From positions 1 to 64,000 of the forward strand of contig NZ_JALIEB010000016.1 of assembly GCF_025755255.1 (NCBI RefSeq): a DNA stretch of 64,000 nucleotides, in the 5' to 3' direction. The notes under the pieces are model-generated. The model saw only the letters and a program-made list of their open reading frames with translations, was not told the origin of the DNA and did no database searches. A program made the translations under genes and the position numbers. Below, piece after piece: positions 1-64,000 of the stretch (position 1 is its first letter; each line of letters begins with the position of its first letter). This stretch comes from Roseobacter sinensis (GTDB lineage Bacteria > Pseudomonadota > Alphaproteobacteria > Rhodobacterales > Rhodobacteraceae).

Positions 1-10
1 TGAGATTTTA

Positions 11-1048
11 GTGCCATACGCGCCTGAGACGTTTGACGGTATCATCCGAAAACTTATGCAAACTGGCTTGGAGCCATCGTTTCTTTCTTCGAAGCTCATT
101 AGCTCTGCAGATGCTTGCAGGTTCGACCAGGTGCAAAAAGGATCTCTCAACGAGACCCCAACGGTTGTAGATAAATCAATCGAAGCTGTAAGCCGAGTAT
201 TTGGATGGGGCAAAGATCAACTTCTGTCCGCACAACCGTTGTCGGTGCCAGCATTGGCTGGTGCACAGGCTCGATTCAAGATGCCCGCACGCCGAAACGC
301 GGACCAAACCACTTTGTATGCAGCTTATGCATTTTATCTTGCACGTTTGGTCCTTCAAGCAACTCCCAAAGGCCCGTTGAACCCAGTTCCTGATGAGCCG
401 GATGCATTTTTGGAACTCTACCACGCAAGCTACCAAGAGCTCGACTTTCGAAATCTTTTGAACTTCTGTTGGGACTTGGGAATCCCGATCATGCCACTTA
501 GCGACGGTGGTCAGTTTCATGGTGCATGCTGGCGGATGGAAGGTCGAAACGTAGTTGTTATGAAGCAAAGGACGCCACATACAGGCCGATGGCTCTTCGA
601 TTTGCTTCATGAGCTCTACCATGTGTCGCAAAGGCCTGAGGAAACGGATTTCTTAGTTTTGGAGGCTGCGGAAACTTCTGTTGAACGTCGCGAATCCGAC
701 GAAGAGATACGAGCAAGCCAATTTGCCGGCGAGGTTGCGTTGCGGGGGCAGGCGGAAAACCTGACCCAAGTAGTAATCAATCAAAGCAATGGGGACATAA
801 GACGGGTAAAGTCGTTGGTTTCTCAAGTCGCTGAAGCACATGATATCGATGTTGGGCTCTTTGCAAACTACCTGGCATTCCGCCTTCAGATGCAAGGCAT
901 AAACTGGTGGGGAGCCGCAGCAAATCTTCAACGCAGTAGTGAAGACCCATGGGAAATAGCACGAGACGTATTTTGTGAAAGATTTTCGTTCGAAGGGATA
1001 GATGCCACTGACCAGTCAATTCTAGATCGCGCGTTGGAAAGGACGTAG
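11..1048 (+). CDS. ImmA/IrrE-type zinc metallopeptidase, possibly 5'-truncated
   Basis: The protein carries HELYH (H200-E201-L-Y-H204), the HExxH zinc site of ImmA/IrrE-type peptidases. These commonly cleave repressors or act as antitoxin or regulatory partners. The N-terminal 120 residues are largely helical and may be a degenerate DNA-binding region. The given start is GTG at 11, but the frame is open to the window edge (no stop at positions 2-10), so an N-terminal part such as an XRE domain could lie upstream. It is the first visible gene of a six-gene operon; the next ATG follows its stop by one base. In this setting it could sense or process a partner of the modification-type enzymes downstream, which is inference. 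The peptidase motif is clear; the role is unknown. Confidence 0.75.
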   Translation: MPYAPETFDGIIRKLMQTGLEPSFLSSKLISSADACRFDQVQKGSLNETPTVVDKSIEAVSRVFGWGKDQLLSAQPLSVPALAGAQARFKMPARRNADQTTLYAAYAFYLARLVLQATPKGPLNPVPDEPDAFLELYHASYQELDFRNLLNFCWDLGIPIMPLSDGGQFHGACWRMEGRNVVVMKQRTPHTGRWLFDLLHELYHVSQRPEETDFLVLEAAETSVERRESDEEIRASQFAGEVALRGQAENLTQVVINQSNGDIRRVKSLVSQVAEAHDIDVGLFANYLAFRLQMQGINWWGAAANLQRSSEDPWEIARDVFCERFSFEGIDATDQSILDRALERT

Positions 1049-1049
1049 G

Positions 1050-1634
1050 ATGAAACCATTAGGAAAGTTAGAACCCCTCAAAATCAGCTGTATAGATAGT
1101 GATTGCGAGAATGATTTGCATTGCTTCAAGGCCACACGACAGATGTCGGACGAGGAAAGAGGAAGCTGCCGTTCTTGCGGGGTCGAGTTAGTAGATTGGC
1201 CACGCCTGCATCAGCGATCAATCGACGACGCAGACTTCACGTTTGCTGCGCTCCGGAACGAGAAAATCCGCCATCACTTTTTCCATACACAGATCGATCA
1301 ACATGCCCTGAACTACGCCAAACGTAAAGGTTGGGGCCTTCTTCGCGAAGCTATCGAGAACAGAGTCTGGAAAAGTATTGCAAAGTCGGGCAACCCACGA
1401 GACGGGCAGCAAACGCCATTTCATGGAAACCCGATCTACTACGCGCAGCACGCAACCGCCACATGCTGCCGTACCTGTCTAAATTATTGGCATAATATCT
1501 CCAAAGAGCACGATCTGACAGATGAAGAGGTGGAGTACTGCTCTGATCTTATCGAACTCTGTCTGCGGGATCGGCTAAACGACATTACCGATGAGCCCCA
1601 GAAGGTTCCGCCGATCCGGAAAAAGGCTCAATAG
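1050..1634 (+). CDS. DUF4186-like protein with N-terminal zinc-ribbon
   Basis: 194 residues. The N-terminus has paired cysteines (C14, C19, then CRSC near residue 41) typical of a zinc ribbon. The C-terminal half carries QHATATCCRTCLNYWH near residues 132-147, preceded by DGQQTPFHGNPIYYAQ. This pattern matches my recollection of DUF4186, a small family of unknown function with conserved His and Cys that suggest metal binding. DUF4186 proteins are usually nearer 110-120 residues, so the N-terminal ribbon is an extension. The ATG lies one base after the preceding stop, with GGACG/AGGA purine-rich sequence upstream, so translation is coupled. The function is unknown; nucleic-acid binding would fit its neighbours but is inference. 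Confidence 0.65.
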   Translation: MKPLGKLEPLKISCIDSDCENDLHCFKATRQMSDEERGSCRSCGVELVDWPRLHQRSIDDADFTFAALRNEKIRHHFFHTQIDQHALNYAKRKGWGLLREAIENRVWKSIAKSGNPRDGQQTPFHGNPIYYAQHATATCCRTCLNYWHNISKEHDLTDEEVEYCSDLIELCLRDRLNDITDEPQKVPPIRKKAQ

Positions 1635-1646
1635 GAGAAGTATTCG

Positions 1647-2669
1647 ATGGAACGCGGCGTTATCGATACGGCGGCCACGTCGGACCACTTGCGCAGTAGG
1701 TCCATCGAGATTGAGTCTAGAAGCATTCTTGTATCTAAGCTCAGCGGTTCAGATCAAGAACCCGACCTCAGTGCGCCAACAAACTGTGATGGTTTTGGTC
1801 GTGTCCGCCATTTCAGGACGGACACCTCCGACGGTTGGCCTTCCAATCCGCTACCCATAGTGCCTGCAGCTCATGCATTCGGCTTACCGCTAGCGACCAA
1901 AACATTGGAAGCGCAAGTCTTTCAGAATGCAGCATGTCCGTGGCGGTGCTGGTATTGTTTTGTGCCGTATCCTCTGCTGAGCGCAAATCCAAAACACTCG
2001 GAATGGCTAAGCGTTCCAAGGCTGCTGGACCTCTATGAGACGGAAGGACCTGACGCTCCAAGGCTCATTGATTTATCAGGTGGCTCGCCAGACCTGATCC
2101 CAGAGTGGTCTATTTGGATGATGGAGGAGTTGGAAGCGCGAGGGTTGGAGCAAACAACGTTTCTCTGGTCAGATGATAATCTGAGCACCAACTATCTTTT
2201 CGAGAAGCTGACGACTGCACAACTAGAGGAGATGGCGCGCTATAAAAACTACGGAAGGGTCTGTTGCTTCAAGGGTATCGATGAAGCGTCATTCAAGTTC
2301 AACACGAATGCCCATGGCGAAGGGTATGACTTTCAGTTCAGCGTTATGGACCGACTACTCGACCTCGGATTGGACACTTATGGCTACATCACCGTCACAG
2401 ACGCCAGTTCTGAGAACTTAGCGTCGCGAATGAGCACTTTTTTCGACCGGCTTCAAGACCTGCACCCCAACTTGCCTCTCAGAGTGATACCCCTGCAAAT
2501 CGGGGTTTATGGCCCAGTTGGACCGAGGATGAATGATGATTTTGAACGAAGCCTGGCCATCCAAGAGGAGTCTATTTCGTTTTGGAACGAAGAAATTGCG
2601 AAGCGTTTTACTCAAGAAGACCGTTCACGGCCAATCCATGAAGTTGAGCTGCGGGGTAGGGCAGGATGA
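1647..2669 (+). CDS. Radical SAM enzyme of unrecognised subfamily
   Basis: 340 residues. The canonical CxxxCxxC motif is CPWRCWYC (C97, C101, C104), which binds the 4Fe-4S cluster that cleaves S-adenosylmethionine. A DLSGGSPDL segment downstream resembles the SAM-contacting GGE-type loop. The first 85 residues are an extension before the radical SAM barrel. No SPASM-type or second cysteine cluster is seen. AGGAG lies nine bases before the ATG, and the 3' end overlaps the next gene in ATGA fashion. The substrate is unknown. With a methyltransferase-like protein, an ASCH protein and a nucleotide kinase next to it, a nucleotide or nucleic-acid substrate is the simplest guess. The fold call is strong; the role is speculative. 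Confidence 0.8.
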   Translation: MERGVIDTAATSDHLRSRSIEIESRSILVSKLSGSDQEPDLSAPTNCDGFGRVRHFRTDTSDGWPSNPLPIVPAAHAFGLPLATKTLEAQVFQNAACPWRCWYCFVPYPLLSANPKHSEWLSVPRLLDLYETEGPDAPRLIDLSGGSPDLIPEWSIWMMEELEARGLEQTTFLWSDDNLSTNYLFEKLTTAQLEEMARYKNYGRVCCFKGIDEASFKFNTNAHGEGYDFQFSVMDRLLDLGLDTYGYITVTDASSENLASRMSTFFDRLQDLHPNLPLRVIPLQIGVYGPVGPRMNDDFERSLAIQEESISFWNEEIAKRFTQEDRSRPIHEVELRGRAG

Positions 2670-4033
2670 AGCATTTCTCAATAGAGAGCCTATCGTTCGA
2701 TGAAAAAGTTGATCTCTCGGTTATGCAATGCATTTCCCGAGGAGCCTCGGAATTCACTGACATATTGGCATCAATGCCCGGTGTCTATCCAACCGCGGCG
2801 CTTGGGTCGATACGGCGGCTCGCTAAACGAGGGCACATCAATGCCTCTAATGCAGCAAAGTTAGTCAAGCAGGCCAAGCACCAGCCACGGCAGAGCACCA
2901 GCTATAACGTTTTACCCCCACCACATCCTTTGAACTATGAATGGCGGTTTGACAAAGACACTTCTCGTAGTCTCTTGATGAGGGCGTTTGGGGTCTGCGC
3001 AAGTTCGTCTGACTGCACCTTGCTGCTAGGTACTCCAACACTGGCATTGGCCGCCATGGACATGAACATCGCGGGACATGCAACATTTCTTGGAGAAAAA
3101 AATGCGATAACAAGCTCAATTTCACAGATGAGCCGGGTTAGAAATCAAGCGCTCGAAACAATCGATAGCCTAAGCCAATCTAGCGTTCGTGAGTTCCGAA
3201 GTGTGGTCTTGGACCCTCCTTGGTATGACGAGTGCATACTCGAGATGTTGCCGCTCGCAGCAAAGGCATGCACCCAAGGTGGTCATGTCTTCCTAGTTGC
3301 CGCTCCGTTAGGCGCCAGACGCTCCTCAATCACACACAGAAAAAGCCTGCTTCAGCTCGCGCATCGTTGTGGATTGTCGCTGGTTTCAGAGGCGCAAAGC
3401 TTTGCTAGATACCAGACGCCATTCTTTGAAGCGAATGCACTAAAGGCGGCCGGTTTGGCCCTGCCGGGAGACTGGAGGTCCGCTGATCTACTCGCCTTCA
3501 AAAAATCGGTTGTTTGGCAGCATGACGTACCCTCACCAGTACCTGTTGAACGTGCATGGGTGGAAGTAGGTATCGGTCGTATGCGTGTGTTTGTTGACCT
3601 TTCTCGATATGATGCTCCTTGCCAGACAATTCAACTTCAAAGCATCATCCCAGGCGACGTACTACCCACGGTGAGCAGAAGGGATGCACGTCGGGCAAAA
3701 GCTAACGTTTGGACCTCAGGAAACCGGGTTTTTCGTTGTAATAGACCCCATGAGCTTGTTGCGGCGCTTCAGGGTGACTTCCTGTCCTGTCTTGGCGATG
3801 ACAGATCTGACCCATGTCGTCATTCTAGCGTCGCAAAATTCCAACATTACGCTAAGTTGAAGTGTTATCTTGAGAGCTTGTCAGCTATTGAGCGAGGTGA
3901 AGAGAGACAGCATTTCGGAGATGGATTTGGACCGCAGCGCACTAATATACGGCGAGCTAGAAGAGCGGTTGCGGAACCACTCTTTCTGGGGGCCACTCCT
4001 GTCCGAGATCCGTCGTGGCGCAAGACCTGCTAG
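2666..4033 (+). CDS. DPPW-motif methyltransferase-like protein with N-terminal winged-helix-like region
   Basis: 455 residues. DPPWY at residues 183-187 is the catalytic motif IV of amino-methyltransferases acting on adenine N6 (MT-A70 and related families). A hydrophobic LLLGTPTLALA stretch near 119-129 could be the first SAM-binding strand, although it lacks the usual glycine-rich loop. Residues 1-70 look like a small helix-turn-helix or winged-helix region. The start overlaps the radical SAM stop by 4 bases. The C-terminal 45 residues are encoded within the first part of the next gene in another frame and look compositionally odd (many Arg), so the true 3' end may be altered by a frameshift. 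Substrate unproven: DNA, RNA or free nucleotide are all possible. Confidence 0.65.
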   Translation: MKHFSIESLSFDEKVDLSVMQCISRGASEFTDILASMPGVYPTAALGSIRRLAKRGHINASNAAKLVKQAKHQPRQSTSYNVLPPPHPLNYEWRFDKDTSRSLLMRAFGVCASSSDCTLLLGTPTLALAAMDMNIAGHATFLGEKNAITSSISQMSRVRNQALETIDSLSQSSVREFRSVVLDPPWYDECILEMLPLAAKACTQGGHVFLVAAPLGARRSSITHRKSLLQLAHRCGLSLVSEAQSFARYQTPFFEANALKAAGLALPGDWRSADLLAFKKSVVWQHDVPSPVPVERAWVEVGIGRMRVFVDLSRYDAPCQTIQLQSIIPGDVLPTVSRRDARRAKANVWTSGNRVFRCNRPHELVAALQGDFLSCLGDDRSDPCRHSSVAKFQHYAKLKCYLESLSAIERGEERQHFGDGFGPQRTNIRRARRAVAEPLFLGATPVRDPSWRKTC

Positions 4034-4436
4034 CCTTCATGTTGCGATTTTTTCTGAGCCGTTTTTGCAACATGTGATAGAAGGAAGAAAGACGGTCGAC
4101 ACCCGGTTGTCGACAGTTCGATGTGCTCCGTTTGGGCAGGTCATGAGAGGTGATCTCGTGCTTGTAAAGGAAACTGGCGGTCCAATCACCGCACTCACAT
4201 ATGTCGCTGATAGCGAATTTTTCTCTGTTGCCCATCATTCATTAGAAGATATGAGGGCAGACCATGGTTCAAAGATCTTAGCCGATGACGACTTTTGGGT
4301 CTCTAAGAAAGATGCTCGGTACGCGTCCCTGATCCATATGGAGCAGACGGTTGATTTTGTACCGATTTCCTTTGCGAAGAGCGATCGAAGAGGGTGGGTT
4401 TCGCTTAACGACGACCAAATGGAGTTCGCGTTTTGA
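3921..4436 (+). CDS. ASCH-domain protein
   Basis: About 171 residues if translated from the ATG at 3921; an in-frame TTG at 3870 would give 188. GRKTVDTRLS matches the GxKxxExR signature of ASCH domains, a PUA-like fold that binds RNA or modified bases, and is followed by the usual beta-strand pattern (MRGDLVLVKE). It overlaps the preceding gene by 113-164 bases in a different frame, far more than the 4-base overlaps elsewhere in the operon. Its stop overlaps the TTG start of the next gene. ASCH domains can read a modified nucleobase, so this protein may recognise the product of its enzymatic neighbours; that is inference. Confidence 0.65.
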   Translation: MDLDRSALIYGELEERLRNHSFWGPLLSEIRRGARPASLHVAIFSEPFLQHVIEGRKTVDTRLSTVRCAPFGQVMRGDLVLVKETGGPITALTYVADSEFFSVAHHSLEDMRADHGSKILADDDFWVSKKDARYASLIHMEQTVDFVPISFAKSDRRGWVSLNDDQMEFAF

Positions 4437-4978
4437 GTCAGGTAGTAGTGATAGCGTTTTCAGGAAAAATCGGGAGTGGGAAGAGCGCTGTCTCAAAGCT
4501 GGTCGCAAGCCACCTCAAATTTGAGAGAATTAGCTTCGGGGACTACGTTCGAGCATCCGTTTCTGCGAAAGGTGGTGATCCTCTGTCACGCAAAGACCTT
4601 CAGGACGAAGGACAAAGGCAGGTGGAAGCTGATCCCAAATCATTTCTGAGCAGCACCCTCATATTTCACAATTGGGATTCGAACTCAAATGTCGTTGTCG
4701 ACGGCCTAAGGCACACTTCCGTTCTTTCCGCTATGAGACACCACTTCAAAGGTCAACTTTTTCATATCCATTTGGAAGTAGTCGATACTCTGGCGACCGA
4801 AAGGGCCCTGGAGAGAGGTGATGAACTAAGCAGCTTGGAAGGAGCTCTGGAACACATTGTTGAGACTGATGTCGGCAATGACCTAAAGCTCGCTGCAGAC
4901 TTAGTGCTGGACGCGGAGGAGCCAATCGAGGCCTTGGTTGCTGCATGTATCTCGGCGACGAAGACACCGCAACGATAG
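4433..4978 (+). CDS. Small P-loop nucleotide kinase (dNMP kinase/CoaE-like)
   Basis: 181 residues. The N-terminus carries a Walker A motif, GKIGSGKS, at residues 11-18, followed by features of small P-loop kinases such as dephospho-CoA kinase and deoxynucleoside monophosphate kinases (a VVDGLRH segment after the central strand and an Arg-rich lid region near ATERALERGDE). The start is TTG, overlapping the preceding stop as TTGA, so it is translationally coupled. In phages and mobile elements such kinases often phosphorylate modified nucleotides. In this operon it could activate the product of the radical SAM or methyltransferase enzyme. Fold assignment is good; substrate unknown. Confidence 0.7.
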   Translation: MSQVVVIAFSGKIGSGKSAVSKLVASHLKFERISFGDYVRASVSAKGGDPLSRKDLQDEGQRQVEADPKSFLSSTLIFHNWDSNSNVVVDGLRHTSVLSAMRHHFKGQLFHIHLEVVDTLATERALERGDELSSLEGALEHIVETDVGNDLKLAADLVLDAEEPIEALVAACISATKTPQR

Positions 4979-5071
4979 TGGAACCCGCTTGTCGGTACCA
5001 AAGAATCTATTCAGATATTGCCGGCCAAAGTCTTTTGTAGGGGGCTGCACCTCAGTATCTTTGACTGTAAC

Positions 5072-5075
5072 AAGT
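5072..5075. repeat. Target-site duplication (AAGT) of the IS3 element, left copy
   Basis: AAGT directly precedes the left terminal repeat of the IS and is repeated at 6280-6283 after the right terminal repeat. A 4-bp duplication fits some IS3 subgroups and shows the element moved here as a unit. Confidence 0.85.
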
Positions 5076-5108
5076 TGACGTGCTCCCCTGTGAGTCCGCG
5101 TTTTTCAG

Positions 5109-5924
5109 TTAGCTCCTGTTTAGGGTTTGGTCCTCTCTTGACCGTTGGTGATACTCCCACGGAGTGAGCCCGTCGAGGCTCGAGTGCGGGCGGTGGTGAT
5201 TGTAGTCGGCGCGCCATGCCGCAATCATGCGGCAGGCATGGCGCAGTGACGGGAACAGGTGTTCGTTCAGGCATTCCTCCCGCATCCGCCCGTTGAAGCT
5301 CTCGACCAAGCCGTTCTGCATTGGCTTACCCGGCGCGATGTAGTGCCAGCCGACTTGGCGGTCTTCCTGCCATTTCAGCATCGCATTTGACGTCAGCTCC
5401 GTGCCGTTGTCCGAGACCACTATGCACGGGTAACCGCGTAACTCGGCGATGCGATCCAACTCACGAGCGACACGCGCACCTCCAATTGATGTATCCACGA
5501 CAGCGGCCAGGCATTCACGGCTGAAGTCGTCGATCACATTCAATACCCGGAACCGGCGCCCGTCCTCCAATGCGTCCGACATGAAGTCGAGCGACCATCT
5601 CTGGTTTGGGCCTTGCGGAATCGCCATGGGTGCCCGGGTGCCGACTGCGCGCTTGCGTCCGCCCCGTTTACGAACGGTTAACCCTTCTTCGCGGTAGAGC
5701 CGATACAGCTTCTTCCAGTTCACTTCCCAGCCTCCGCGTTTCAGCAATATGTGCAGCCGCCTATAGCCGAACCGACGCCGTTCAGATGCCAACTCTTTCA
5801 TCCTGGTGCGCAACGCGGTGTCTGCCGGACGCTTCGACGTCCGGCGATACACACGCGGATCGATCCCTGCCAGCGCGCAGGCGCGTCTCTGATTGTAGCC
5901 CTTGGTCTTCATGGCCCAGTTCAC
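5109..5924 (-). CDS. IS3-family transposase OrfB (DDE integrase domain)
   Basis: 271 residues from a GTG at 5924. An HTH_21-like N-terminal region ([20 protein letters not shown]) is followed by an rve/DDE integrase core: [13 protein letters not shown] holds the first Asp, VVSDNGTEL the second, and the [15 protein letters not shown] segment the catalytic Glu. It ends with [18 protein letters not shown], standard for the family. It is normally made as an OrfAB fusion through the frameshift at 5954-5960. Intact. Confidence 0.92.
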
Positions 5925-5947
5925 AGCATTCCTCCTTGAACCAGGCC

Positions 5948-6214
5948 TCAGAAGTTTTTTCCGAGCATTTCCTTGAGCGTCGCCACATCCATCATCTGCT
6001 CGGCCAGCATCTTCTTCAGTTTGGCGTTCTCAGATTCCAGCGTTTTCAGCCGCCGCGCATCAGACACTTCCATGCCGCCATACTTGGATCGCCACTTGTA
6101 AAAGGTCGCGTCGCTGATCCCGTGCTTGCGGCAAAGCTCCTTCGCGCCAAGCCCAGCCTGATGCTCCTTCAAGATGCAAATGATCTGTTCTTCGCTGAAA
6201 CGGCTTCTCTTCAT
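5948..6214 (-). CDS. IS3-family transposase OrfA (helix-turn-helix)
   Basis: 88 residues starting [11 protein letters not shown], with the DNA-binding HTH_Tnp_1 region ([19 protein letters not shown]) followed by a leucine-rich coiled coil ([17 protein letters not shown]) used for multimerisation. It ends EMLGKNF just after the slippery sequence. OrfA binds the terminal repeats; alone it usually acts as a regulator, and fused to OrfB it is the transposase. Confidence 0.92.
5954..5960 (-). other. Programmed -1 frameshift site (A AAA AAC)
   Basis: Read on the minus strand, the last codons of orfA are GGA AAA AAC TTC TGA. This contains the classic A_AAA_AAC heptamer in the correct phase. A -1 slip leads directly into the orfB frame (CTT CTG AGG...), giving an OrfAB fusion. 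It is the standard mechanism in the IS3 family; use here is inferred from phase and position. Confidence 0.8.
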
Positions 6215-6298
6215 CGTATGTCTCCTCAGTTGGAGAACAGGCTAACCTCAAATCGAGGACTTTTCAGGGGAGCACGTCAAAGTGTCTGAAATGGGCCG

Positions 6299-6679
6299 TC
6301 ACCTAATGAACGCTATTGCCACACCGAGTGCACCCAACAAAACAGATGCCAGCGCTAACCATGCCGGAACATGAACCGCTGGGTCACGGCTATTCAAAAG
6401 CCAAAATATTTTGCTAAACCAATAAACTTCTTCGATCAAAAACTGTAATTCGGCACCCTTCTCCACCCCAAGAGCTTTTCTGATGTCGTAGGGCATGAAG
6501 ATTGCGGTATCATCATCGTGGCCAAGAACTAGTACACGTTCGAATTTTCTGTTCTCGAGGTTCGTTAGTCGTGCAATGCCATAGCGCGGAATGTCGGACC
6601 GGTACTTAACACTCAATCGTACCAGTAATCGACCAGAGTCGTTGGTTGGCAGCACTTTCACTGGTAGTTTCGTCATCAC
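6299..6679 (-). CDS. Unknown T4SS-operon protein with C-terminal membrane segment
   Basis: 126 residues. The soluble N-terminal two-thirds contains LVLGHDDDTAIFMPYDIRKALGV, and the C-terminus has one or two hydrophobic helices (PAWLALASVLLGALGVAIAF). It lies last in the VirB operon, 104 bases after virB11, on the same strand. GTGAG precedes the ATGATG start. The IS3 element is inserted 19 bases past its stop, so anything co-transcribed beyond it is cut off. I do not recognise the family. It may be a membrane-anchored accessory protein of the secretion system. Confidence 0.6.
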   Translation of the reverse strand: MMTKLPVKVLPTNDSGRLLVRLSVKYRSDIPRYGIARLTNLENRKFERVLVLGHDDDTAIFMPYDIRKALGVEKGAELQFLIEEVYWFSKIFWLLNSRDPAVHVPAWLALASVLLGALGVAIAFIR

Positions 6680-6783
6680 TCACATTCCAATTCATGTCGG
6701 TGTGTTCACGTAACATGCAAAGTCTGCTTTGGGGAAGCTGCATTGCCGCGATGAGATCCGAGATGGACGGCAGCAATGGGCCG

Positions 6784-7770
6784 TCAGCGTGTCCCAACAA
6801 CCAGGACCTCTGAGACGCCGCGTTTACCGCTGTCGCGTCCTAGCTGAACAATGACATCTATCGACCGTCGGATGTAGCTCTGTACCTCGGCGAAGGTCAA
6901 AGGTGTCCCGGCCTGCAAGACCATAATCGCCAACCGGTCTATCGCAAGCTCAGCGGTTTCGGCGTGGATTGTTGTCACCGATCCGCCGTGACCCGTGTTG
7001 ATGGCTTCCAGATATGTCAGCGCTTCAGCACCGCGCAACTCGCCCACAACGATGCGATCCGGGCGCATGCGCAAACTCGCCTGTAGCAGAGCACTTGTTG
7101 ACCGCTGAGATGTCGGAACACGCTCAGACAACAGGCAAACAGTGTTTGGCTGACCAGGGAAAAGCTCGAAGGCGTCTTCAATGGTGATGAGCCTCTCGTC
7201 GTCCGGAACCGATTTCAGCAGATGCCTTGCGAATGTGGTTTTGCCGGTGGACGTCCCGCCGCTGACCAAAAGATTCAAGCGATGGCGGACGAGGGAAGAC
7301 AAGGCTCTGGAGAGGTCGCTCTTTGCAATTTCCTCGACTTCTAAGAGTCTCGATTGCCGCCGATCATCGAGCGAGACCGGCTCCCCGAACAGATACTCAG
7401 GATCGAAGGTTGTCTGGCCACCAACGCCAAATAGCCGAATGGAGATCGCCGCGCCGTGTTCTACTGCTGGTGGCACAACAACCTGGATGCGTAGCGGGCG
7501 CTCAAGGTAGTCGATCTTACCTGAAACTAAAGGCGACTTCTGCGACACTCGCGCGCGCGCATCACCAACCAATGTGGCAGCCAGATTTGCTGCTGCGGCC
7601 ACCTCGACAGTGCGGTCAATTCTCTCCATGGCGTGTGCACCTTGGCGTTCGATCCAGACATTACCATCCGGGTTGATCGCCAACTCAATGATGTCGTCCT
7701 TCAGGATCAAATCGCGATAGGGTTCTAGGTATTGCTCGAGATACGAGGAGGGGAGGGACGCTTCGCTCAA
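6784..7770 (-). CDS. virB11: VirB11 secretion ATPase
   Basis: 328 residues. Walker A is GGTSTGKTT (171-179), with a Walker B/Asp-box region around LITIEDAFEL, and RMRPDRIVVGELRGAEA plus NTGHGGSVTTIHAE match the VirB11/TrbB/PulE family. It forms a cytoplasmic hexamer at the inner membrane that drives pilus assembly and substrate transfer with VirB4. Its ATG overlaps the virB10 stop by 4 bases, so the two are coupled. Length and motifs are normal; it looks functional. Confidence 0.94.
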   Translation of the reverse strand: MSEASLPSSYLEQYLEPYRDLILKDDIIELAINPDGNVWIERQGAHAMERIDRTVEVAAAANLAATLVGDARARVSQKSPLVSGKIDYLERPLRIQVVVPPAVEHGAAISIRLFGVGGQTTFDPEYLFGEPVSLDDRRQSRLLEVEEIAKSDLSRALSSLVRHRLNLLVSGGTSTGKTTFARHLLKSVPDDERLITIEDAFELFPGQPNTVCLLSERVPTSQRSTSALLQASLRMRPDRIVVGELRGAEALTYLEAINTGHGGSVTTIHAETAELAIDRLAIMVLQAGTPLTFAEVQSYIRRSIDVIVQLGRDSGKRGVSEVLVVGTR

Positions 7771-9188
7771 TAGATCACAACGTCCCTATCGACCAGTACG
7801 GTTACCATGGCCCCCTGATCGACGTAGATGGTTGGCGAGATCGAGACCTGATCGGCGATCACCGAACTTGTCGCGTCTTCGAGATCATTGCCGACCTCCT
7901 CCAGAACCTCGCGGGTCACTTCGTCTTCCGTGGAATTGGCGGCGACTGTGGGGGCCGCGCCGATAATCGATATCAGAGCAGCTCCTCCAAAGCGTTCGTC
8001 GAACTTCGTATCCACCAAACCGGTCAGGCCGGAGCGTCCGAGTCGATCACCCCCGACTGAGGCGATCTGCATGGATGTACCGTCCGGCGTGAGGACGCGC
8101 GTCCATAGAATGAGGATGCGCTTCTGGTTCACTTCCACACCAGATCGATATTGCCCGAACAACCGCGAGCCTCGCGGGATCAGTACTGCGTCGCCGGAGA
8201 ACGCGTAGACAGGTTCCGCGACGACCGCGACAACGTTTCCGGGCAGATCACTGTTGATGGCCGTTTGCAGTGCCGCCTGTATGACGGACCCTTGCGCGAG
8301 AGTGCGTTCGGGTCGCTCCATCTGCGCCGCCTCATCGATTTCAAGCGGCCGCGCCGCGCCTCTTAGATAGGCTTCGTTTTCATTCAGTGGGATATCTGCG
8401 CCTGGCGCGCCGTTCTGCAGGCCGCTGGCGTTTGGTGTCGAGACCGATGATCCTGTCGAATAGACTACGGCAGGAGACTGGATCTGGGCCCTCAATAGTT
8501 GTTCGGCCTGCTGTTCGGCTTCTCGGCGCTTTTGCTCCTCTTCCTGTCTGCGACGTTCCTCTAAAAGCTGTTGGTCGCGGATCAGGGCGTCATTGGCGCG
8601 TTCCGCTTCAAGGGCTTCGCGTTGCGCGCGTTCTGCCTCCAGAAGACTCTGAAGAGAGTTCAGCCGGGTCTCGCTGTCGCGTTCCAGGGCCGCGAGTTGT
8701 TCATCTCGATCTGCGACAGCGGCTTCGAGGGCTTGTGCTTGATCTGCGAAGGCACTGCGCAGTTCGGTAACGGCTGACTGAATCTCGGCGTTTCGCTCGG
8801 CTTGAGTAACGGCGAGTGCTTCGCGAAGCTCAGCCAGTTCGGCGAGGATTTCTACGCTTGGCTCAGCCGCGGGCGGGATCAGCTCGGGGGCCTCAAGGGC
8901 TTCTTCCACAGCGATAAGGGCATCGTTCACGCGCTGGTCCGCTTCATCGGCAGGAAATTCCAGCCGACCACCATTTGAGATACCGTCATTCTGAAACGGC
9001 TCGACATCCGAAGTCTCTAGTTGGTCTGGATCTGCTTGCCAGTCAGTCGCCAGGAAATACGCAACGCCCGCACCGGCGAGGCCGAGAGCGAGCGCCAGGG
9101 CAGTGACACCGAATCCCGATCTGGGTTTGGAGCGTTTTGCCTTGCTGAATGTATCCAGCCGGTTCTTCAGGTTGGGATCATCCGACAT
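7767..9188 (-). CDS. virB10: VirB10/TrbI-like bridging protein
   Basis: 473 residues. A short cytoplasmic N-terminus is followed by one membrane helix (residues about 25-47, GVTALALALGLAGAGVAYFL). Then comes a long Glu/Ala/Arg/Gln-rich coiled coil (about 115-240), and a C-terminal TrbI domain (PRGSRLFGQYRSGVEV, ISPTIYVDQGAMVTVLV). VirB10 spans the envelope and senses ATP use by VirB4/VirB11 to gate the outer-membrane pore made with VirB7 and VirB9. The periplasmic part here is a coiled coil rather than the Pro-rich stretch of the Agrobacterium protein. It starts 4 bases after virB9. Confidence 0.92.
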   Translation of the reverse strand: MSDDPNLKNRLDTFSKAKRSKPRSGFGVTALALALGLAGAGVAYFLATDWQADPDQLETSDVEPFQNDGISNGGRLEFPADEADQRVNDALIAVEEALEAPELIPPAAEPSVEILAELAELREALAVTQAERNAEIQSAVTELRSAFADQAQALEAAVADRDEQLAALERDSETRLNSLQSLLEAERAQREALEAERANDALIRDQQLLEERRRQEEEQKRREAEQQAEQLLRAQIQSPAVVYSTGSSVSTPNASGLQNGAPGADIPLNENEAYLRGAARPLEIDEAAQMERPERTLAQGSVIQAALQTAINSDLPGNVVAVVAEPVYAFSGDAVLIPRGSRLFGQYRSGVEVNQKRILILWTRVLTPDGTSMQIASVGGDRLGRSGLTGLVDTKFDERFGGAALISIIGAAPTVAANSTEDEVTREVLEEVGNDLEDATSSVIADQVSISPTIYVDQGAMVTVLVDRDVVIY

Positions 9189-9192
9189 GGGT

Positions 9193-9927
9193 TCAGTTGC
9201 TCACGTATATCGCGGAGGTGTCTCGGTAGATGCAGAGCGCTTCTTCACCCAGCCGCAGTGTCCAGAAGTCGTTGACACCGGAGACGCGGACGGTGTTGCC
9301 GTTCTGGGTCCAATTGACCGTGCGCTCGCGACCGCGGTTGTCAGCCTTGAAGATCGCGGGTTGCCGTCCGCTTTCGGGAAAACTGAAGTAGGTGAACCGA
9401 CCGTCGTCGTAGACCGTGGCCGGGCGAAAGTCGCCTTCGCCGGCGATCTTGTAGTTGTAGTTGCGCGGCGCCTCGAACCCTTTGGGCCGTGCGTTCGTCA
9501 GTGTGGCAAGGCGCTCTTCGCCCAGGTAGCGGAACCGCACTTCGAAGAACATGCCCGTGCGACCTGGAATCGAGCCTTCCCGGAGATGGAATGCATAGCT
9601 GCGACGGTTGGTGATCACGGTCATGTTGGTCGAGGCATTTTGGACATGCGGCTTGATCGTCAGCACATTGCCAAGCTCGGGGATTGGATCGACCTGAAAA
9701 CTTTCGGTGTCTCCCACGATCACAGCTTCGAACCGCTCCCCGTCGCCAAACTGGATCGTGGTCGAGTGCCGCAGATCCGTCTCGATACGGAACACCTGTT
9801 GCTCGTCGTAGACCGCATACCGTATGCGGATATCTTTCGGCCCACCCTGAGGCGTCGCTTCCGAAAGCACTTGAGAAGGTGCAAGAGCCAAAAGCAAACA
9901 GGGCAGGGCGGTGCGCAGCTTCATCAC
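9193..9927 (-). CDS. virB9: VirB9 outer-membrane core complex protein
   Basis: 244 residues with an N-terminal signal peptide (MMKLRTALPCLLLALAPSQVLS). The body has the VirB9/CagX beta-sandwich pattern, with the NARPKGFEAPRNYNYKIAGE linker and a C-terminal segment (FTYFSFPESGRQPAIF) that contacts the outer-membrane complex. It sits in the canonical 8-9-10-11 order and abuts virB8 with no spacer. Confidence 0.92.
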   Translation of the reverse strand: MMKLRTALPCLLLALAPSQVLSEATPQGGPKDIRIRYAVYDEQQVFRIETDLRHSTTIQFGDGERFEAVIVGDTESFQVDPIPELGNVLTIKPHVQNASTNMTVITNRRSYAFHLREGSIPGRTGMFFEVRFRYLGEERLATLTNARPKGFEAPRNYNYKIAGEGDFRPATVYDDGRFTYFSFPESGRQPAIFKADNRGRERTVNWTQNGNTVRVSGVNDFWTLRLGEEALCIYRDTSAIYVSN

Positions 9928-10593
9928 TCAGTTCTCCAACGTTTCGGCGTCGACACGATAAGACGTGACGACAAACCCGAGCGGGTTGGCCCAGACCTGC
10001 TGCAACCGCTGACGGGTTTCCGGGCGAAACTCGTAGCGCAGCGTGGCGACGTAGGGCCGTGTCACAGTCCTGTTGTCACGCGGTTTTCGAAGTGTCTTCG
10101 TGAACCGCACCTGCGCCACCCCGGGTTCGACCTGGTTCACAGACCGAATGACCACGTCGATCTTCGCGTCCCGTCCATAGACCGAGATCGGATAGTCAGG
10201 ATTGGTCGAAGACCAAAGATCGCGAAGCGTGCGCGCGGCGTCTTCGTCGGATCTTTGAAGGACCGAATTGATCCGTTCTTCACCGTCGGTCAGGTCGTAG
10301 GTTTCGCGATCATCCACGTAGGCGACCAGATTGGCCTGAATGATCGCATCACTTTCGTCGAGGCTGAGCGCCTCGACAGCGGCAACACGGTCCATTTCGC
10401 CGGTTTCCTTGTCGACGACGACCACGAAGGTCTCGACCGTCTTGAGCGGGAACAAAGCAACGGCTCCCACGAAACCGACCAAACCGATGATCACACCAGC
10501 AGCGGCGACAAAGTAGGCAAAACGCTCGCGCCTGCGTGGCCCAAAGATGAAGTCGGCCTCGAAAGCGTCCTGATCGAACTCCGCGCGGGTCAT
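9928..10593 (-). CDS. virB8: VirB8 inner-membrane assembly protein
   Basis: 221 residues from the ATG at 10593, chosen over an upstream start because it overlaps the virB6 stop as ATGA. A cytoplasmic tail precedes one membrane helix (FAYFVAAAGVIIGLVGFVGAVALF); the periplasmic NTF2-like VirB8 domain follows, with the YDLTDGEERINSVLQ region and NPLGFVVTSYRVDAE at the end. VirB8 nucleates assembly and binds VirB9 and VirB10. Confidence 0.92.
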   Translation of the reverse strand: MTRAEFDQDAFEADFIFGPRRRERFAYFVAAAGVIIGLVGFVGAVALFPLKTVETFVVVVDKETGEMDRVAAVEALSLDESDAIIQANLVAYVDDRETYDLTDGEERINSVLQRSDEDAARTLRDLWSSTNPDYPISVYGRDAKIDVVIRSVNQVEPGVAQVRFTKTLRKPRDNRTVTRPYVATLRYEFRPETRQRLQQVWANPLGFVVTSYRVDAETLEN

Positions 10594-11603
10594 GTCTTGC
10601 GAAAGGATTTTGTCAGCGCGAGCGCGGCTGCAGGCGTCCAACGGATCAATTCGTTGCTCTTCGTGGCCGCACCGCTCACTTCGCGTCGTAGCTCGTACGG
10701 CGTTCTGCCGGTCAAGATGCGTCCTGCACCACCCGCGCCATACTCTCCAGCGTTGACCACGCCGCGTCGCGCCAATCCCGTCAGGCCGATCGCATTCGAG
10801 GCGATGCCCATGACACCTGTGAGGTTGGATGCGATGAACGGGACGGCGGCCATCACGCCAGCTGAAAGGAGCAAGATCACGAGGAACGGCAGGATCAGGC
10901 TGACCGTTTCGACGTTGTCCGGGTCGGCGGAGGCGTCGCCAATAGACTCAGCGATGGCGACGATGATCCCGGCGGCTCCGGCAGCGGCCACAGGCATCAA
11001 GGCATAGCCGATGGTTGCCCGTGTCCAGGCTTCGAAAAGCGATTGGGTCGGTTTGAAGAGCGACGTCAGGATCATGAACGGCGCGATGACGATCATCAGT
11101 GTGAAAACGATACGCGCGTAGGCGATGATCCCGGCGGTGACGGCTGCGAAGATGGCGGACAGAACGAAGAAAATCGCCCCGAGCACTGCGCCAAACACCC
11201 AGCCCGCACGGTCGCCGATGGCGTCACCATAGGCGGTGATCCGGTTCACCATGCTGTCGAGGCTTTCGTAGACCCCTGCTTCGTCACCGGTGTCGGTCAG
11301 GTCTAGTATTGCTGCCCCGATGCTATCTGGCACATCGACCGCAATGCGGTACACGACGGAAAAGTTGTCCCAGCTTTGGGCAAAAATAGAAATCAGGGAC
11401 AGTTTGAGCCCAAAGGCAAATGCGCTGCCAAAGGTCATCGGACGCAGCTGCATGACAACTGATATGCCGAGTATAATCAGCAAGACTATTCCGCCAACCG
11501 ACAGAACATCACCAACAACGGCAGCGCCATCTGCAAAACCGGACTCGGCCACAGTGTCGATAGCTTCATCGACCTGTTCGAGTATGTCTCGTATGATACC
11601 CAT
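10590..11603 (-). CDS. virB6: VirB6/TrbL polytopic channel protein
   Basis: 337 residues with about six hydrophobic helices (for example VLSVGGIVLLIILGISVVMQL and GAVLGAIFFVLSAIFAAVTAG) and the TrbL/VirB6 central segment IVFTLMIVIAPFMILTSLFKPTQSLFEAW. VirB6 forms part of the inner-membrane channel for the substrate. Its start overlaps the stop of the preceding small gene, and its stop overlaps virB8. Confidence 0.9.
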   Translation of the reverse strand: MGIIRDILEQVDEAIDTVAESGFADGAAVVGDVLSVGGIVLLIILGISVVMQLRPMTFGSAFAFGLKLSLISIFAQSWDNFSVVYRIAVDVPDSIGAAILDLTDTGDEAGVYESLDSMVNRITAYGDAIGDRAGWVFGAVLGAIFFVLSAIFAAVTAGIIAYARIVFTLMIVIAPFMILTSLFKPTQSLFEAWTRATIGYALMPVAAAGAAGIIVAIAESIGDASADPDNVETVSLILPFLVILLLSAGVMAAVPFIASNLTGVMGIASNAIGLTGLARRGVVNAGEYGAGGAGRILTGRTPYELRREVSGAATKSNELIRWTPAAALALTKSFRKT

Positions 11604-11998
11604 CAGGAAGAACAGGCCGCGTCCCGTTCAGCCAATAGCTTATCAGCGTGTTCCCTTAGTTCCGAAGTGTCGAAAGGGCGTTTGGGATCGTCCGAGACGC
11701 GATATTCCTCCCCTGCCTCCAAGACCTCATCCCACTCAATCTCTGTAAGAAGGCAGTCACAGGAGCCAGTCTCTCTCCATGCTTCAGCGGCCATGATGCG
11801 CAAAATCGCGCGGTAGCCGTTGCGGATATATGCGCTTTCCGCGAGGTCCTTTGGCGGCCGCGGAGCCTTGCATTCTGTTTGGTCTTCGGTCGGTTGCGCC
11901 ATGGTTTCGAACCCGCCCTGGGAGGTTTGAGCGCTCAATGTCAGCGGCATGCAGACCAGCGCAAACGCGGTCAGAAGAATGGGGGTCAATTGGATCAT
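11603..11998 (-). CDS. Unknown secreted protein between virB5 and virB6
   Basis: 131 residues with a clear signal peptide (MIQLTPILLTAFALVCMPLTLSA). The mature part has several cysteines (TECKAP, GSCDCLL, DAACSS) and a charged helical C-terminus, so it is probably a disulphide-bonded periplasmic protein. Genes at this position in VirB operons sometimes encode entry-exclusion or pilus accessory proteins, but no family is recognised. It overlaps virB5 and virB6 by a few bases, so it is certainly part of the operon. Confidence 0.7.
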   Translation of the reverse strand: MIQLTPILLTAFALVCMPLTLSAQTSQGGFETMAQPTEDQTECKAPRPPKDLAESAYIRNGYRAILRIMAAEAWRETGSCDCLLTEIEWDEVLEAGEEYRVSDDPKRPFDTSELREHADKLLAERDAACSS

Positions 11999-12768
11999 TT
12001 CGGCACCTCCATGGAGCGGAATTTTCGCTCCTCGGCGAGGGTTGCGGCATCAACAACACCCAACTGCCCGCCATTGACGCCGGCGGCCGCTTCCAAACGC
12101 CAGATCTGCGTGAGGATGATGCCGAGCTCGGCAGTCACGCGCGTGTTGAGATCGACCGCGGCTTTCAGACCGCCTTGGTCGTCGATCAACCCCACCATGG
12201 TCTCAAGACGGCCAAGGCTTTCCCCGGCTTCGACATGGCTTTCCTGAGCGGCAACCGACAGCATGGCGCTGGACCCGGCTTGCGTCGCGATCCGATTGTC
12301 TGCGGGCTCATCGCTGGTCGCCAGGGATGTCAGGCGCTCTTGGGTGAACCCGCTGCCGGACAGAACCCGTTCAACGGCAGCATCCAGCTCCGCCCCCGGT
12401 CGAAAGCCGCTCAGAAAGTCACCGCTCGAAATGGCTTCAGCTGTCGCGAGTGGTGCTGTCAGCTTGCCGCGGACCCTCTCGAACTCTTCGACGGTCGCGA
12501 AAAGCTGGCCCAATTCATTGCCATCGATGAGAGAGGCCAGTTGCCCCTCGAGGTTCAGAAGCTGGCTCAATTGCGTTTCCAACTCCTGCCGCATCGTCGC
12601 GAGCTGTTGCAGCTGGACATTCAGGTCCTCCGCCATGTGTTCGAGCTGTAAGACCAATTGTCGAAGGTTCGAATTGTCGAATGTCGGGACACCCTGGGCA
12701 TCGGCTTGATCTGCGGGCGTGACGGCGAGAAGCGTGGCGAAGGCGGTGCCGAAGGTCTTTCCTTTCAT
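11995..12768 (-). CDS. virB5: VirB5-like minor pilin / TrbJ-type helical protein
   Basis: 257 residues with a signal peptide and a mature start near AQGVPTFDNSNLRQL. A long coiled coil (LEHMAEDLNVQLQQLATMRQ) and a C-terminal helical segment (VDLNTRVTAELGIILTQIWRL) match VirB5/TrbJ proteins, which sit at the pilus tip and contact recipient cells. The N- and C-terminal signatures recur in the neighbouring transglycosylase protein (12765-13871), so the two are related. Coupled by ATGA overlaps on both sides. Confidence 0.82.
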   Translation of the reverse strand: MKGKTFGTAFATLLAVTPADQADAQGVPTFDNSNLRQLVLQLEHMAEDLNVQLQQLATMRQELETQLSQLLNLEGQLASLIDGNELGQLFATVEEFERVRGKLTAPLATAEAISSGDFLSGFRPGAELDAAVERVLSGSGFTQERLTSLATSDEPADNRIATQAGSSAMLSVAAQESHVEAGESLGRLETMVGLIDDQGGLKAAVDLNTRVTAELGIILTQIWRLEAAAGVNGGQLGVVDAATLAEERKFRSMEVPK

Positions 12769-13871
12769 CGGATGACTCCCATGCGCATGAAGTCGCGCTC
12801 AGAGAGCCGGTCCGCAGCCAGATGTTGGCCATGGGCTGCCTCGCGCTGACGGTTGGAAGCCATCAGACGAACGCGAAGGTTGAGGATGCGGCCGATTTCG
12901 GCCTTGGCGTAGGTGTTGAGCTCGAAGGCCCGTTTGATATCCGGCGTCTCGTCGATCTGCCGGATGATCGCGGCGAGCCTATTGATGACTTGCTCGGTCG
13001 TGGCGTGGCTATCGGCGGCGTAGTAAACACTGGCTTCTGAGATGCTGCTGTACTCCGCAAGCGCCATGTCCGACGGCGAGAGCGTGCCGAGCGCATCCGC
13101 CCCACCAATAACGGCGAGGTATTCGTTGTAGAACCGCGAGATATTCCGGACATAGCCCTGGGTTTCGGCAAAGGGTGGCACGCCGCCATATTCATGGACC
13201 CGGCCCGGTCCGGCATTATAGGCGGCAAGTGCATACGGGATGTTTCCGAAGGTGTTGAGTTGCGTCGTGATGTACCGCGCGCCGCCGCGGAGGTTGTCCA
13301 TCACATCGTAGCGGTCCACACCCATATCTGACGCCGTTCCCGGCATGAGCTGTGTCAGGCCGTAGGCGCCCACGGGGCTTTGCGCGGTGACGCTGAACCG
13401 GCTTTCCTGTTTGATCAGCGCCTGGAAAAGGCAGCGCCACTGGGTGGCCGAAAGACCGGCCCGCCGCACACCCGCTGATCCGGCATATTCATCGGCCACC
13501 CGCACAATCATCATCTCGACGGTCTCGCGTCCCTCCCCGAAGAGGCGGCTGTCCATGGGATGATTGGTGGCAACGGGGTAGACATCGCCCGCAGGGAAGT
13601 CCGCGTTTCCTTCCAGCGCGCGAATGTCGAGCCCCGGGCCGGTGAGCGCGGCTGACATCGCCTCCAGCACCCGAAGCTGATCGGATTGAACCGATGAGAG
13701 CGTTTCGCCCGTGTTCAGTTGGTCGCGCTGTGCCTCCATATCGTCCCCCAGTTTCGAGAGGATGGTGAAAAGCTGCCCAAGCCCTGCGTTGTCTTGCGTC
13801 GGCACACCTTGCGCTTGGGCGAGGGGCGTCGAGCAGACCAGAATGGCAATGAGAGAGGCCGCTGGTTTCAT
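12765..13871 (-). CDS. VirB5-like protein with an inserted lytic transglycosylase (SLT) domain
   Basis: 368 residues from the ATG at 13871, which gives a good signal peptide (MKPAASLIAILVCSTPLAQA). Residues 20-60 (AQGVPTQDNAGLGQL) and 310-365 (ELNTYAKAEIGRILNLRVRL) match the two ends of the adjacent VirB5-like protein. Between them lies an SLT/goose-lysozyme-type domain: ALIKQESRF has the catalytic Glu, followed by GAYGLTQLMPGTA and ALAAYNAGPGRVHEYGG. The enzyme domain would cut peptidoglycan for assembly of the secretion channel. It appears to be an SLT domain placed inside a VirB5 scaffold. Its start overlaps the upstream lipoprotein gene as ATGA. Confidence 0.82.
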   Translation of the reverse strand: MKPAASLIAILVCSTPLAQAQGVPTQDNAGLGQLFTILSKLGDDMEAQRDQLNTGETLSSVQSDQLRVLEAMSAALTGPGLDIRALEGNADFPAGDVYPVATNHPMDSRLFGEGRETVEMMIVRVADEYAGSAGVRRAGLSATQWRCLFQALIKQESRFSVTAQSPVGAYGLTQLMPGTASDMGVDRYDVMDNLRGGARYITTQLNTFGNIPYALAAYNAGPGRVHEYGGVPPFAETQGYVRNISRFYNEYLAVIGGADALGTLSPSDMALAEYSSISEASVYYAADSHATTEQVINRLAAIIRQIDETPDIKRAFELNTYAKAEIGRILNLRVRLMASNRQREAAHGQHLAADRLSERDFMRMGVIR

Positions 13872-14053
13872 GGGCCGCGCCCGATCGCTTCGAAGTCGCA
13901 GTCCTTGGTGCCTTGCGCTGCAAAGGAGAGTACCTCTGTGCTGGCCCGGCTCACGGCAGGCGCGCCGTCGCGACCAAAGCACGGCGAGGTGGCATCGGTG
14001 TAGCGTTCACAGGCGGTGAGTATGGCCGCCAGAAAGATCAGAGCTAATCGCAT
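13868..14053 (-). CDS. virB7: Small lipoprotein in the VirB7 position
   Basis: 61 residues, MRLALIFLAAILTACERYT, with a lipobox (LTAC) that would acylate Cys15. VirB7 is a short outer-membrane lipoprotein that pairs with VirB9; size, lipobox and operon context fit, though sequence is poorly conserved in this family. Two further cysteines (SPCFGRDG, TKDCDFEA) could make disulphides. It overlaps the virB4 3' end and the next gene's ATG. It lies between virB4 and the virB5-type genes rather than after virB6, so the name rests on features rather than position. Confidence 0.65.
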   Translation of the reverse strand: MRLALIFLAAILTACERYTDATSPCFGRDGAPAVSRASTEVLSFAAQGTKDCDFEAIGRGP

Positions 14054-16425
14054 AGCTGCCTCCAGAATTCAGGAGAGCTGCGCCAATTGTTGCCAAGCTG
14101 CGCCTCAGCGGATCGACCTCCCCCCAAAATGGTAAGAAGCGGCCCAAGCGCGGAGAGGTCAGCATCGACAAAGACGCTGTCGCCCGCGGATCGCACCAGC
14201 GCGATGCGCTGGCCTGCCGTGGGTCTTGTCAACAGCTCGGCTTCCTTTTCGTTTACGCGCAGGAAGTCGTAGTCAGCAGGGGTGGCCCGCTCGTTGGGGA
14301 ACAGGATTTGCGTCGATACCGTCTCGATGATGGTCTTGCCAACCCGAGCCTCTCGCAATTGACTGGGGTATTGGGTCATCATCACGACGACGCAGTTCAT
14401 CTTGCGGAGGGTGACGAGCCAGTTCTCGAGCCTCGCCGCGAAATAGGGATCGTCGAGAAGCTTCCAGGCTTCGTCCAGAACAATCACTGTCGGTCGGCGA
14501 TCTTCCACGATCCGCTCGATCCGGCGCAGGATGTAGGACAGGACGGCCATGCGTTCGGTCGACATGTCGAGGATCTCGGTCATGTCGAATCCGACAATGT
14601 CGCCGTCCATGTGCATGGCATCGTTTTCCTGCGGCATACCGAAGACCCAGCCATAACGACCGCCCGGTGCCCATTCCCCAACACGCGCCTGCAACTCGCC
14701 ATCGTCGTCGAGCGATTGGAACAAGGTCTGGAACGAGACAAACCGTTGCAGCGAGGGGCCGGCATCCGCATTTTGCGACACCGCGCTCTGAATGTGCCGA
14801 GACTGCTCTCCGGACAGATCGCCCGCCCGCGCCAGAAGCGTCGCCAGCCATTCCGACAGCCAGGCCCGTCCGCGTTCATCCGTCTCTGTCTGCAGCGGGT
14901 TGAGGCCCGTCGGGATACCGGCAAGGATCGTATTGTAGTGACCGCCCAGGGCGCGCACCGCCATCTCGAGCCCGCGATCCTTGTCGAAGAAAAACAGCCG
15001 CGCGGCGACCCGCTGTGCTTGGGCGGCGAGAAAGGCGGTCGTGAGGGTTTTGCCGCTGCCCGTGCGACCCAGAACAAGCGTATGGCCAACGGTCGGTTCG
15101 CGCTCGGGCGACCCGGGTTCGTGGAAATTGAGGCCGTAGGCACAGGTGCCCGTCGTCGGGAAGACTGTCACGCGCGCTCCCCACGGCGTCTCTCGATCCG
15201 AACGTCCTTCGACGCATCCATGCAGCGCTGAGAAATCCGCAAAGTTGATCGTGGAGATCGGTGTCTTTCTAGCACGGTAGCCATAGTTACCGGGAGCCTG
15301 CCCAAAATAGGTCGCCTTGAGAGCCATATTCTCTCGTACGATCACGGCCATGATTTCCTGCCCCAGACGTTTGATCTCGGCTGCGGCCTGTTCGAGCGTC
15401 GGTTGATCGGGCGCGTAGACGGCGATGGACAGGTGATGATCGCCGAACGCAATGCGCCCGGCTTCCTGATCATCGGCCGCTTCCATGAGCTGATCCCGCA
15501 AGGAGACTGCCGCGTCATCGGCCGCACGCATCTGCCGAACGATCCGTTGAATCCGTTCTGCCATGATGTTTGTGGGGATCGGCGTGAAGGAATTGGTCAG
15601 CACGATATCAAGCGGAAGGTCGAGACCGTCAAACAGAGAGACATCCGTAAGCGCGGGATAGCTCTTGATGCTGAAGAGAGCCCCATACCGTGTCTCGCCC
15701 GTCGTGCCACATGTGATCCGAGCCGTATCTCCGTCAAAAGTTGCTCGGCAGGACCCAAGCGCGTAGCCTAGGGGCAGGGGGGCGTTTGGTCGCGCAATCG
15801 GGGCGTATTGGCCGGTGAGCAGCGTCGCAAGAAACCCGAGCCATTCGCCGGTGGTGTTGTCGAGACGAACGGGTTTTGCAGGTGCAAGCGCAGTCTCGAA
15901 AAACCCGGCCACTTCATCGAGTTCCCGCGCGCGACCCGCGCGGTCTTTCATCCAGGTTCGCTTGGCAAAAGCGTTGAACAGTGGGACCCGTGCCCCGATC
16001 TCCGGACGTCGCAATATGCTGAGATAGAGTTGCGGCTTTTTGGGCGCGAGTTGCGCGATGTAATCTTGCCAGCGTCGGTCGATCTCCGCTGCAAAGCCGT
16101 CGCCTTGTACAGGACGCATCGCGAGCTTCTGAGGGACAAATATGCGATGGACATAGAAGCCGTAGAGATTGCCCGTTTGCGCGATGACCGCCGCGACCGC
16201 GCGTTTCATAGCATCGAGATCGACGTCCGGTGTCGTCGGTGCCGCAAGTCCCTCGAGGCGGAGCGTGGCCATCAGATCGCCCTCCCGCAAGACCATGACG
16301 TCGGGTTCGGCGAAGGCGATGTAGGGCAAATGCTCGGCGAGATGGCTTTCGCGTGCCAGGGCGGTGCCGCTGGTTTCAATGACCGCCGGGCTGGGCTTTG
16401 CGTATTTCATCCCGTCAAGCGCCAT
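14044..16425 (-). CDS. virB4: VirB4 secretion ATPase
   Basis: 793 residues from the ATG at 16425, chosen because the upstream 60 codons run through virB3. An N-terminal CagE/TrbE/VirB domain is followed by a P-loop LVLGRTGSGKTLTT near residue 455 and Walker B TVIVLDEAWKLL near 650, then the VVMMTQYPSQL segment typical of VirB4. It powers pilin extraction and transfer at the inner membrane. It overlaps virB3 by 11 bases. Normal length and intact motifs. Confidence 0.95.
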   Translation of the reverse strand: MALDGMKYAKPSPAVIETSGTALARESHLAEHLPYIAFAEPDVMVLREGDLMATLRLEGLAAPTTPDVDLDAMKRAVAAVIAQTGNLYGFYVHRIFVPQKLAMRPVQGDGFAAEIDRRWQDYIAQLAPKKPQLYLSILRRPEIGARVPLFNAFAKRTWMKDRAGRARELDEVAGFFETALAPAKPVRLDNTTGEWLGFLATLLTGQYAPIARPNAPLPLGYALGSCRATFDGDTARITCGTTGETRYGALFSIKSYPALTDVSLFDGLDLPLDIVLTNSFTPIPTNIMAERIQRIVRQMRAADDAAVSLRDQLMEAADDQEAGRIAFGDHHLSIAVYAPDQPTLEQAAAEIKRLGQEIMAVIVRENMALKATYFGQAPGNYGYRARKTPISTINFADFSALHGCVEGRSDRETPWGARVTVFPTTGTCAYGLNFHEPGSPEREPTVGHTLVLGRTGSGKTLTTAFLAAQAQRVAARLFFFDKDRGLEMAVRALGGHYNTILAGIPTGLNPLQTETDERGRAWLSEWLATLLARAGDLSGEQSRHIQSAVSQNADAGPSLQRFVSFQTLFQSLDDDGELQARVGEWAPGGRYGWVFGMPQENDAMHMDGDIVGFDMTEILDMSTERMAVLSYILRRIERIVEDRRPTVIVLDEAWKLLDDPYFAARLENWLVTLRKMNCVVVMMTQYPSQLREARVGKTIIETVSTQILFPNERATPADYDFLRVNEKEAELLTRPTAGQRIALVRSAGDSVFVDADLSALGPLLTILGGGRSAEAQLGNNWRSSPEFWRQLCD

Positions 16426-16693
16426 AGCTGTCTCCGCCGTGAAGCGCTCGATTGCGCGTGCCGCGCACCGTGCCGTAGGAGACGCGCAGGACTTCGAAGA
16501 AATGCGGCTCCTTGTCCGCAACAAACCAGAGGACGGGATAGGCGAGCGCGCCGACCAGAAAGAAGACCGGTGACTTCGTCCAGATAAAGGGCAGGACCAC
16601 GCCAAGCGTGAGCACGACGAGATATCCGACCGGCAAGCCGAGATATTTCGGTGGGCGGGCCAACCCGAGAAAGAGAGGGGATCGCATGGCCAT
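16415..16693 (-). CDS. virB3: VirB3 inner-membrane protein
   Basis: 92 residues with the VirB3 pattern: a short N-terminus (LGLARPPKYLGLP), two adjacent membrane helices (YLVVLTLGVVLPFIW, VFFLVGALAYPVLWFV) and a charged C-terminus (DKEPHFFEVLRV). VirB3 works with VirB4 in pilus assembly. It starts on the last base of virB2 and overlaps virB4. Confidence 0.93.
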   Translation of the reverse strand: MAMRSPLFLGLARPPKYLGLPVGYLVVLTLGVVLPFIWTKSPVFFLVGALAYPVLWFVADKEPHFFEVLRVSYGTVRGTRNRALHGGDSYGA

Positions 16694-16974
16694 CAGGTAA
16701 ACCCGTCAACGATGGTGCCCGCGGAGAAGATCAGGACGATCCCGATCACCACGGAGGCGAACCATCCCCAGTTGAGCCGCCCCATCATGCACATGAAGCC
16801 GGTGCCGATGACGGCGAGCGTCGCGACCGCGATGCCGATTGGGCCGGTGAGCGCCGCTTCGATTGTCTCGAGCATTGTCTGGATGGGCGAGAGGTCCTGG
16901 GCGAGGGCAGGGGAGGCCCATAAGGCCAGAAGGCCAATGATTGGAGGTAGGTATCCTGGAGGCAATCTTCGCAT
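16693..16974 (-). CDS. virB2: VirB2 pilin
   Basis: 93 residues. A long signal sequence ends near ASPALA (residue about 25); the mature protein has two hydrophobic helices (GPIGIAVATLAVIGTGFMCMM, WFASVVIGIVLIFSAGTIVDGF) separated by a short polar turn (GRLNWG), as in VirB2/TrbC pilins. It would be the major subunit of the conjugative pilus. It follows the virB1-type gene by 21 bases. Confidence 0.93.
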   Translation of the reverse strand: MRRLPPGYLPPIIGLLALWASPALAQDLSPIQTMLETIEAALTGPIGIAVATLAVIGTGFMCMMGRLNWGWFASVVIGIVLIFSAGTIVDGFT

Positions 16975-16995
16975 CGGTTTCCCTCGTTTCAGGTC

Positions 16996-17661
16996 TTACT
17001 TCAGGTCGAGCACGACGACGGGACGCGTGGCGTCGCGCATCGTCGGTCCGGTCAGGTCTTGCGTGGCTGCGCCGGAAAGGCGCGCTCGGATGCGATGCAC
17101 CCGGGCGATGTAGTCGCGTGTTTCCGTGAAGGGCGGCACGCCCCCGTATTCTACGACGCGATGCGGACCGGCGTTGTAGGCCGCCAGCGCAAGGTCGATG
17201 TCGTTGAAGGATGCCAGCTGCGCCAAAAGGTACCGTGCTGACCCGTCGAGGTTCTGCGCGATATCGGTTCTGTCTACGCCAAGGTCGTGTGCGGTGGCGG
17301 CCATGAGTTGGCCGAGACCATAAGCGCCTTTGTCACTGATGGCGTCAGGGCGATAAGCGCTTTCAGCTTCGATCAAGGCGCGGAACAGAGCCAGCCAGTC
17401 ATCGGAGCTGATCTCGAGTGCTCGAAGGGCTCGGTTGCGTTCATGTCTTGAAGCTGTCGCATGAATGGCCGCCAGCACATCCGACGGGGCCATGGTTGCA
17501 AAGCTTTGCGAGTGTGTGGGCGGGGGGTTCTTGTCTACCTGGCCGTGAACCGTCCAGCCGTCAGTTGTTCTGACGCTTCCGTCCGCTCCGAAGATCATCG
17601 CCTCCGCCAGGAGCGTCGAAGGGGATAGAGTAGTCGCTGTCAAAACACAGAGTGCGACCAT
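16996..17661 (-). CDS. virB1: VirB1-type lytic transglycosylase
   Basis: 221 residues from the ATG at 17661, which gives a signal peptide (MVALCVLTATTLSPSTLLA). The SLT domain has ALIEAESAY with the catalytic Glu, GAYGLGQLMAATAHDLG, and LALAAYNAGPHRVVEYGG. It opens the peptidoglycan for channel assembly. The 5' end overlaps the preceding unknown gene by about 100 bases; a downstream ATG at 17598 would remove the overlap but also the signal peptide. It is one of two SLT proteins in this operon. Confidence 0.85.
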   Translation of the reverse strand: MVALCVLTATTLSPSTLLAEAMIFGADGSVRTTDGWTVHGQVDKNPPPTHSQSFATMAPSDVLAAIHATASRHERNRALRALEISSDDWLALFRALIEAESAYRPDAISDKGAYGLGQLMAATAHDLGVDRTDIAQNLDGSARYLLAQLASFNDIDLALAAYNAGPHRVVEYGGVPPFTETRDYIARVHRIRARLSGAATQDLTGPTMRDATRPVVVLDLK

Positions 17662-17917
17662 CGCCGAACTCGTGGTGATGTTTGAAGAGGCCGGGCCAGA
17701 TGTTGAAGAGGCGGGGTTCTGGTCCGTAGGGTCCGAACCGTGTCGAGACCAGGATCGCCTCGGGCTCTCCTTCGCGCAGGTAGACACACTGATAGCGGGG
17801 CTTCCCATCGTCCGTGAACTCGACAAGCTCGTACCGACAGCGGAAGTCGACTCCCGACCCGATGAGGTCCTTCACCCCATCAATAGTAATCAAGATTTGG
17901 TCTCTTGCGATCGGCAC
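17561..17917 (-). CDS. Unknown protein at the head of the VirB operon
   Basis: 118 residues, no signal peptide, with a beta-rich pattern (FRCRYELVEFTDDGKPRYQCVYL). It looks like a genuine first gene of the operon, starting 63 bases from a palindromic site at 17980-17996. The last third overlaps the virB1-type gene in another frame; the Gly/Arg-rich end (GGGDDLRSGRKRQNN) may be a by-product of that overlap. No family recognised. Confidence 0.55.
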   Translation of the reverse strand: MPIARDQILITIDGVKDLIGSGVDFRCRYELVEFTDDGKPRYQCVYLREGEPEAILVSTRFGPYGPEPRLFNIWPGLFKHHHEFGDGRTLCFDSDYSIPFDAPGGGDDLRSGRKRQNN

Positions 17918-17979
17918 CGGACTCCCCCACTGGGAGTCCTTCTACTATCGGCAGCATTCCGCAGAAAGCCATCACTCTG

Positions 17980-17996
17980 CAATATATAATATTGCG
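17980..17996. promoter_or_regulatory. Candidate operator/promoter: perfect inverted repeat GCAATAT-ATA-ATATTGC
   Basis: A 17-bp sequence with 7-bp perfect arms lies in the AT-rich divergent spacer between the VirB operon (minus) and the gene at 18046 (plus). It contains TATAAT, a possible plus-strand -10 element, and is extended by an overlapping palindrome, TATTGCGCAATA (17991-18002). A related string, GCAATATACTATA, lies at 20569-20581 upstream of the small XRE regulator. Binding by that regulator is a guess. Confidence 0.45.
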
Positions 17997-18045
17997 CAAT
18001 ACGTATTTTGAGCGAGAATTGGCCTAATCACTTCAGGAGGCCGAT

Positions 18046-18624
18046 ATGAAACACACCCGCCTTGCGTCACTGGCTTTGGCAGCCGGGCTGACGGTCGACG
18101 CCCAGCAAGCCCATGCCTACGATATGGATTGCGCCATCATGCTCTGTATGGCCGGTGGGTTTCCATCGAGTGCTGTGTGTTCCGCCGCCTATGCCGAAAT
18201 GATCCGGCGGATTACGCCCTGGCCGAGCCGGCCACCCTTTGGGGTCTGCACCTATGCTGCCGTTCCGGTCGCTTTGGGTGGACCGGGTGGAGAGGATGCT
18301 CTCGATATTTCGACAGCGGACTACGAATGGCTACGCCGAACGCGCGTGCTTTGGTGGCGCGGTCGATCTTATGAGCCGCGCGATGAGCCACGTCAGTGGG
18401 ACTGGTCCATCAGATCCTGCGATCATGAAAACAAGAACTGTCATTACATCGTGCGCGTCTATGGCTCACATTCGCCTTGGCCGGCTTCGTTCGCGTCGGA
18501 AAACGGCCAGGACATCCCGACACCCGGTTCGGGTGGGCTTTGGGCCTTCTACAGCAGGGCCGTCATGATGGAGTATGGCGATTACGACGGCGCCATGGAT
18601 TACACCGATTGGGTCAGATACTGA
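18046..18624 (+). CDS. Secreted Cys/Trp-rich protein of unknown function
   Basis: 192 residues with a signal peptide (MKHTRLASLALAAGLTVDAQQAHA). The mature part starts YDMDCAIMLCMAGGFPSSAVC, a cysteine-rich segment, and is rich in Trp and Tyr later (VLWWRGRSYEP, RQWDWSIRSCDHENKNCHY). AGGAGG precedes the ATG by 6 bases. It is transcribed divergently from the VirB operon. Proteins of this kind are frequent beside plasmid VirB operons in Rhodobacteraceae as I recall, but the function is unknown; surface exposure or transfer-related roles are possible. Confidence 0.7.
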   Translation: MKHTRLASLALAAGLTVDAQQAHAYDMDCAIMLCMAGGFPSSAVCSAAYAEMIRRITPWPSRPPFGVCTYAAVPVALGGPGGEDALDISTADYEWLRRTRVLWWRGRSYEPRDEPRQWDWSIRSCDHENKNCHYIVRVYGSHSPWPASFASENGQDIPTPGSGGLWAFYSRAVMMEYGDYDGAMDYTDWVRY

Positions 18625-18639
18625 GGCTTCGTTCGGTAA

Positions 18640-19218
18640 CTACAGGTATTCAATATCGGCACGGGCTTGCGCCGCCAGTTTCGACAGGCCATGCCGGGTC
18701 AGGTCGAGCAGGAACTTGGACGGCGTCATCGGCGGGTTTTCATACCTTTTTCTCACGCGGCGGAGTGCACGTGCGCCGCCGGATGGATACAGGTCGTAGG
18801 TATTGGCGAGCATGTCATCCGCGCCGAGCGTTTCGACGCCATAGTCGTCGAGAATTTCGCTTGGGAAGTCTCGATGGTTTTCTGTCACAATAACCTGTGC
18901 CGAGCATCGGATCGCTGCCGCGAGAACGTGTCTGTCGTCCGGGTCCGGCAGGTCCAGACCAGCAATCAAGGGCTGGTATCCGGTCACGAAGCATTCTTCG
19001 AAGGTCTCTCTGATCGCGGCTTCCTGCTGGCGAATGCTCTCTTCGAGATGTGGTTTGAGCGCGATCAGGTTGCGTGTCCATTCGTCGAGAATCTCATCGG
19101 TGACCCTGGCCCGAAACAGGCCTTCTTGTGTGAACGTCAAGAGGACGTCCCGAACCCGGAACGGAAACAGGACGTTGGCATCGAGGACAACCACGAAGGG
19201 GTTGGCCACAAAGCTCAT
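18640..19218 (-). CDS. PIN-domain toxin
   Basis: 192 residues. VVVLDANVLFP carries the first acidic residue of a PIN nuclease, a conserved Glu/Asp follows in the ARVTDEILDEW region, and DLPDPDDRHVLAAAIRC carries the C-terminal acidic cluster. PIN proteins of toxin-antitoxin modules cleave RNA. At 192 residues it is longer than VapC (about 130), matching the larger PIN_3-type toxins. The ATG overlaps the stop of the upstream antitoxin-type gene (ATGA). Confidence 0.8.
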   Translation of the reverse strand: MSFVANPFVVVLDANVLFPFRVRDVLLTFTQEGLFRARVTDEILDEWTRNLIALKPHLEESIRQQEAAIRETFEECFVTGYQPLIAGLDLPDPDDRHVLAAAIRCSAQVIVTENHRDFPSEILDDYGVETLGADDMLANTYDLYPSGGARALRRVRKRYENPPMTPSKFLLDLTRHGLSKLAAQARADIEYL

Positions 19219-19679
19219 GCGTTGTCGAACTCCTGACCCAATCGCGCAAGGTCGCGCATCGCCTGCTCCTGGCGCCGCTCTTTCTCTTCCCGGTATTGCA
19301 TGAGCGCCGTCAGAGGCACGCGCCGGTGCTTGCCGACCTCTTCAAATCGGATCTTCCCCTCCTTGAGCAACTTCGTGAGATGAGGGCGGGACACGTTCAG
19401 CATGTCGGCGGCCTCTTGGGTTGTGAGCATGGTGCCGACCGGAACGAGCGTGACCATGTTGCCATTGCTCACATGGCCGAGCAGTTCGATGATCAGTTTT
19501 CCAACCTCTGGCGCGATGGAGACCGGATCTCCGTTCTCTCCCGAGACTTTCAAGCCTCCGTCCAGTTCCATAGCCACGGCGATGGCTGTCGCAGCATGCG
19601 CGGCACTGTCGATTTCTTCTGGGGTCGGCGGGCGCTCCATAAGCCCGCTCTGGGCTGGTCTTTCCGCGGTATCGGCCAT
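19215..19679 (-). CDS. HTH (excisionase-type) antitoxin partner of the PIN toxin
   Basis: 154 residues from the ATG at 19679, preceded by GAGGAG. Residues around 95-140 form an excisionase-type helix-turn-helix (LTTQEAADMLNVSRPHLTKLL, then FEEVGKHRRVPL). The C-terminal Glu/Arg/Gln-rich helix would bind the toxin. It is encoded before and coupled to the PIN gene, as expected for an antitoxin that also represses the operon. The N-terminal 90 residues are not recognised. Confidence 0.78.
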   Translation of the reverse strand: MADTAERPAQSGLMERPPTPEEIDSAAHAATAIAVAMELDGGLKVSGENGDPVSIAPEVGKLIIELLGHVSNGNMVTLVPVGTMLTTQEAADMLNVSRPHLTKLLKEGKIRFEEVGKHRRVPLTALMQYREEKERRQEQAMRDLARLGQEFDNA

Positions 19680-19837
19680 GGTTTTTCTCCTCGATTCACC
19701 CCTTAGATGTACCCAGGGAGTCACGCATGCAATAGAAATAAACGGAATAAGTGAAATAAGTGTAACGATTTCGATAGACAGGTCGCGCCATCGAGTGTAA
19801 ACAAAACAGGAACAGAATCGCCTTACGGAGTAGTATC

Positions 19838-20086
19838 ATGGGCAAGAACACGAAACGCACCTCGCGCAAAGTCGCATCGCAGGCAGCGGCCACGCTAAGC
19901 GACCCGAACGCCTCCGCAACCGCCAAGAGCCTAGCGGCATCGGCGCTGGCGCAGTCCGGGACTGGTAAACAGACGGGGGCGGCGATGGAGGACAAAGCCT
20001 CCAAGGTCCTGCAAAGCGAAAAGTACAGCAGTGACACGAAATCGTTGGCAGGAACGGTTCTCTCGCAATCGAACAAGGCGCGCTAG
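19838..20086 (+). CDS. Small Ala/Ser-rich protein with internal repeat
   Basis: 82 residues. Two similar units are visible: VASQAAATLSDPNAS-ATAKSLAASALAQS and DKASKVLQSEKYSSDTKSLAGTVLSQS, sharing the spacing of KSLA and QS. Related short proteins (K-x-A-S-x-A-A-x-x-L-S-D-P) are common next to mobile genes; no function is known to me. It stands alone on the plus strand between the toxin-antitoxin operon and the small regulator. Confidence 0.65.
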   Translation: MGKNTKRTSRKVASQAAATLSDPNASATAKSLAASALAQSGTGKQTGAAMEDKASKVLQSEKYSSDTKSLAGTVLSQSNKAR

Positions 20087-20087
20087 A

Positions 20088-20285
20088 CTAGGCGGGTCCG
20101 GATCTATCGAGATCGATATCTCTTTCGATGATATTGACTACGCAAATCTCCTCGGGCCTTACGAGCCAGACCCGCGTGCGGTCGCCGGTGTTCCAGAGAT
20201 GCTCTTGCCAGACGACAAGTTCTGACCCGTTCACGATTGCTACGCCTTCGCGCACGGGCACGCCTTTGAGCGGACGATCATCCAC
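20088..20285 (-). CDS. Small unknown protein downstream of the XRE regulator
   Basis: 65 residues (MDDRPLKGVPVREGVAIVNG). It is beta-rich and ends in an acidic/hydrophobic stretch (EICVVNIIERDIDLD). It follows the XRE-type regulator by 33 bases on the same strand, so they may form a two-gene unit. No family recognised; short length limits confidence. Confidence 0.4.
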   Translation of the reverse strand: MDDRPLKGVPVREGVAIVNGSELVVWQEHLWNTGDRTRVWLVRPEEICVVNIIERDIDLDRSGPA

Positions 20286-20318
20286 CCGCCATCCCGGAGC
20301 AGGGTGTCGTCCGGCCTC

Positions 20319-20531
20319 CTAGCTGCGGGGTTTGAGAAGTTCCGAAGGATCGATGTTCAGAGCTTGGGCGATCTTTTCGAGCGTTGTCAGCGAAGCGGAA
20401 TACTTGGCGTTTTCGATCTTGCCGACATAGCCGCGGTTCACACTTGCACGATGCGCCAATTCCTCCTGGCTGATGCCCTTGGCGCGCCGGGCATCTTGAA
20501 GATTCAGACCTACTCGTTCCTTCAAATTCAT
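20319..20531 (-). CDS. XRE-family helix-turn-helix regulator
   Basis: 70 residues, nearly all one HTH_3 domain: LQDARRAKGISQEELAHRAS, RGYVGKIENAKYSASLTTLE, KIAQALNIDPSELL. It is a single-domain DNA-binding protein of the type that represses plasmid or phage operons. An AT-rich element (20569-20581) related to the palindrome before the VirB operon lies about 40 bases upstream of its start, suggesting autoregulation. Confidence 0.85.
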   Translation of the reverse strand: MNLKERVGLNLQDARRAKGISQEELAHRASVNRGYVGKIENAKYSASLTTLEKIAQALNIDPSELLKPRS

Positions 20532-21473
20532 GACCGAAGCTCGGCCATGATGTGGCGTATTTAACCACGCAATATACTATACATTCGACGATGAAGCGGC
20601 TGATACTGTGTGATTTTCTGTTTCTAAAGGTGTCGATCAAGCTCGCCATTTGATTGAATAAGATAGCATGGTGACTTCATGCAGCGAGGCGGAGTGGTCC
20701 TGTTGGGCAGAGTTTTGCCCATCGTCGCGGCTGAGGCAGGGGTGCGTCGCAATGTGAACTCTCGCTGAAGTGCACTTCCTGATATGTCGTTTTACTCCAA
20801 TCGGTTCTGGATCTCCATCAGCTTGGTTTCGAAGATCTCCGCCGGGGTGTGGTAGCCGAGGCATTTGCGCGGCGTAGAATTGAGGCGATGGCAAATCGAC
20901 CTCAAATATCGATTTGTCAGCGCTGTCGGTGTGGTTGATCTGGGGAGGTACTTCCGTAGCCTGTTGTTCGTGTTCTCGACCGTGCCTTTCTGGTAAGGCG
21001 CTTGCGGATCACAAAACCATGCATCCGCGCCGATCCCGGCCTTGAGATGTTTCCAGGCCGAGAACTCGGTGCCGCGGTCGAAGGTGATCGATTGACGCGC
21101 ATCAGCGGGCAGGGGGGCCAGGCCTTGGATCAACGCCTCCATGATCGGTTTGGATTGGCGATCCTCGTTGCGCATGACGACAGCATAGCGGCTGACACGC
21201 TCGACCAGGGACGTGACATTCACCTTCCCATGCTCTTTGCGGAACATCATCAAATCGCATTCCCAGTGGCCGAACTCAGCGCGTTCAGAGATACGCTCGG
21301 GTCTATGGGACAGGCTTTGCGTGTCGAAGATGCGGGTTCTGTTTTGCCTACGGTAACCACGCGGCCTTCGGCGACGGCGATGCTCGGGCAGGTGCCGGTA
21401 GAACTGCTCCTCGCGACCGTCCTTGGAGTAAGCGAAACGATAGATTGTCTCGTGACTGACGCGGATCGGATGT

Positions 21474-21481
21474 CGTTCTAG
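21474..21481. repeat. 8-bp target-site duplication (CGTTCTAG) of the IS256 element
   Basis: CGTTCTAG is present at 21474-21481 and again at 22800-22807, directly flanking the IS256 terminal repeats. An 8-bp duplication is usual for the IS256 family. Confidence 0.9.
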
Positions 21482-22799
21482 GGTAGTGTCAAAGATCTTT
21501 CGCACTTTTGATTTTCACGCGACGACGGCTCCTTGGGTTTGATCCGCGAATAGCGGGGTCATGTTCATGTACTTGCGGGTCGACCAATGTGTCCCTGCGA
21601 TGTGGCGCAGGCGCGCCGCGGCCAGGTTCAGGCAGGACTTTCCATCCGGGAATGCGCCAACGACGCGTGTGCGTCGTCTGATCTCACGCATGATCCGTTC
21701 GAGTGGGTTGTTGGTCCTGAGCTTGATCCAATGGCTGTCGGGGAAGCCGTAGTACGCCAGCGTCTCGTGGCCGTGCTTTTCGAGCAGTTCGGCGGCCTTG
21801 GCCAGCTTCATGGCGCGCAGATCGGCGATCACCGCCTGCATCTTCTCAGCCGCGGCCTTGCGGTCCTCCTGGGCGTGGATGGCTTTCAGCATCTTCGACA
21901 CGTCCCGTACCTTGCCAGAAGGCACGAGGCCGAAGACGTTCCGGTAAAAGTGCACCACGCAGCGTTGCCACCGGGCGTCCGACAGAAACTCGGCAGCACT
22001 CTCCACGAGCCCGCGGCAGGCGTCAGAGACGACGAGTTGCACGCCTGACAGGCCGCGATCCACGAGGTGCCGCAGGAATGCCGACCAGCCCGACTTGTCT
22101 TCCTTAGGGCCTTCCATGATGCCCAGAATCTCCCGATAGCCGTCCGTGGTGACGCCGATAGCCACCAGAAGAGAGACGTTGCGCACCTCGCCCGCCCATG
22201 AGCGCTTCATCACGATGCCATCCAAGAAGACGTACGGGTGATCCCCCTCGATCGGCCGGTGCCGCCATTCGTCTATCTTGGCGTAAATCTTCTTGTTGAG
22301 ATTGCTCACTGTGCCCGGGCTGACACGCGTGCCCCAGAGCGCCTCGGTGATGTCCTCGACGCGGCGGACTGAAACGCCGGCGAGATACATCTCGATCATG
22401 GCCTCTTCCACGCTGCTCTCGCGGCGTTTATACCGCTCGATGATGGCCGTCTCGAAGGTCTGCTTGCGCAGCTTCGGCATCTTCAGCTTCACCGGTCCGG
22501 CCTTCGTGTCCAGCGACCGCTCGTAGCTACCGGCGCGGGTGTCTTTGCGACCCTCGTTCCGCTCATACTTGCTCGCGCCGCACAAACGGTCGGCTTCCGC
22601 ATCAAACATCGCGTTCAAGGCCTCCTCGACGGTGCCGCGCACCATCTCCCCAAGGTGATCGCGAATGCGCGCCTCGTCGATCTGTATCACTTGCCCAATC
22701 GGTTTGGGCTTCTCATTCTCATCCATTCTTTGCTCCTCTCGGACAGTGTGAAAGGAGCCGTCATCACGGTCAATTGTGCGAAAAACTCTTTACGTTATC
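21482..22799 (-). mobile_element. Complete IS256-family insertion sequence (1318 bp)
   Basis: The left end starts GGTAGTGTCAAAGATC and the right end, reverse complemented, starts GATAACGTAAAGAG; both reach TTTCGCAC at bases 17-24, forming imperfect inverted repeats. Flanked by CGTTCTAG duplications. It contains one intact transposase gene, so it is the more recent of the two nested elements and may be active. Confidence 0.92.
21515..22726 (-). CDS. IS256-family (mutator type) transposase
   Basis: 403 residues. The Transposase_mut family is recognised by MVRGTVEEALNAMFDAEADRL near the start, YVFLDGIVMKRSW with the first catalytic Asp, VVSDACRGLVES with the second, and LRTNNPLERIMREIRRRTRVVGAFPDG with the C-terminal Glu region. 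Length is typical and no frame breaks are seen. Confidence 0.95.
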   Translation of the reverse strand: MDENEKPKPIGQVIQIDEARIRDHLGEMVRGTVEEALNAMFDAEADRLCGASKYERNEGRKDTRAGSYERSLDTKAGPVKLKMPKLRKQTFETAIIERYKRRESSVEEAMIEMYLAGVSVRRVEDITEALWGTRVSPGTVSNLNKKIYAKIDEWRHRPIEGDHPYVFLDGIVMKRSWAGEVRNVSLLVAIGVTTDGYREILGIMEGPKEDKSGWSAFLRHLVDRGLSGVQLVVSDACRGLVESAAEFLSDARWQRCVVHFYRNVFGLVPSGKVRDVSKMLKAIHAQEDRKAAAEKMQAVIADLRAMKLAKAAELLEKHGHETLAYYGFPDSHWIKLRTNNPLERIMREIRRRTRVVGAFPDGKSCLNLAAARLRHIAGTHWSTRKYMNMTPLFADQTQGAVVA

Positions 22800-23330
22800 C
22801 GTTCTAGCCGCATGCGTCCCGCTATCTGTTCAGGAGACCATCCGGCCTTCAGTCGATCTTCGATGGCTTCCTTCAGTTCTGGATGCACGATCATCTTCCG
22901 ATGGATCGCACGGCGCGCCTCATATTTGTTCTGAGCGACAAGCGCGTGATAGCCGTTCAGCTCCGGCAATTCGGTGTCCGTGTACTGGTTCCGTTTGATA
23001 TCGCGGTAGATGGTTGAAGCGTCACGGCCCAACCGATCTGCTATCTCGGCAATTGGCATTTTGGCCCCAAGCCAGCTAGCCAGCTTGCGGCGTTCATCCA
23101 GTCTCAGGTGAGAGTAGTGGGTTCCCATTCTTCGTACTCCATGCAACGTTCTGTTTTAATACAGAATTTGCACTTCGTTTGTGAATCCACCGCTACAGTG
23201 TTCTGAGTCCGATAAGGTTTATTATGTTCATTCTAATTTAAATGCACTGTTCTGGACTACGTCTACCGTCGCACATCAAACGGCAACTCTGGCACCCGAA
23301 GCACAGGCCCGCAAACTGCGGATTGTAACG

Positions 23331-23828
23331 CTATGGTCTCCGACTGAGCCAGTCAAACTCAGTGTCACCGACACAGTTAATGATCCTCCATAATCTGATT
23401 TTGGTATTTGTCGCCGCAGTGCCATACGCTTCTCTATCGAGCACTGAAAGCGTAATTGCGTATGAAGGATACTCAAAGGATATTGCATGTAGAGACCACC
23501 GATTGACGGTCACACAGATCAATTTTTCAATAGAAGAACAATCGAAGGTGAACGGGTAGAGAAATCCGGTATGAGGTTCATACTCAATAGTTGCGGTTGC
23601 ATCAGTCATTGTGAGTGTTGCCATCAACTGTGGGCCACCTCGTTCCTGAAGCTCCAACCGACAAACCGTGTCGGCAAGCAATGGCCCAGCACTAGCTACA
23701 AGTGCAAAGATCAGAATGCTAGTTTTTGTCACACCCAAGATCTTTCCTTTTTGCGAAATTCTTGCATCGCCATTTACCTTGCGCCTCATTGAAGCAGAGC
23801 CATAGTCTGCATTTACCTGACTCGTCAT
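23331..23828 (-). CDS. Unknown exported protein
   Basis: 165 residues from the first ATG. A hydrophobic stretch (SILIFALVASAGPLLA) around residues 37-52 would be a signal peptide, so a start at M14 (23789) or at a GTG near 23732 is also possible. The mature part is beta-rich with four cysteines (TVCRLELQ, FDCSSIEKLICV, INCVG). The region is more AT-rich than the flanking denitrification genes, suggesting separate origin. No family recognised. Confidence 0.5.
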   Translation of the reverse strand: MTSQVNADYGSASMRRKVNGDARISQKGKILGVTKTSILIFALVASAGPLLADTVCRLELQERGGPQLMATLTMTDATATIEYEPHTGFLYPFTFDCSSIEKLICVTVNRWSLHAISFEYPSYAITLSVLDREAYGTAATNTKIRLWRIINCVGDTEFDWLSRRP

Positions 23829-23882
23829 GTTTCAAAGTCTTGCCACGATTATTCCAAGCAGTTCGAGGCCTCGGTGACGTGG

Positions 23883-24062
23883 TTAGATTTCTGGCGTTTT
23901 CTGACACCCCATACATTTGCGAAGGTCAGCCTTAAAAAGTGCATCGTCAACGCCATGTTCTTTGCTGGCGTCTTCGACCGTGTGAAAAGAACTCACCATG
24001 CAACCGACGCACAACATTTTATACTTAATGAAAACTGGAATTGTTTGCGGCCATTGCGTCAT
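23883..24062 (-). CDS. DUF1858-like CxxC redox protein
   Basis: 59 residues from the ATG at 24062 (an upstream ATG at 24113 gives 76). The core LCVGCMVSSFHTVEDASKEHGVDDALF resembles DUF1858 small proteins, which carry a CxxC pair and are annotated as hybrid-cluster-associated redox disulphide proteins. A second CxxC (CMGC) lies near the C-terminus. Such proteins occur near nitrogen-oxide metabolism genes, which fits the nos cluster about 5 kb away, though they are separated by an exporter operon. Confidence 0.6.
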   Translation of the reverse strand: MTQWPQTIPVFIKYKMLCVGCMVSSFHTVEDASKEHGVDDALFKADLRKCMGCQKTPEI

Positions 24063-24340
24063 CAGCGCGCATAGCGAGAGATCATTCAGGTCGTCACATT
24101 TGGGCCTTTGCATATCAGCCTCACGAGTGCCTAAACTTTCATCCTAACGGAATCGGTCGCAGCGTCTTTGCGCTAGCACAAACTCGCTGTCACAAGCATA
24201 TTTCAAACCTTAGCTCGGAAGATGCGGGTGTTCCCGCCGTAGCTTTAGCATTCCCAAGATCGATTGCGCTTTTGCAGCAACATGCATGGAGCCAGTTCAC
24301 CTAACACCGGGCACCAAGCGTTGAAGCGAATGAACTTAAT

Positions 24341-24754
24341 TCACTCTGCGATGTGTTGTTTAGCAAGAATGGCCCTGCCTGCGATGATGGCAATGGCCAC
24401 CCAAACGATGAGGCGCAAGGTCATCGCGCCCACCGTGCGCATCTCGAAGGCTCCACCCCCATAGATGTGCAGACCAAAAAGTGCGAACACAGCCGCGATC
24501 GAGACAGCTATTGTGATAGCGATCCAAACCGCCCAGCGACGCAACATCGCTATCCCAACGCCAGCCAGAACATAGACAAACCCCGATAGAAAATTGAACC
24601 ACAATACGAAGTAAACCGCGTTGCCAGCTGCTGCCTGCGCAGCTTCACCACCGAAAAGCACTCGGCCACCGGACAGTATCGTCAGAACTCCAAAGACAAT
24701 GGCGACGCCTGCAGCAGTTTTCATTGGCCAATTTCTGTTTGAAAGGTTCTTCAC
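24341..24754 (-). CDS. Four-helix membrane protein at the end of an exporter operon
   Basis: 137 residues with about four hydrophobic helices (AAGVAIVFGVLTILSGGRVLF, AVYFVLWFNFLSGFVYVLAGVG, AVWIAITIAVSIAAVFALFG, IVWVAIAIIAGRAIL). Its start overlaps the ABC ATPase stop by 4 bases, so it is co-translated with the exporter. Function unknown; it may be an accessory of the transporter. Confidence 0.7.
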   Translation of the reverse strand: MKNLSNRNWPMKTAAGVAIVFGVLTILSGGRVLFGGEAAQAAAGNAVYFVLWFNFLSGFVYVLAGVGIAMLRRWAVWIAITIAVSIAAVFALFGLHIYGGGAFEMRTVGAMTLRLIVWVAIAIIAGRAILAKQHIAE

Positions 24755-25461
24755 GACACTTCCTCCTCTTGATCTTCCAAAACTCCATCGCGCAGGTGAA
24801 ACAACCGGTCGAAGCGGTCGTAGATCTTTTCGTCATGGGTGACGGCGACAATGCAGGCATCCTGTTCGGCAGCCAGTTTGCGCAGAAGATCCATCACGAT
24901 CCCCGCGCGTTTGCTGTCCAGCGCCGCCGTAGGCTCGTCCGCAAGGATGATGCGCGGACTGTTCGCGAGCGCGCGCGCGATAGCCACGCGTTGCGCTTCA
25001 CCTCCCGACAGAAGTGCCGGCATGGCGTCCTTGCGATGGCCTACTTCAAGATAATCGAGCAACTCCACAGCCCGCTCTTGAGCCTCCACAGACGATCGAC
25101 CCGCCAGCGTCAACACCAAGGCGACATTGTCACGGGCGTTGAGAAACGGAAGCAGGTTGTGGAACTGGAAGATGAAGCCGATCTTGTCGAGCCGCAGGCG
25201 GCGCAGATCGCCGCGCAGGGCGCGGTTGTCATAGACCAGTTCGCCGTCCAGTGTCACCCGGCCTACGGTCGGCGCGATGATGCAGCCGATAACGTTGAGC
25301 AGTGTGGTCTTGCCCGACCCCGACGGGCCCAGCAGGGCCACGACCTCGCCACGGCGTACGGTCAGGTCAATGTCGCGCAGCGCATCGACGCGCGCCTCGC
25401 CCTCGCCAAAATGCTTGGAGACGCCGGCGATCTCGATCAGGGGCTGGCGCGCGTCATCCAT
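24751..25461 (-). CDS. ABC transporter ATPase (DevA/LolD/MacB type)
   Basis: 236 residues. Walker A is LLGPSGSGKTTLLN, the signature is LLSGGEAQRVAIARAL, Walker B is RIILADEPTAALDS, and a switch His lies in VAVTHDEKIYDRFD. This subtype works with FtsX-like permeases and membrane-fusion proteins to export hydrophobic compounds or lipids. It follows the permease gene by 3 bases. Confidence 0.92.
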   Translation of the reverse strand: MDDARQPLIEIAGVSKHFGEGEARVDALRDIDLTVRRGEVVALLGPSGSGKTTLLNVIGCIIAPTVGRVTLDGELVYDNRALRGDLRRLRLDKIGFIFQFHNLLPFLNARDNVALVLTLAGRSSVEAQERAVELLDYLEVGHRKDAMPALLSGGEAQRVAIARALANSPRIILADEPTAALDSKRAGIVMDLLRKLAAEQDACIVAVTHDEKIYDRFDRLFHLRDGVLEDQEEEVS

Positions 25462-25464
25462 TGT

Positions 25465-26601
25465 TCAGCCTCCGATCGCTGTTGCCGGATCAACCTTCAG
25501 CGCGGCGCGGACACCAAGCCCGCTGGCGACGATACAAACCACGATGATAATCCCGCCGAGTGCCGCCGCATTCACCGGCTCCAGCACGACGCGGCGGGGG
25601 AAGTAGTCCTTGACCAGCAGGATCAGGATCAGGCCGAAACTCCAGCCAACCATACCCAGGGCTAGCGATTGTTGCACGATCAGGCTGACGATGGTGCGAT
25701 CGGGCGCGCCGATCAGTTTCAAGGTGGCGATCTGCTTCAGTTTCTCCATCGTCATTGTGTAGATGATCAGCGCGATCACCACGGCCGAGACCGTCAGCAG
25801 AATACCGAGGAACAGGCCGATCTGCCGCTTGGCGCGGTCCACGACCGACCCGATCAGGATCGCCTCCTGCTCTGCCTGCGTCAGCGCGCCGAGGTGCTTC
25901 CACTGACGAACAGTGGTGGCGACACCCAGCGGATCGGCCGCGGGTTCGAGCCGCGCGATGACCGCCGCAACGGTGTCGGCGCTTTTCAGCAGGCCGGCAC
26001 CCCGGGCGGTCTGGACTCGCTGGGCTGGCGGGGCAAGTTGCGATTGCAGGGTTTGCGCATCTGGAAGCGTGATGAACGCGGCAGGGTCGCCGCCCGAATT
26101 CATCGTATCCTCGACCAGGCCGACGACAGCAAAGCTGTTGCGGCCGAGGCGGATGCGGTCGCCGACGACAAGCCCGGTCTGCCGGTCGGCCACCAGTTCG
26201 AAATGGGTCTGCGTGATGCCGCGCCCCTCGGCAATGGTCTGCGGCCCACCTGGGCGCCCTGGCTCATAGCCGATGACATACAGGCGCAGTGTTTCGCCCG
26301 CATGGCGTGCCTCGACGGTCTGGTAGGTGATGCTGCCCGCTTCTGCCACGCCATGCAGCCGGGCGACGGCATCGCGGGTTCTGCCAGGGATCTTTGAGGC
26401 CTCCGCAAAGGGGCCTTGCGTGCCCGATTCCACCACCCATAAATCGGCCTGCGGTGCCTTCACAATATTCAATGCGTCGGCGACCAGACCGTTGTAGATC
26501 CCGATCATCGCCAGCACGACCGCCATCAGCAGACTGAGACCAAGACAGGTCAGCACAAATCGAAACAGGTTGTGGCGCACATCGCGGTAGGCAAGGTTCA
26601 T
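25465..26601 (-). CDS. ABC transporter permease (FtsX/DevC family)
   Basis: 378 residues with one N-terminal membrane helix (FRFVLTCLGLSLLMAVVLAMIG), a large periplasmic domain, and three C-terminal helices (LFLGILLTVSAVVIALIIYT, and two more after LKLIGAPDRTIV), the FtsX/MacB_PCD layout of DevC permeases. It overlaps the adaptor gene by 4 bases and is part of a three-component exporter. Confidence 0.9.
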   Translation of the reverse strand: MNLAYRDVRHNLFRFVLTCLGLSLLMAVVLAMIGIYNGLVADALNIVKAPQADLWVVESGTQGPFAEASKIPGRTRDAVARLHGVAEAGSITYQTVEARHAGETLRLYVIGYEPGRPGGPQTIAEGRGITQTHFELVADRQTGLVVGDRIRLGRNSFAVVGLVEDTMNSGGDPAAFITLPDAQTLQSQLAPPAQRVQTARGAGLLKSADTVAAVIARLEPAADPLGVATTVRQWKHLGALTQAEQEAILIGSVVDRAKRQIGLFLGILLTVSAVVIALIIYTMTMEKLKQIATLKLIGAPDRTIVSLIVQQSLALGMVGWSFGLILILLVKDYFPRRVVLEPVNAAALGGIIIVVCIVASGLGVRAALKVDPATAIGG

Positions 26602-27761
26602 GATGCCCCTCCCCCCAAAACACGCGCCATCCGCCCTTCGGACAGGCCTTTCACGGGAGCCGAGACCACCTGGTCACCCTCGGCCAGTCCGTTCAAGATC
26701 TGCAGCCGGGCGTCTTCCGTGCGATGGCCGAACACCGCAGAAACCTTGGTCAGTTTCCCGTCCCGCACCACCCAAACGCGGCCCTGGTGCCCATCGAAAC
26801 CGCTGACGGCAATCTCGGGCACAAGGAAGGCTTCGGTCAGAAGAGCGACGGTGATCCTGACTTCGGCCTGTTCTCCCAGATAGACTTGCGGCGGACAGCG
26901 GTAGCACGCGATCCACACGCGCCGCTCCTCGTTGACGCGATCACTCTCGATTCCGATCCGCGCCACCGTGCCGCTAAAGACCTCGTGTGGCAGCGACCGC
27001 AGCCGAACCTCTGCCGACTGGCCCAAGGCAATGGCACCGGCACGCGCTTCGTCGACATAAGCCAGTGTCCAGACGGTTGTGGGGTCCATCAGCGTGAAAA
27101 TCGGCTCGCCCGCACGCACGACCGTGCCCGCCTCGACGTGTCGATCTACGATAATCGCGTCGAAGGGTGCCCTCAGGACATGATGATCGAGGAGCGCTTG
27201 CTCGTAGCGCAATGCAGCTTCGGCATCGGCACGTTGTGCCAGCGCGACCGCGATATCGCTTTCGGCCACGGCAAGCTCCGCGGCCGCGACGTCCACGTCG
27301 CGCTGCGCTTCCTCCGCTCTTTGCGCAGAGATCGTGTTGCGGACGGCCAAGGCTTGTTGACGGGTATTGGTCGCCTCACGCTGTGCAAGAACGGCACGTG
27401 CACGCACGACGTTCGCGCGGGTTCGTCCAAGTGTCGCGTCCGCCGCTTCGGCGGATGCGGCGGCACGTGCCACCCGGGCCTCCTGTTCGGCGGCGTGCAG
27501 TCGCGCCAGTATCTGACCCCGCGCAACGGCATCGCCACCATCGACCTCCAGACCGGTCAAGGCGGCACCAACCTCGAACCCGATCCGGGAAACGATGCGC
27601 GCCTCAACTGTGCCAAGTCCGTAGACCCGGACCGGGACATCCCGATCGATGGTGACCACCGGCACCGCGATGGGGCGTTCGGTCAGAAAGACCCAACCGG
27701 CCACGCCGATCAATGCGATGACGGCAATGGCCACCAGGCCTTGGCGTGTTCTGCGTTTCAT
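26598..27761 (-). CDS. HlyD/DevB-type periplasmic adaptor
   Basis: 387 residues. An N-terminal anchor (GLVAIAVIALIGVAGWVFL) is followed by a lipoyl-like half-domain, a long alpha-helical hairpin (about residues 100-190, Ala/Arg/Glu-rich), the second lipoyl half (APFDAIIVDRHVEAGTVVRAGEP) and beta-barrel regions, the membrane-fusion-protein order. It would link the ABC permease to an outer-membrane channel; no TolC-like gene is in the window. Confidence 0.9.
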   Translation of the reverse strand: MKRRTRQGLVAIAVIALIGVAGWVFLTERPIAVPVVTIDRDVPVRVYGLGTVEARIVSRIGFEVGAALTGLEVDGGDAVARGQILARLHAAEQEARVARAAASAEAADATLGRTRANVVRARAVLAQREATNTRQQALAVRNTISAQRAEEAQRDVDVAAAELAVAESDIAVALAQRADAEAALRYEQALLDHHVLRAPFDAIIVDRHVEAGTVVRAGEPIFTLMDPTTVWTLAYVDEARAGAIALGQSAEVRLRSLPHEVFSGTVARIGIESDRVNEERRVWIACYRCPPQVYLGEQAEVRITVALLTEAFLVPEIAVSGFDGHQGRVWVVRDGKLTKVSAVFGHRTEDARLQILNGLAEGDQVVSAPVKGLSEGRMARVLGGGAS

Positions 27762-28372
27762 GAGCTTGGCTCCCCGTCTGGGGCGGCCCGAAACAGGCGC
27801 ATCTGCGCGTCGAGAAGTCGCTCGCCCTCTTTCGCAAGCGGGAACGAGCGGTCACCGAGTGACCAACGCAGCGCCATCCCCTGTATCAGCGAAATCAACA
27901 GGACCGCGGCATCTTCCGGGACAAGATCGGAGCGAACGCGCCCCGTATCACGGGCGCGGGTGAGCTCCGCCAGCAGCAGTCCCTGAAAACGCGTCATGAG
28001 GGCCCGAAAACTCTGACGCAGATCGCCGTTTTCGGTTTGCAATTCGTGTGAATGCAGGATCGCGGGGATCGCAGGATTGGCTTCGATCTGGCGAAATTGA
28101 ACGAGAACGAGCGCGACCAGCTGTCGATCCGGCTCACGCTCTTTCGCCAGTGCCCCCTCCCATGCGTTTGTCATCCTTTCGGTGATGACCTCTGCCACCG
28201 CCTGCCAAAGGGCCTGTTTCGTCGGGAAGTGTCGGAAGATCGCGGGTTGGGTCAGCCCAACGGCATCCGCGACTGCCTGGGTCGTCAGCCGGTCCGGCCC
28301 AAGCTCATCAGCCAACCGCAGGGCGGTTGCAACGATCTCTGCCTTGCGATCATCGGCGGATTTGCGTGGCAT
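27758..28372 (-). CDS. TetR-family repressor of the exporter operon
   Basis: 204 residues with an N-terminal TetR helix-turn-helix (LTTQAVADAVGLTQPAIFRH, FPTKQALWQAVAEV) and a helical ligand-binding domain. It is the first gene of the operon, overlapping the adaptor gene by 4 bases. A long perfect palindrome lies 16 bases upstream of its start, so autorepression relieved by the exported compound is likely. Confidence 0.9.
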   Translation of the reverse strand: MPRKSADDRKAEIVATALRLADELGPDRLTTQAVADAVGLTQPAIFRHFPTKQALWQAVAEVITERMTNAWEGALAKEREPDRQLVALVLVQFRQIEANPAIPAILHSHELQTENGDLRQSFRALMTRFQGLLLAELTRARDTGRVRSDLVPEDAAVLLISLIQGMALRWSLGDRSFPLAKEGERLLDAQMRLFRAAPDGEPSS

Positions 28373-28387
28373 GCCCGTTGTCCTAAG

Positions 28388-28409
28388 TTAGTTATCTATT
28401 ACTAACTAA
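28388..28409. promoter_or_regulatory. TetR operator: TTAGTTA N8 TAACTAA
   Basis: Perfect 7-bp arms with an 8-bp spacer lie just upstream of the tetR start, typical size for a TetR-family operator. The rest of the spacer up to 28688 shows no gene or clear terminator. Confidence 0.75.
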
Positions 28410-28688
28410 TGCTGCTTCATCTCTCCTTCAAGTGTCTTTGTCGCCGTCAGTGTTTGTAAAATCCTGACAGCGCTCAAAACCGACGAGACAAAGATCAACC
28501 TCAGCGGCGCGACATATCTTTGGGCGCTAGATGCGAGGTTACCTCATTATTCTGATTTCGGATCGGCACAGCGAACAGCCCTTAAGATCATTGGAAGGTA
28601 CAAAAACCGCTCGGCACGTAACAAATCGTACTGCCCCCAAATCTGGAGCATTCCAAGCCGCAATCCCTTGCATGTCGGAATCTTCATC

Positions 28689-29603
28689 TTATCCAACGTT
28701 TTCCAGTCGAACATCGTTAAACTGCCGCAAACAGGCTATGATCTCGGCTTCAGTCGAAAACAGGCAGGCGGCAGTCGAAAGAGCATCGGCCAGACCTGCG
28801 GATTGCGCCGACACGGAAATTTCGGACCACATGGCCGCGACGGACGTCCCGCTCTTGGGATCGAGGATGTGGCTTTCCCCGCTGCTTCCCTTTCCGAAGG
28901 TCGTACCGCGCGGTGCCGACGTGGCCAAGGCACGGGCCTTGAGAGGCACCTCTCCCCCGGCAGCAAGACGCACGGGCCAAGCGTCGCCGTCGGGAGCGCC
29001 GCCCAACGCGCGGAATTCGCCGGTATCGATCAGCACGTTGTCGAGCCCTTCACCCGCCAGCAGATCTGCGATGCGATCCGCGATGACGCCCTGCGCGATG
29101 CCGTTCAACGTCAGCGCCATGCCGGGCCGCAGCATGATCCGGTCGGGCGCGACCTGCACGCCGTCCCACCCGATCAGCGCGCGCGCGCGGCTGAGGTCGG
29201 TGTCCTTAGGCGCATGACCGGCAATGGCGGCGTCTGCGTAGGCCCGCCAGAGCGGCTGAACTGTCGGGTCGAACCGGCCTTCAGTTGCCGCAAGAACGCG
29301 ACCGGCCAATGACAAGCATTCCAGAAGCTCGAACGGCGGCGCGGTGAGCGAGCCGTCCCGATTGAGCCGCGCCAGCGCGCTTTCGGGGCGGAAAAGGCTG
29401 AACACATCCTCCAGACGGTCGATCTCGGACGCGACGCGGGCCGCGATGGCGGCGGCGTCGGGATGGGCTAGCCGCAGCGTCGCGCGCGCGCCAAGCGCCC
29501 TGCCCTGCCACGTGTGCATTTCCGCCCGCGCCATCGCGGAGGCGGGAAAGGCGGTCGCGGCGGCGAGGATGGTCAGCATCCGGCGTCGGGATATCATTGT
29601 CAT
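28689..29603 (-). CDS. nosX: NosX: ApbE-family FAD:protein FMN transferase
   Basis: 304 residues with a Tat-like N-terminus (ISRRRMLTILAAATAFPASA). ApbE features include LEDVFSLFRPESALARLN, TLNGIAQGVIADRIADLL, NVLIDTGEFRALG and the metal/FAD site near SGESHILDPKSGT. In nos clusters NosX transfers FMN covalently to NosR in the periplasm. It is the last gene of the nos unit and begins one base after nosL. Confidence 0.9.
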   Translation of the reverse strand: MTMISRRRMLTILAAATAFPASAMARAEMHTWQGRALGARATLRLAHPDAAAIAARVASEIDRLEDVFSLFRPESALARLNRDGSLTAPPFELLECLSLAGRVLAATEGRFDPTVQPLWRAYADAAIAGHAPKDTDLSRARALIGWDGVQVAPDRIMLRPGMALTLNGIAQGVIADRIADLLAGEGLDNVLIDTGEFRALGGAPDGDAWPVRLAAGGEVPLKARALATSAPRGTTFGKGSSGESHILDPKSGTSVAAMWSEISVSAQSAGLADALSTAACLFSTEAEIIACLRQFNDVRLENVG

Positions 29604-29604
29604 C

Positions 29605-30171
29605 TCAGTCTCCCATCTTGTCGGACAGCGCGCGCAGCCGGTCCTGAAACGCGCTGTCGTCAGTGTCGTGAACCAGATCCACCGGCGCCAGCACCGCCGC
29701 GTCGGGGATCTCGTCGAGCGTCATCACCGCGCCGCCGTTAGCCGAGGCGAAATCCTGCGCCGCGGCGGGGTCGGAGAAGGGCACCAGTTCGGGCGCGCCC
29801 ATGCCGCCGACGACATCCGCGCCGACAACGAAAAGCGCATCCTGCGCGTCGATCCAGTTCTGCGCACCGGGGGAGTCCCAGCTTGCGCCCGCAGCCCCCA
29901 TGTCGTTGACCCAGACGGCGACGACCTCGTGGCTTTGTTCGGGCATCCGCAGATAGGCCACCACGTCGCGCACCTGGCTGAAGAAAAGCGGCGCGCCGGG
30001 CAATCCGGCCAGATGTGCCTGCGCCTTGGGCCCGTCATGTTCGAGCAGGGTCATCTGGCAGTAATGCCCCACCGCGTCGGGGCTGAGCGCCACCGGAGTG
30101 ACATCCTGCGCCACCTCTTCCTTGCAGGCAGCCAAGGCGAGGCAAAACAAGACAAACGAGAGGCGTTTCAT
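29605..30171 (-). CDS. nosL: NosL copper-binding lipoprotein
   Basis: 188 residues from the ATG at 30171, which places a lipobox correctly (LCLALAACKEE, lipid on Cys16). The YCQM segment is the NosL copper-binding region, followed by the conserved FFSQVRDVVAYL and a C-terminal beta domain. NosL delivers Cu(I) for assembly of the CuZ site of N2O reductase at the outer face of the membrane. It overlaps nosY by 4 bases. Confidence 0.92.
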   Translation of the reverse strand: MKRLSFVLFCLALAACKEEVAQDVTPVALSPDAVGHYCQMTLLEHDGPKAQAHLAGLPGAPLFFSQVRDVVAYLRMPEQSHEVVAVWVNDMGAAGASWDSPGAQNWIDAQDALFVVGADVVGGMGAPELVPFSDPAAAQDFASANGGAVMTLDEIPDAAVLAPVDLVHDTDDSAFQDRLRALSDKMGD

Positions 30172-30988
30172 GCGTCCACCTTTCTGAAGGTCAGCGCGGC
30201 CAGGGCCAGCGCGAGGAAGGGCCAGCTCACAACCGAGCACAGCGATTGCCATTGCGGGATTGCGCCCGCCGCACCCGCCACGCCCGAGGCGGCGGCGCTG
30301 GCCTCGGCGGCACTCAGGTTGAACAGGCGGAAGGCGTCGGCGGGATTGGCCAGAAGGGCGGCAGGAAAGACCTGCGTGGTGAAGAATCCGCCATCATCCG
30401 CTACAACCGCCGCCAGCAGCCCCAGATCGTAGAGCACGACAAGCCCGAGCCAGACGCCGATGGCCAGCCCCGCCGCCCCCGATGCACGCCGCGACAGGGC
30501 CGAGACCGCGTAGCCGATGCCGAGGAAGGTCGCGCCGAGCAGCACCGAGGTCCAGGTCAGCCGCCAGAGCGCGCCCAGACCCGCGACCGCCTCCGTATCG
30601 TTCAGGATGGCGATCAAGGCGGCTGATCCATAGCCTGCAACAAGCGCCACGATCAGGATCGCCACATGCGCCAGCAGCTTGCCCGCCAGCACTTCCCACC
30701 GCGCCACCGGGTAGGTCAGCAAGAGCGGCAGCGTGCCGCGTTCGACCTCTCCGGCGATGGCGTCGAAGGACATGAGCAGCGCCACCAGCGGCACCAGATA
30801 GACCGAGAGCGAGGTGAGCGAGGCGACCACCACCGACAGGCGGTCCGCCCCCAGCGCGCCGGTCGGCGCGGAGCCTGCGGCGGACAGGACGAGCGAGAAC
30901 ACCACCATCAGCAGCACCGCGATCAGCACCCAGCGGTTGCGCCGCGCGATGTTCGCCTCGATCCGGGCGGTGGCAAGGATGCGCGCGA

Positions 30989-30992
<4 letters not shown>
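30168..30992 (-). CDS. nosY: NosY ABC permease
   Basis: 274 residues with six hydrophobic segments (for example WVLIAVLLMVVFSLVLSAAG, LLAHVAILIVALVAGYGSAAL, AIGVWLGLVVLYDLGLLAAV). It is the membrane part of the NosDFY complex that moves a copper- or sulphur-site precursor for NosZ maturation. The FDAIAGEVERGTLPLLLTYP motif is typical of ABC-2 permeases of this type. Coupled to nosF and nosL by 4-base overlaps. Confidence 0.93.
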
Positions 30993-31885
<893 letters not shown>

Positions 31886-33185
31886 TCATATCGCTTTCAT
31901 CGCGGCGCACGGCGGCTTCGGCCTCCATCGCGGCGTAATCTTCGGGCACCGCGATCTGCGGCGCGGTCATCAGGGGCGCGCTGTCCACGACACCGCCTGG
32001 CAGCGTCGCCGGAAAGCTCGATTGTGCCCAGCGGATCAGTTGCACGGCCGGCGCGCCGGTTAGCAGGCGCGCGGCGGGTTGCGACCACAGGATGTGGTCC
32101 ATCAGGTCGTTGGGCCGAAACGGGCTGTCGGCGATGCCGTCGCCACCAAGGTCGAAACCGGGATGGTCGGACCAGTAATTGCCTCGCCCCTCGAAGCTCC
32201 ATTCGATATCGCGGGTGCCCACGTATTTCACCTGCTCGCGGTTGCCGATGAAGGCGTTGCCGGTCAGCACGTTGCGTTCGGACCCGGCGGTGAAATGGAT
32301 GCCGATCTCGCAGCCCTCGAAGCGGTTGTTGTAGATCAGGTTCTTGTGCGCGTTGTAGATAAAGGTGCAGCGGTTCGCGCCGCCGCGCACGAGGTTGCCC
32401 GACACCTCGGCATTGTTGGCGTAGTTGAGCATCACGCCGTGGCTGATGTCGGACAGGCTCAGGTTGTCCTTCACGATGATGTTGTTCGAAAACATGATCG
32501 CGTAACCGAGCCCGTTGCCGATGGACACGTTGCCCGACACTTCAGAATCGTTGGTATACATGTAATGCACGGCGAAACGCAGGTCGCGGAAAAGGTTGTT
32601 GCGATAGGTGCCGGTGCGCGACGCATTGGAAAAGATGCCATCGCGGCCCCAGCGCACCGAATTGCCCTCGACCAGCGTGCCGGGAGAGTTCCAGACATAG
32701 ATGCCGTTGCCCCGGTCATTGACACGGGCCTGCCGCGTGCCCTCGATGGTGTTGCGCAGCACCTGCGCGTCGCGCCCGCCATGCACATCGACACCGTGCA
32801 GGTTGCCGATCACCCGGTTGTCCGCGACCACGGCGCGATCCGCGCCCTTGAGGATTTTCACCCCCGCATCGAGCGCCTCGCTGTCCATGCCCGATCCGGT
32901 CACGGTCAGCCCCCGCAGCGTCACATCCGGCGCGTCGATGGTGACAACCGTGCCCTGGCCCATGCCGTCGATCATCGCCGTCTGCGGCCCGGTCAGGGTC
33001 AAGGGTCGGTCGATGGTGATGGCACCTTCGTAGCGTCCTTCGGAAAGCATCAGCACATCGCCGGGTTGGGCCCCGGCGATGGCTTTGGCAAGCGTGCCCT
33101 GCCCCGCCGGCACGGCGATCTCGGCCGCCCAAAGGGGCAGCGCGACAAGCAGCGTCAGCATAAGGGTCAGGACACGCAACATGGC

Positions 33186-35126
33186 TCAGCTCGCCCGCGG
33201 TTCGACGAACATCCGGCCGCGCATCTCCATGTGGAGCGCGTGGCAGAACCACTGGCAGTAGTACCAGTAGACACCCGGCTGCGCCGCGGTGAAGGTCACA
33301 GACGAGGTTGCCTGTGGCCCGACTTCCATCGCGAGACCGTGGTTGCCAAGGGTGAAGCCGTGGGTCAGGTCGTCGATGTCATCAAGGTTGGTGACATAGA
33401 CGGTCACTTCATCCCCCTGCTGAACCGTGAACGTCTCGAGTGAAAAGTTCGGCGCTTGGCTCGACATATAGACACGCACCTTGTTGCCGTCGCGGATCAC
33501 CGTGTCCTGCCAATCGTCGAGATCGACACCGTCGGCTTCGGCCTGATTGCGGGCGTCCTGCCACATCGGGTCATTCCGATCCCAGACCGATTTCGGGCTG
33601 ACCTTGGACGGATCGACGATGATCGAGTCGTGCGGCTCGGCAAAGGTCGGACCGTCATGGATCAGCGTCAGGTCGTCCCCGTCGATCGCGAACAATTGTT
33701 CGTTTTCCGGCTTGAGCGGCCCGACATTGAGGAACCGGTCTTTGGAAAACTTGTTCATCGTCAGGTAGTACTTGTCGGTCGCGTCAAGCGTTTCGCCCAT
33801 CACGGTCGAGTTGTGGCCCGGCTGGTAATGCACGTCCTTCTTGACGATGATTGGATCCACGTCTGCACCGTTATACAGTTCGATTGCCTTCTCAATGTTC
33901 CACTTCACCACCTGGCTGTCGAGGAAGAGCGTCGTATAGGCGTTGCCCTTGCCGTCGTAGCAAGTGTGAAGCGGCCCAAGCCCCAGTTCCGGTTCGGCCA
34001 CCACGACGCTGCGCGGATCGGCGTCTTCGTTGAACACCGCGTCGAGCTTGCGCACGTCGATCACGGACACGGTCGGCGACAGCTTGCCCGCAACGCAGAG
34101 GTGAACCTTGTCGGGCGCCATGTTGATGCCGTGCGGGTTGTTCGGAATCGGGATGTAGCGGGTGTACTTGTTGTTCTGCCCCTTGCGCCCGTCCAGCACC
34201 TTGACGCCGTTCAGTTCTTGGTAATCCCCCGCCTCAATGCCTTTCTCGATCTCGGCGATGTTGAAGACAACGACGTGGTCCATGTCCTTCTCGGTCATCT
34301 CGGGCAGGGTCATCCCCATTTCCGAGTTGTACGATGTCGAGAAGGCGTATTTGCCGTCGTAATCGCAATCGGTGTTGTCGAGGTTGCCCGTCACCATCAC
34401 CTGCCATGCGACCGTCATTTCGTCGGCATTGATGGCGGTGTAGAAGTTTACGTACTTGTCGGGCTCATCGAGGATCTGCCCGTCATTGACCATCGGCACT
34501 TCGTCCTCGCCGTTGGCGAATACGTAGTTGGTGCGCGGCCATTTTTGCGGACGCAGGCCGTGGATCGCCTTGGCGTTCGGGATCTCGATGATCTTGTCAC
34601 ATTTCATAACGTCGCAGCGCACGCGGGCAACGCGGGTGTTGGCCTTGTCATTCATGAACAGATAGCGCCCGTCATAGGTGCCTTCGGTGAAGGACATATG
34701 CGGGTGGTGCAAATCGCCGTTGGGCGGGAATTCATGACCGTTGGCAGCCAGATAGGCCTTGGTCTTTTCGGTCAGGCCTTCGGTCAGGATTTTCTTGGAC
34801 TCGTTCGTGATGCCCCATCCGGTGGCCGAGCAGATGTTGAACACCGGCACGCGCATCAATTCACGCATCGACGGGATGCCGAGAATCCGCATCTCGCCGC
34901 ACTGGCCCGAGGACCAGAAGCCGTAATATTCGTCAAGCTGACCGGGGGCCACTTCGGCACCGGTTGCGGCGCGTACGCTTGTCGTGCCGGCAACGGTAGC
35001 CGCGCCTACTGCGGCGGTTCCCGTCAGCATCGCGCGAGAGCCGAACGCTCCGGCAAGTGCCGCGCCCCCGGCCGTGGCGCCCAGAAGGCCCCGGCGTGTG
35101 ATTGGCAGTTTCTTTCCCTCAGACAT
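33186..35126 (-). CDS. nosZ: NosZ nitrous oxide reductase (clade I, Tat-exported)
   Basis: 646 residues from the ATG at 35126, preceded by AAAGGA. A Tat signal ([17 protein letters not shown]) marks it as clade I. The beta-propeller holds CuZ histidines (for example [16 protein letters not shown] and [13 protein letters not shown]), and the C-terminal cupredoxin has the CuA motif [12 protein letters not shown] near residues 620-632. It reduces N2O to N2 in the periplasm. All key residues looked for are present, so it should be functional given its maturation genes alongside. Confidence 0.97.
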
Positions 35127-35137
35127 AAAATATCCTT

Positions 35138-37339
35138 TCAGGTTGCAGGGTGAGTCTTGGGTTGGTTCGGATGCCCCGAGATGTCGCGGCTCAGATCGGG
35201 AGCGGCCCCGACCTTGGCGCGCCGCTTGATCTTCTTGATGACGACCGGGCATTGGGTTGTGGACTGGTACAGCACCTGGCAGTGCAGGCAGTTGATGCAT
35301 TCATTCGGATTGATCTCACCCGTGGGGTGGATCGCCTGAACCGGACATTGGTGCGCGCAGGTCTGACACGGGTTGCCGCACTCGTGATAGCGCTTGAGCC
35401 AGTCGAACATGCGCAACCGCGCCGGGATCGCAAGCGCCGCGCCTAGCGGGCACAGGTAGCGGCAGAAGAACCGTTCGACGAAGAGACCCGCGATCAACAA
35501 TGCGGCGGCGTAGGCGACAAAGGGCCAGGCGCGCATGAAGTTCAGGATGATCGCGGTCTTGAACGGCTCCACTTCGGCCAATCGCTCGGCCTGTTCGATG
35601 CTCATGAGGGACACGCCAAACAGCCCGAGGAAGATCATGTATTTCACCGGCCAGAGCCGTTCGTTAAGGCCCCAGGGCAGCGTCCATTGCGGGATCCGCA
35701 GCGCGCGCGCGATCTGGTTGAGCAATTCCTGCAAGGCGCCGAACGGGCACAGCCAACCGCAATAGGCACCGCGCCCCCAGAACAGAAGTGCTGCGGCGAC
35801 CGAGAACCACAGGATAAAGGTCAGCGGGTCGAGCAGGAACGCCTGCCAACTGAAGCCCGAGGTCAATGAGTTGAAAAGCGCGATGAGGTTCACGACGGAC
35901 AGCTGCGCATTGGCGTACCAGCCAAGATACACAAGGACAACCGTTAGGAACGTCATGCGAAACCAGAAGAAGACGCGTTCGTTGCGGGTGGCGATGCCCT
36001 GAAAGAAAAACACCAGCGTCAGCAGCGCGAGCATCCCGCCGACCACGGCGATTTCCGTGGTCTTGTCCGCCCAGATGCGTTTCCAAAGCGCCTGATGCGC
36101 CTGATCTTCGGATTGCGTGGTGACAGTGGTCACGGCCGCCGGAACCTCGGGCGCGGTGGCCGGAGCGATGGACCGCAGGTATTGATCCGGCAGACGGTAG
36201 CCCAGATCGAACGTGGTGAAGATCTTTTCGATCGCGCCGACCTCGCGCTGTACCAGAAGCTGAATGCGGAACGGTTCGGTCGGATCGAAGCCGCTGTCTG
36301 CGGGGATCTTGAACAGGTCCGCCTCGTTGAACTGGGGCGCGCCCTCGGCGTCGATACCGTTGATGCGCTGGTGCATCCGGTCACGGAAGCGCACCGAGAT
36401 ATCGTCCTGAATGAGAACGATCCGGTCGAAAATCCCGCCGCGCACGTAGCCGGAGCCCTTGAAGGAATAAAGCCCACGGCCAAAGATCGCGACCGCGTGA
36501 TCACCCTCGTCCAGCCAGGATTGAAGGTTGTCAGCACGCGCATCGCCCAGGATCGCCGTCGCAATCGCGGGGTGCGAGATCAGGGTGGCCTGCATCTCTA
36601 TGAAGGTGGTTTCCGGCGCTTCGGTCAGCGCGCGGTCGTCGGCGCGGGGATCGTCCATCGCGGCAAAGGCAGCGTTGACCTGTCCTACGTCCAGCGACAA
36701 CCGTCGCAGCGTGCCGTCGCCTTCCAGCGTCATCCAGTCGTCGGCAGCGATGGCGTCCGGATCGATCTCGAACTGCGGCCCGATTTCGACCTCCACGGCA
36801 AGCCCGCCAAGCCCCAGCTGCCGCGCGACCTTCAGACCGGCGCGGATGATGGAGTCGTCGATCACCATGATCGTCACGGTCGCGCCCGAGATGATGTCGA
36901 GCTCATGCGCCGTGCCGCCGGATTCGGCCTCGGCCACAAGATCGAGGCCACGATAGTTCGCCACCAGCGCCTTGACCTTGGCATCCGGTATCCCGATCAG
37001 AACGATCGGTTCGTAGTGTTTGACAAGTTCGACACCGATCACCTGGGCCGCATCATCAACGGCGACCATCGTATGGATCGGCTTGCCGGAATAGCCCGTT
37101 GTCGAAACGAAATCCGACGTGATGAAGGCCCAGCCGATCTGCTCTTGGTCGCGGAGCACCTGAACGACCGGCAGATCGTCGTGAACGCGCCCAAAGCTTG
37201 TCGCCCCTTCGACCACATCTCCGGCAGCGATATCGGGCAGGAGGCGGGACAGTTCGGACTGCGCCTGCACCGACTGCGTGAAGAGCAGCGTCGCGAGGCA
37301 CAAAAGCGATACCCTGAGAAGGGAGCGAAGAAAGATCAT
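35138..37339 (-). CDS. nosR: NosR flavo-iron-sulphur membrane protein
   Basis: 733 residues. A signal peptide is followed by a periplasmic FMN-binding domain ([14 protein letters not shown], with the Thr flavinylation site in SGATVT). Then come several membrane helices with CGWLCPFG and CRYLCPLG cysteine motifs, and two ferredoxin-type clusters ([33 protein letters not shown]). NosR supplies electrons to NosZ and is needed for nosZ expression and activity. It lies 11 bases before nosZ and overlaps the upstream small gene by 4 bases. Confidence 0.96.
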
Positions 37340-37725
37340 GAGCGGATTTCCGTTTGGTCAATCTGCCCAAGCTGCGCTGCCGGAGGGCCGCGCTGATCGG
37401 CAGAAAGGTATTCAATTCGAGGGATCAACACGCCAGTGGCGTTAACCGAAGCTGGCTGTTCGAGAAACGGGGCCGTCATGTCGGGGATCACGGCCGCCAC
37501 GGACAGGTCACCAGCCATGATGCAGCAGGCATGGGTGCGGTCGCAATCGTCCGTTGGCGTGACCGGCTGACCATTCCGCCCAAGCCGCACCACCTTCACC
37601 ACACCGTCAAGACACAGCTCCACCATCGTCGCGTCAGACATCGCCATCGCACGCGCCGCCGGACCCGAAAAGACGAGCGACAGTGACAGACATGCCAGAA
37701 GAAGAGTTGAGACGACGGTTCGCAT
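37336..37725 (-). CDS. Small exported protein in the nosC position
   Basis: 129 residues from the ATG at 37725, with a signal peptide (VVSTLLLACLSLSLVFSG). The mature part contains CLDGVVKVVRL and DDCDRTHACCIM, a cysteine-rich pattern resembling DUF2946-type proteins. In Paracoccus the gene before nosR is nosC, an uncharacterised protein; this gene holds that place and is coupled to nosR by an ATGA overlap. A copper-related role is plausible from the cysteines but unproven. An FNR-type box lies 36 bases upstream. Confidence 0.7.
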   Translation of the reverse strand: MRTVVSTLLLACLSLSLVFSGPAARAMAMSDATMVELCLDGVVKVVRLGRNGQPVTPTDDCDRTHACCIMAGDLSVAAVIPDMTAPFLEQPASVNATGVLIPRIEYLSADQRGPPAAQLGQIDQTEIRS

Positions 37726-37760
37726 GACGCCTTCTTTATTCGGTCTCAAGCGCGCCAAGT

Positions 37761-37774
37761 TTGATCTAGCGCAA
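37761..37774. promoter_or_regulatory. FNR/Dnr-type box for the nos operon (TTGATCTAGCGCAA)
   Basis: TTGAT N4 CGCAA combines an FNR half-site with an NnrR/Dnr-like half-site. It lies 36-49 bases upstream of the nosC-type start, a good distance for activation. The remaining spacer from 37775 to 38249 shows no supported gene. Confidence 0.75.
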
Positions 37775-38249
37775 ATAGAAACATTTAAGATCTGCCTTCT
37801 GACCCGAGGTCATTCAGAAAAGGCTGGCAAGAGGCACCCCGACCGCATCGGAATCGATCTGCAAAGACCAAGCCACATTATCGTGGCGCTCATCTCGTTC
37901 GGTTCAAGTGCTTGTCAAACTTAACAAAAAGCCAAAGCACCAAGGGATTCGCGTTGCTCCCTCATCGCGCGCATCGGTTGAAGTCCGCGCGACACCTGCA
38001 CACGATCGCTTCGTTGCCGGTGTCGATGAACCGACACTCCTGAACGCGACACCGTGTGCACGACTCAGGCCTAACAGAACCGGACGCTTTGGCGCAAGGA
38101 TTCTCCGATCCCGCCGCAAAAGCCGCGCTTCGCCATGGCGATGGAGCCAAAATCCACCGAGCACATTAGGCGCTATCAGGAGAAAGCTGCTACCCGGCAC
38201 GTCCCCCAAGAGGAACCCTGACAGCCGGGTACATTTTTTGTTGCTGAAT

Positions 38250-38263
38250 TTGATCTACTGCAA
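38250..38263. promoter_or_regulatory. FNR-type box for hemN (TTGATCTACTGCAA)
   Basis: TTGAT N4 TGCAA lies 34 bases upstream of the hemN start. The second half-site differs from the perfect ATCAA by two bases. Anaerobic control of hemN by Fnr-family proteins is well known. Confidence 0.7.
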
Positions 38264-38297
38264 AGTCAGCTTTTCCAAATCCGCGCATATGGGGGTC

Positions 38298-39653
38298 ATG
38301 GAACATATAGACACCCTCAAGGCGCTTGGCCTTTTCGATGCGCGCGTGCCGCGCTACACATCTTATCCCACTGCAGCGGTCTTCTCGCCGCAGATCGGCG
38401 GCGCGTTTCAGAAAGCGGCGCTGGAAGGGCTTGATCCGGCGGACCCGGTTTCCGTCTACATCCACATCCCCTTTTGCGAACGGCTTTGCTGGTTCTGCGC
38501 CTGTCATACGCAGGGCACGCAGACGCTCGGACCGGTCGAAAGCTATATCGGCACGCTCGAAGCGGAGCTTGAATTGCTGCGCCGGACCCTGCCCTCCGGC
38601 CTGCGCATGGGCCGTCTGCATTGGGGCGGCGGCACGCCAACGATCCTGCCGCCGCCGCTGATCCATCGGCTGGCCAAGGCGATCCGCTCTGTCTTTCCCG
38701 AGGCCGAGCAACATGAATTCTCGGTCGAGATCGACCCGACGATGGTCGACCGCGCCAAGATCGACGCGCTGGCCGCCGAAGGGCTGACCCGCGCCTCCAT
38801 CGGCATTCAGGATTTCGACCCCGAGGTGCAGCAGGCCATCGGCCGCCTGCAACCGTTCGAGGTAACGCGCGCCTGCGTCGACGATCTGCGTGCGGCGGGC
38901 ATCACCTCGCTCAACACCGATCTGGTCTACGGCCTGCCGCATCAGACCCTCGCCCGGATCGAAGACACCATCGACAAGGTGCTGACCTTCGCCCCCGACC
39001 GCGTCGCGCTGTTCGGCTATGCGCATGTGCCCTGGGTGTCGAAGCGGCAAAAGCTGATCCCCGAAGGGGCATTGCCCGACGATCTGACGCGCTACAGGCT
39101 GGCCACCCGCGCAGCGGAGCGGTTCACGGATGCGGGCCTGACCGCCATCGGCATCGACCATTTCGCCCGCCCCGGCGACGACCTTGCGCAATCACTTGCC
39201 GCCGGCCGCTTGCGCCGGAACTTTCAAGGCTACACCGCCGACGCCTGCCAGACCCTGATCGGGCTTGGCGCCTCTTCAATCTCGCGGTTTCCGAGCGGCT
39301 ATGTGCAGAACGCCCCTGCGACAGCAGCCTATATACAACGCCTCAATACGGGCGATTTTCCAGGTGCGCGAGGCTATCTTATGACAACCGAAGACCAGCT
39401 CCGCGCGCGCGCCATTGAACGATTGATGTGCATGTTCACACTCGATCTGCACGAACTCAAAGATGAGTTCGGCCCGTTTGCGGATACGCTGTCCTCATCG
39501 CTGGCCGAGATGGCTACGCGGTTTGCGCCTTTTGCCACGCTCACCGAAAACCGCCTCGACATAGCGCCGGCAGGCCGCGCTTTGACACGCATTATTGCAT
39601 CGACTCTCGATCAACACGTGCCGGATGGCATAAAATATTCTCGCGCGTCGTAG
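38298..39653 (+). CDS. hemN: HemN oxygen-independent coproporphyrinogen III dehydrogenase
   Basis: 451 residues from the ATG at 38298, preceded by GGGGG; an ATG at 38289 is also possible, and the frame continuing upstream to 37908 is non-coding. HemN begins VPRYTSYPTAAVF and has the radical SAM cluster CERLCWFCAC (C60, C64, C67, plus C69). GGGTPT, DLVYGLPHQT and DHFARPGDDL also match. It oxidatively decarboxylates coproporphyrinogen III without oxygen, supplying haem for respiratory enzymes under anoxia. Confidence 0.95.
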   Translation: MEHIDTLKALGLFDARVPRYTSYPTAAVFSPQIGGAFQKAALEGLDPADPVSVYIHIPFCERLCWFCACHTQGTQTLGPVESYIGTLEAELELLRRTLPSGLRMGRLHWGGGTPTILPPPLIHRLAKAIRSVFPEAEQHEFSVEIDPTMVDRAKIDALAAEGLTRASIGIQDFDPEVQQAIGRLQPFEVTRACVDDLRAAGITSLNTDLVYGLPHQTLARIEDTIDKVLTFAPDRVALFGYAHVPWVSKRQKLIPEGALPDDLTRYRLATRAAERFTDAGLTAIGIDHFARPGDDLAQSLAAGRLRRNFQGYTADACQTLIGLGASSISRFPSGYVQNAPATAAYIQRLNTGDFPGARGYLMTTEDQLRARAIERLMCMFTLDLHELKDEFGPFADTLSSSLAEMATRFAPFATLTENRLDIAPAGRALTRIIASTLDQHVPDGIKYSRAS

Positions 39654-39801
39654 AATCTCAGTTACACCAGTTACCAGATTCAGCCGACCGCGAATGCAAA
39701 GCCGCCAAGAGAGTGCCGAGCACGCCGCTTGGCTATTGCGGTTGCACGTGTCGGCTACAAAAGCACCGATCTGTTCACGCCGCGCGTTGGCGTGAGAGGT
39801 C

Positions 39802-40320
39802 TCAGGCCACATCCCGTTCCTTGTCCAACACGGCGTGTAGCCAACGGACCAAGACCTCCAGGGAAGGCTCGAGCTCCGTTGTTTCAGGGCCCACAAAGTC
39901 TTGAAAGGCCTCCAGGTTTAATGCGTTGACCCCAACAAGAACGGGGATATCGCGCGCAATGGCCTCTGCGATCACCGAACGGAAACCCCGACCATCGGCC
40001 TCGTGCTTTCCGAACTTGTTCACGATCAACAGCTCCGGGGCGGCCTCAAGCCCTGTCTCGACCAGTCCAACAGCCGTTTCGAGAGTGGCAGGGTCCAGTC
40101 GGCATCCCCTCGCCCCGGCCCCGAGGTTTTGGGAAATCCGCAACACAGGCCCATCCGGGAGCACCTTGACATCCATGTCGCACGGATGCGTGCCACAATC
40201 GGTGTTGATCTGAACCGTGCCGCATGTTCGATACCCGTCAGACGCGAGGTGTTGCGCCAAGGTGAAAAGCAACTGATCGGTATCACCGCGCCCAGGACCC
40301 ATCGTATAAGCAATCTTCAT
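39802..40320 (-). CDS. DUF2478-family nucleotide-binding protein
   Basis: 172 residues from the ATG at 40320. The start MKIAYTMGPGRGDTDQLL and the segments GCRLDPATLETAVGLVE, LLIVNKFGKHEADGRGFR and PVLVGVNALNLEAF match DUF2478 (also labelled molybdenum-transport-related NTPase). Such proteins occur near molybdenum cofactor and nitrate reductase genes. It is the last gene of the nar operon, 16 bases after moeA. The function is probably in molybdenum or cofactor handling, from context only. Confidence 0.8.
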   Translation of the reverse strand: MKIAYTMGPGRGDTDQLLFTLAQHLASDGYRTCGTVQINTDCGTHPCDMDVKVLPDGPVLRISQNLGAGARGCRLDPATLETAVGLVETGLEAAPELLIVNKFGKHEADGRGFRSVIAEAIARDIPVLVGVNALNLEAFQDFVGPETTELEPSLEVLVRWLHAVLDKERDVA

Positions 40321-40336
40321 GGTCTTTCTTCCTTTA

Positions 40337-41614
40337 TCAATCACGGAAAGGCTGGAACTCGACCAGCGCACCTTCCGGCAGAACTTCAACTTCCGACGGA
40401 ATCAAAATGACGCCATCTGCTGCGGGAAGCCGCGCCACGCGCCCGGAATGGGTGGTCTTGTCAAAGCGGACGATCTCACGGCCTGTGCTGTCGAAACCTG
40501 AGATTTCCGCGAGCCGCACTTCGCATCGCCCGTAGCTGTGGCGCAACTCCTGTGACAGCACCACATGACGGCGGTCGGGCGATGACGCGCTGTTCCCGGC
40601 AAGGGACTGGCAAAGCACCGTTCCGAAAAGCTGCCAGGTGACGAATGCGGAGAGCGGATTGCCTGGCAGCCCCAGCCAATGCGCCTGTCCCAAACGACCG
40701 TACGAGACCGGCTTGCCGGGTTTTATCGCAACGCCGCTGAACACCATATCCAGACCAAGATCACTCAAGGCGGGTTTGACATGATCTTCCTCACCCACCG
40801 ATATCCCGCCGGTGGTGACGATCAGGTCGACCTCGTCGGCAAGCGCGCTGAGCTGCTGCCGCAGAGCTGCGCGATTGTCCCGAAACCCCAGGACATCGAC
40901 CAATTCGATCTCCGGAGCAGGGATCAGAGCGCTTAGCATCGGCGTATTCACATCCCAGATGCCGCCAGAGCTCAATGTCCGGCCGGGGGAATTCACTTCA
41001 TCACCGGTGACAACAAGCGCAACCCGAAGCCGACGGCGCACGCAAACGGTTGCCCGCCCTGCTGCCGCGCAGGCTGCGATATCACGCCCCGTCAGGGTGC
41101 GGCCCGCAGGGACAACCATGTCGCCCGCCGCCATGTCCTCGCCCTTGCGCCGGACATGCGCGCCTGCCAGAATCTCATGCGAAACGATAATGGTGTTTTC
41201 TGTGCGTCGGACGTTTTCCTGCATCACGACCGCATCCGCACCATCGGGCATCAGTGCGCCTGTAAAGATCTGTGCTGCCGCGCCCATCGGCAGCGGTTCC
41301 GAGCCGCGCTGCCCTGCCGGAATGCGGGTGACAACGGGAAGCCGCCACGGTCCCGGCCCGACCAGGCAGGCCGTGTTCAGCGCAAACCCGTCCATCGCGG
41401 CATTGTCAAACGGGGGGGCGGCCGCGATTGCAGAAATAGGTTCGGCCAGAGTTCGTCCACGCGCCCCGGCAAGTGCCACCTCTTCTGACTCCCGAACGTG
41501 TCCCGCGTTTCGCGATATCTGCGCAACCGCTTCATCGATTGATATCAAATCCCCCGGATGATCTGCAGAGCCGCATCCGCACCCCTGCTCTTCGATCCTC
41601 GTGAGAACAGTCAT
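40337..41614 (-). CDS. moeA: MoeA molybdopterin molybdenumtransferase
   Basis: 425 residues from the ATG at 41614, which overlaps the carbonic anhydrase stop. MoeA domains: PPFDNAAMDGFAL, FTGALMPDGADAVVMQE, VTGDEV, VTTGGISVGEEDHVK and LPGNPLSAFVTWQLF. It inserts molybdate into adenylylated molybdopterin, needed by NarG. The N-terminus has an unusual EQGCGCGSADH segment before the core, a possible metal-binding extension. Confidence 0.94.
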   Translation of the reverse strand: MTVLTRIEEQGCGCGSADHPGDLISIDEAVAQISRNAGHVRESEEVALAGARGRTLAEPISAIAAAPPFDNAAMDGFALNTACLVGPGPWRLPVVTRIPAGQRGSEPLPMGAAAQIFTGALMPDGADAVVMQENVRRTENTIIVSHEILAGAHVRRKGEDMAAGDMVVPAGRTLTGRDIAACAAAGRATVCVRRRLRVALVVTGDEVNSPGRTLSSGGIWDVNTPMLSALIPAPEIELVDVLGFRDNRAALRQQLSALADEVDLIVTTGGISVGEEDHVKPALSDLGLDMVFSGVAIKPGKPVSYGRLGQAHWLGLPGNPLSAFVTWQLFGTVLCQSLAGNSASSPDRRHVVLSQELRHSYGRCEVRLAEISGFDSTGREIVRFDKTTHSGRVARLPAADGVILIPSEVEVLPEGALVEFQPFRD

Positions 41615-42228
41615 TTTGCAGCCTCCTGTTGGAAATGCCCCGGTCCCAAAGTGCAGTCGAGATCGCGCAACCGCCCGTCCTTCAGACCATAGATGAGTCC
41701 GTGAATGCGGATGTTGGCTTTTGCGCGCCAAGCTCTCTGGATGATCGGCGTTTCCGCAACACGCCGAACCCCTTCGATGACGTTGAATTCGGCCAGCCTG
41801 TCTTGCTTTGCTTCCGCGCAATCCTCCCGCGCGAGGTCCACGGCGTAGGCGCGGGCCAGGCGGCGGATCGGCTCCAACCAATGGTCGGCTAGGCCATGCG
41901 GCAGGTCCTCCGTGGCGGCCTTCACGCCGCCGCAGCCATAGTGGCCACAGACAATGATCTCGCGAACACGCAACGCATCGACGGCAAACTCAAGCGCCGA
42001 AAGCATGTTCATGTCGGCTGAATGGATCACATTAGCCACATTGCGATGGACGAATACTTCGCCGGGATCCAGCCCAGCGACGACATTGGCAGGCACTCTG
42101 CTGTCAGAGCAGCCGATCCAAAAGAACTCTGGCGATTGCTGTTGTGCCAGCCTCGGGAAATATCCCGGCTCCTCGGCATTGATCGTGTCAGACCACCGGG
42201 CATTTCGCTCCAGAAGATCAGCCAGCAT
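41611..42228 (-). CDS. Beta-class carbonic anhydrase
   Basis: 205 residues. Zinc ligands are in WIGCSDSRVPA (Cys and Asp/Arg dyad) and VCGHYGCGGVKAA (His and Cys). It interconverts CO2 and bicarbonate. Its place between the hemerythrin and moeA genes in the nar operon is unusual; it may support pH or bicarbonate needs during anaerobic growth. It overlaps the hemerythrin gene by 11 bases. Confidence 0.93.
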   Translation of the reverse strand: MLADLLERNARWSDTINAEEPGYFPRLAQQQSPEFFWIGCSDSRVPANVVAGLDPGEVFVHRNVANVIHSADMNMLSALEFAVDALRVREIIVCGHYGCGGVKAATEDLPHGLADHWLEPIRRLARAYAVDLAREDCAEAKQDRLAEFNVIEGVRRVAETPIIQRAWRAKANIRIHGLIYGLKDGRLRDLDCTLGPGHFQQEAAK

Positions 42229-42790
42229 GTTCCGCTCCTTGTTCGGTTGCCTGTCCCCGGCGCTCCAACATATGTGTGCGCATCGTTTCGAGATCGGCTT
42301 TGGTCAACCGCGCGCGGGCAAGCGGAAGGAGGATGGCATTTTCGAGGATCAGATGGCGCCGCGCATGTGTGGCGAAGTCCGACATCTTGGTGCAGTCCGT
42401 ATCGGAAAGCGGCTCTTTGCGATCCGCTTGGGCCACGATCAACGCGGCAATGGCCGGCGAATCGCCAATCGCATGGCGGTGATCGGCTTGCAGACGCGTG
42501 ATCATCTTGTCGATTTCTTCGTCCGGATCGCAGCGTTCGAGCATCAAGGGAAAGAGGTCACTCTCCTCGTCCGCAAGATGCTTTGGCAAATCGTCGATCA
42601 GGAATGTGCGCATCATTGCGATGTCTCCGTGATCGACCGGTTCTCCCTCCACCATGCGATCGATCAGGGTGCAGACTTCCCGCTCACGCAGGTGGTCTTC
42701 GGCCATGAAATCCAATGGATTCTCTAGCGTCACAAGGCGATGTGTTGCGCTGCGTGCCGTGTTCAGACGTCTGTCTCGATCTCGCGCCAT
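42218..42790 (-). CDS. Hemerythrin-domain protein
   Basis: 190 residues; GGAGGAAGGA precedes the ATG. The hemerythrin-like pattern of His/Glu is seen in FMAEDHLREREV, HLADEESDLFP, ADHRHAIGD and HARRHLILENAILLPLA. It would bind a di-iron site that senses or binds O2 or NO. It lies between ppiC and the carbonic anhydrase gene in the nar operon, a second hemerythrin beside the RIC-like one at 58171. Confidence 0.85.
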   Translation of the reverse strand: MARDRDRRLNTARSATHRLVTLENPLDFMAEDHLREREVCTLIDRMVEGEPVDHGDIAMMRTFLIDDLPKHLADEESDLFPLMLERCDPDEEIDKMITRLQADHRHAIGDSPAIAALIVAQADRKEPLSDTDCTKMSDFATHARRHLILENAILLPLARARLTKADLETMRTHMLERRGQATEQGAEHAG

Positions 42791-42806
42791 CGGTCCTTCC
42801 TCCCGT

Positions 42807-43604
42807 TCAGACCTGCTTCAGATCCGCCCCTTCGATATCTGCGGATTGGACCAACTGGTCGACAAACCGCCGCGCTTCGCGCGCCCATGCGGCCTTTTCG
42901 AGCGCCTCCGCAATCCTGGCACGCACTGCAGCCAGGGGGAGAACTTGTCCCAAGGCCAGAGCGTCCATGCGAATGATGTGGTACCCGTGCCGTGTCAGGA
43001 CCGGTTCGGATGTGACCTCCCCCTCAGCCAGAGTGCGCAGTGCGGCCTCGAATTCCGGAACTGTATCTCCCGGACCCAATTGGCCTAAAGCTCCGCCCGA
43101 GGATTTCGACCCACAGTCACTTTCGCGGGCGGCCAGAGCGGCAAATGCTTTCGGATCGTTTGACGCGATGTCCAACAGTTTTTGGGCGCGGTTCAACGCA
43201 CGGTCTCGGGCTTCCGCGTCTCTTGGATCACAGGCAATGAGAATATGTGACACCTCCCAAAGTGGCGGGGACCGAAAGCGCGAGGGATCCTTGCTCCACT
43301 CGGCCTCGATTGCTGCGTCATCGGGGGCTCCGACATCGATGGCCTCTTCGAGGAGGCCCCGTATCCGGGCCTCCTCGTCGGTCTCGAAACGGCCCGGCCC
43401 CACCTCCTGCGGGTCAGCGGCAATGCCGCGTGATCGGGCTTCCTGCAGAAGCAGCGTTCGGATCGCAACTGCGTTGGCCGCTTTCCGCCAGGCAATTCCG
43501 GGCTTGCCCTTTGGGGCGTCCTGGTTCTGCGTTTCTGCGGCGACGAGCGTGTGCGGCACATGCTCGCCGTTCACGATCAGATCGGGAAACAATGCTGCAT
43601 TCAT
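42807..43604 (-). CDS. PpiC/parvulin-type peptidyl-prolyl isomerase
   Basis: 265 residues without a clear signal peptide. The rotamase domain spans about residues 120-220 (WEVSHILIACDP, GGALGQLGPGDTVPEFEAAL, VLTRHGYHIIRMD). Homologues follow narGHJI in many proteobacteria and are thought to help fold or mature nitrate reductase in the cytoplasm. It begins 5 bases after narI. Confidence 0.88.
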   Translation of the reverse strand: MNAALFPDLIVNGEHVPHTLVAAETQNQDAPKGKPGIAWRKAANAVAIRTLLLQEARSRGIAADPQEVGPGRFETDEEARIRGLLEEAIDVGAPDDAAIEAEWSKDPSRFRSPPLWEVSHILIACDPRDAEARDRALNRAQKLLDIASNDPKAFAALAARESDCGSKSSGGALGQLGPGDTVPEFEAALRTLAEGEVTSEPVLTRHGYHIIRMDALALGQVLPLAAVRARIAEALEKAAWAREARRFVDQLVQSADIEGADLKQV

Positions 43605-43609
43605 GATCC

Positions 43610-44359
43610 CTACTCCGCCGGCGTTGCTTTGGGCGCAGCGCGCTTGGGCAGTGGTTTCTGCCGCCGCGAGCGCACCAATTGGTATCCGGGGCGCAACAGG
43701 TACCGGAACGGCGCGGCAAAACCGGACACCATGTGCACCAGCCGGGTGAACGGAAACAGTGCCGTAATGATGAGCCCGAGGAAGATGTGCAGTTTGTAGA
43801 GCCAGTGTACGTCAACCACCATGGCCCAGGCATTCAGGTTCCATGACACGATGCTCTGTGACCAGGTCATGAAGCGCACCATCTCCGCACCATCCATGTG
43901 CTGCAGGGTCTGGGTGATGGTCAGAAGGCCGATCACCAGCTGCCACCAGATCAACACCATGATGATGATGTCAGCCCAGCTGGATGTCATCCGGATACGG
44001 CTGTCGGCCAGGCGGCGGTGCAACAGGATTGTCGCACCGATCAATGCAGCGATGCCCGCAGGGCCGCCAATGAGCACGGCCATCCATTGCTTGACCCAAT
44101 ACGGCACGCCAATCGCGTCCAGCACCCAGACCGGGGTAAAGAGCCCGACCAGATGCCCGAAGAAGACGGTGATGATGCCGACGTGAAACAGGATCGACCC
44201 CCAGATCAGTTGCTTGCGACGCAACAGCTGGCTCGATGAGCTCTTCCACGTGAATTGATCCCGATCGTAGCGGGCGATCGAGCCGACCACGAGGATGGTC
44301 AACGCGGCATAGGGCATTATGCCGAAGATGATGAAGTCGATATCGAAATTGGCAAACAT
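43610..44359 (-). CDS. narI: NarI respiratory nitrate reductase gamma subunit
   Basis: 249 residues with five membrane helices and the His ligands of the two b haems (SILFHVGIITVFFGHLVGLF, LHIFLGLIITALFPFTRLVH). It oxidises quinol and passes electrons to NarH. Standard length and motifs. It follows narJ by 12 bases. Confidence 0.96.
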   Translation of the reverse strand: MFANFDIDFIIFGIMPYAALTILVVGSIARYDRDQFTWKSSSSQLLRRKQLIWGSILFHVGIITVFFGHLVGLFTPVWVLDAIGVPYWVKQWMAVLIGGPAGIAALIGATILLHRRLADSRIRMTSSWADIIIMVLIWWQLVIGLLTITQTLQHMDGAEMVRFMTWSQSIVSWNLNAWAMVVDVHWLYKLHIFLGLIITALFPFTRLVHMVSGFAAPFRYLLRPGYQLVRSRRQKPLPKRAAPKATPAE

Positions 44360-44371
44360 GGTGCTTTCTCC

Positions 44372-45076
44372 CTATTCGGCCGCGTGGTGCGGTGCGGGAT
44401 TGACGGGTGTGTCCATGCGCGAAAGCATGTCACGAACTTGCGGGCACCCCGCATTCGGATCCGGGCCGAAAAGCACTTCGCTTTCTTCCCAAACCTCGTC
44501 GAGGGCCTCCAGATCGGAAGGATCGTCATCGGGCTGCGCCAGCATCTCGGCCACAGCGCCCTGGTCGGCCTTTGCGCCTGCCAGCTGCAAGAGGCTGGCA
44601 AACACAGCACCGTAGTTGCTTTCCCGCCGGCCAAGTCGTGCGTTCAACGCCTCAAAGATATGGGCTGCATCCGCGAGAATGTCCTGTGCTTCCGCGAAGG
44701 GACGCGTCGACAGGAATTCCAGCAGGACCGGCAGGTGATCAGGCAGTTCCGATGTATTCGGCTCGAAGCCGCCCGCGCGATAGGTCTCGATCAGAGACAC
44801 CATCGCCCCGCCCCGGTCCCGGCTTTCGCCGTGGACATGCTCGAAGAGGTTGAGCGACAGGGTCCGCGATCGGTCGAAGAGCAGCACGAACTGTTCTTCG
44901 AGGTCATAGATGTCGCGCCCGCCAAGCTCCTCCACCAGCGGGCGCAACGCCCGACGGGCTGCTGCTGTCAAACGCGTGTCCGAGGCCAGAACGGCGCCGA
45001 TCTCGGGCATGGCATGCTGCAGCTCGCGTGTCGGGTAGCTCAGAATGAGCGAGAGTGCTTTCAAAGTCCGGTCCAT
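44372..45076 (-). CDS. narJ: NarJ nitrate reductase assembly chaperone
   Basis: 234 residues from the ATG at 45076, which lies one base after narH; the open frame upstream runs inside narH. The NarJ/TorD helical fold is seen in LILSYPTRELQ, FEHVHGESRDRGGAM and DHLPVLLEFLS. It binds apo-NarG until the molybdenum cofactor is inserted. The C-terminal DPNAGCPQVRDMLSRM is typical. Confidence 0.94.
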   Translation of the reverse strand: MDRTLKALSLILSYPTRELQHAMPEIGAVLASDTRLTAAARRALRPLVEELGGRDIYDLEEQFVLLFDRSRTLSLNLFEHVHGESRDRGGAMVSLIETYRAGGFEPNTSELPDHLPVLLEFLSTRPFAEAQDILADAAHIFEALNARLGRRESNYGAVFASLLQLAGAKADQGAVAEMLAQPDDDPSDLEALDEVWEESEVLFGPDPNAGCPQVRDMLSRMDTPVNPAPHHAAE

Positions 45077-45077
45077 A

Positions 45078-46601
45078 TCACATCGCCTCCGTGGGCATCT
45101 TGAGGGGCCTTTTGGAACCACCGAAGAGGGAACCCTTGGTTGATCCGCCGCCGCATCCATTGGTGTCGGTAAAGCCGCAGCCGCCACGCAGGTCATAGGC
45201 TTCTTCGACCTGCTCGCGGTGCGTGGTCGGGATGACGAACCGGTCTTCGTAATCTGCAAGGGCCATGATTTTATACATGTCCTCGATTACGCGACCGCTC
45301 AGGCCGACGCGGGCCGCAATGGCCTCGTCGATCACACCCTCGATGGTCTTGGTCCGCATGTAGGACCGCATGGCCAGCATACGCTCCAGCGCGTGCACCA
45401 CCGGCTCTTCGTCTCCGGCCGTCAGCATGTTGGCGAGGTATTTCACCGGAATGCGCAGGTTCTTGACGTCGGGCATGCCACCATCGGTCCCGATCGCCCC
45501 GGCTTCCGCCGCGTTCTGGATCGGGCTGAGTGGCGGGATGTACCACACCATTGGCAGCGTCCGGTATTCGGGATGCAGCGGGAAGGCGACCTTCCACTCC
45601 ATTGCCATCTTCCAGATCGGGCTTTCCTGCGCGGCCTTGATCCAATCCTCGGGAATGCCGTCGGCACGGGCCGTCTCAATAACCACCGGGTCTCTGGGGT
45701 CGAGGAAGACACCAAGCTGCGCATCATAGAGATCCTGTTCGTTCTCCATGTTGGCCGCATCTTCGATCTTGTCGGCATCATAGAGCATGACGCCGAGGTA
45801 GCGGATGCGCCCAACGCAGGTTTCCGAGCAGACAGTCGGGTTGCCGCTTTCGATCCGCGGATAGCACAGGGTGCATTTTTCGGATTTCCCGGATTCCCAG
45901 TTGTAGTAGATCTTCTTGTAGGGACAGCCCGAGACGCACATCCGCCAGCCCCGGCACTTCTCCTGGTCAATCAGGACGATGCCGTCCTCCTCGCGCTTGT
46001 AGATCGCACCCGATGGACACGAGGACGCGCAGGCCGGGTTAAGGCAGTGTTCGCACAAGCGGGGGAGATACATCATGAAGGTGTTCTCGTATTCCCCGTA
46101 AATCTCCTTCTGGATGCCTTCGAAGTTATAGTCCTCGGACCGTTTGGAGAATTCGCCGCCCAGGATTTCTTCCCAGTTCGGACCCTTCTCAATCTTCTCG
46201 ATACGCTCGCCGGTGATCTTGGAGCGGGGACGTGCCGTCGGAAACGCCTCCATCTCGGGGGCGGATTTCAGATGATCGTAGTCGAAGTCGAACGGCTCAT
46301 AATAGTCGTCGATTTCCGGCATGGACGGGTTGGCGAAAATGTTGGACAGGATGCGCCACTTGCTGCCCTGCTTAGGCTGCAGTTTGCCTGCCTTGGTCCG
46401 TTCCCAGCCGCCTTTCCAACGCTTCTGGTTTTCCCAATCCGTCGGATAACCTGTGCCCGGTTTCGTTTCCACGTTGTTGAACCAAGCGTATTCAACGCCA
46501 TCCCGGCTCGTCCAGACGTTCTTGCAGGTGACAGAACAGGTGTGGCACCCGATACATTTGTCGAGGTTCAGCACCATGCCGATTTGTGCGCGGATTCTCA
46601 T
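45078..46601 (-). CDS. narH: NarH nitrate reductase beta subunit
   Basis: 507 residues. Four Fe-S clusters are indicated by CIGCHTCSVTCKNVW, CEHCLNPACASSCPSGAIY, CRGWRMCVSGCPYKKIYY (with the Trp of the 3Fe-4S site) and CTLCYPRIESGNPTVCSETC. It carries electrons from NarI to NarG. It overlaps narG by 4 bases. Confidence 0.97.
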   Translation of the reverse strand: MRIRAQIGMVLNLDKCIGCHTCSVTCKNVWTSRDGVEYAWFNNVETKPGTGYPTDWENQKRWKGGWERTKAGKLQPKQGSKWRILSNIFANPSMPEIDDYYEPFDFDYDHLKSAPEMEAFPTARPRSKITGERIEKIEKGPNWEEILGGEFSKRSEDYNFEGIQKEIYGEYENTFMMYLPRLCEHCLNPACASSCPSGAIYKREEDGIVLIDQEKCRGWRMCVSGCPYKKIYYNWESGKSEKCTLCYPRIESGNPTVCSETCVGRIRYLGVMLYDADKIEDAANMENEQDLYDAQLGVFLDPRDPVVIETARADGIPEDWIKAAQESPIWKMAMEWKVAFPLHPEYRTLPMVWYIPPLSPIQNAAEAGAIGTDGGMPDVKNLRIPVKYLANMLTAGDEEPVVHALERMLAMRSYMRTKTIEGVIDEAIAARVGLSGRVIEDMYKIMALADYEDRFVIPTTHREQVEEAYDLRGGCGFTDTNGCGGGSTKGSLFGGSKRPLKMPTEAM

Positions 46602-49600
46602 GTCGTGGCCTCCTGTGCAGGCGCTTTCCAGCTCTCTTCGCGGTCGAGCCAGTCAACTTTCTTCATTTTGCGGATGACCACGAGCTCGTCCCGGTTCGCG
46701 CCCACGGTGCCGTAATAGTTGAAGCCGTAGGATTGCTGGGCGTAGCCGCCGATCATATGGGTGGGTTTCAGGACCGTTCGGGTGACCGAATTGTGGATCC
46801 CTCCCCGGTGTCCGGTCTTCTCGGACCCCGGTGTGTTCACGATCTTTTCTTGAGCGTGATACATGAAGGTCGTGCCTTCCTTGATCCGTTGGGACACAAC
46901 CGCTCGAGCGGTCAACGCGCCGTTGGTGTTGTAGACCTCGATCCAGTCGTTATCGACAATACCGGCGGATTTGGCGTCCACTTCGGAGATCCAGACCACC
47001 GGGCCGCCCCTGTTCAGCGTCAGCATCAACAGATTGTCGGTGTAGGTGGAGTGGATGCCCCATTTCTGGTGCGGTGTGATGAAGTTCAGCACAAGGGTGT
47101 CACCTTCGTCCTGCACCTCCTTGGTGATCGTCTTGAGGTCGATCGGAGGTCGATAGGACATGAGCCCTTCGCCGAAGGCCAACATCCACAGGTGGTCCTG
47201 ATAGAGCTGTTGCCGCCCGGTCAGTGTCCGCCAGGGAATCAGTTCATGAACGTTGGTATAGCCTGCGTTGTAGCTGACCTTCTCGCTCTCGATCCCTGAC
47301 CATGTCGGGCTCGAGATGATCTTGCGCGGCTGTGCGGCAATGTCGTGAAAGCGGATCTTCTGGTGATGCTCACCTTCGGCCAGATGCGCGTGTTCGCGCC
47401 CTGTCGCCTTGCCTAGCGCTTCCCAGGCTTTCACGGCCACGTTGCCATTGGTTTCTGGGGCCAGCATCAGGATGACTTCGCAGGCGTCGATCGCACTGTC
47501 GATCTTCGGCCGTCCGGCCGCGGAGCCGTCCAACTGCACGCCGTTCAATGCCGCCAGGTTGTCGATTTCCTCCTGCGTGTTCCAGATGATCCCCTTGCCG
47601 CCGTTCCCCAGCTTGTCGAGCGCCGGTCCAAGCGCCGTAAACCGGTCGTAGATCGCGGCGTAGTCCCGCTCGACTGCCACGTAAGCCGGCGCCGTCTTGC
47701 CGGGGATCAGGTCACATTCGCCTTTCTTCCAGTCCTTCACCTGATCCTGCGCAATCTCGGCAGGGGTGTCATGCAGGATCGGGAGAGCGACGATGTCGGT
47801 CTCCTTGCCCAGATAGCCCGGCACGATCTCCTGGAACTTCTTGGCGATGGCCTTGAAGATCTCCCAGTCGGATTTGCTTTCATAGGCTGGGTCCACGGCC
47901 GCCTGCAGCGGGTGGATGAAGGGGTGCATGTCCGACGTGTTCATGTCGTCCTTTTCATACCAACTGGCCGTCGGCAGAACGATGTCGGAGTAGACCGCCG
48001 TGGTGCTCATCCGGAAGTCGATGGTCACCAGCAGGTCCAGCTTGCCGCGCGGCGCGTCTTCATGCCACTTGGCTTCTTTGGGCAATTGGCGACCGTCCTC
48101 GCCCAGGTCCTTGCCCATGACGCCGTGGTCGGTGCCGAGCAGGTGCTTGAGGAAGTACTCGTGGCCCTTGCCCGAGGAGCCGAGCAGGTTGGACCGCCAG
48201 ACAAACAGGTTGCGTGGCCAGTTGGCGGGGTTGTCCGGGTCCTCGCAGGACATTTCCAGATCGCCCGACTTGAGGTTCTCGGCCACATAAGCCGGGATTT
48301 CCTTGCCCGCTTCCTTCGCGGCCTTTGCGACCTCCAGCGGGTTTGTCTTGAGCTGTGGTGCCGAGGGCAACCAGCCCATGCGTTCCGCACGGATGTTGTA
48401 ATCGATCAGGCTGATGTTCCAATCCCCCTCGGGGGCGGTCGGTGACAATATCTCCGAGGCCTCAAGCGTCTCGTAGCGCCACTGGTCGGTATGGGCATAC
48501 CATGCGCTGGTCGAGTTCATGTGCCGCGGCGGGCGGTTCCAGTCGAGCGCGAAGGCCAGAGGCTGCCAGCCGGTCTGCGGGCGCAGTTTCTCCTGACCCA
48601 CGTAATGCGCCCAACCGCCGCCGGACTGGCCGACGCAGCCGCACATCACCAGCATGTTGATGACACCCCGGTAGTTCATGTCCATGTGGAACCAGTGGTT
48701 CATCGCGGCCCCGATGATGATCATCGACTTGCCTTGGGTCTTCTCGGCATTGTCCGCGAATTCCCGGGCGACATGGATGATCTTGTCGGCCGGAACCCCG
48801 GTGATCTTTTCCGCCCAGGCAGGGGTGCCGGGCATGTCATCGGCATAGTCCGAAGTGACCCAGTCCCCGCCCAGTCCACGATCCAGACCGTAGTTGGCGC
48901 AGAACAGATCGAAAACTGTGGCCACGGAAATCTCACCATCCGCCGTCTTGATCTTCTTGACGGGGATGTTGCGGGTCAGCACGTTGGGGTGATCGGCGTC
49001 GGTCGCAAACTGACCGTACGCCTCCCCGCCAAAGTAGGGGAAATCGACGCCGACCACATCGTCATGGTCTTCGTCCAGAACGAAGGACATCTTCAGGCTG
49101 GTGTCCGCCTCGTGTGCCTTTTCTTCGAGGTTCCACTCCCCGTCTTCGCCCCAGCGATAGCCGACCGACCCATTGGGGGCGACAAGCCCTTTGGATTGCT
49201 CGTCATAGGCGACGGTCTTCCATTCGGGGTTGTTCTCTTCTTCGAGCTTGCCGTCCAGATCGTCGGCCCGCAGGAAGCGGCCCGGGACGAGCTTCCCGTC
49301 ACGTTCGTCCAGTTTCACCAGCATCGGGAAGTCGGAGTACTTGCGGGTATAGTCCTCGAAATACGCGGCTTGGCGGTCGAGGTGGAACTCGCGCAGGATT
49401 ACATGCCCAAAGGCCATGGCCAAGGCTGCATCGGTGCCCTGCTTGGCATTCAGCCAGACATCGCCGAACTTGGCGGCCTCGGAATAGTCGGGGCAGATGA
49501 CGGCGGATTTGGTGCCCTTGTAGCGCGCCTCGGTGTAGAAATGCGCGTCCGGCGTCCGCGTCTGCGGCACGTTCGAGCCCCAGAGCAGCAGATAGCCCGC

Positions 49601-50338
49601 ATTGTACCAGTCGGCACTTTCAGGCACGTCCGTCTGCTCGCCCCATGTCATCGGAGAGGCCGGCGGCAGGTCGCAATACCAATCGTAGAAGGACATGCAG
49701 ACGCCCCCCATCAGCGAGAGGTAACGCGACCCTGCGGCGTAGGAGACCATCGACATCGCGGGGATCGGCGAGAAACCGAACACGCGGTCGGGCCCGTAGG
49801 TCTTGGCGGTGTAGGCATTGGCCGCCGCTGTGATCTCGGTCGCTTCGTCCCATGTGGCGCGCACGAACCCGCCCTTGCCGCGGGTCTCCACGTAGGAGGC
49901 CCGCAGGATCGGATCGGCCTGCAGCTTGGTCCAGGCCTCGATCGGGCTCATGGTTTCGCGCATCTTGCGCCAGACCTTCATCAGCCGTCCGCGGACCAGC
50001 GGGTTCTTCACGCGGTTGGCGCTGTAGAGATACCAGCTGTAGCTTGCGCCGCGGGCACAGCCGCGCGGTTCATGGTTCGGGAGGTCGGCCCGCGTGCGCG
50101 GATAATCGGTCTGTTGCGTCTCCCAGGTGACGATCCCGGACTTCACGTAGATCTTCCAGCTGCACGACCCGGTGCAGTTTACCCCATGTGTGGAGCGCAC
50201 GACCTTATCGTGACGCCAGCGGTTGCGGTATGTGTCTTCCCAGTCGCGGTTCTCGCGGGTGACTTTGCCAAAGCCATCGGAAAACTGTTCAAGGTCCCTG
50301 GACTGGAGGAAGTTCAATCTGTCGAGCAGGTGGCTCAT
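46598..50338 (-). CDS. narG: NarG nitrate reductase alpha subunit
   Basis: 1246 residues from the ATG at 50338, preceded by AAAGGA. The N-terminal cluster H51-x3-C55-x3-C59 (HGVNCTGSCSW) is standard, and Mo-bisMGD binding segments follow (GSRYLSLMGG, YNAGYLLLWGSNVPQTRTPD, YRGVINMLVMCGCVGQSGGGW). It reduces nitrate to nitrite in the cytoplasm at the inner membrane. Full length and intact. Confidence 0.97.
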   Translation of the reverse strand: MSHLLDRLNFLQSRDLEQFSDGFGKVTRENRDWEDTYRNRWRHDKVVRSTHGVNCTGSCSWKIYVKSGIVTWETQQTDYPRTRADLPNHEPRGCARGASYSWYLYSANRVKNPLVRGRLMKVWRKMRETMSPIEAWTKLQADPILRASYVETRGKGGFVRATWDEATEITAAANAYTAKTYGPDRVFGFSPIPAMSMVSYAAGSRYLSLMGGVCMSFYDWYCDLPPASPMTWGEQTDVPESADWYNAGYLLLWGSNVPQTRTPDAHFYTEARYKGTKSAVICPDYSEAAKFGDVWLNAKQGTDAALAMAFGHVILREFHLDRQAAYFEDYTRKYSDFPMLVKLDERDGKLVPGRFLRADDLDGKLEEENNPEWKTVAYDEQSKGLVAPNGSVGYRWGEDGEWNLEEKAHEADTSLKMSFVLDEDHDDVVGVDFPYFGGEAYGQFATDADHPNVLTRNIPVKKIKTADGEISVATVFDLFCANYGLDRGLGGDWVTSDYADDMPGTPAWAEKITGVPADKIIHVAREFADNAEKTQGKSMIIIGAAMNHWFHMDMNYRGVINMLVMCGCVGQSGGGWAHYVGQEKLRPQTGWQPLAFALDWNRPPRHMNSTSAWYAHTDQWRYETLEASEILSPTAPEGDWNISLIDYNIRAERMGWLPSAPQLKTNPLEVAKAAKEAGKEIPAYVAENLKSGDLEMSCEDPDNPANWPRNLFVWRSNLLGSSGKGHEYFLKHLLGTDHGVMGKDLGEDGRQLPKEAKWHEDAPRGKLDLLVTIDFRMSTTAVYSDIVLPTASWYEKDDMNTSDMHPFIHPLQAAVDPAYESKSDWEIFKAIAKKFQEIVPGYLGKETDIVALPILHDTPAEIAQDQVKDWKKGECDLIPGKTAPAYVAVERDYAAIYDRFTALGPALDKLGNGGKGIIWNTQEEIDNLAALNGVQLDGSAAGRPKIDSAIDACEVILMLAPETNGNVAVKAWEALGKATGREHAHLAEGEHHQKIRFHDIAAQPRKIISSPTWSGIESEKVSYNAGYTNVHELIPWRTLTGRQQLYQDHLWMLAFGEGLMSYRPPIDLKTITKEVQDEGDTLVLNFITPHQKWGIHSTYTDNLLMLTLNRGGPVVWISEVDAKSAGIVDNDWIEVYNTNGALTARAVVSQRIKEGTTFMYHAQEKIVNTPGSEKTGHRGGIHNSVTRTVLKPTHMIGGYAQQSYGFNYYGTVGANRDELVVIRKMKKVDWLDREESWKAPAQEATT

Positions 50339-50351
50339 CTGGCGTCCTTTC

Positions 50352-53084
50352 TTATTCAGCAGGTTGCGCAGCGGCATCTGTGCCGCGACCGCGTTCAATG
50401 TCATAGAGAAGCCCGCCGGGCCGGGTGTAGTAGACCCAGGTCACGACCAGGCAGATCACGTAGAAGCCGAGGAAGGCCCAGAGCGCGCCATTCGGGGCTC
50501 CGGTCATGGCAATCGACGTGCCGTAGAGTTTGGGGATGAAGAAGGCCCCGTAAGCCGCAATCGCCGAGGTGAAGGCGATGATGGCAGCGCTTTCGCGTTC
50601 GGCCTGCCTGCGGCTTGCCACCGCGTCGAGTTCCGGCATCAGGCGCGGGATCTCACGTCCCATGATCGCGGGTATCATCTGGAAGGTGGAGGCGTTCCCC
50701 ACGCCGGTCAGGAAGAACAGAGCCATGAAGCAGGCAAAGAAGCCCATGAAGCTGCCCCCCTGCCCGTCCGACGGCAGGAAGGAGATCACCCCGAAGACCG
50801 CGACGATCATGCCGGCGAAGGTCCAGAAGGTGACCCGCCCGCCGCCGAAACGGTCGCTGATCCAGCCCGTGCCCGCGCGGCTCAGCGCTCCAACGAGGGG
50901 TCCAAGGAACACGTACTGCAATGCATTCACTTCCGGGAACATCAACCGTGTCAGCAGCGGGAACCCGGCCGAGTAGCCGATGAAGCTGCCGAAGGTGCCG
51001 GTGTAGAGCACACACATCACCCAGTTGTGGAAGCGGCTGAAGATGATCGCCTGATCGCGGAAGCTGGCCTTGGCGTCGGCAATGTCGTTCATGCCAAGCC
51101 AGGCTGCCGCCGTGGCGACGAGGATGAAGGGCACCCAGACAAAGCCTGCGTTCTGCATCCAGAGCTGGCTGCCGTCATCCAGAGTGACGGGCGATCCGCC
51201 CATGGCACCGAATACACCGGCGGTGATCACGATCGGCACAAGGAATTGCATGACCGAGACACCGAGGTTGCCGAGACCCGCATTCAGTGCCAGCGCATTC
51301 CCCTTCTCTGCTTTCGGGAAGAAATAGGCGATGTTGGCCATGGAGGAGGCGAAGTTGCCGCCACCGAGGCCACACAGAAGCGCGAGCGCGAGGAAGATCA
51401 GATAGGGCGTTTCGGGGTTCTGAACGGCATAGCCGATCCCGATGGCCGGTAGCAGCAGCGATGCCGTTGACAGAGTTGTCCAAAGCCTGCCGCCGAAGAT
51501 CGGCACCATGAAACTGTAGAAGATGCGCAAAGTCGCGCCCGACAGACCCGGCAGGGCAGCCAGCCAGAACAGCTGGGACGAGGTAAAGTCGAACCCGATG
51601 GCGGGCAAGCGGGCCACAACCATCGACCAGACCATCCAGACCGAGAAGGCCAGGAGCAGTGCCGGGATCGAGATCCACAGATTGCGGCGGGCGACGGCGC
51701 GCCCTTTCTGCTGCCAGAAGTCAGCGTTCTCGGGCTGCCACTCGGTCAGCGTCCGGGGCATGGCCGTTTTCTCGGGTGAGTGGATCTCCTGCATCTCGGG
51801 CAGCTCGGGGAGCGCATCGAGTGCGGGACCATGCGCCGCCCGCTCCATCGCGCGCACCGACAGGTGCATCCAGCCGAGTGCAATCGCGACCAGCGCAAAC
51901 AGAAGCGCGAAACAGCTTGTGTAGATCCCCGTCAATTCAAGCAGGGCACCAAAGCCGATCGGCAGGACAAATCCCCCGAGGCCGCCGATCATGCCCACAA
52001 GTCCGCCGACCGCGCCGACATGGTGCGGATAATACACGGGGATGTGCTTGAACACGGCTGCCTTGCCGAGGCTCATGAAGAAGCCGAGGACAAAGAGCGT
52101 GATGACAAATGGCCAAAGCGCCATTTCGGTGGAGAAAGTGATGGGTCCGTTCTTGCCCTGGATGACATAGTCCGTCGGCGGGTACGACAGCATGAAGAGC
52201 AGCACCAGGCTGAACCCGAAGGTCCAGTACATGACCGCGCGTGCGCCGAACTTGTCGGAGAGATGTCCGCCATAGGCGCGGAAGAGCGAGGCCGAGAGGG
52301 AGAAAGCCGCAGCCGCCATACCGGCCGCCCGGACATCAAGCCCGTAGACATCGATCAGGTAGTGCGGCATCCAGAGCGCCAGCGCCACGAAGGCACCGAA
52401 GACGAAGAAATAATAGAGCGAAAAGCGCCAGACCTGGAGATTCCGAAGCGGTGCGAACTGCTGCATGAGGCTCGGCGCTTTGACTCCGGATTGACGCCGC
52501 GCCACCAACTCCGGATCGTCTTTGGCGAACAGGAAGAAGATGACGGCCATGATCGCCAGCCCGACCGCCCATACATGCGCGACGCCCTGCCAGCCGTAAG
52601 CCACCATGACAAAGGGAGCGACGAACTTGGTGACTGCGGCCCCCACGTTGCCCGCCCCGAAAATTCCGAGTGCCGTTCCCTGATGGCCCGCATCATAGAA
52701 ACGCGACACATAGGCCACGCCGATGATGAAGGAACCGCCAGCCAAACCGATGCCGAGCGCCGCGACCAGATACATGATGTAGGTTGACGCGAATGTCAGC
52801 GCCCATGTGGCCAGCGCCGTCAGCAGCATCTGTGCGGTGAATACCATACGTCCACCGTATTTCTCGGTCCAGACCCCCAGGAACAGTCGCGAGATCGAGC
52901 CAGTCAGGATCGGTGTTGCCACCAACAGGCCGAACTGAGCCTCGTTGAGACCGAGCTCGGCCTTGATGCCGACCCCGATGATCGAAAAAATGGTCCAAAC
53001 GGCAAAACAGGCTGTGAAGGCGATCGTGCTGAGCGCGAGGGCTCTGTTCTGGTCTGATCTTGGGACGGTTCCGGCACTGTCCAT
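50352..53084 (-). CDS. narK: NarK1-NarK2 fused nitrate/nitrite transporter
   Basis: 910 residues from the ATG at 53084, preceded by AGGAGG. Two 12-helix MFS halves join near residue 420-450. The first has TPILTGSISRLFLGVWTEKYGG and resembles the proton-nitrate symporter NarK1; the second has LPGLSGATLRIFYSFMVPIFGGR, like the nitrate/nitrite antiporter NarK2. The linker has PELPEMQEIHSPEKTAMP. This fusion is known in Paracoccus. It is the first gene of the nar operon, with an FNR box 84 bases upstream of the start. Confidence 0.95.
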   Translation of the reverse strand: MDSAGTVPRSDQNRALALSTIAFTACFAVWTIFSIIGVGIKAELGLNEAQFGLLVATPILTGSISRLFLGVWTEKYGGRMVFTAQMLLTALATWALTFASTYIMYLVAALGIGLAGGSFIIGVAYVSRFYDAGHQGTALGIFGAGNVGAAVTKFVAPFVMVAYGWQGVAHVWAVGLAIMAVIFFLFAKDDPELVARRQSGVKAPSLMQQFAPLRNLQVWRFSLYYFFVFGAFVALALWMPHYLIDVYGLDVRAAGMAAAAFSLSASLFRAYGGHLSDKFGARAVMYWTFGFSLVLLFMLSYPPTDYVIQGKNGPITFSTEMALWPFVITLFVLGFFMSLGKAAVFKHIPVYYPHHVGAVGGLVGMIGGLGGFVLPIGFGALLELTGIYTSCFALLFALVAIALGWMHLSVRAMERAAHGPALDALPELPEMQEIHSPEKTAMPRTLTEWQPENADFWQQKGRAVARRNLWISIPALLLAFSVWMVWSMVVARLPAIGFDFTSSQLFWLAALPGLSGATLRIFYSFMVPIFGGRLWTTLSTASLLLPAIGIGYAVQNPETPYLIFLALALLCGLGGGNFASSMANIAYFFPKAEKGNALALNAGLGNLGVSVMQFLVPIVITAGVFGAMGGSPVTLDDGSQLWMQNAGFVWVPFILVATAAAWLGMNDIADAKASFRDQAIIFSRFHNWVMCVLYTGTFGSFIGYSAGFPLLTRLMFPEVNALQYVFLGPLVGALSRAGTGWISDRFGGGRVTFWTFAGMIVAVFGVISFLPSDGQGGSFMGFFACFMALFFLTGVGNASTFQMIPAIMGREIPRLMPELDAVASRRQAERESAAIIAFTSAIAAYGAFFIPKLYGTSIAMTGAPNGALWAFLGFYVICLVVTWVYYTRPGGLLYDIERGRGTDAAAQPAE

Positions 53085-53167
53085 GGCATGTCCTCCTGGC
53101 ATCTGTACGGCAAGAATGCCCTTTGCGGGCTTGCGGACAGGTGTGGCGGAGGTCGCGTGAACGGTGC

Positions 53168-53181
53168 TTGATCTGGATCAA
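53168..53181. promoter_or_regulatory. Perfect FNR box upstream of narK (TTGATCTGGATCAA)
   Basis: An exact TTGAT N4 ATCAA palindrome lies 84 bases upstream of the narK ATG in the narK-narR divergent spacer. It is the likely anaerobic activation site of the narKGHJI operon. Confidence 0.85.
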
Positions 53182-53280
53182 GAAAACAGAATAATACAGC
53201 AAAATAAATATGTTATGCAGATTTATCAAGTCGGTGCACGCGGCGATCAAGTTCGGGTCCGGCAAAGGTCATACTGTTGA

Positions 53281-53294
53281 TTGACATTTATCAA
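53281..53294. promoter_or_regulatory. FNR/NarR-type box upstream of narR (TTGACATTTATCAA)
   Basis: TTGAC N4 ATCAA lies 51 bases upstream of the narR ATG. It differs by one base from the perfect FNR palindrome, so narR may be controlled by Fnr or by itself. Confidence 0.65.
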
Positions 53295-53344
53295 TTATTG
53301 AAGAAACATATGTCAAAAAGGGATCGGGAGCCGCGAAGTCTGCA

Positions 53345-54040
53345 ATGCCTGAGTCGTATGAAGAAGACATTCGCGCGCTCGAGCTGTTCGCGGAGATGGA
53401 AGAGGCAAATTTTGATGCCCTGATGCGGGGCGCCTATGTGCAGAATTTCCCGCCACGCATCGATCTGATCCATGAAGAAGACCGGCCTGATTTCCTACAT
53501 GTCGTTCTGACCGGATCCGTCGATCTTTATTCGTCCTGGAATGGCCGCGAGAGTTCGATGGCCACGGTGCGGCCGATCTCGACCTTCATCCTTGCGGCAA
53601 CCATCAACGACCTTCCCTATCTGATGTCCGCCCGCACATTGGAAAGAAGCCGTATCGTGTTAGTTCCTTCCACGGACGTGCGGCAAATCTTTTCCAAGGA
53701 CCCCGCCTTCGCACGGGCGATCGTGACTGAATTGGCGCAGTGCTATCGGTCGGTCGTCAAGAACACCAAGGATCTGAAACTGCGCACGTCGCTGGAGCGG
53801 CTGGCCAACTACATCCTGCGTCAGCAAACGCTTTCCGGGTCGACCGAGTTCGACCTGACAATGGAGAAAAGGCGTCTGGCTTCCTTTCTCGGCATGACCC
53901 CGGAAAACCTGAGCCGCGCCTTCAAAGGCCTTGAGCCCTATGGCGTAAAGGTCTCCTCGAACCATATCTCAATCGTCGATCCCGATGAACTTGCCCGGTT
54001 CGCAAAGCCCAATCCCCTGATCGATGATCATACAACGTGA
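53345..54040 (+). CDS. narR: NarR-type Crp/Fnr regulator
   Basis: 231 residues with an N-terminal cyclic-nucleotide-binding-like barrel (HVVLTGSVDLYSSWNGRESS) and a C-terminal Crp winged helix (LASFLGMTPENLSRAFKGL). It lacks the N-terminal cysteine cluster of Fnr, having only one Cys overall. That fits NarR of Paracoccus, which activates nar genes in response to nitrate or nitrite and lies divergent to narK, as here. The name rests on context plus missing cysteines. Confidence 0.82.
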   Translation: MPESYEEDIRALELFAEMEEANFDALMRGAYVQNFPPRIDLIHEEDRPDFLHVVLTGSVDLYSSWNGRESSMATVRPISTFILAATINDLPYLMSARTLERSRIVLVPSTDVRQIFSKDPAFARAIVTELAQCYRSVVKNTKDLKLRTSLERLANYILRQQTLSGSTEFDLTMEKRRLASFLGMTPENLSRAFKGLEPYGVKVSSNHISIVDPDELARFAKPNPLIDDHTT

Positions 54041-54050
54041 GGAGCGTCCA

Positions 54051-54365
54051 ATGACAAAATCCATGCCTGGCGCGGCCGGTGACCTTGCAGAGCAGCACCC
54101 CGAAATCTGGAGCGCCTATTCCAGCCTCGGCGCAGCCTGCGCAGAGGCGGGTCCGTTGACCGATCGCGAGAAACGGTTGGTGAAACTGGCGCTTGCGATC
54201 GGGGCGGCCTCCGAAGGGGCCGTCCACTCGCACAGCCGCCGGGCGAAGACCGAGGGCGTCGAGAATGCGGCGCTGACGCAAGTGGCGCTACTGGCGATCG
54301 GCACGCTGGGCCTGCCGCGGGCCGTGGCGGCCAAAACCTGGATCGAGGACGTTCTCGGCGCGTAA
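54051..54365 (+). CDS. Carboxymuconolactone decarboxylase (AhpD-like) protein
   Basis: 104 residues from the ATG at 54051, with GAGGAG upstream and ten bases after narR. The fold is seen in LTDREKRLVKLALAIGA and SEGAVHSHSRRAKTEG, but the CxxC of AhpD is replaced (SEGAVHSH). Without the redox cysteines it is unlikely to be a peroxidase partner. Co-transcription with narR suggests a link to anaerobic control; function unknown. Confidence 0.78.
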   Translation: MTKSMPGAAGDLAEQHPEIWSAYSSLGAACAEAGPLTDREKRLVKLALAIGAASEGAVHSHSRRAKTEGVENAALTQVALLAIGTLGLPRAVAAKTWIEDVLGA

Positions 54366-54371
54366 AGTGAC

Positions 54372-54641
54372 TTAGCGCGGTCTCAGCCCGTCAAACAGCG
54401 CTGCGTTCGGACAGAAGGACGGTGGCGGAGCACCGTGCTCGGCCTTTGCCAGCCAAGCCTTGCAGGCCTCGTCATTCCGACAGTTCAGACATCTGATGAC
54501 GGCTGACTGAAGCTCCGAGTCCCCACACAGCCCGCGTTCAAGGGCCGTCATCACGCCGGTGATATCAAGCATATCTCCCATCTGGCCCAGCCGCGCCTCG
54601 CGCACAGCGTAAAAGCTGCCAAGTGCCTCGCGAATGGTCAT
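54372..54641 (-). CDS. DUF6455-like Cys-rich protein (second of a pair)
   Basis: 89 residues from the ATG at 54641. It has CLNCRNDEACKAWL, then PPSFCPN, a four-cysteine pattern that should bind a metal or Fe-S cluster. It is paralogous to the upstream gene (54638-54931), overlapping it by 4 bases, and both share the C-x2-C-x6-C-x2-WL...PP-x-FCPN layout. Both follow an FNR-type box. Function unknown. Confidence 0.72.
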   Translation of the reverse strand: MTIREALGSFYAVREARLGQMGDMLDITGVMTALERGLCGDSELQSAVIRCLNCRNDEACKAWLAKAEHGAPPPSFCPNAALFDGLRPR

Positions 54642-54931
54642 GCGCCCGGTTCCTGTGTGTAGCCGTCTGTCTTCAAACGCAGGATCGTGTCCCGGTTCGG
54701 ACAGAACGCAGGCGGCGGCACGCCATCGTCCGCTGTCGCAAGCCAGCTTGCGCAGGTTTCGCCGCTCTTGCATTCGTAGCAGTTGATAATGGTGTCGCGA
54801 ATTTTGTCTTCCACGTCCTTCGGGATACGCCGTTTTGGGAGCGTGACACCCGTGACGTTGAGCATTTTCCGCCTGAGCGCCATGCGTTCTTCGAAGGCAC
54901 CAATCGTTGTCTCGAACAAGCTTGTTGTCAT
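54638..54931 (-). CDS. DUF6455-like Cys-rich protein (first of a pair)
   Basis: 97 residues from the ATG at 54931, with GGGAGG upstream. It has the motif CYECKSGETCASWL followed by PPAFCPN, like its downstream neighbour. The basic helix MALRRKMLNVTGVTLPKRR precedes it. A TTGATCTGGCGCAA box lies 61 bases upstream, so the pair is probably made under low oxygen or N-oxide exposure. An Fe-S or zinc site is likely; role unknown. Confidence 0.75.
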   Translation of the reverse strand: MTTSLFETTIGAFEERMALRRKMLNVTGVTLPKRRIPKDVEDKIRDTIINCYECKSGETCASWLATADDGVPPPAFCPNRDTILRLKTDGYTQEPGA

Positions 54932-54991
54932 GGCAAACACACCTCCCCTGTGTTGCACATGCAAATACTACAGGCCGAATTCAGGAATACC

Positions 54992-55005
54992 TTGATCTGG
55001 CGCAA
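54992..55005. promoter_or_regulatory. FNR/Dnr-type box upstream of the DUF6455 pair (TTGATCTGGCGCAA)
   Basis: TTGAT N4 CGCAA lies 61 bases upstream of the DUF6455 start, the same hybrid half-site combination as the box before the nos operon. Confidence 0.72.
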
Positions 55006-55064
55006 TTCGGCTCAAAATGAGACGCGCGGCGTCACCGGTTATCCGGGCACCACAAAAGCGCTCG

Positions 55065-55493
55065 CTACCCGGATATGTATCGCTCCAGTTGGTCGATCAC
55101 GAAGCGCTGGTCGCTGATCTTGCTTTTTACCAGATCGCCGATCGAGACAATGCCAATGACCCGGTTCTCACGGATGACCGGCAAATGACGTATCTTCTTT
55201 TCCGTCATCAAAGCCAGACCCTGATCGGTAGACTGGCCGGGATCGGCGCATACAACCGGGGTTGTCATGATGTCCCTGACTTTGGTTTTGGGAGAGGATT
55301 TGCCCTTCAGAAAAACCCTTCGTGCGTAATGCCGCTCGGTAATAATCCCGACCAGCATCTCACCATCCAGAACAACAAGCGCCCCGATGTCATGATCGGC
55401 CATTGCCTGGATGGCATCGAGGACGGTGGCATCAGGCGGCACACTGAAGACCTCCGTGCCCTTCTCGTCCAGGATTTGCCGAAGCGTTTTCAT
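55065..55493 (-). CDS. Twin CBS-domain protein
   Basis: 142 residues from the ATG at 55493, with two CBS motifs (AIQAMADHDIGALVVLDGEML, ALMTEKKIRHLPVIRENRVIGIVS). CBS pairs bind adenine nucleotides and sense energy state. It stands alone with a perfect FNR box 62 bases upstream, so it is probably made anaerobically. The partner is not evident. Confidence 0.88.
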   Translation of the reverse strand: MKTLRQILDEKGTEVFSVPPDATVLDAIQAMADHDIGALVVLDGEMLVGIITERHYARRVFLKGKSSPKTKVRDIMTTPVVCADPGQSTDQGLALMTEKKIRHLPVIRENRVIGIVSIGDLVKSKISDQRFVIDQLERYISG

Positions 55494-55554
55494 CGGATAC
55501 GGTTCCATCCATCAACTGCTGCAAGAGACTGTAGCCGATCTTGGTACGCGCGCC

Positions 55555-55568
55555 TTGATCAGAATCAA
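55555..55568. promoter_or_regulatory. Perfect FNR box upstream of the CBS gene (TTGATCAGAATCAA)
   Basis: An exact TTGAT N4 ATCAA palindrome lies 62 bases upstream of the CBS gene start and 12 bases past the nnrU stop. Confidence 0.82.
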
Positions 55569-55580
55569 TTATGGGTTTTC

Positions 55581-56249
55581 TCAGCCCAGCGGGCTGACGC
55601 CGAACAACCATGGATGCACCCAGATCAAGCCGACATAAAACGCGACGCCAGCGATCCCGCGGGCGATCGCCCCGCCCCAGGACGTCGGTCTGGCAGTCCC
55701 AAGGCTGGAGGTCACCTCGGCATGGAGACGGTGCCACGCCACCCCCATGTCACGCTGCCGCCGCCGGTCGACAAGACGCACGCCGATCGCGGCGAAGATC
55801 GCGAAAAACCCGAACAAGAGCACATGCGCCAGATCGCCGTTGGGCACGACATGCGCCAACGCCCAAAGCGACAATGCCAGAAGTATCGGGTGCCGCGTCA
55901 TCCGAACTATTCCAGCGTGCGTCGGATCAAAGCGGTCGTTGTGCGCGCCGCCGAAGGAAAACGGGTTCGGCCGCCCGATGGCAAGCGCCAGGACCACGCA
56001 GACGGGCAGCATCACAGCAAGTGGCACATGCCCCTGCCACGGCGTCCAGTTCCACAGCAGCACGACAGGCGCGCGCCCGGCGGCGCCAATCAGCCAGACC
56101 AGTGCGGCCAGCGACAAAGCAGAATAGGCAATGGTGAACCCGCGTTGGCCCAACCGGGCCTGCAACCACGGCCGTATGGGAGGGCGCAAGGGGAGCGAAT
56201 GTGTGACAAGAAAACCGACCCAGGCCAAGGTGAATTCCAGCCAGCCCAC
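55581..56249 (-). CDS. nnrU: NnrU-family membrane protein
   Basis: 222 residues from a GTG at 56249 preceded by AAGGA; a longer ATG start at 56303 would run through the nnrS end. Seven hydrophobic helices and the NnrU segments RPNPFSFGGAHNDRFDP, GIVRMTRHPILLALSLWALAHVVPNGD and RRRQRDMGVAWHRL are present. NnrU proteins accompany nitrite and nitric oxide reductase genes and relate to isoprenoid methyltransferase-type membrane enzymes; the exact function is unknown. Confidence 0.88.
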   Translation of the reverse strand: MGWLEFTLAWVGFLVTHSLPLRPPIRPWLQARLGQRGFTIAYSALSLAALVWLIGAAGRAPVVLLWNWTPWQGHVPLAVMLPVCVVLALAIGRPNPFSFGGAHNDRFDPTHAGIVRMTRHPILLALSLWALAHVVPNGDLAHVLLFGFFAIFAAIGVRLVDRRRQRDMGVAWHRLHAEVTSSLGTARPTSWGGAIARGIAGVAFYVGLIWVHPWLFGVSPLG

Positions 56250-56253
56250 ATCC

Positions 56254-57465
56254 TTACCCTCTGCGCTGCTTGTCTGGAGGCAATCGCAGCAGGAGTGGTC
56301 CATAGATCATGACGAACGCGCCGAAGCCCGTGATCCAGCCAAGGCCCGCGAGCAGGTGCAGCCTGTCCGCCTCGGACGGCCAGACCCCTGCACTCACCCG
56401 GGCCAGAACCGCCACGATCACAGCGACATAGATACCAATCGTTCCGATCCCGGCCGTCAGCGGCTGGCCAGTATGCCCCAGCGTGGCACGGGTCATCACG
56501 GCCATCGTCATCAGCCCGATCGCCCCGGCCATCCAAATATGCTGTGCCGCTGCCGCCCCGAAGAGATCTGGCCGGAGAGTTTCTGCGGCGATGGCGAGTG
56601 CCCCCAGAGGCACAAGGGCATAGGCGACGTGCAGAACGGCAACCAGCGGTTCGGGTCCCGTGCGATGCCCGGCCCACCGTGCCAGACGGACAGTATGCGC
56701 AATGCCCGCCAGAAGAAGCGCGAGACCCGCGACCGAGTGATCCGGAAAGGCGACCCAGATCAGAAGCGCCGCCAGAAGCAGCAGCAGGGCGCCCTTGTCG
56801 AGTTTCTGCATTGGCGGTGTCGGCAATTGTCCATCGCCACGTTTGACCAGCCAATTGCGCGTGAAAGACGGCACAATCCGCCCGCCAATCACGGCGATCA
56901 TCATCACGCCAGCGCCAAGCCCCAGGCGCAAGCCATAGCCTTGCGCGGCATAGGAGCCAGTCGCGGCCTCCCAATGAAACAACGCATTGGCGAGCGTGAA
57001 CACAGCCAGCATGCCAAGAACGAGAAGGTTCCTCCAATTTTTGCCCACGACAATCTCGCGCGCGATCATCAGGCCAAGGGCAACCGGCATCGCGAGGTCG
57101 ACGACGGCGACCACAAGAGGCGGCAGCAGCAGCGACAGCCCTACGGCAACGCGCCCTGCCACCCAAAGCGCAGCCAGCCCGCCCAACGGCCAGCCGACAA
57201 TCGGCAGCCGCCCGGTCCAGTTCGGCACCGCCGTCAGCAGGAATCCCGCAACGACGGCCGAGAGATACCCGAACAGGAATTCATGCGCATGCCATGACAC
57301 CGGGTCGAATGCCGTTGGCACTGTCAGCGCCCCGGACAGCATTGGCACCCAGAGCGCCATGATCAGCACGGCCCAGACCGCAGCCCCGAAGAAAAAGGGG
57401 CGAAAGCCGAATGTGAGCAGTGCCGGGCCGCGCCAAGCGCGCATTTGCTCAGCCGTGGAGCTCAT
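56254..57465 (-). CDS. nnrS: NnrS-family haem-copper membrane protein
   Basis: 403 residues, about 12 hydrophobic helices. The NnrS pattern includes RPFFFGAAVWAVLIM, WHAHEFLFGYLSAVVAGFLLTAVPNWTG, GRIVPSFTRNWL and HAHEF/VLHVAYALVPLG histidines. NnrS protects against nitrosative stress, perhaps by limiting dinitrosyl iron formation. The start overlaps the cyclo-ligase stop by 4 bases. Confidence 0.92.
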   Translation of the reverse strand: MSSTAEQMRAWRGPALLTFGFRPFFFGAAVWAVLIMALWVPMLSGALTVPTAFDPVSWHAHEFLFGYLSAVVAGFLLTAVPNWTGRLPIVGWPLGGLAALWVAGRVAVGLSLLLPPLVVAVVDLAMPVALGLMIAREIVVGKNWRNLLVLGMLAVFTLANALFHWEAATGSYAAQGYGLRLGLGAGVMMIAVIGGRIVPSFTRNWLVKRGDGQLPTPPMQKLDKGALLLLLAALLIWVAFPDHSVAGLALLLAGIAHTVRLARWAGHRTGPEPLVAVLHVAYALVPLGALAIAAETLRPDLFGAAAAQHIWMAGAIGLMTMAVMTRATLGHTGQPLTAGIGTIGIYVAVIVAVLARVSAGVWPSEADRLHLLAGLGWITGFGAFVMIYGPLLLRLPPDKQRRG

Positions 57466-58157
57466 GGTGTTTGCCTGGAAACTTGCACGCCCTCTTGGGT
57501 CAGGATGACGTCCAAGGGAATATCGTGAGGCTGTGGGAAAATCGTTGTCAGGTAGGCGGAGTGAAACCCTATTCCGATGGTAAACGGCTGTGGCGTCAAT
57601 GCGGCCAGCGTTCTGTCGAAATAGCCACCCCCATAGCCAAGTCGGAAGCCTGCGCTATCCCAGCCCACCAATGGCGCCAGCGTTATGTCGGGCGTCAGCG
57701 CATCTGCCTCGGGCGGCGGGACGGAAATGTTCCAACTCCCCAGCACCATGATTGTGTCGGGGGTCCAGCGGCGAAAAACAAGCGGCGCGGCCCTGTGTTC
57801 GACCAATGGCAAAGCAAGTGTGACACCTGCCGCGTGCAGATCGGCCATCAGCGGTCGCAGATCGGGCTCTCCCTTGATTGGCCAATACGCCGAGACCACC
57901 CTGCCCTGCGCCCTGTCAAAGCGCGTAAACAACAGCTCTCGCAGATGCTCGGCTAGCGCCCTTCCCACGGCTGCACGGCCCCTGACGCTGAGCGCTTGGC
58001 GCTCCGCGCGCAGTCGCGTACGTTCCGACGCTCGCCATCGCGCCACGTCCCGCGCCTGTTCGGGATCCACCGCCATCGGATCAAAATAGTCTGGCGCGAT
58101 CTCGCCCGCGAGGCACGGCGGCGAGGCGAAACGGCTTCCAGTGTCTGTGATCCCCAT
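57462..58157 (-). CDS. 5-formyltetrahydrofolate cyclo-ligase
   Basis: 231 residues from the ATG at 58157. The family is marked by ERTRLRAERQALS, SAYWPIKGEPDLRP and the ATP/folate motif GFRLGYGGGYFDRTLA. It turns 5-formyl-THF into 5,10-methenyl-THF. An N-terminal stretch of about 45 residues (CLAGEIAPDYFDP) precedes the enzyme fold and is unusual. It sits in an NO-defence operon, overlapping nnrS, so it may be needed during nitrosative stress. Confidence 0.9.
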   Translation of the reverse strand: MGITDTGSRFASPPCLAGEIAPDYFDPMAVDPEQARDVARWRASERTRLRAERQALSVRGRAAVGRALAEHLRELLFTRFDRAQGRVVSAYWPIKGEPDLRPLMADLHAAGVTLALPLVEHRAAPLVFRRWTPDTIMVLGSWNISVPPPEADALTPDITLAPLVGWDSAGFRLGYGGGYFDRTLAALTPQPFTIGIGFHSAYLTTIFPQPHDIPLDVILTQEGVQVSRQTP

Positions 58158-58170
58158 TTCGCGAGCGCCC

Positions 58171-58644
58171 TCAAGCCGGCTCGAACTGTGGGAACAAGAC
58201 ATCGTTTTCCAGGCGCATATGCTCCTCCAAGTCGCCGAGGAACTCTGCCAGTCCGGTGTAAAGCGCAGTCCAGGTGCCGCAGGCCCCCGCCGGCAAGGTC
58301 AAATTGCAGGTCAGACGGCGGATATCGGCAATTTCGGTGGCGTGATTGTCGTGATCAGCACGCATGACCGCAATCGGGTTTTCGATGCCGGGCATCCCCC
58401 CCTTGCGGATGGCGGGGAAGAGGATCAGTTCCTCTTTTTTCATATGCACTTCCATATCGCCGATCATCCGCTCTAACAGGTTGGACAAACCCTCCGGCAC
58501 ATCATCATCACCGAAATGCACCGTTTCGACCCGTTCGGCCATCTGGGCAAGCAGCGGCAGCTGTTCACGGTGCCGCTCATGATAACGCGTTTCGATGTAC
58601 CGGGTCAGCTCAGCAGGATCTTGTGGCGGGCTTGTATCAGGCAT
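58171..58644 (-). CDS. RIC/YtfE-like di-iron (hemerythrin) protein
   Basis: 157 residues. His/Glu ligands of a di-iron site are seen in ETRYHERHREQLP, MEVHMKKEELILFP, MRADHDNHATEI and LEEHMRLENDVLFPQFE, the hemerythrin part of RIC proteins (YtfE, ScdA, DnrN) that repair Fe-S clusters after NO damage. The N-terminal ScdA domain of the full-length proteins is missing. It lies between the globin and folate genes. Confidence 0.87.
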   Translation of the reverse strand: MPDTSPPQDPAELTRYIETRYHERHREQLPLLAQMAERVETVHFGDDDVPEGLSNLLERMIGDMEVHMKKEELILFPAIRKGGMPGIENPIAVMRADHDNHATEIADIRRLTCNLTLPAGACGTWTALYTGLAEFLGDLEEHMRLENDVLFPQFEPA

Positions 58645-58659
58645 TGCAGCATCCTTTCG

Positions 58660-59112
58660 TCAGCGTAAGTTAGGAACGGTTTTTGAGTTGGCGCGAGCCG
58701 TGGCCTCCACGGCCATATGCAAAGAGTGTGCAATCCGCTCGGCGCGGATCATCACATGCGCGGCACCGGCAGGTGGGCAGGTCTCATAGGCGGTCTCGCG
58801 AAACAGGCTCAGCCAACGGTCGAAATGCGACCGTGATACCGGCAGATGCGCATGCGCTGGCACTGGTGCACCGTGATACTGCCCTGTCATCAACGCGACG
58901 GACGACCAAAAGGCTATCATCCGCGCAAGATGTGGCTCCCAGTCGGTGATGCGGCTTGCGAAGATCGGTCCGAGAACACTGTCTGCGCGAACCTTACCGT
59001 AAAATCGATGTACCAAATCCGTCAGCATCCCTTGATCGAGGCCGGTCTTGTCCATGATCGCGCGGGTCATCTCGGGTCGTGCTGATGAAATGCGCGGTTG
59101 TTCTGATTGCAT
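58660..59112 (-). CDS. Group III truncated haemoglobin
   Basis: About 150 residues from the ATG at 59112 (ATGs at 59121 and 59154 are alternatives). The globin pattern LVHRFYGKVRADSVLGPIF, MIAFWSSVALMTGQYHGAP and HAHLPVSRSHFDRWLSLF includes the proximal His (HLPV/RSHF region) of trHbs of group III. Likely to bind NO or O2. It is the first gene of the operon facing nsrR, with a palindromic site 61 bases upstream. Confidence 0.88.
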   Translation of the reverse strand: MQSEQPRISSARPEMTRAIMDKTGLDQGMLTDLVHRFYGKVRADSVLGPIFASRITDWEPHLARMIAFWSSVALMTGQYHGAPVPAHAHLPVSRSHFDRWLSLFRETAYETCPPAGAAHVMIRAERIAHSLHMAVEATARANSKTVPNLR

Positions 59113-59172
59113 GCCGACCATTCTGGCGTCCTGAGGGTTTTTCCGTTGCACCAAGACGTAGACCTGCTAATG

Positions 59173-59187
59173 GGTATTGTAAATACC
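59173..59187. promoter_or_regulatory. Probable NsrR operator: GGTATT-GTA-AATACC
   Basis: A perfect 6-bp inverted repeat with a 3-bp spacer lies in the globin-nsrR divergent spacer, 61 bases from the globin start and 23 from the nsrR start. Rrf2-family NsrR proteins bind short palindromes of this kind, so it probably controls both directions. Confidence 0.78.
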
Positions 59188-59209
59188 TATTCATGTAGTG
59201 GAGAGCCCT

Positions 59210-59623
59210 TTGCGTCTCACATCTTTTACGGATTACGGCCTTCGCATGCTGATGCGCATGGCTGGTGCGCCGGACCGCGCCCACTCCACGGCCGAGATGG
59301 CCGATGAGTTCGGTCTGTCCCGCAATCACCTGAGCAAGATCATGCAGCGGTTGTCGGCAGCCGGTGTCGTCGAAACGCGGCGCGGGGGAGGCGGCGGAGC
59401 ACGGCTTGCCAAACCGGCAAGCGATATTCCGCTCGGGGCGTTGATCAAGCTGCTGGAGGAAGATCAGCCCTTGGTCGAATGCTTCTCCACCGGAAATGCC
59501 TGCACGCTCGATGGCTCCTGCGGTCTCAAAGCCCGCCTGCGTGTGGCCGAGACCGCTTTTCTGGAATCGCTCGACCGCAGCACGCTCGCCGACATCGCAT
59601 TGCGCCGATCGCAGAGCATGTGA
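59210..59623 (+). CDS. nsrR: NsrR-type Rrf2 NO-sensing repressor
   Basis: 137 residues from TTG at 59210, chosen because GGAGAG lies 5 bases upstream and the protein then begins MRLTSFTDYGLRML, the usual NsrR start (a GTG at 59198 is the alternative). The winged helix is at 27-60; the cluster cysteines are C91, C98 and C104 (CFSTGNACTLDGSC). NsrR loses its Fe-S cluster with NO and releases NO-defence genes, here the divergent globin operon. Confidence 0.9.
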   Translation: MRLTSFTDYGLRMLMRMAGAPDRAHSTAEMADEFGLSRNHLSKIMQRLSAAGVVETRRGGGGGARLAKPASDIPLGALIKLLEEDQPLVECFSTGNACTLDGSCGLKARLRVAETAFLESLDRSTLADIALRRSQSM

Positions 59624-59632
59624 GACAGGATA

Positions 59633-59929
59633 ATGACGACATCACGTTCCAGGCCGACCACAACACCGGGCACGATTTCCTTTGACGGTGACCGCTTTCT
59701 GGTCCCGGCCGAACTGATCGCCACGGCGTTTGATCTGGCACCCGCCGACGTCCCCGACCTGATGCGGCACGGATCGATTACGAGCCGCAGTGAGACCGGG
59801 GTGGAGGAGGATGCAGGTCGTTGGCGTATCACGTTCTTCTACAATGGACGGGCGTTGCGTCTCACCATCGACGCTCAGGGGGAGGTCCTGAAACGTGCGC
59901 TGTTCGACACGCCCGGACGTTCCGGCTAA
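59633..59929 (+). CDS. DUF6522-like small protein
   Basis: 98 residues. FDGDRFLVPAELIATAFDLAPADVPDLMRHGSITS and GRWRITFFYNGRALRLTID are typical of DUF6522 proteins found with denitrification genes, as I recall. It begins 9 bases after nsrR and is probably co-transcribed. No catalytic motif is visible; function unknown. Confidence 0.7.
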   Translation: MTTSRSRPTTTPGTISFDGDRFLVPAELIATAFDLAPADVPDLMRHGSITSRSETGVEEDAGRWRITFFYNGRALRLTIDAQGEVLKRALFDTPGRSG

Positions 59930-60527
59930 GCGACGGCGGGGCCGAACGCGGCGTTTTCGGAATCACGAGCACGGCCAAGGCAAATCGGTCGCCCTCGCGT
60001 CGGGCGTCTCTCGATCCCGGCTGCCTGAGCTGTAGCCATCAGGATACCGGTATCGCAGGAGGGGGAGGTTTGGCCTTGCGCCCCGGCGCCCAGAGGGCGC
60101 CGATCCGGCTCTAGGCGCCTGCCCCGGAGCCATCCATGTCTCCGCCCTTCGGGTCACGATCCGTGGCGCGGAATTCGAAGGTGTGCCCGGCGATGCCGGG
60201 CACATCGTTTATTGATATCCGCCTGACATCCGGACGACGGCGCGAACAGGGGCTCTGGTGCCGCTGGCGCGTCAGCCTCCGCCGGAGAAATCCGGTGCCT
60301 CCCGTCGGCTGATGCCGCCGGGTCCCTCCCGATTTCACCGCTCCGGCCCCCTGTGTCCCGCCGCCGCCCGGCCGCAGGTCGGGCTGTGCCCCTCCCTGCT
60401 CTGCCCTTCGGAAGACGCGGGGGTCTTCCGAACGTCAGAGACCGGGATGGCCCGCGCCCAAGGCGGACAATGGGCCACTGCACAAAAGACCCATGCCGCG
60501 CCAACCACGAAGGAAAGGAGCGAGACC
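59930..60527. other. 600-bp spacer between the denitrification block and the plasmid genes
   Basis: No supported gene. The sequence is GC-rich. An open frame on the minus strand at 60111-60338 is protein-like near its end (RRISINDVPGIAGHTFEF) and may be a gene remnant, but lacks a credible start. No terminator or repeat was recognised with confidence. Confidence 0.5.
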
Positions 60528-60896
60528 ATGGGCCTCGACCAATATGCCTATCTCAAGACACCCGAAAGCGGAGACGAAGGGGAAGTACCCGCCTTTGTCT
60601 GGCGCAAGCATTCCAGACTGCAGACATTCATGGAATCCCTCTATGTCGCCCGCACCGGCCTCTCGGCCAGCGACCTCAATTGCGGCGAGTTGATCCTCGC
60701 GCCGGAGGACATCGACCGTCTGGAACAGGCCGTCACCGACGGCACCCTGCCCCGGTGCGAGGGCGGCTTTTTCTACGGGCACCAGTTTCAGGACGAACAG
60801 GCTGCCGATTACCGCACCTACGACCTGGACTTCTGCGCATGGGCACGGGCCGAGATGCAGGCCGGATCGACCGTGGTCTATTCCTGCTGGTGGTAG
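60528..60896 (+). CDS. Small conserved plasmid protein (MGLDQYAY family)
   Basis: 122 residues from the ATG at 60528, with AAGGAG upstream. It begins MGLDQYAYLKTP and has FVWRKHSRLQTFMESLYV, GGFFYGHQFQDEQAADYRTYD and VVYSCWW. Proteins of this sort are common on alphaproteobacterial plasmids beside ParB-like and DUF736 genes, sometimes mislabelled as phosphoglycerate kinase; they lack any kinase motif. Function unknown. Confidence 0.75.
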   Translation: MGLDQYAYLKTPESGDEGEVPAFVWRKHSRLQTFMESLYVARTGLSASDLNCGELILAPEDIDRLEQAVTDGTLPRCEGGFFYGHQFQDEQAADYRTYDLDFCAWARAEMQAGSTVVYSCWW

Positions 60897-61037
60897 GTCG
60901 CCCGACAGCGCCCCGGAGACGCCCTGAGCGTCTTTTGGGGCTTGGTCCCCTGCCCCCTTACCCCTCCATCGTCCTCCCGCGCCGTTCTCAGGGCGCAGGG
61001 GGGCTCTGACCATCCAAACCGAAAGGAGACCCTCCCC

Positions 61038-62894
61038 ATGACCAAGCAACACCCCATCCCCACCGACACAGGCAGCATCGAACTGGTGCCGCTGGACGCC
61101 CTCACGCTCTCGGACCTCAATCCGCGCAAGAGCGTCTCGGAGGCCCATATCGACACGCTGGCGGCCAGCATCGCCCGTTTCGGTCTGATCCAGAACCTTG
61201 CGGGCCTGCGCACAAAGAAAGGCCGCGTCGAGATCGTCGCGGGCGGATGCCGCCTGCGGGCATTGCAGAAGATCGCCGCCAAGGCCGAGACCCCTGCCCC
61301 GGTCACCGTCCCGGTGCGCATAACCGAAGATGCCGAGGAAGCCGCCATCTGGGCCAATGCCGAGAATGCCGCGCGTGAAGCCCTGACCCCGGCGGATGAA
61401 ATCCGCGCCTTTGGGGCAATGACGGCCAAGGGCGCGACGGTGCCCGATATTGCGCTGGCCTTCGCCACCAGCGAGGCCCGCGTCTATCAGCGGCTGGCGC
61501 TGGCCGCCTTGCCCGCGCCGGTCGTTGACGCGCTTGCCGCAGGCGAGATCACCCTCGGCGCGGCCAAGGCCTTCACCCTGTCGGAGGATGCGGCGTTGAC
61601 GCTCACGCTTCTCGAGCAGATCAAGGGGCAGCCGATCTCCGAGGCGCAGCTGAAATCCGCGCTCACCCCCGAAGCGGTGACCGGCAGTGACCGCCGCGCG
61701 CTCTTTGTCGGCCAAGAGGCCTATGAGGCCGCAGGCGGCGCGATCACGCGCGATCTCTTTTCGCAGGCGGTCTATTTCACCGATCCGGCTCTGCTGGATG
61801 ATCTCTTTGACGAACGGCTCGAGGCGGCGCGTGCCGCGTTGGTGGCGGATACGGGCTGGCTCTGGGCCGAGGCCAAACGCGAGCCATGGCTCAACTACTA
61901 TGAAATCGACCAAGCCAAGCTGATACGGCTCTACCCGGTCGAGGGCGATCTGAGCGACGCGGAGGCCGAGGATTACGACCGGCTGGCCGAGATGTGCGAG
62001 GCGGGTGTGCTCGACGCGGACGGCGAGGCGCGGCTGGCCGATCTGCAAGCCACTCTCGACGGCTCATACACCGAAGATCAGAAGCGCGTCTCAGGGTGTC
62101 TTATCCTTGTAAATCAATCTGGTAAGGTGGAGATCACCGCTGGTTTGGTGCGCCCCGAAGACAAGGACGTGGCCCTCGCGGCGGGTGTTCTCACCGCCCC
62201 CGACCGCCCTGCCCCCGCGCCGAAATCCCCCTACTCCCAGAAGCTGAGGGCCGACATGCAGGCGATCCGGCTGGCGGCGGTGCAATCGGCCCTTCTCGCC
62301 AAGCCGGACCTTGTGCTTGATCTTCTGGCCTTCGGCCTGTCGGAAGCCTCCGGGTCGTTCGAAAGCCTCTTTGATTTGCGCCTCGGACGTCCCAACAACG
62401 TCCCGAGCATCGAGAATGGGTTTGACCGCGAGCCGCGGCTTGATCACGGTCTCGACCCGACCGCCGCGTGGCAGACCGGTACCCGCGTCGATGATCTGGA
62501 GGAGGCCTTCGCCGCCTTTCGGGCCAGCGGCAAGAAGGCCCGCAACGCAGTCCTCACCGAAGCTTTCGCGCGCGCCCTGCCTGATCAGGCCGGGGACGAA
62601 GGTTTCTTTGCAGCCATCGCCGCCGAGGCCAAGGCCGATATTCGAGCCCACTGGACGCCCACAGCGGAGAATTTCTTTTCGCGCGTCTCCGCCGGGGTGC
62701 TGACCGACCTGCTTTGCACCTTTCTCGACTGCGATACCCGCGACGCGCGCGTGGTGGCCTTCGGCAAACTCAAGAAGGCGGAGAAGGCCGAGAAGCTGGA
62801 AAAGCTGATCGGCGATGCGACCACGCAGAAACTCATGGGGCTGACCTCCGAGCAGAAAGACAAGCTGGCGATCTGGGTCCCGGATTGCCTCTGA
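61038..62894 (+). CDS. Long ParB-like nuclease-domain plasmid protein
   Basis: 618 residues from the ATG at 61038, with GAAAGGAG upstream. The N-terminal ParB/Srx domain includes LTLSDLNPRKSVSEAHIDTL, IVAGGCRLRALQKI and ENAAREALTPADEIRAF; a KorB/HTH-like segment follows (IALAFATSEARVYQRLALA). The C-terminal 350 residues are helical and end in a Lys-rich region (KLKKAEKAEKLEKLIGD). It is longer than chromosomal ParB (about 300). Such proteins occur on plasmids and ICEs; role in partition or regulation is unproven. Confidence 0.85.
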   Translation: MTKQHPIPTDTGSIELVPLDALTLSDLNPRKSVSEAHIDTLAASIARFGLIQNLAGLRTKKGRVEIVAGGCRLRALQKIAAKAETPAPVTVPVRITEDAEEAAIWANAENAAREALTPADEIRAFGAMTAKGATVPDIALAFATSEARVYQRLALAALPAPVVDALAAGEITLGAAKAFTLSEDAALTLTLLEQIKGQPISEAQLKSALTPEAVTGSDRRALFVGQEAYEAAGGAITRDLFSQAVYFTDPALLDDLFDERLEAARAALVADTGWLWAEAKREPWLNYYEIDQAKLIRLYPVEGDLSDAEAEDYDRLAEMCEAGVLDADGEARLADLQATLDGSYTEDQKRVSGCLILVNQSGKVEITAGLVRPEDKDVALAAGVLTAPDRPAPAPKSPYSQKLRADMQAIRLAAVQSALLAKPDLVLDLLAFGLSEASGSFESLFDLRLGRPNNVPSIENGFDREPRLDHGLDPTAAWQTGTRVDDLEEAFAAFRASGKKARNAVLTEAFARALPDQAGDEGFFAAIAAEAKADIRAHWTPTAENFFSRVSAGVLTDLLCTFLDCDTRDARVVAFGKLKKAEKAEKLEKLIGDATTQKLMGLTSEQKDKLAIWVPDCL

Positions 62895-62921
62895 GCCTTC
62901 CTTCGTGGGAAGACCACCTGG

Positions 62922-62947
62922 CCCCGCTCCGGCGGGGTCTTTTTTTT
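62922..62947 (+). terminator. Intrinsic terminator after the ParB-like gene
   Basis: CCCCGC-TCCG-GCGGGG forms a 6-bp GC hairpin with a 4-base loop, directly followed by TCTTTTTTTT. It starts 28 bases after the stop codon. Confidence 0.9.
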
Positions 62948-63719
62948 GTGCTCCGGCAAGCACGGGAACGAGATGGCCCAAAATTGTCCGGCGGCGGGGC
63001 AGAGGAATGCCCCCTGCCCCGCCGCCGGGCCGGCGCTGCCCGCGCGGGGGTCGCTGCGCGACGGGAGGTGCTGGGAAGGCACTCAGTGGGGGACGTCAGG
63101 CCTGTGGGGCTTCGAGCGGCCACTTGTGGCAGCTCCGGGGCGTGCCGTTGCGGCCAGTGGATCGCCCCGGTGGCCCATGTGGCGGGGCGGGCGCGTGACA
63201 CCCGGCGCGCCGGGCATGGCGCTGAGACAGGTGGCCTGCCCGCTGCGACCTGAGCCGAAACCCTGATTGGTATCGCACGGGATCGCGTTGGAGCGACGAC
63301 TGAGTGCAGCCGTTTCCGGGGTTTGCGGCATGGAACTCATGGCGGTGACTGGTGCCGCAGGTTGGGCGGCCGGTTCCTGGGCGAGACGCGGGATGGCGTG
63401 CCGCTTTGGGTGCCCGGCGACATGCATCGCCGAGGCGCAGATCCTGTCCGAGCCATTGGCGCTCATCGTGGCGGTCACCTGTTGTTGTCCGGGGGTCCGG
63501 CCCGTCTCCGACCGGTGTTGCTGAGCGTCGCCGGTGGCAGGGCGCTCCGGGAGCCGCAAAGGTTGGAGGCCGTCTTTTTCCCCTGCCCGTGCCGGGCATT
63601 CCGCGCGGATCAAAAAGCGCGGCCCCCTGCCCTTCTCCGCTGCGCTGCGCCTGCGGTGCTGTCCCTCGGACGCCCTGCTCTGGTCACCGGCATTGCAACA
63701 CCAGACAAGGAGACACGCA
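62948..63719. other. Spacer with no recognised gene
   Basis: About 770 bases of GC-rich sequence between the terminator and the DUF736-like gene. Several open frames on both strands are proline/arginine-rich and look non-coding. AAGGAGA at the end is the ribosome-binding site of the next gene. Nothing else can be supported. Confidence 0.5.
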
Positions 63720-64000
63720 ATGACCCCGAACTGCATCAAATTTGACGCCGCCGAGATCGGCACCGCCAAGGGCACCGGGTCGATCTCGACCCTGACCTTC
63801 GATCTCGACATCTCCGTGGAACCCGTGACCAGCGACAATCCGATGGCACCCACCCACCGGGTGCTCGGCCGCTCGCCCCGCGGCCGTCTCGTCGAATGCG
63901 GCGGCATCTGGCGCAAACAGAACCGGGAGACTGGCGCGGACTATTTCACGCTGACGATCCGGGACTACGGGTTCAATGCCAATCTCGGCCAGGCGGCGCA
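63720..64000 (+). CDS. DUF736-like protein, cut by the window end
   Basis: Starts at the ATG at 63720 with AAGGAGA upstream and runs off the window after about 93 residues. Translation by eye gives FDAAEIGTAKGTGSISTLTF, then TSDNPMAPTHRVLGR and CGGIWRKQNRETGADYFTL. This fits DUF736 plasmid proteins (a small beta-rich family with a conserved aromatic in the GAAWKKTS-like region). Commonly found with plasmid replication or transfer genes; function unknown. Confidence 0.72.
   Translation, partial: MTPNCIKFDAAEIGTAKGTGSISTLTFDLDISVEPVTSDNPMAPTHRVLGRSPRGRLVECGGIWRKQNRETGADYFTLTIRDYGFNANLGQAA

Follow-up and report, generated by a model that had tools for sequence, protein, structure and literature searches.

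A mobile seven-gene operon with a toxin-antitoxin-like head as a candidate anti-phage system on a plasmid of Roseobacter sinensis

The window analyzed here, a 64,000-base stretch of Roseobacter sinensis DNA, occupies positions 1 to 64,000 of a contig (C12) that is 83,705 bases long and whose termini share a 77-base overlap. Because its ends overlap, the contig was taken as a circular plasmid, and because the window opens at the end of this circular contig, the operon at its start is truncated. Across the contig join, the operon consists of seven genes (A to G), laid out as follows.

C12:82762-83705, opposite contig end: palindrome, gene A, and the N-terminal part of gene B
Contig 82782-83219: gene A, DUF6932 protein of 145 aa, heading the operon across the join from the window start
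Start at C12:83216, window part 2..1048 (+): gene B, XRE helix-turn-helix plus M78 (ImmA/IrrE-type) metallopeptidase of 486 aa, the window part encoding the C-terminal 348 aa
Window 1050..1634 (+): gene C, zinc-ribbon-like N-terminus (recognized by eye) plus DUF4186 (YneG-like)
Window 1647..2669 (+): gene D, radical SAM protein with CxxxCxxC and invariant C47, C206, and C207
Window 2666..4033 (+): gene E, winged-helix-like N-terminus plus predicted BpsA-like class I transferase fold, the "DPPW" protein
Window 3870..4436 (+): gene F, ASCH (PUA-like) protein, its start probably the ATG at 3921
Window 4433..4978 (+): gene G, P-loop nucleotide-kinase-like protein (AAA_18)

The six open reading frames of the window are spaced by 1 nt, 12 nt, a 4-nt overlap, a long overlap, and a further 4-nt overlap. 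All six were confirmed at the places and with the motifs given in a preliminary description of this DNA (HELYH in 2-1048, CPWRCWYC in 1647-2669, DPPWY in 2666-4033, GRKTVDTR in 3870-4436, and GKIGSGKS in 4433-4978), as was the AT-richness of the operon, with a GC content of 0.507 against 0.609 for the remaining plasmid. The start of the first gene had been placed at position 11, which proved to lie within the C-terminal part of the 486-aa B. Likewise, the proposed six-gene operon held as a single conserved unit in all 10 loci, but the gene count is seven, gene A having been missed. The start of gene F at the TTG at 3870 is probably too long because most of its relatives (7 of 9) align only from residue 23-29, with the L004 copy aligning from residue 1 and the L016 copy from residue 54; the ATG at 3921 is the likelier start.

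The A-G gene order was identical in all 10 loci examined, drawn from alphaproteobacteria and cyanobacteria, and this fixed order exceeds chance. At least 6 of the 10 loci are located on plasmids, and two complete operons lie on contigs of 273 kb (L010) and 375 kb (L016) that are possibly chromosomal. Genes D and F were found in an identical set of seven plasmid records and nowhere else among 72,556 (E-value, 0.01; five of the seven opened), six of the seven being typed as conjugative. The operon was rare in genome samples, all drawn around the source genome: strong matches to D were confined to the source genome and one other among 398 genomes at the phylum level, to the source genome and one other among 385 at the class level, and to the source genome alone among 295 at the family level; one weak extra match each in the phylum and class samples was left uncounted. 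Weak matches to D or E in three genomes (G312, G985, and G231) were excluded as relatives, and at the locus of the G312 match (L017), the other six operon genes were all absent. No copy of D was found in phage records, IMG/VR contigs, or E. coli genomes (the latter compared DNA against DNA), nor was C found in IMG/VR, where A occurred at two loci (L030 and L031). The independent occurrence of the genes, which in the preliminary description would have counted against the proposal, differs among them: D and F, sharing the same seven plasmid records, and full-length E do not occur independently, whereas C (as DUF4186 alone), A, and B (at loci of their own) do.

Mobility is also indicated by the surroundings of the operon. 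An 18,401-base insertion distinguishes two Tolypothrix strains (PMC9679502), and by its coordinates the Tolypothrix operon copy falls inside this strain-specific insertion. On the window plasmid and in L004, the operon is flanked by relaxase/coupling-protein genes on one side and by type IV secretion genes on the other. This setting, together with the conjugative typing of six of the seven plasmid hosts, would suit a decidedly unlikely explanation in which D, E, and G modify plasmid DNA or the transfer strand against host restriction and F recognizes the mark. Against it, the annotated neighbors in L005-L008 differ from the relaxase/secretion setting, and E belongs to no DNA methylase family by sequence; near L009 and L010, secretion genes were recognized by eye only. 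Defence genes lie within 7 kb of the operon in three of the five loci scored, a count based on nine hand-chosen proteins with no background control: a type IIG system (4e-33) and Septu PtuA (1e-105) in L005, a dGTPase (2e-75) in L006, and PDC-S71 (2e-25, the match covering part of the protein) in L010. The proteins chosen near L007 and L009 gave no strong defence match.

A palindrome, ACAAC-N6-GTTGT, is located 2-3 bases 5' of gene A in all 10 loci, with the exact pattern in nine and a single mismatch in L004. The pattern occurs at one site in the 4.9-Mb source genome, with no site for the reversed-pattern control, and in none of 200 shuffled versions of L018. Four of six other A loci carry a similar palindrome, and palindromes of the same style are shared by the operon and the stand-alone A-B loci resembling PD-lambda-2.

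The head genes A and B are related to a known kind of switch. Gene A matched DUF6932 (Pfam; E-value, 2e-26), its sole PADLOC match being PDC-M63A (5e-9). The XRE half of B was identified in the L004 homologue (HTH_3; 7e-12), and HExxH was retained in all seven homologues. The operon B proteins matched the PADLOC model PD-Lambda-2_B with E-values of 2.5e-6 (window) and 5e-4 (L004), and the operon-B profile retrieved the B proteins of the stand-alone loci L024, L025, and L027 (151, 138, and 129 bits, respectively), which themselves matched PD-Lambda-2_B at 2e-77 to 4e-74. In L025 (1e-41) and L027 (6e-38), the gene after B encodes the PD-Lambda-2_C "beta" protein, as do, by annotation, the stand-alone loci L050 and L053. 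On these sequence comparisons, A and B of the operon are homologues of the pair found in loci carrying PD-lambda-2 components B and C, and the earlier linking of the peptidase to defence is borne out by this relationship to a PD-lambda-2-type head. PD-lambda-2 is a three-component, toxin-antitoxin-like abortive defence system in which B is toxic alone and rescued by A, and C is required for defence (PMC9519451). Both systems have a small upstream gene followed by an XRE-peptidase fusion. However, the published A of PD-lambda-2 is HigB-like, whereas operon A is a DUF6932 protein; operon B resembles the PD-Lambda-2_B model only distantly; and five other genes stand in the operon where the beta protein would be. 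The seven contiguous genes leave no room for a beta protein, and none is annotated near the operon in L004-L008.

The toxin-antitoxin-like character of A-B would also be compatible with plasmid maintenance, in which A-B form an addiction module that stabilizes the plasmid and C-G are part of it or passengers. The seven plasmid records containing D and the plasmid A loci with a short or full B and no payload recognizable by annotation (L024, L026, L051, and L052) fit this scenario. We consider it unlikely, since addiction takes two genes, which leaves five more in fixed order over two phyla unexplained, and since the operons of L010 and L016 lie on possibly chromosomal contigs.

What distinguishes the operon is its payload, genes C-G, in which no nuclease or other obvious effector was seen. 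In line with the earlier claim that the composition has no described counterpart, literature searches returned no system with this composition and no counterpart of C-G, and in PADLOC (E-values up to 1), C, E, and F matched no family. Profiles of five of the proteins (A, C, D, E, and F), searched against PDB sequences, gave nothing significant; EF-Tu appeared with the E profile at 0.05 and above, which was taken as chance, and two ASCH-like entries appeared with the F profile at 0.4-0.5. Gene C carries DUF4186 (Pfam; 1e-31), a domain that is widespread by itself and shared with E. coli YneG, named as a DUF4186 protein in PMC11502571. Unlike YneG, operon C has an additional N-terminal zinc-ribbon-like part, and this long form was seen in the operon only (7 of 48 plasmid records). 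Its structural model was poor (pLDDT, 62), with a best structural match at 0.94.

Gene D matched the Pfam radical SAM family at 2e-5 (25.4 bits, under the cut-off of 29.5), and its cysteines (CxxxCxxC, C47, C206, and C207) were invariant in 8 of 8 aligned rows. Its single PADLOC match (E-values up to 1) was pVip, at 0.016. Gene G, an AAA_18 kinase (Pfam; 9e-10), resembled the pVip-kinase, dCTPase, and VakA models of PADLOC (3e-8 to 2e-4) and matched the kinase part of the viperin-kinase fusion model at 2.6e-8. The weak pVip match of D and the fusion-model match of G would favor a viperin-like chain terminator, that is, an antiviral nucleotide made by D and the kinase as in prokaryotic viperins, and the pairing of a radical SAM enzyme with a small nucleotide kinase in one operon is shared with pVip and its associated kinases. 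In a coarse hhalign comparison of the D profile with single sequences (one pVip and five other radical SAM proteins), however, pVip L032 received a probability of 47% over 16 columns, against 62% and 80% for the radical SAM proteins L037 and L038; the set left out L033 (a second true pVip) and L039-L041, which had no fitting open reading frame. Operon D is no nearer to the tested pVip than to other radical SAM proteins, which led us to reject D as a viperin and makes the chain-terminator explanation highly improbable.

Gene E, which contains PHPLxxxWR-like, G[T/V]Px, and DPPWY motifs, had been described as DPPW methyltransferase-like. This assignment gave way to another: the PDB folds nearest to its model (pLDDT, 70; moderate) were those of transferases of the BpsA (branched-chain polyamine synthase) type, with phage DNA methylases leading the list among viral models, albeit with poor superposition. 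The top eight Foldseek matches in the PDB comprised seven chains of BpsA plus 2qm3, a predicted methyltransferase (E-values, 3e-8 to 2e-7; probability, 1.00; TM-score, 0.40-0.56; RMSD, 7-9 Å). A winged helix and a class I transferase domain are the predicted elements that E shares with BpsA by fold. The catalytic GDDD motif, indispensable in Tk-BpsA (PMC12979288), is missing from E; GTPx, GVPx, or GAPx takes its place in all 12 aligned rows (11 of 12 by automated motif count, the L005 row being a chance match), and the equivalence of the two motifs was judged by motif order. By sequence, Pfam BpsA_C did not match E, and sequence profiles of E failed to find BpsA. The AdoMet_dc family, a source of decarboxylated SAM, was present in genomes G000 and G725 and absent from G259. 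Searches of E against Pfam, PADLOC, NCBIfam, and PHROGs (E-values up to 1) returned no DNA or RNA methylase family. As a DNA adenine methylase, E was rejected on this lack of a sequence family and on PDB folds led by BpsA (viral folds being led by DNA methylases).

Gene F matched Pfam ASCH at 0.15 in the window copy; the L006 copy reached 21.4 bits against a cut-off of 21.2, and the window, L009, and L010 copies fell below it. Nothing in our analysis shows that F reads a mark, as had been proposed earlier. ASCH, a PUA-like domain, has links to RNA, and radical SAM enzymes and class I transferases often modify RNA. These features would suit a payload that modifies or restores tRNA or rRNA in stress under an ImmA/ImmR-like switch, an explanation we regard as quite improbable, as a stand-alone nucleotide-kinase-like G would suit a nucleotide better than a polymer, and Pfam, PADLOC, NCBIfam, and PHROGs returned no domain specific to RNA.

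Collectively, we favor, at a probability of roughly 0.48, the reading that this is a mobile, self-regulated candidate anti-phage operon headed by a toxin-antitoxin pair, with a payload that modifies a nucleotide or nucleic acid; both its chemistry and its role in defence are what we infer from the features above. A link to nucleotides is suggested by the resemblance of G to the pVip-kinase, dCTPase, and VakA models and by the gene neighborhoods of distant E relatives described below. The preliminary interpretation, in which the operon makes a modified nucleotide or nucleic-acid mark under control of the peptidase, is partly supported. In the proposed mechanism, B, through its XRE half and perhaps together with A, would bind the palindrome, which would overlap the promoter, and keep the operon low, until infection disturbs the A-B pair and expression rises. 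The peptidase half of B might then act as the toxin or cut a partner. The radical SAM protein D and the BpsA-like transferase E, using SAM or a derivative, would generate a modified base or nucleotide, which G may phosphorylate; F could bind or hydrolyze the payload product, and C would serve as a metal-binding partner. The product would poison phage replication or mark self nucleic acid.

A bolder and rather doubtful proposal is that of a new immunity class, whose swappable toxin-antitoxin switch (DUF6932, XRE-peptidase, and the ACAAC-N6-GTTGT palindrome) would drive a radical SAM/BpsA-like/kinase pathway toward a modification of nucleotides or nucleic acids that is novel and possibly aminoalkylated, ASCH serving as reader or eraser. 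Distant E relatives are followed by a phosphoesterase protein in six loci (L020-L023, L028, and L029), its PUA-like part being scored by Pfam only in L020. In three of these loci (L020, L022, and L023), they lie near a 533-aa adenylosuccinate-synthetase protein, whose kinase domain was scored in L020, the L022 and L023 copies aligning with the L020 copy. In this second mobile cluster, which includes a PurZ-like enzyme, the E family recurs alongside a PUA-like domain and an AAA_18 kinase, a recurrence by which "modified-nucleotide immunity" would become a family of systems.

The switch A-B is of a known kind, and what is new is the payload C-G. If our reading is true, five genes would represent a previously undescribed chemistry of nucleotides or nucleic acids in the service of mobile elements, placed under a switch related to the head of a tested defence system. 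Testable functions are thereby offered for DUF4186 (including E. coli YneG), for DUF6932, and for a family that resembles BpsA but lacks the polyamine motif. The idea of one switch with interchangeable payloads can be tested directly, given the palindrome and the A-B-beta loci that stand alone.

The operon proved longer than first proposed. All six open reading frames of the preliminary description were found as described, but a seventh gene precedes them when the sequence is read across the contig join. Because the last 77 bases of contig C12 (83,705 bases, in a 4.9-Mb genome) are identical to its first 77, the contig was taken as circular, placing the window on a ~83.6-kb circular plasmid. 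The XRE-peptidase protein of a homologue aligned with both contig ends; read across the join, gene B encodes 486 amino acids, and gene A (145 amino acids) lies upstream, overlapping it by 4 bases. Recovery of full-length B and of A gives the operon as A-B-C-D-E-F-G, in which A (DUF6932, E 2e-26) and B (XRE and M78 peptidase) are termed the switch and C (DUF4186), D (radical SAM), E ("DPPW" protein), F (ASCH), and G (P-loop kinase) the payload. Its GC content is 0.507 versus 0.602 for the plasmid overall. The plasmid carries relaxase, coupling-protein, and secretion genes, and genes of the latter two kinds flank the operon both here and in the Roseovarius locus L004. Directly 3′ of the operon, on the opposite strand, an IS3-like two-ORF transposase was seen by eye (window 5109-6214), with none annotated there in L004. 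Two MerR-type regulators and two cation-efflux-like transporters also seem present on the plasmid, judged by eye from ORFs (L018:8186-12575; contig 72186-76575).

A tblastn search with the seven proteins recovered all seven genes, in one order, in 8/8 loci with a strong D match.

Loci with a strong D match
L004, Roseovarius, plasmid record, complete operon
L005, Rhizobium, plasmid record, complete operon
L006, Nostoc, plasmid record, complete operon
L007, Aulosira, plasmid record, complete operon
L008, Tolypothrix, plasmid record, complete operon
L009, Henriciella bin, complete operon
L010, Hyphomonadaceae bin, complete operon
L016, genome of the window's own class, complete operon

L044, also from the window's own class, is a ninth locus with this order, giving 10/10 with the window plasmid included; L003 and L017 (genome G312), which had been retrieved on a weak D match and lack the other six genes, were left out of the count. 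Protein identity to the window copies ranges from 32% to 76%. Junctions are mostly 1-4-base overlaps or gaps of <20 bases, with exceptions in L006, L007, L008, and L016; in L008 the script placed one D start wrongly. E and F overlap in 8/8 loci with script-chosen starts, an overlap of uncertain extent because the annotated F starts later in L005 and L008. An eighth gene, DUF763 (L005:15321-16583; E 2e-121), is present in the Rhizobium copy and overlaps the kinase stop.

Gene D was matched in 7 of 72,556 plasmid records and F in the same seven; E is present in these seven and has four distant relatives besides. The operon accounts for 7 of the 28 records with A, and DUF4186 of C occurs in 48, with the long operon form matched in 7. 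Two D-bearing records, THAF27 and NIES-3275, also match A, C, E, and F. Six of the seven D-bearing plasmids were typed conjugative. Strong D matches in three genome samples comprised the own genome plus 1 of 398, the own genome only of 295, and the own genome plus 1 of 385; L009 and L010 came from scanning 84,980 species genomes with a pattern, and D was not found in phage records or IMG/VR. The Tolypothrix operon (record 15983-21923) lies within an 18,401-base insertion, which the available text of PMC9679502 gives as a difference between two Tolypothrix strains. That this is a conserved mobile operon is near certain.

Directly 5′ of A, the palindrome CACAAC-N6-GTTGTG was exact in 9/10 loci, with one mismatch in L004, and ends 2-3 bases before the ATG of A. 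In the cyanobacterial loci L007 and L008 the exact palindrome is present twice, and a TTGAC −35-like box was seen by eye upstream in the seven non-cyanobacterial copies. Within the own genome the motif occurs once, against 0 occurrences of the reversed pattern used as control, and it was absent from every shuffle of L018. Counting sites before A or before an earlier in-frame ATG, by our own reading, a similar palindrome occurs in four of six other A loci (L024, L025, L027, and, with a variant arm, L031), with none at A in L026 or L030. These observations support a putative role for B in regulating the operon that encodes it.

An HTH_3 domain is present in the B homologue of L004, and HExxH is kept in 7/7 B homologues. 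Both A and B are also found without the payload, in some loci followed by a "beta" protein (PADLOC model PD-Lambda-2_C); the latter loci are a DUF6932 variant of PD-lambda-2, a three-component abortive defence.

A-B-beta loci
L025:8037-10781, beta protein at E 1e-41
L027:7956-10772, beta protein at E 6e-38
L050, same order by annotation
L053, same order by annotation

Adjoining genes in L027, L050, and L053 encode an ATPase or TOPRIM protein, a helicase, and a reverse transcriptase. In a search of three sequences, the operon-B profile matched B of L024, L025, and L027 at 151, 138, and 129 bits, and these score the PD-Lambda-2_B model at E 2e-77 to 4e-74. The available text of PMC9519451 describes PD-lambda-2 as having a B that is toxic alone, an A that rescues, and a C required for defence; its A is HigB-like, whereas the A of the operon is DUF6932. 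Because of this difference, and because its own B scores the model weakly (E 2.5e-6 in the window, 5e-4 in L004, 5e-6 in L010), the operon was not classed as PD-lambda-2, although its switch is quite likely related to that of PD-lambda-2-like loci. In three cyanobacterial plasmids (L026, L051, L052), DUF6932 is followed by a ~170-aa protein instead of full B, which may be the N-terminal part of B alone.

Within the payload, C combines DUF4186 with a cysteine-rich N-terminus, and its low-confidence structure model gave no fold match. D is a radical SAM protein with three additional invariant cysteines, whose nearest PDB profile match, 7-carboxy-7-deazaguanine synthase, was not significant (E 0.07). 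A viperin reading of D was rejected, as D resembles the one prokaryotic viperin (pVip) tested no more closely than it does other radical SAM proteins. F exceeded the Pfam cut-off for ASCH in L006 only, of four copies scored, and G is an AAA_18 kinase resembling pVip-kinase, dCTPase, and VakA models.

The AlphaFold2 model of E (five sequences; pLDDT, 70; pTM, 0.65) had as its top eight PDB matches, among the best 50 of 1,716, seven chains of the branched-chain polyamine synthase BpsA and 2qm3 (E 3e-8 to 2e-7; TM, 0.40-0.56; rmsd, 7-9 Å). The predicted fold is thus BpsA-like, but the GDDD motif, required for the BpsA reaction according to the available text of PMC12979288, is replaced in E, which is therefore probably not a polyamine synthase. 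In a comparison with viral models, the matches to E were DNA methylases and further methyltransferases of class I, which superposed poorly.

Distant E relatives lie directly 5′ of a phosphoesterase protein in L020, L021, L022, and L023 and in two IMG/VR contigs, L028 and L029.

Second mobile cluster: E relative, metallophosphoesterase, adenylosuccinate synthetase
L020:7908-13485
L022:5592-10369
L023:5392-10357
Pair of E relative and phosphoesterase without the synthetase
L028:6680-9048, contig with a P4-like primase-helicase, P4-like satellite by eye
L029:742-3110, prophage end by eye

The pair in L028 and L029 is a possible two-gene defence system. In L020, the PUA-like part of the phosphoesterase protein is backed by a Pfam score, the others being similar by eye. 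The nearby synthetase of L020, L022, and L023 (533 aa) has in L020 an N-terminal AAA_18 kinase domain (Pfam), and the counterparts in L022 and L023 align with the L020 protein, in an alignment that takes in the P-loop; the L020 cluster also holds DUF7002 and a YfbR-like HD protein (Pfam). The L020 synthetase reads GSEGKG, versus GDEGKG in the PurA of the own genome, and by our own equivalence this serine recalls S23, which the available text of PMC8342488 lists among PurZ-specific residues of phage PurZ. Since an E-type transferase, a PUA-like domain, and an AAA_18 kinase co-occur in two different clusters, a nucleotide or nucleic-acid substrate is favoured, and the payload probably acts on one of these.

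Among nine chosen neighbouring proteins from five loci, scored by PADLOC without a background rate, strong matches occurred in three loci (L005, L006, L010), a weak one in L007, and none in L009. An anti-phage role for the operon is slightly favoured. The open-access literature yielded no paper on DUF6932 and, in the text available, no description of such a system for DUF4186 or for combinations of radical SAM, ASCH, defence, plasmid, kinase, and polyamine synthase (including PMC10853773 and PMC12839542), in agreement with the earlier statement that no described system of this composition was known. With the product and the choice between two uses left open, the joint reading of a conserved mobile operon with a PD-lambda-2-related switch, a nucleotide or nucleic-acid payload, and an anti-phage role has a probability of just under one half (about 0.48).
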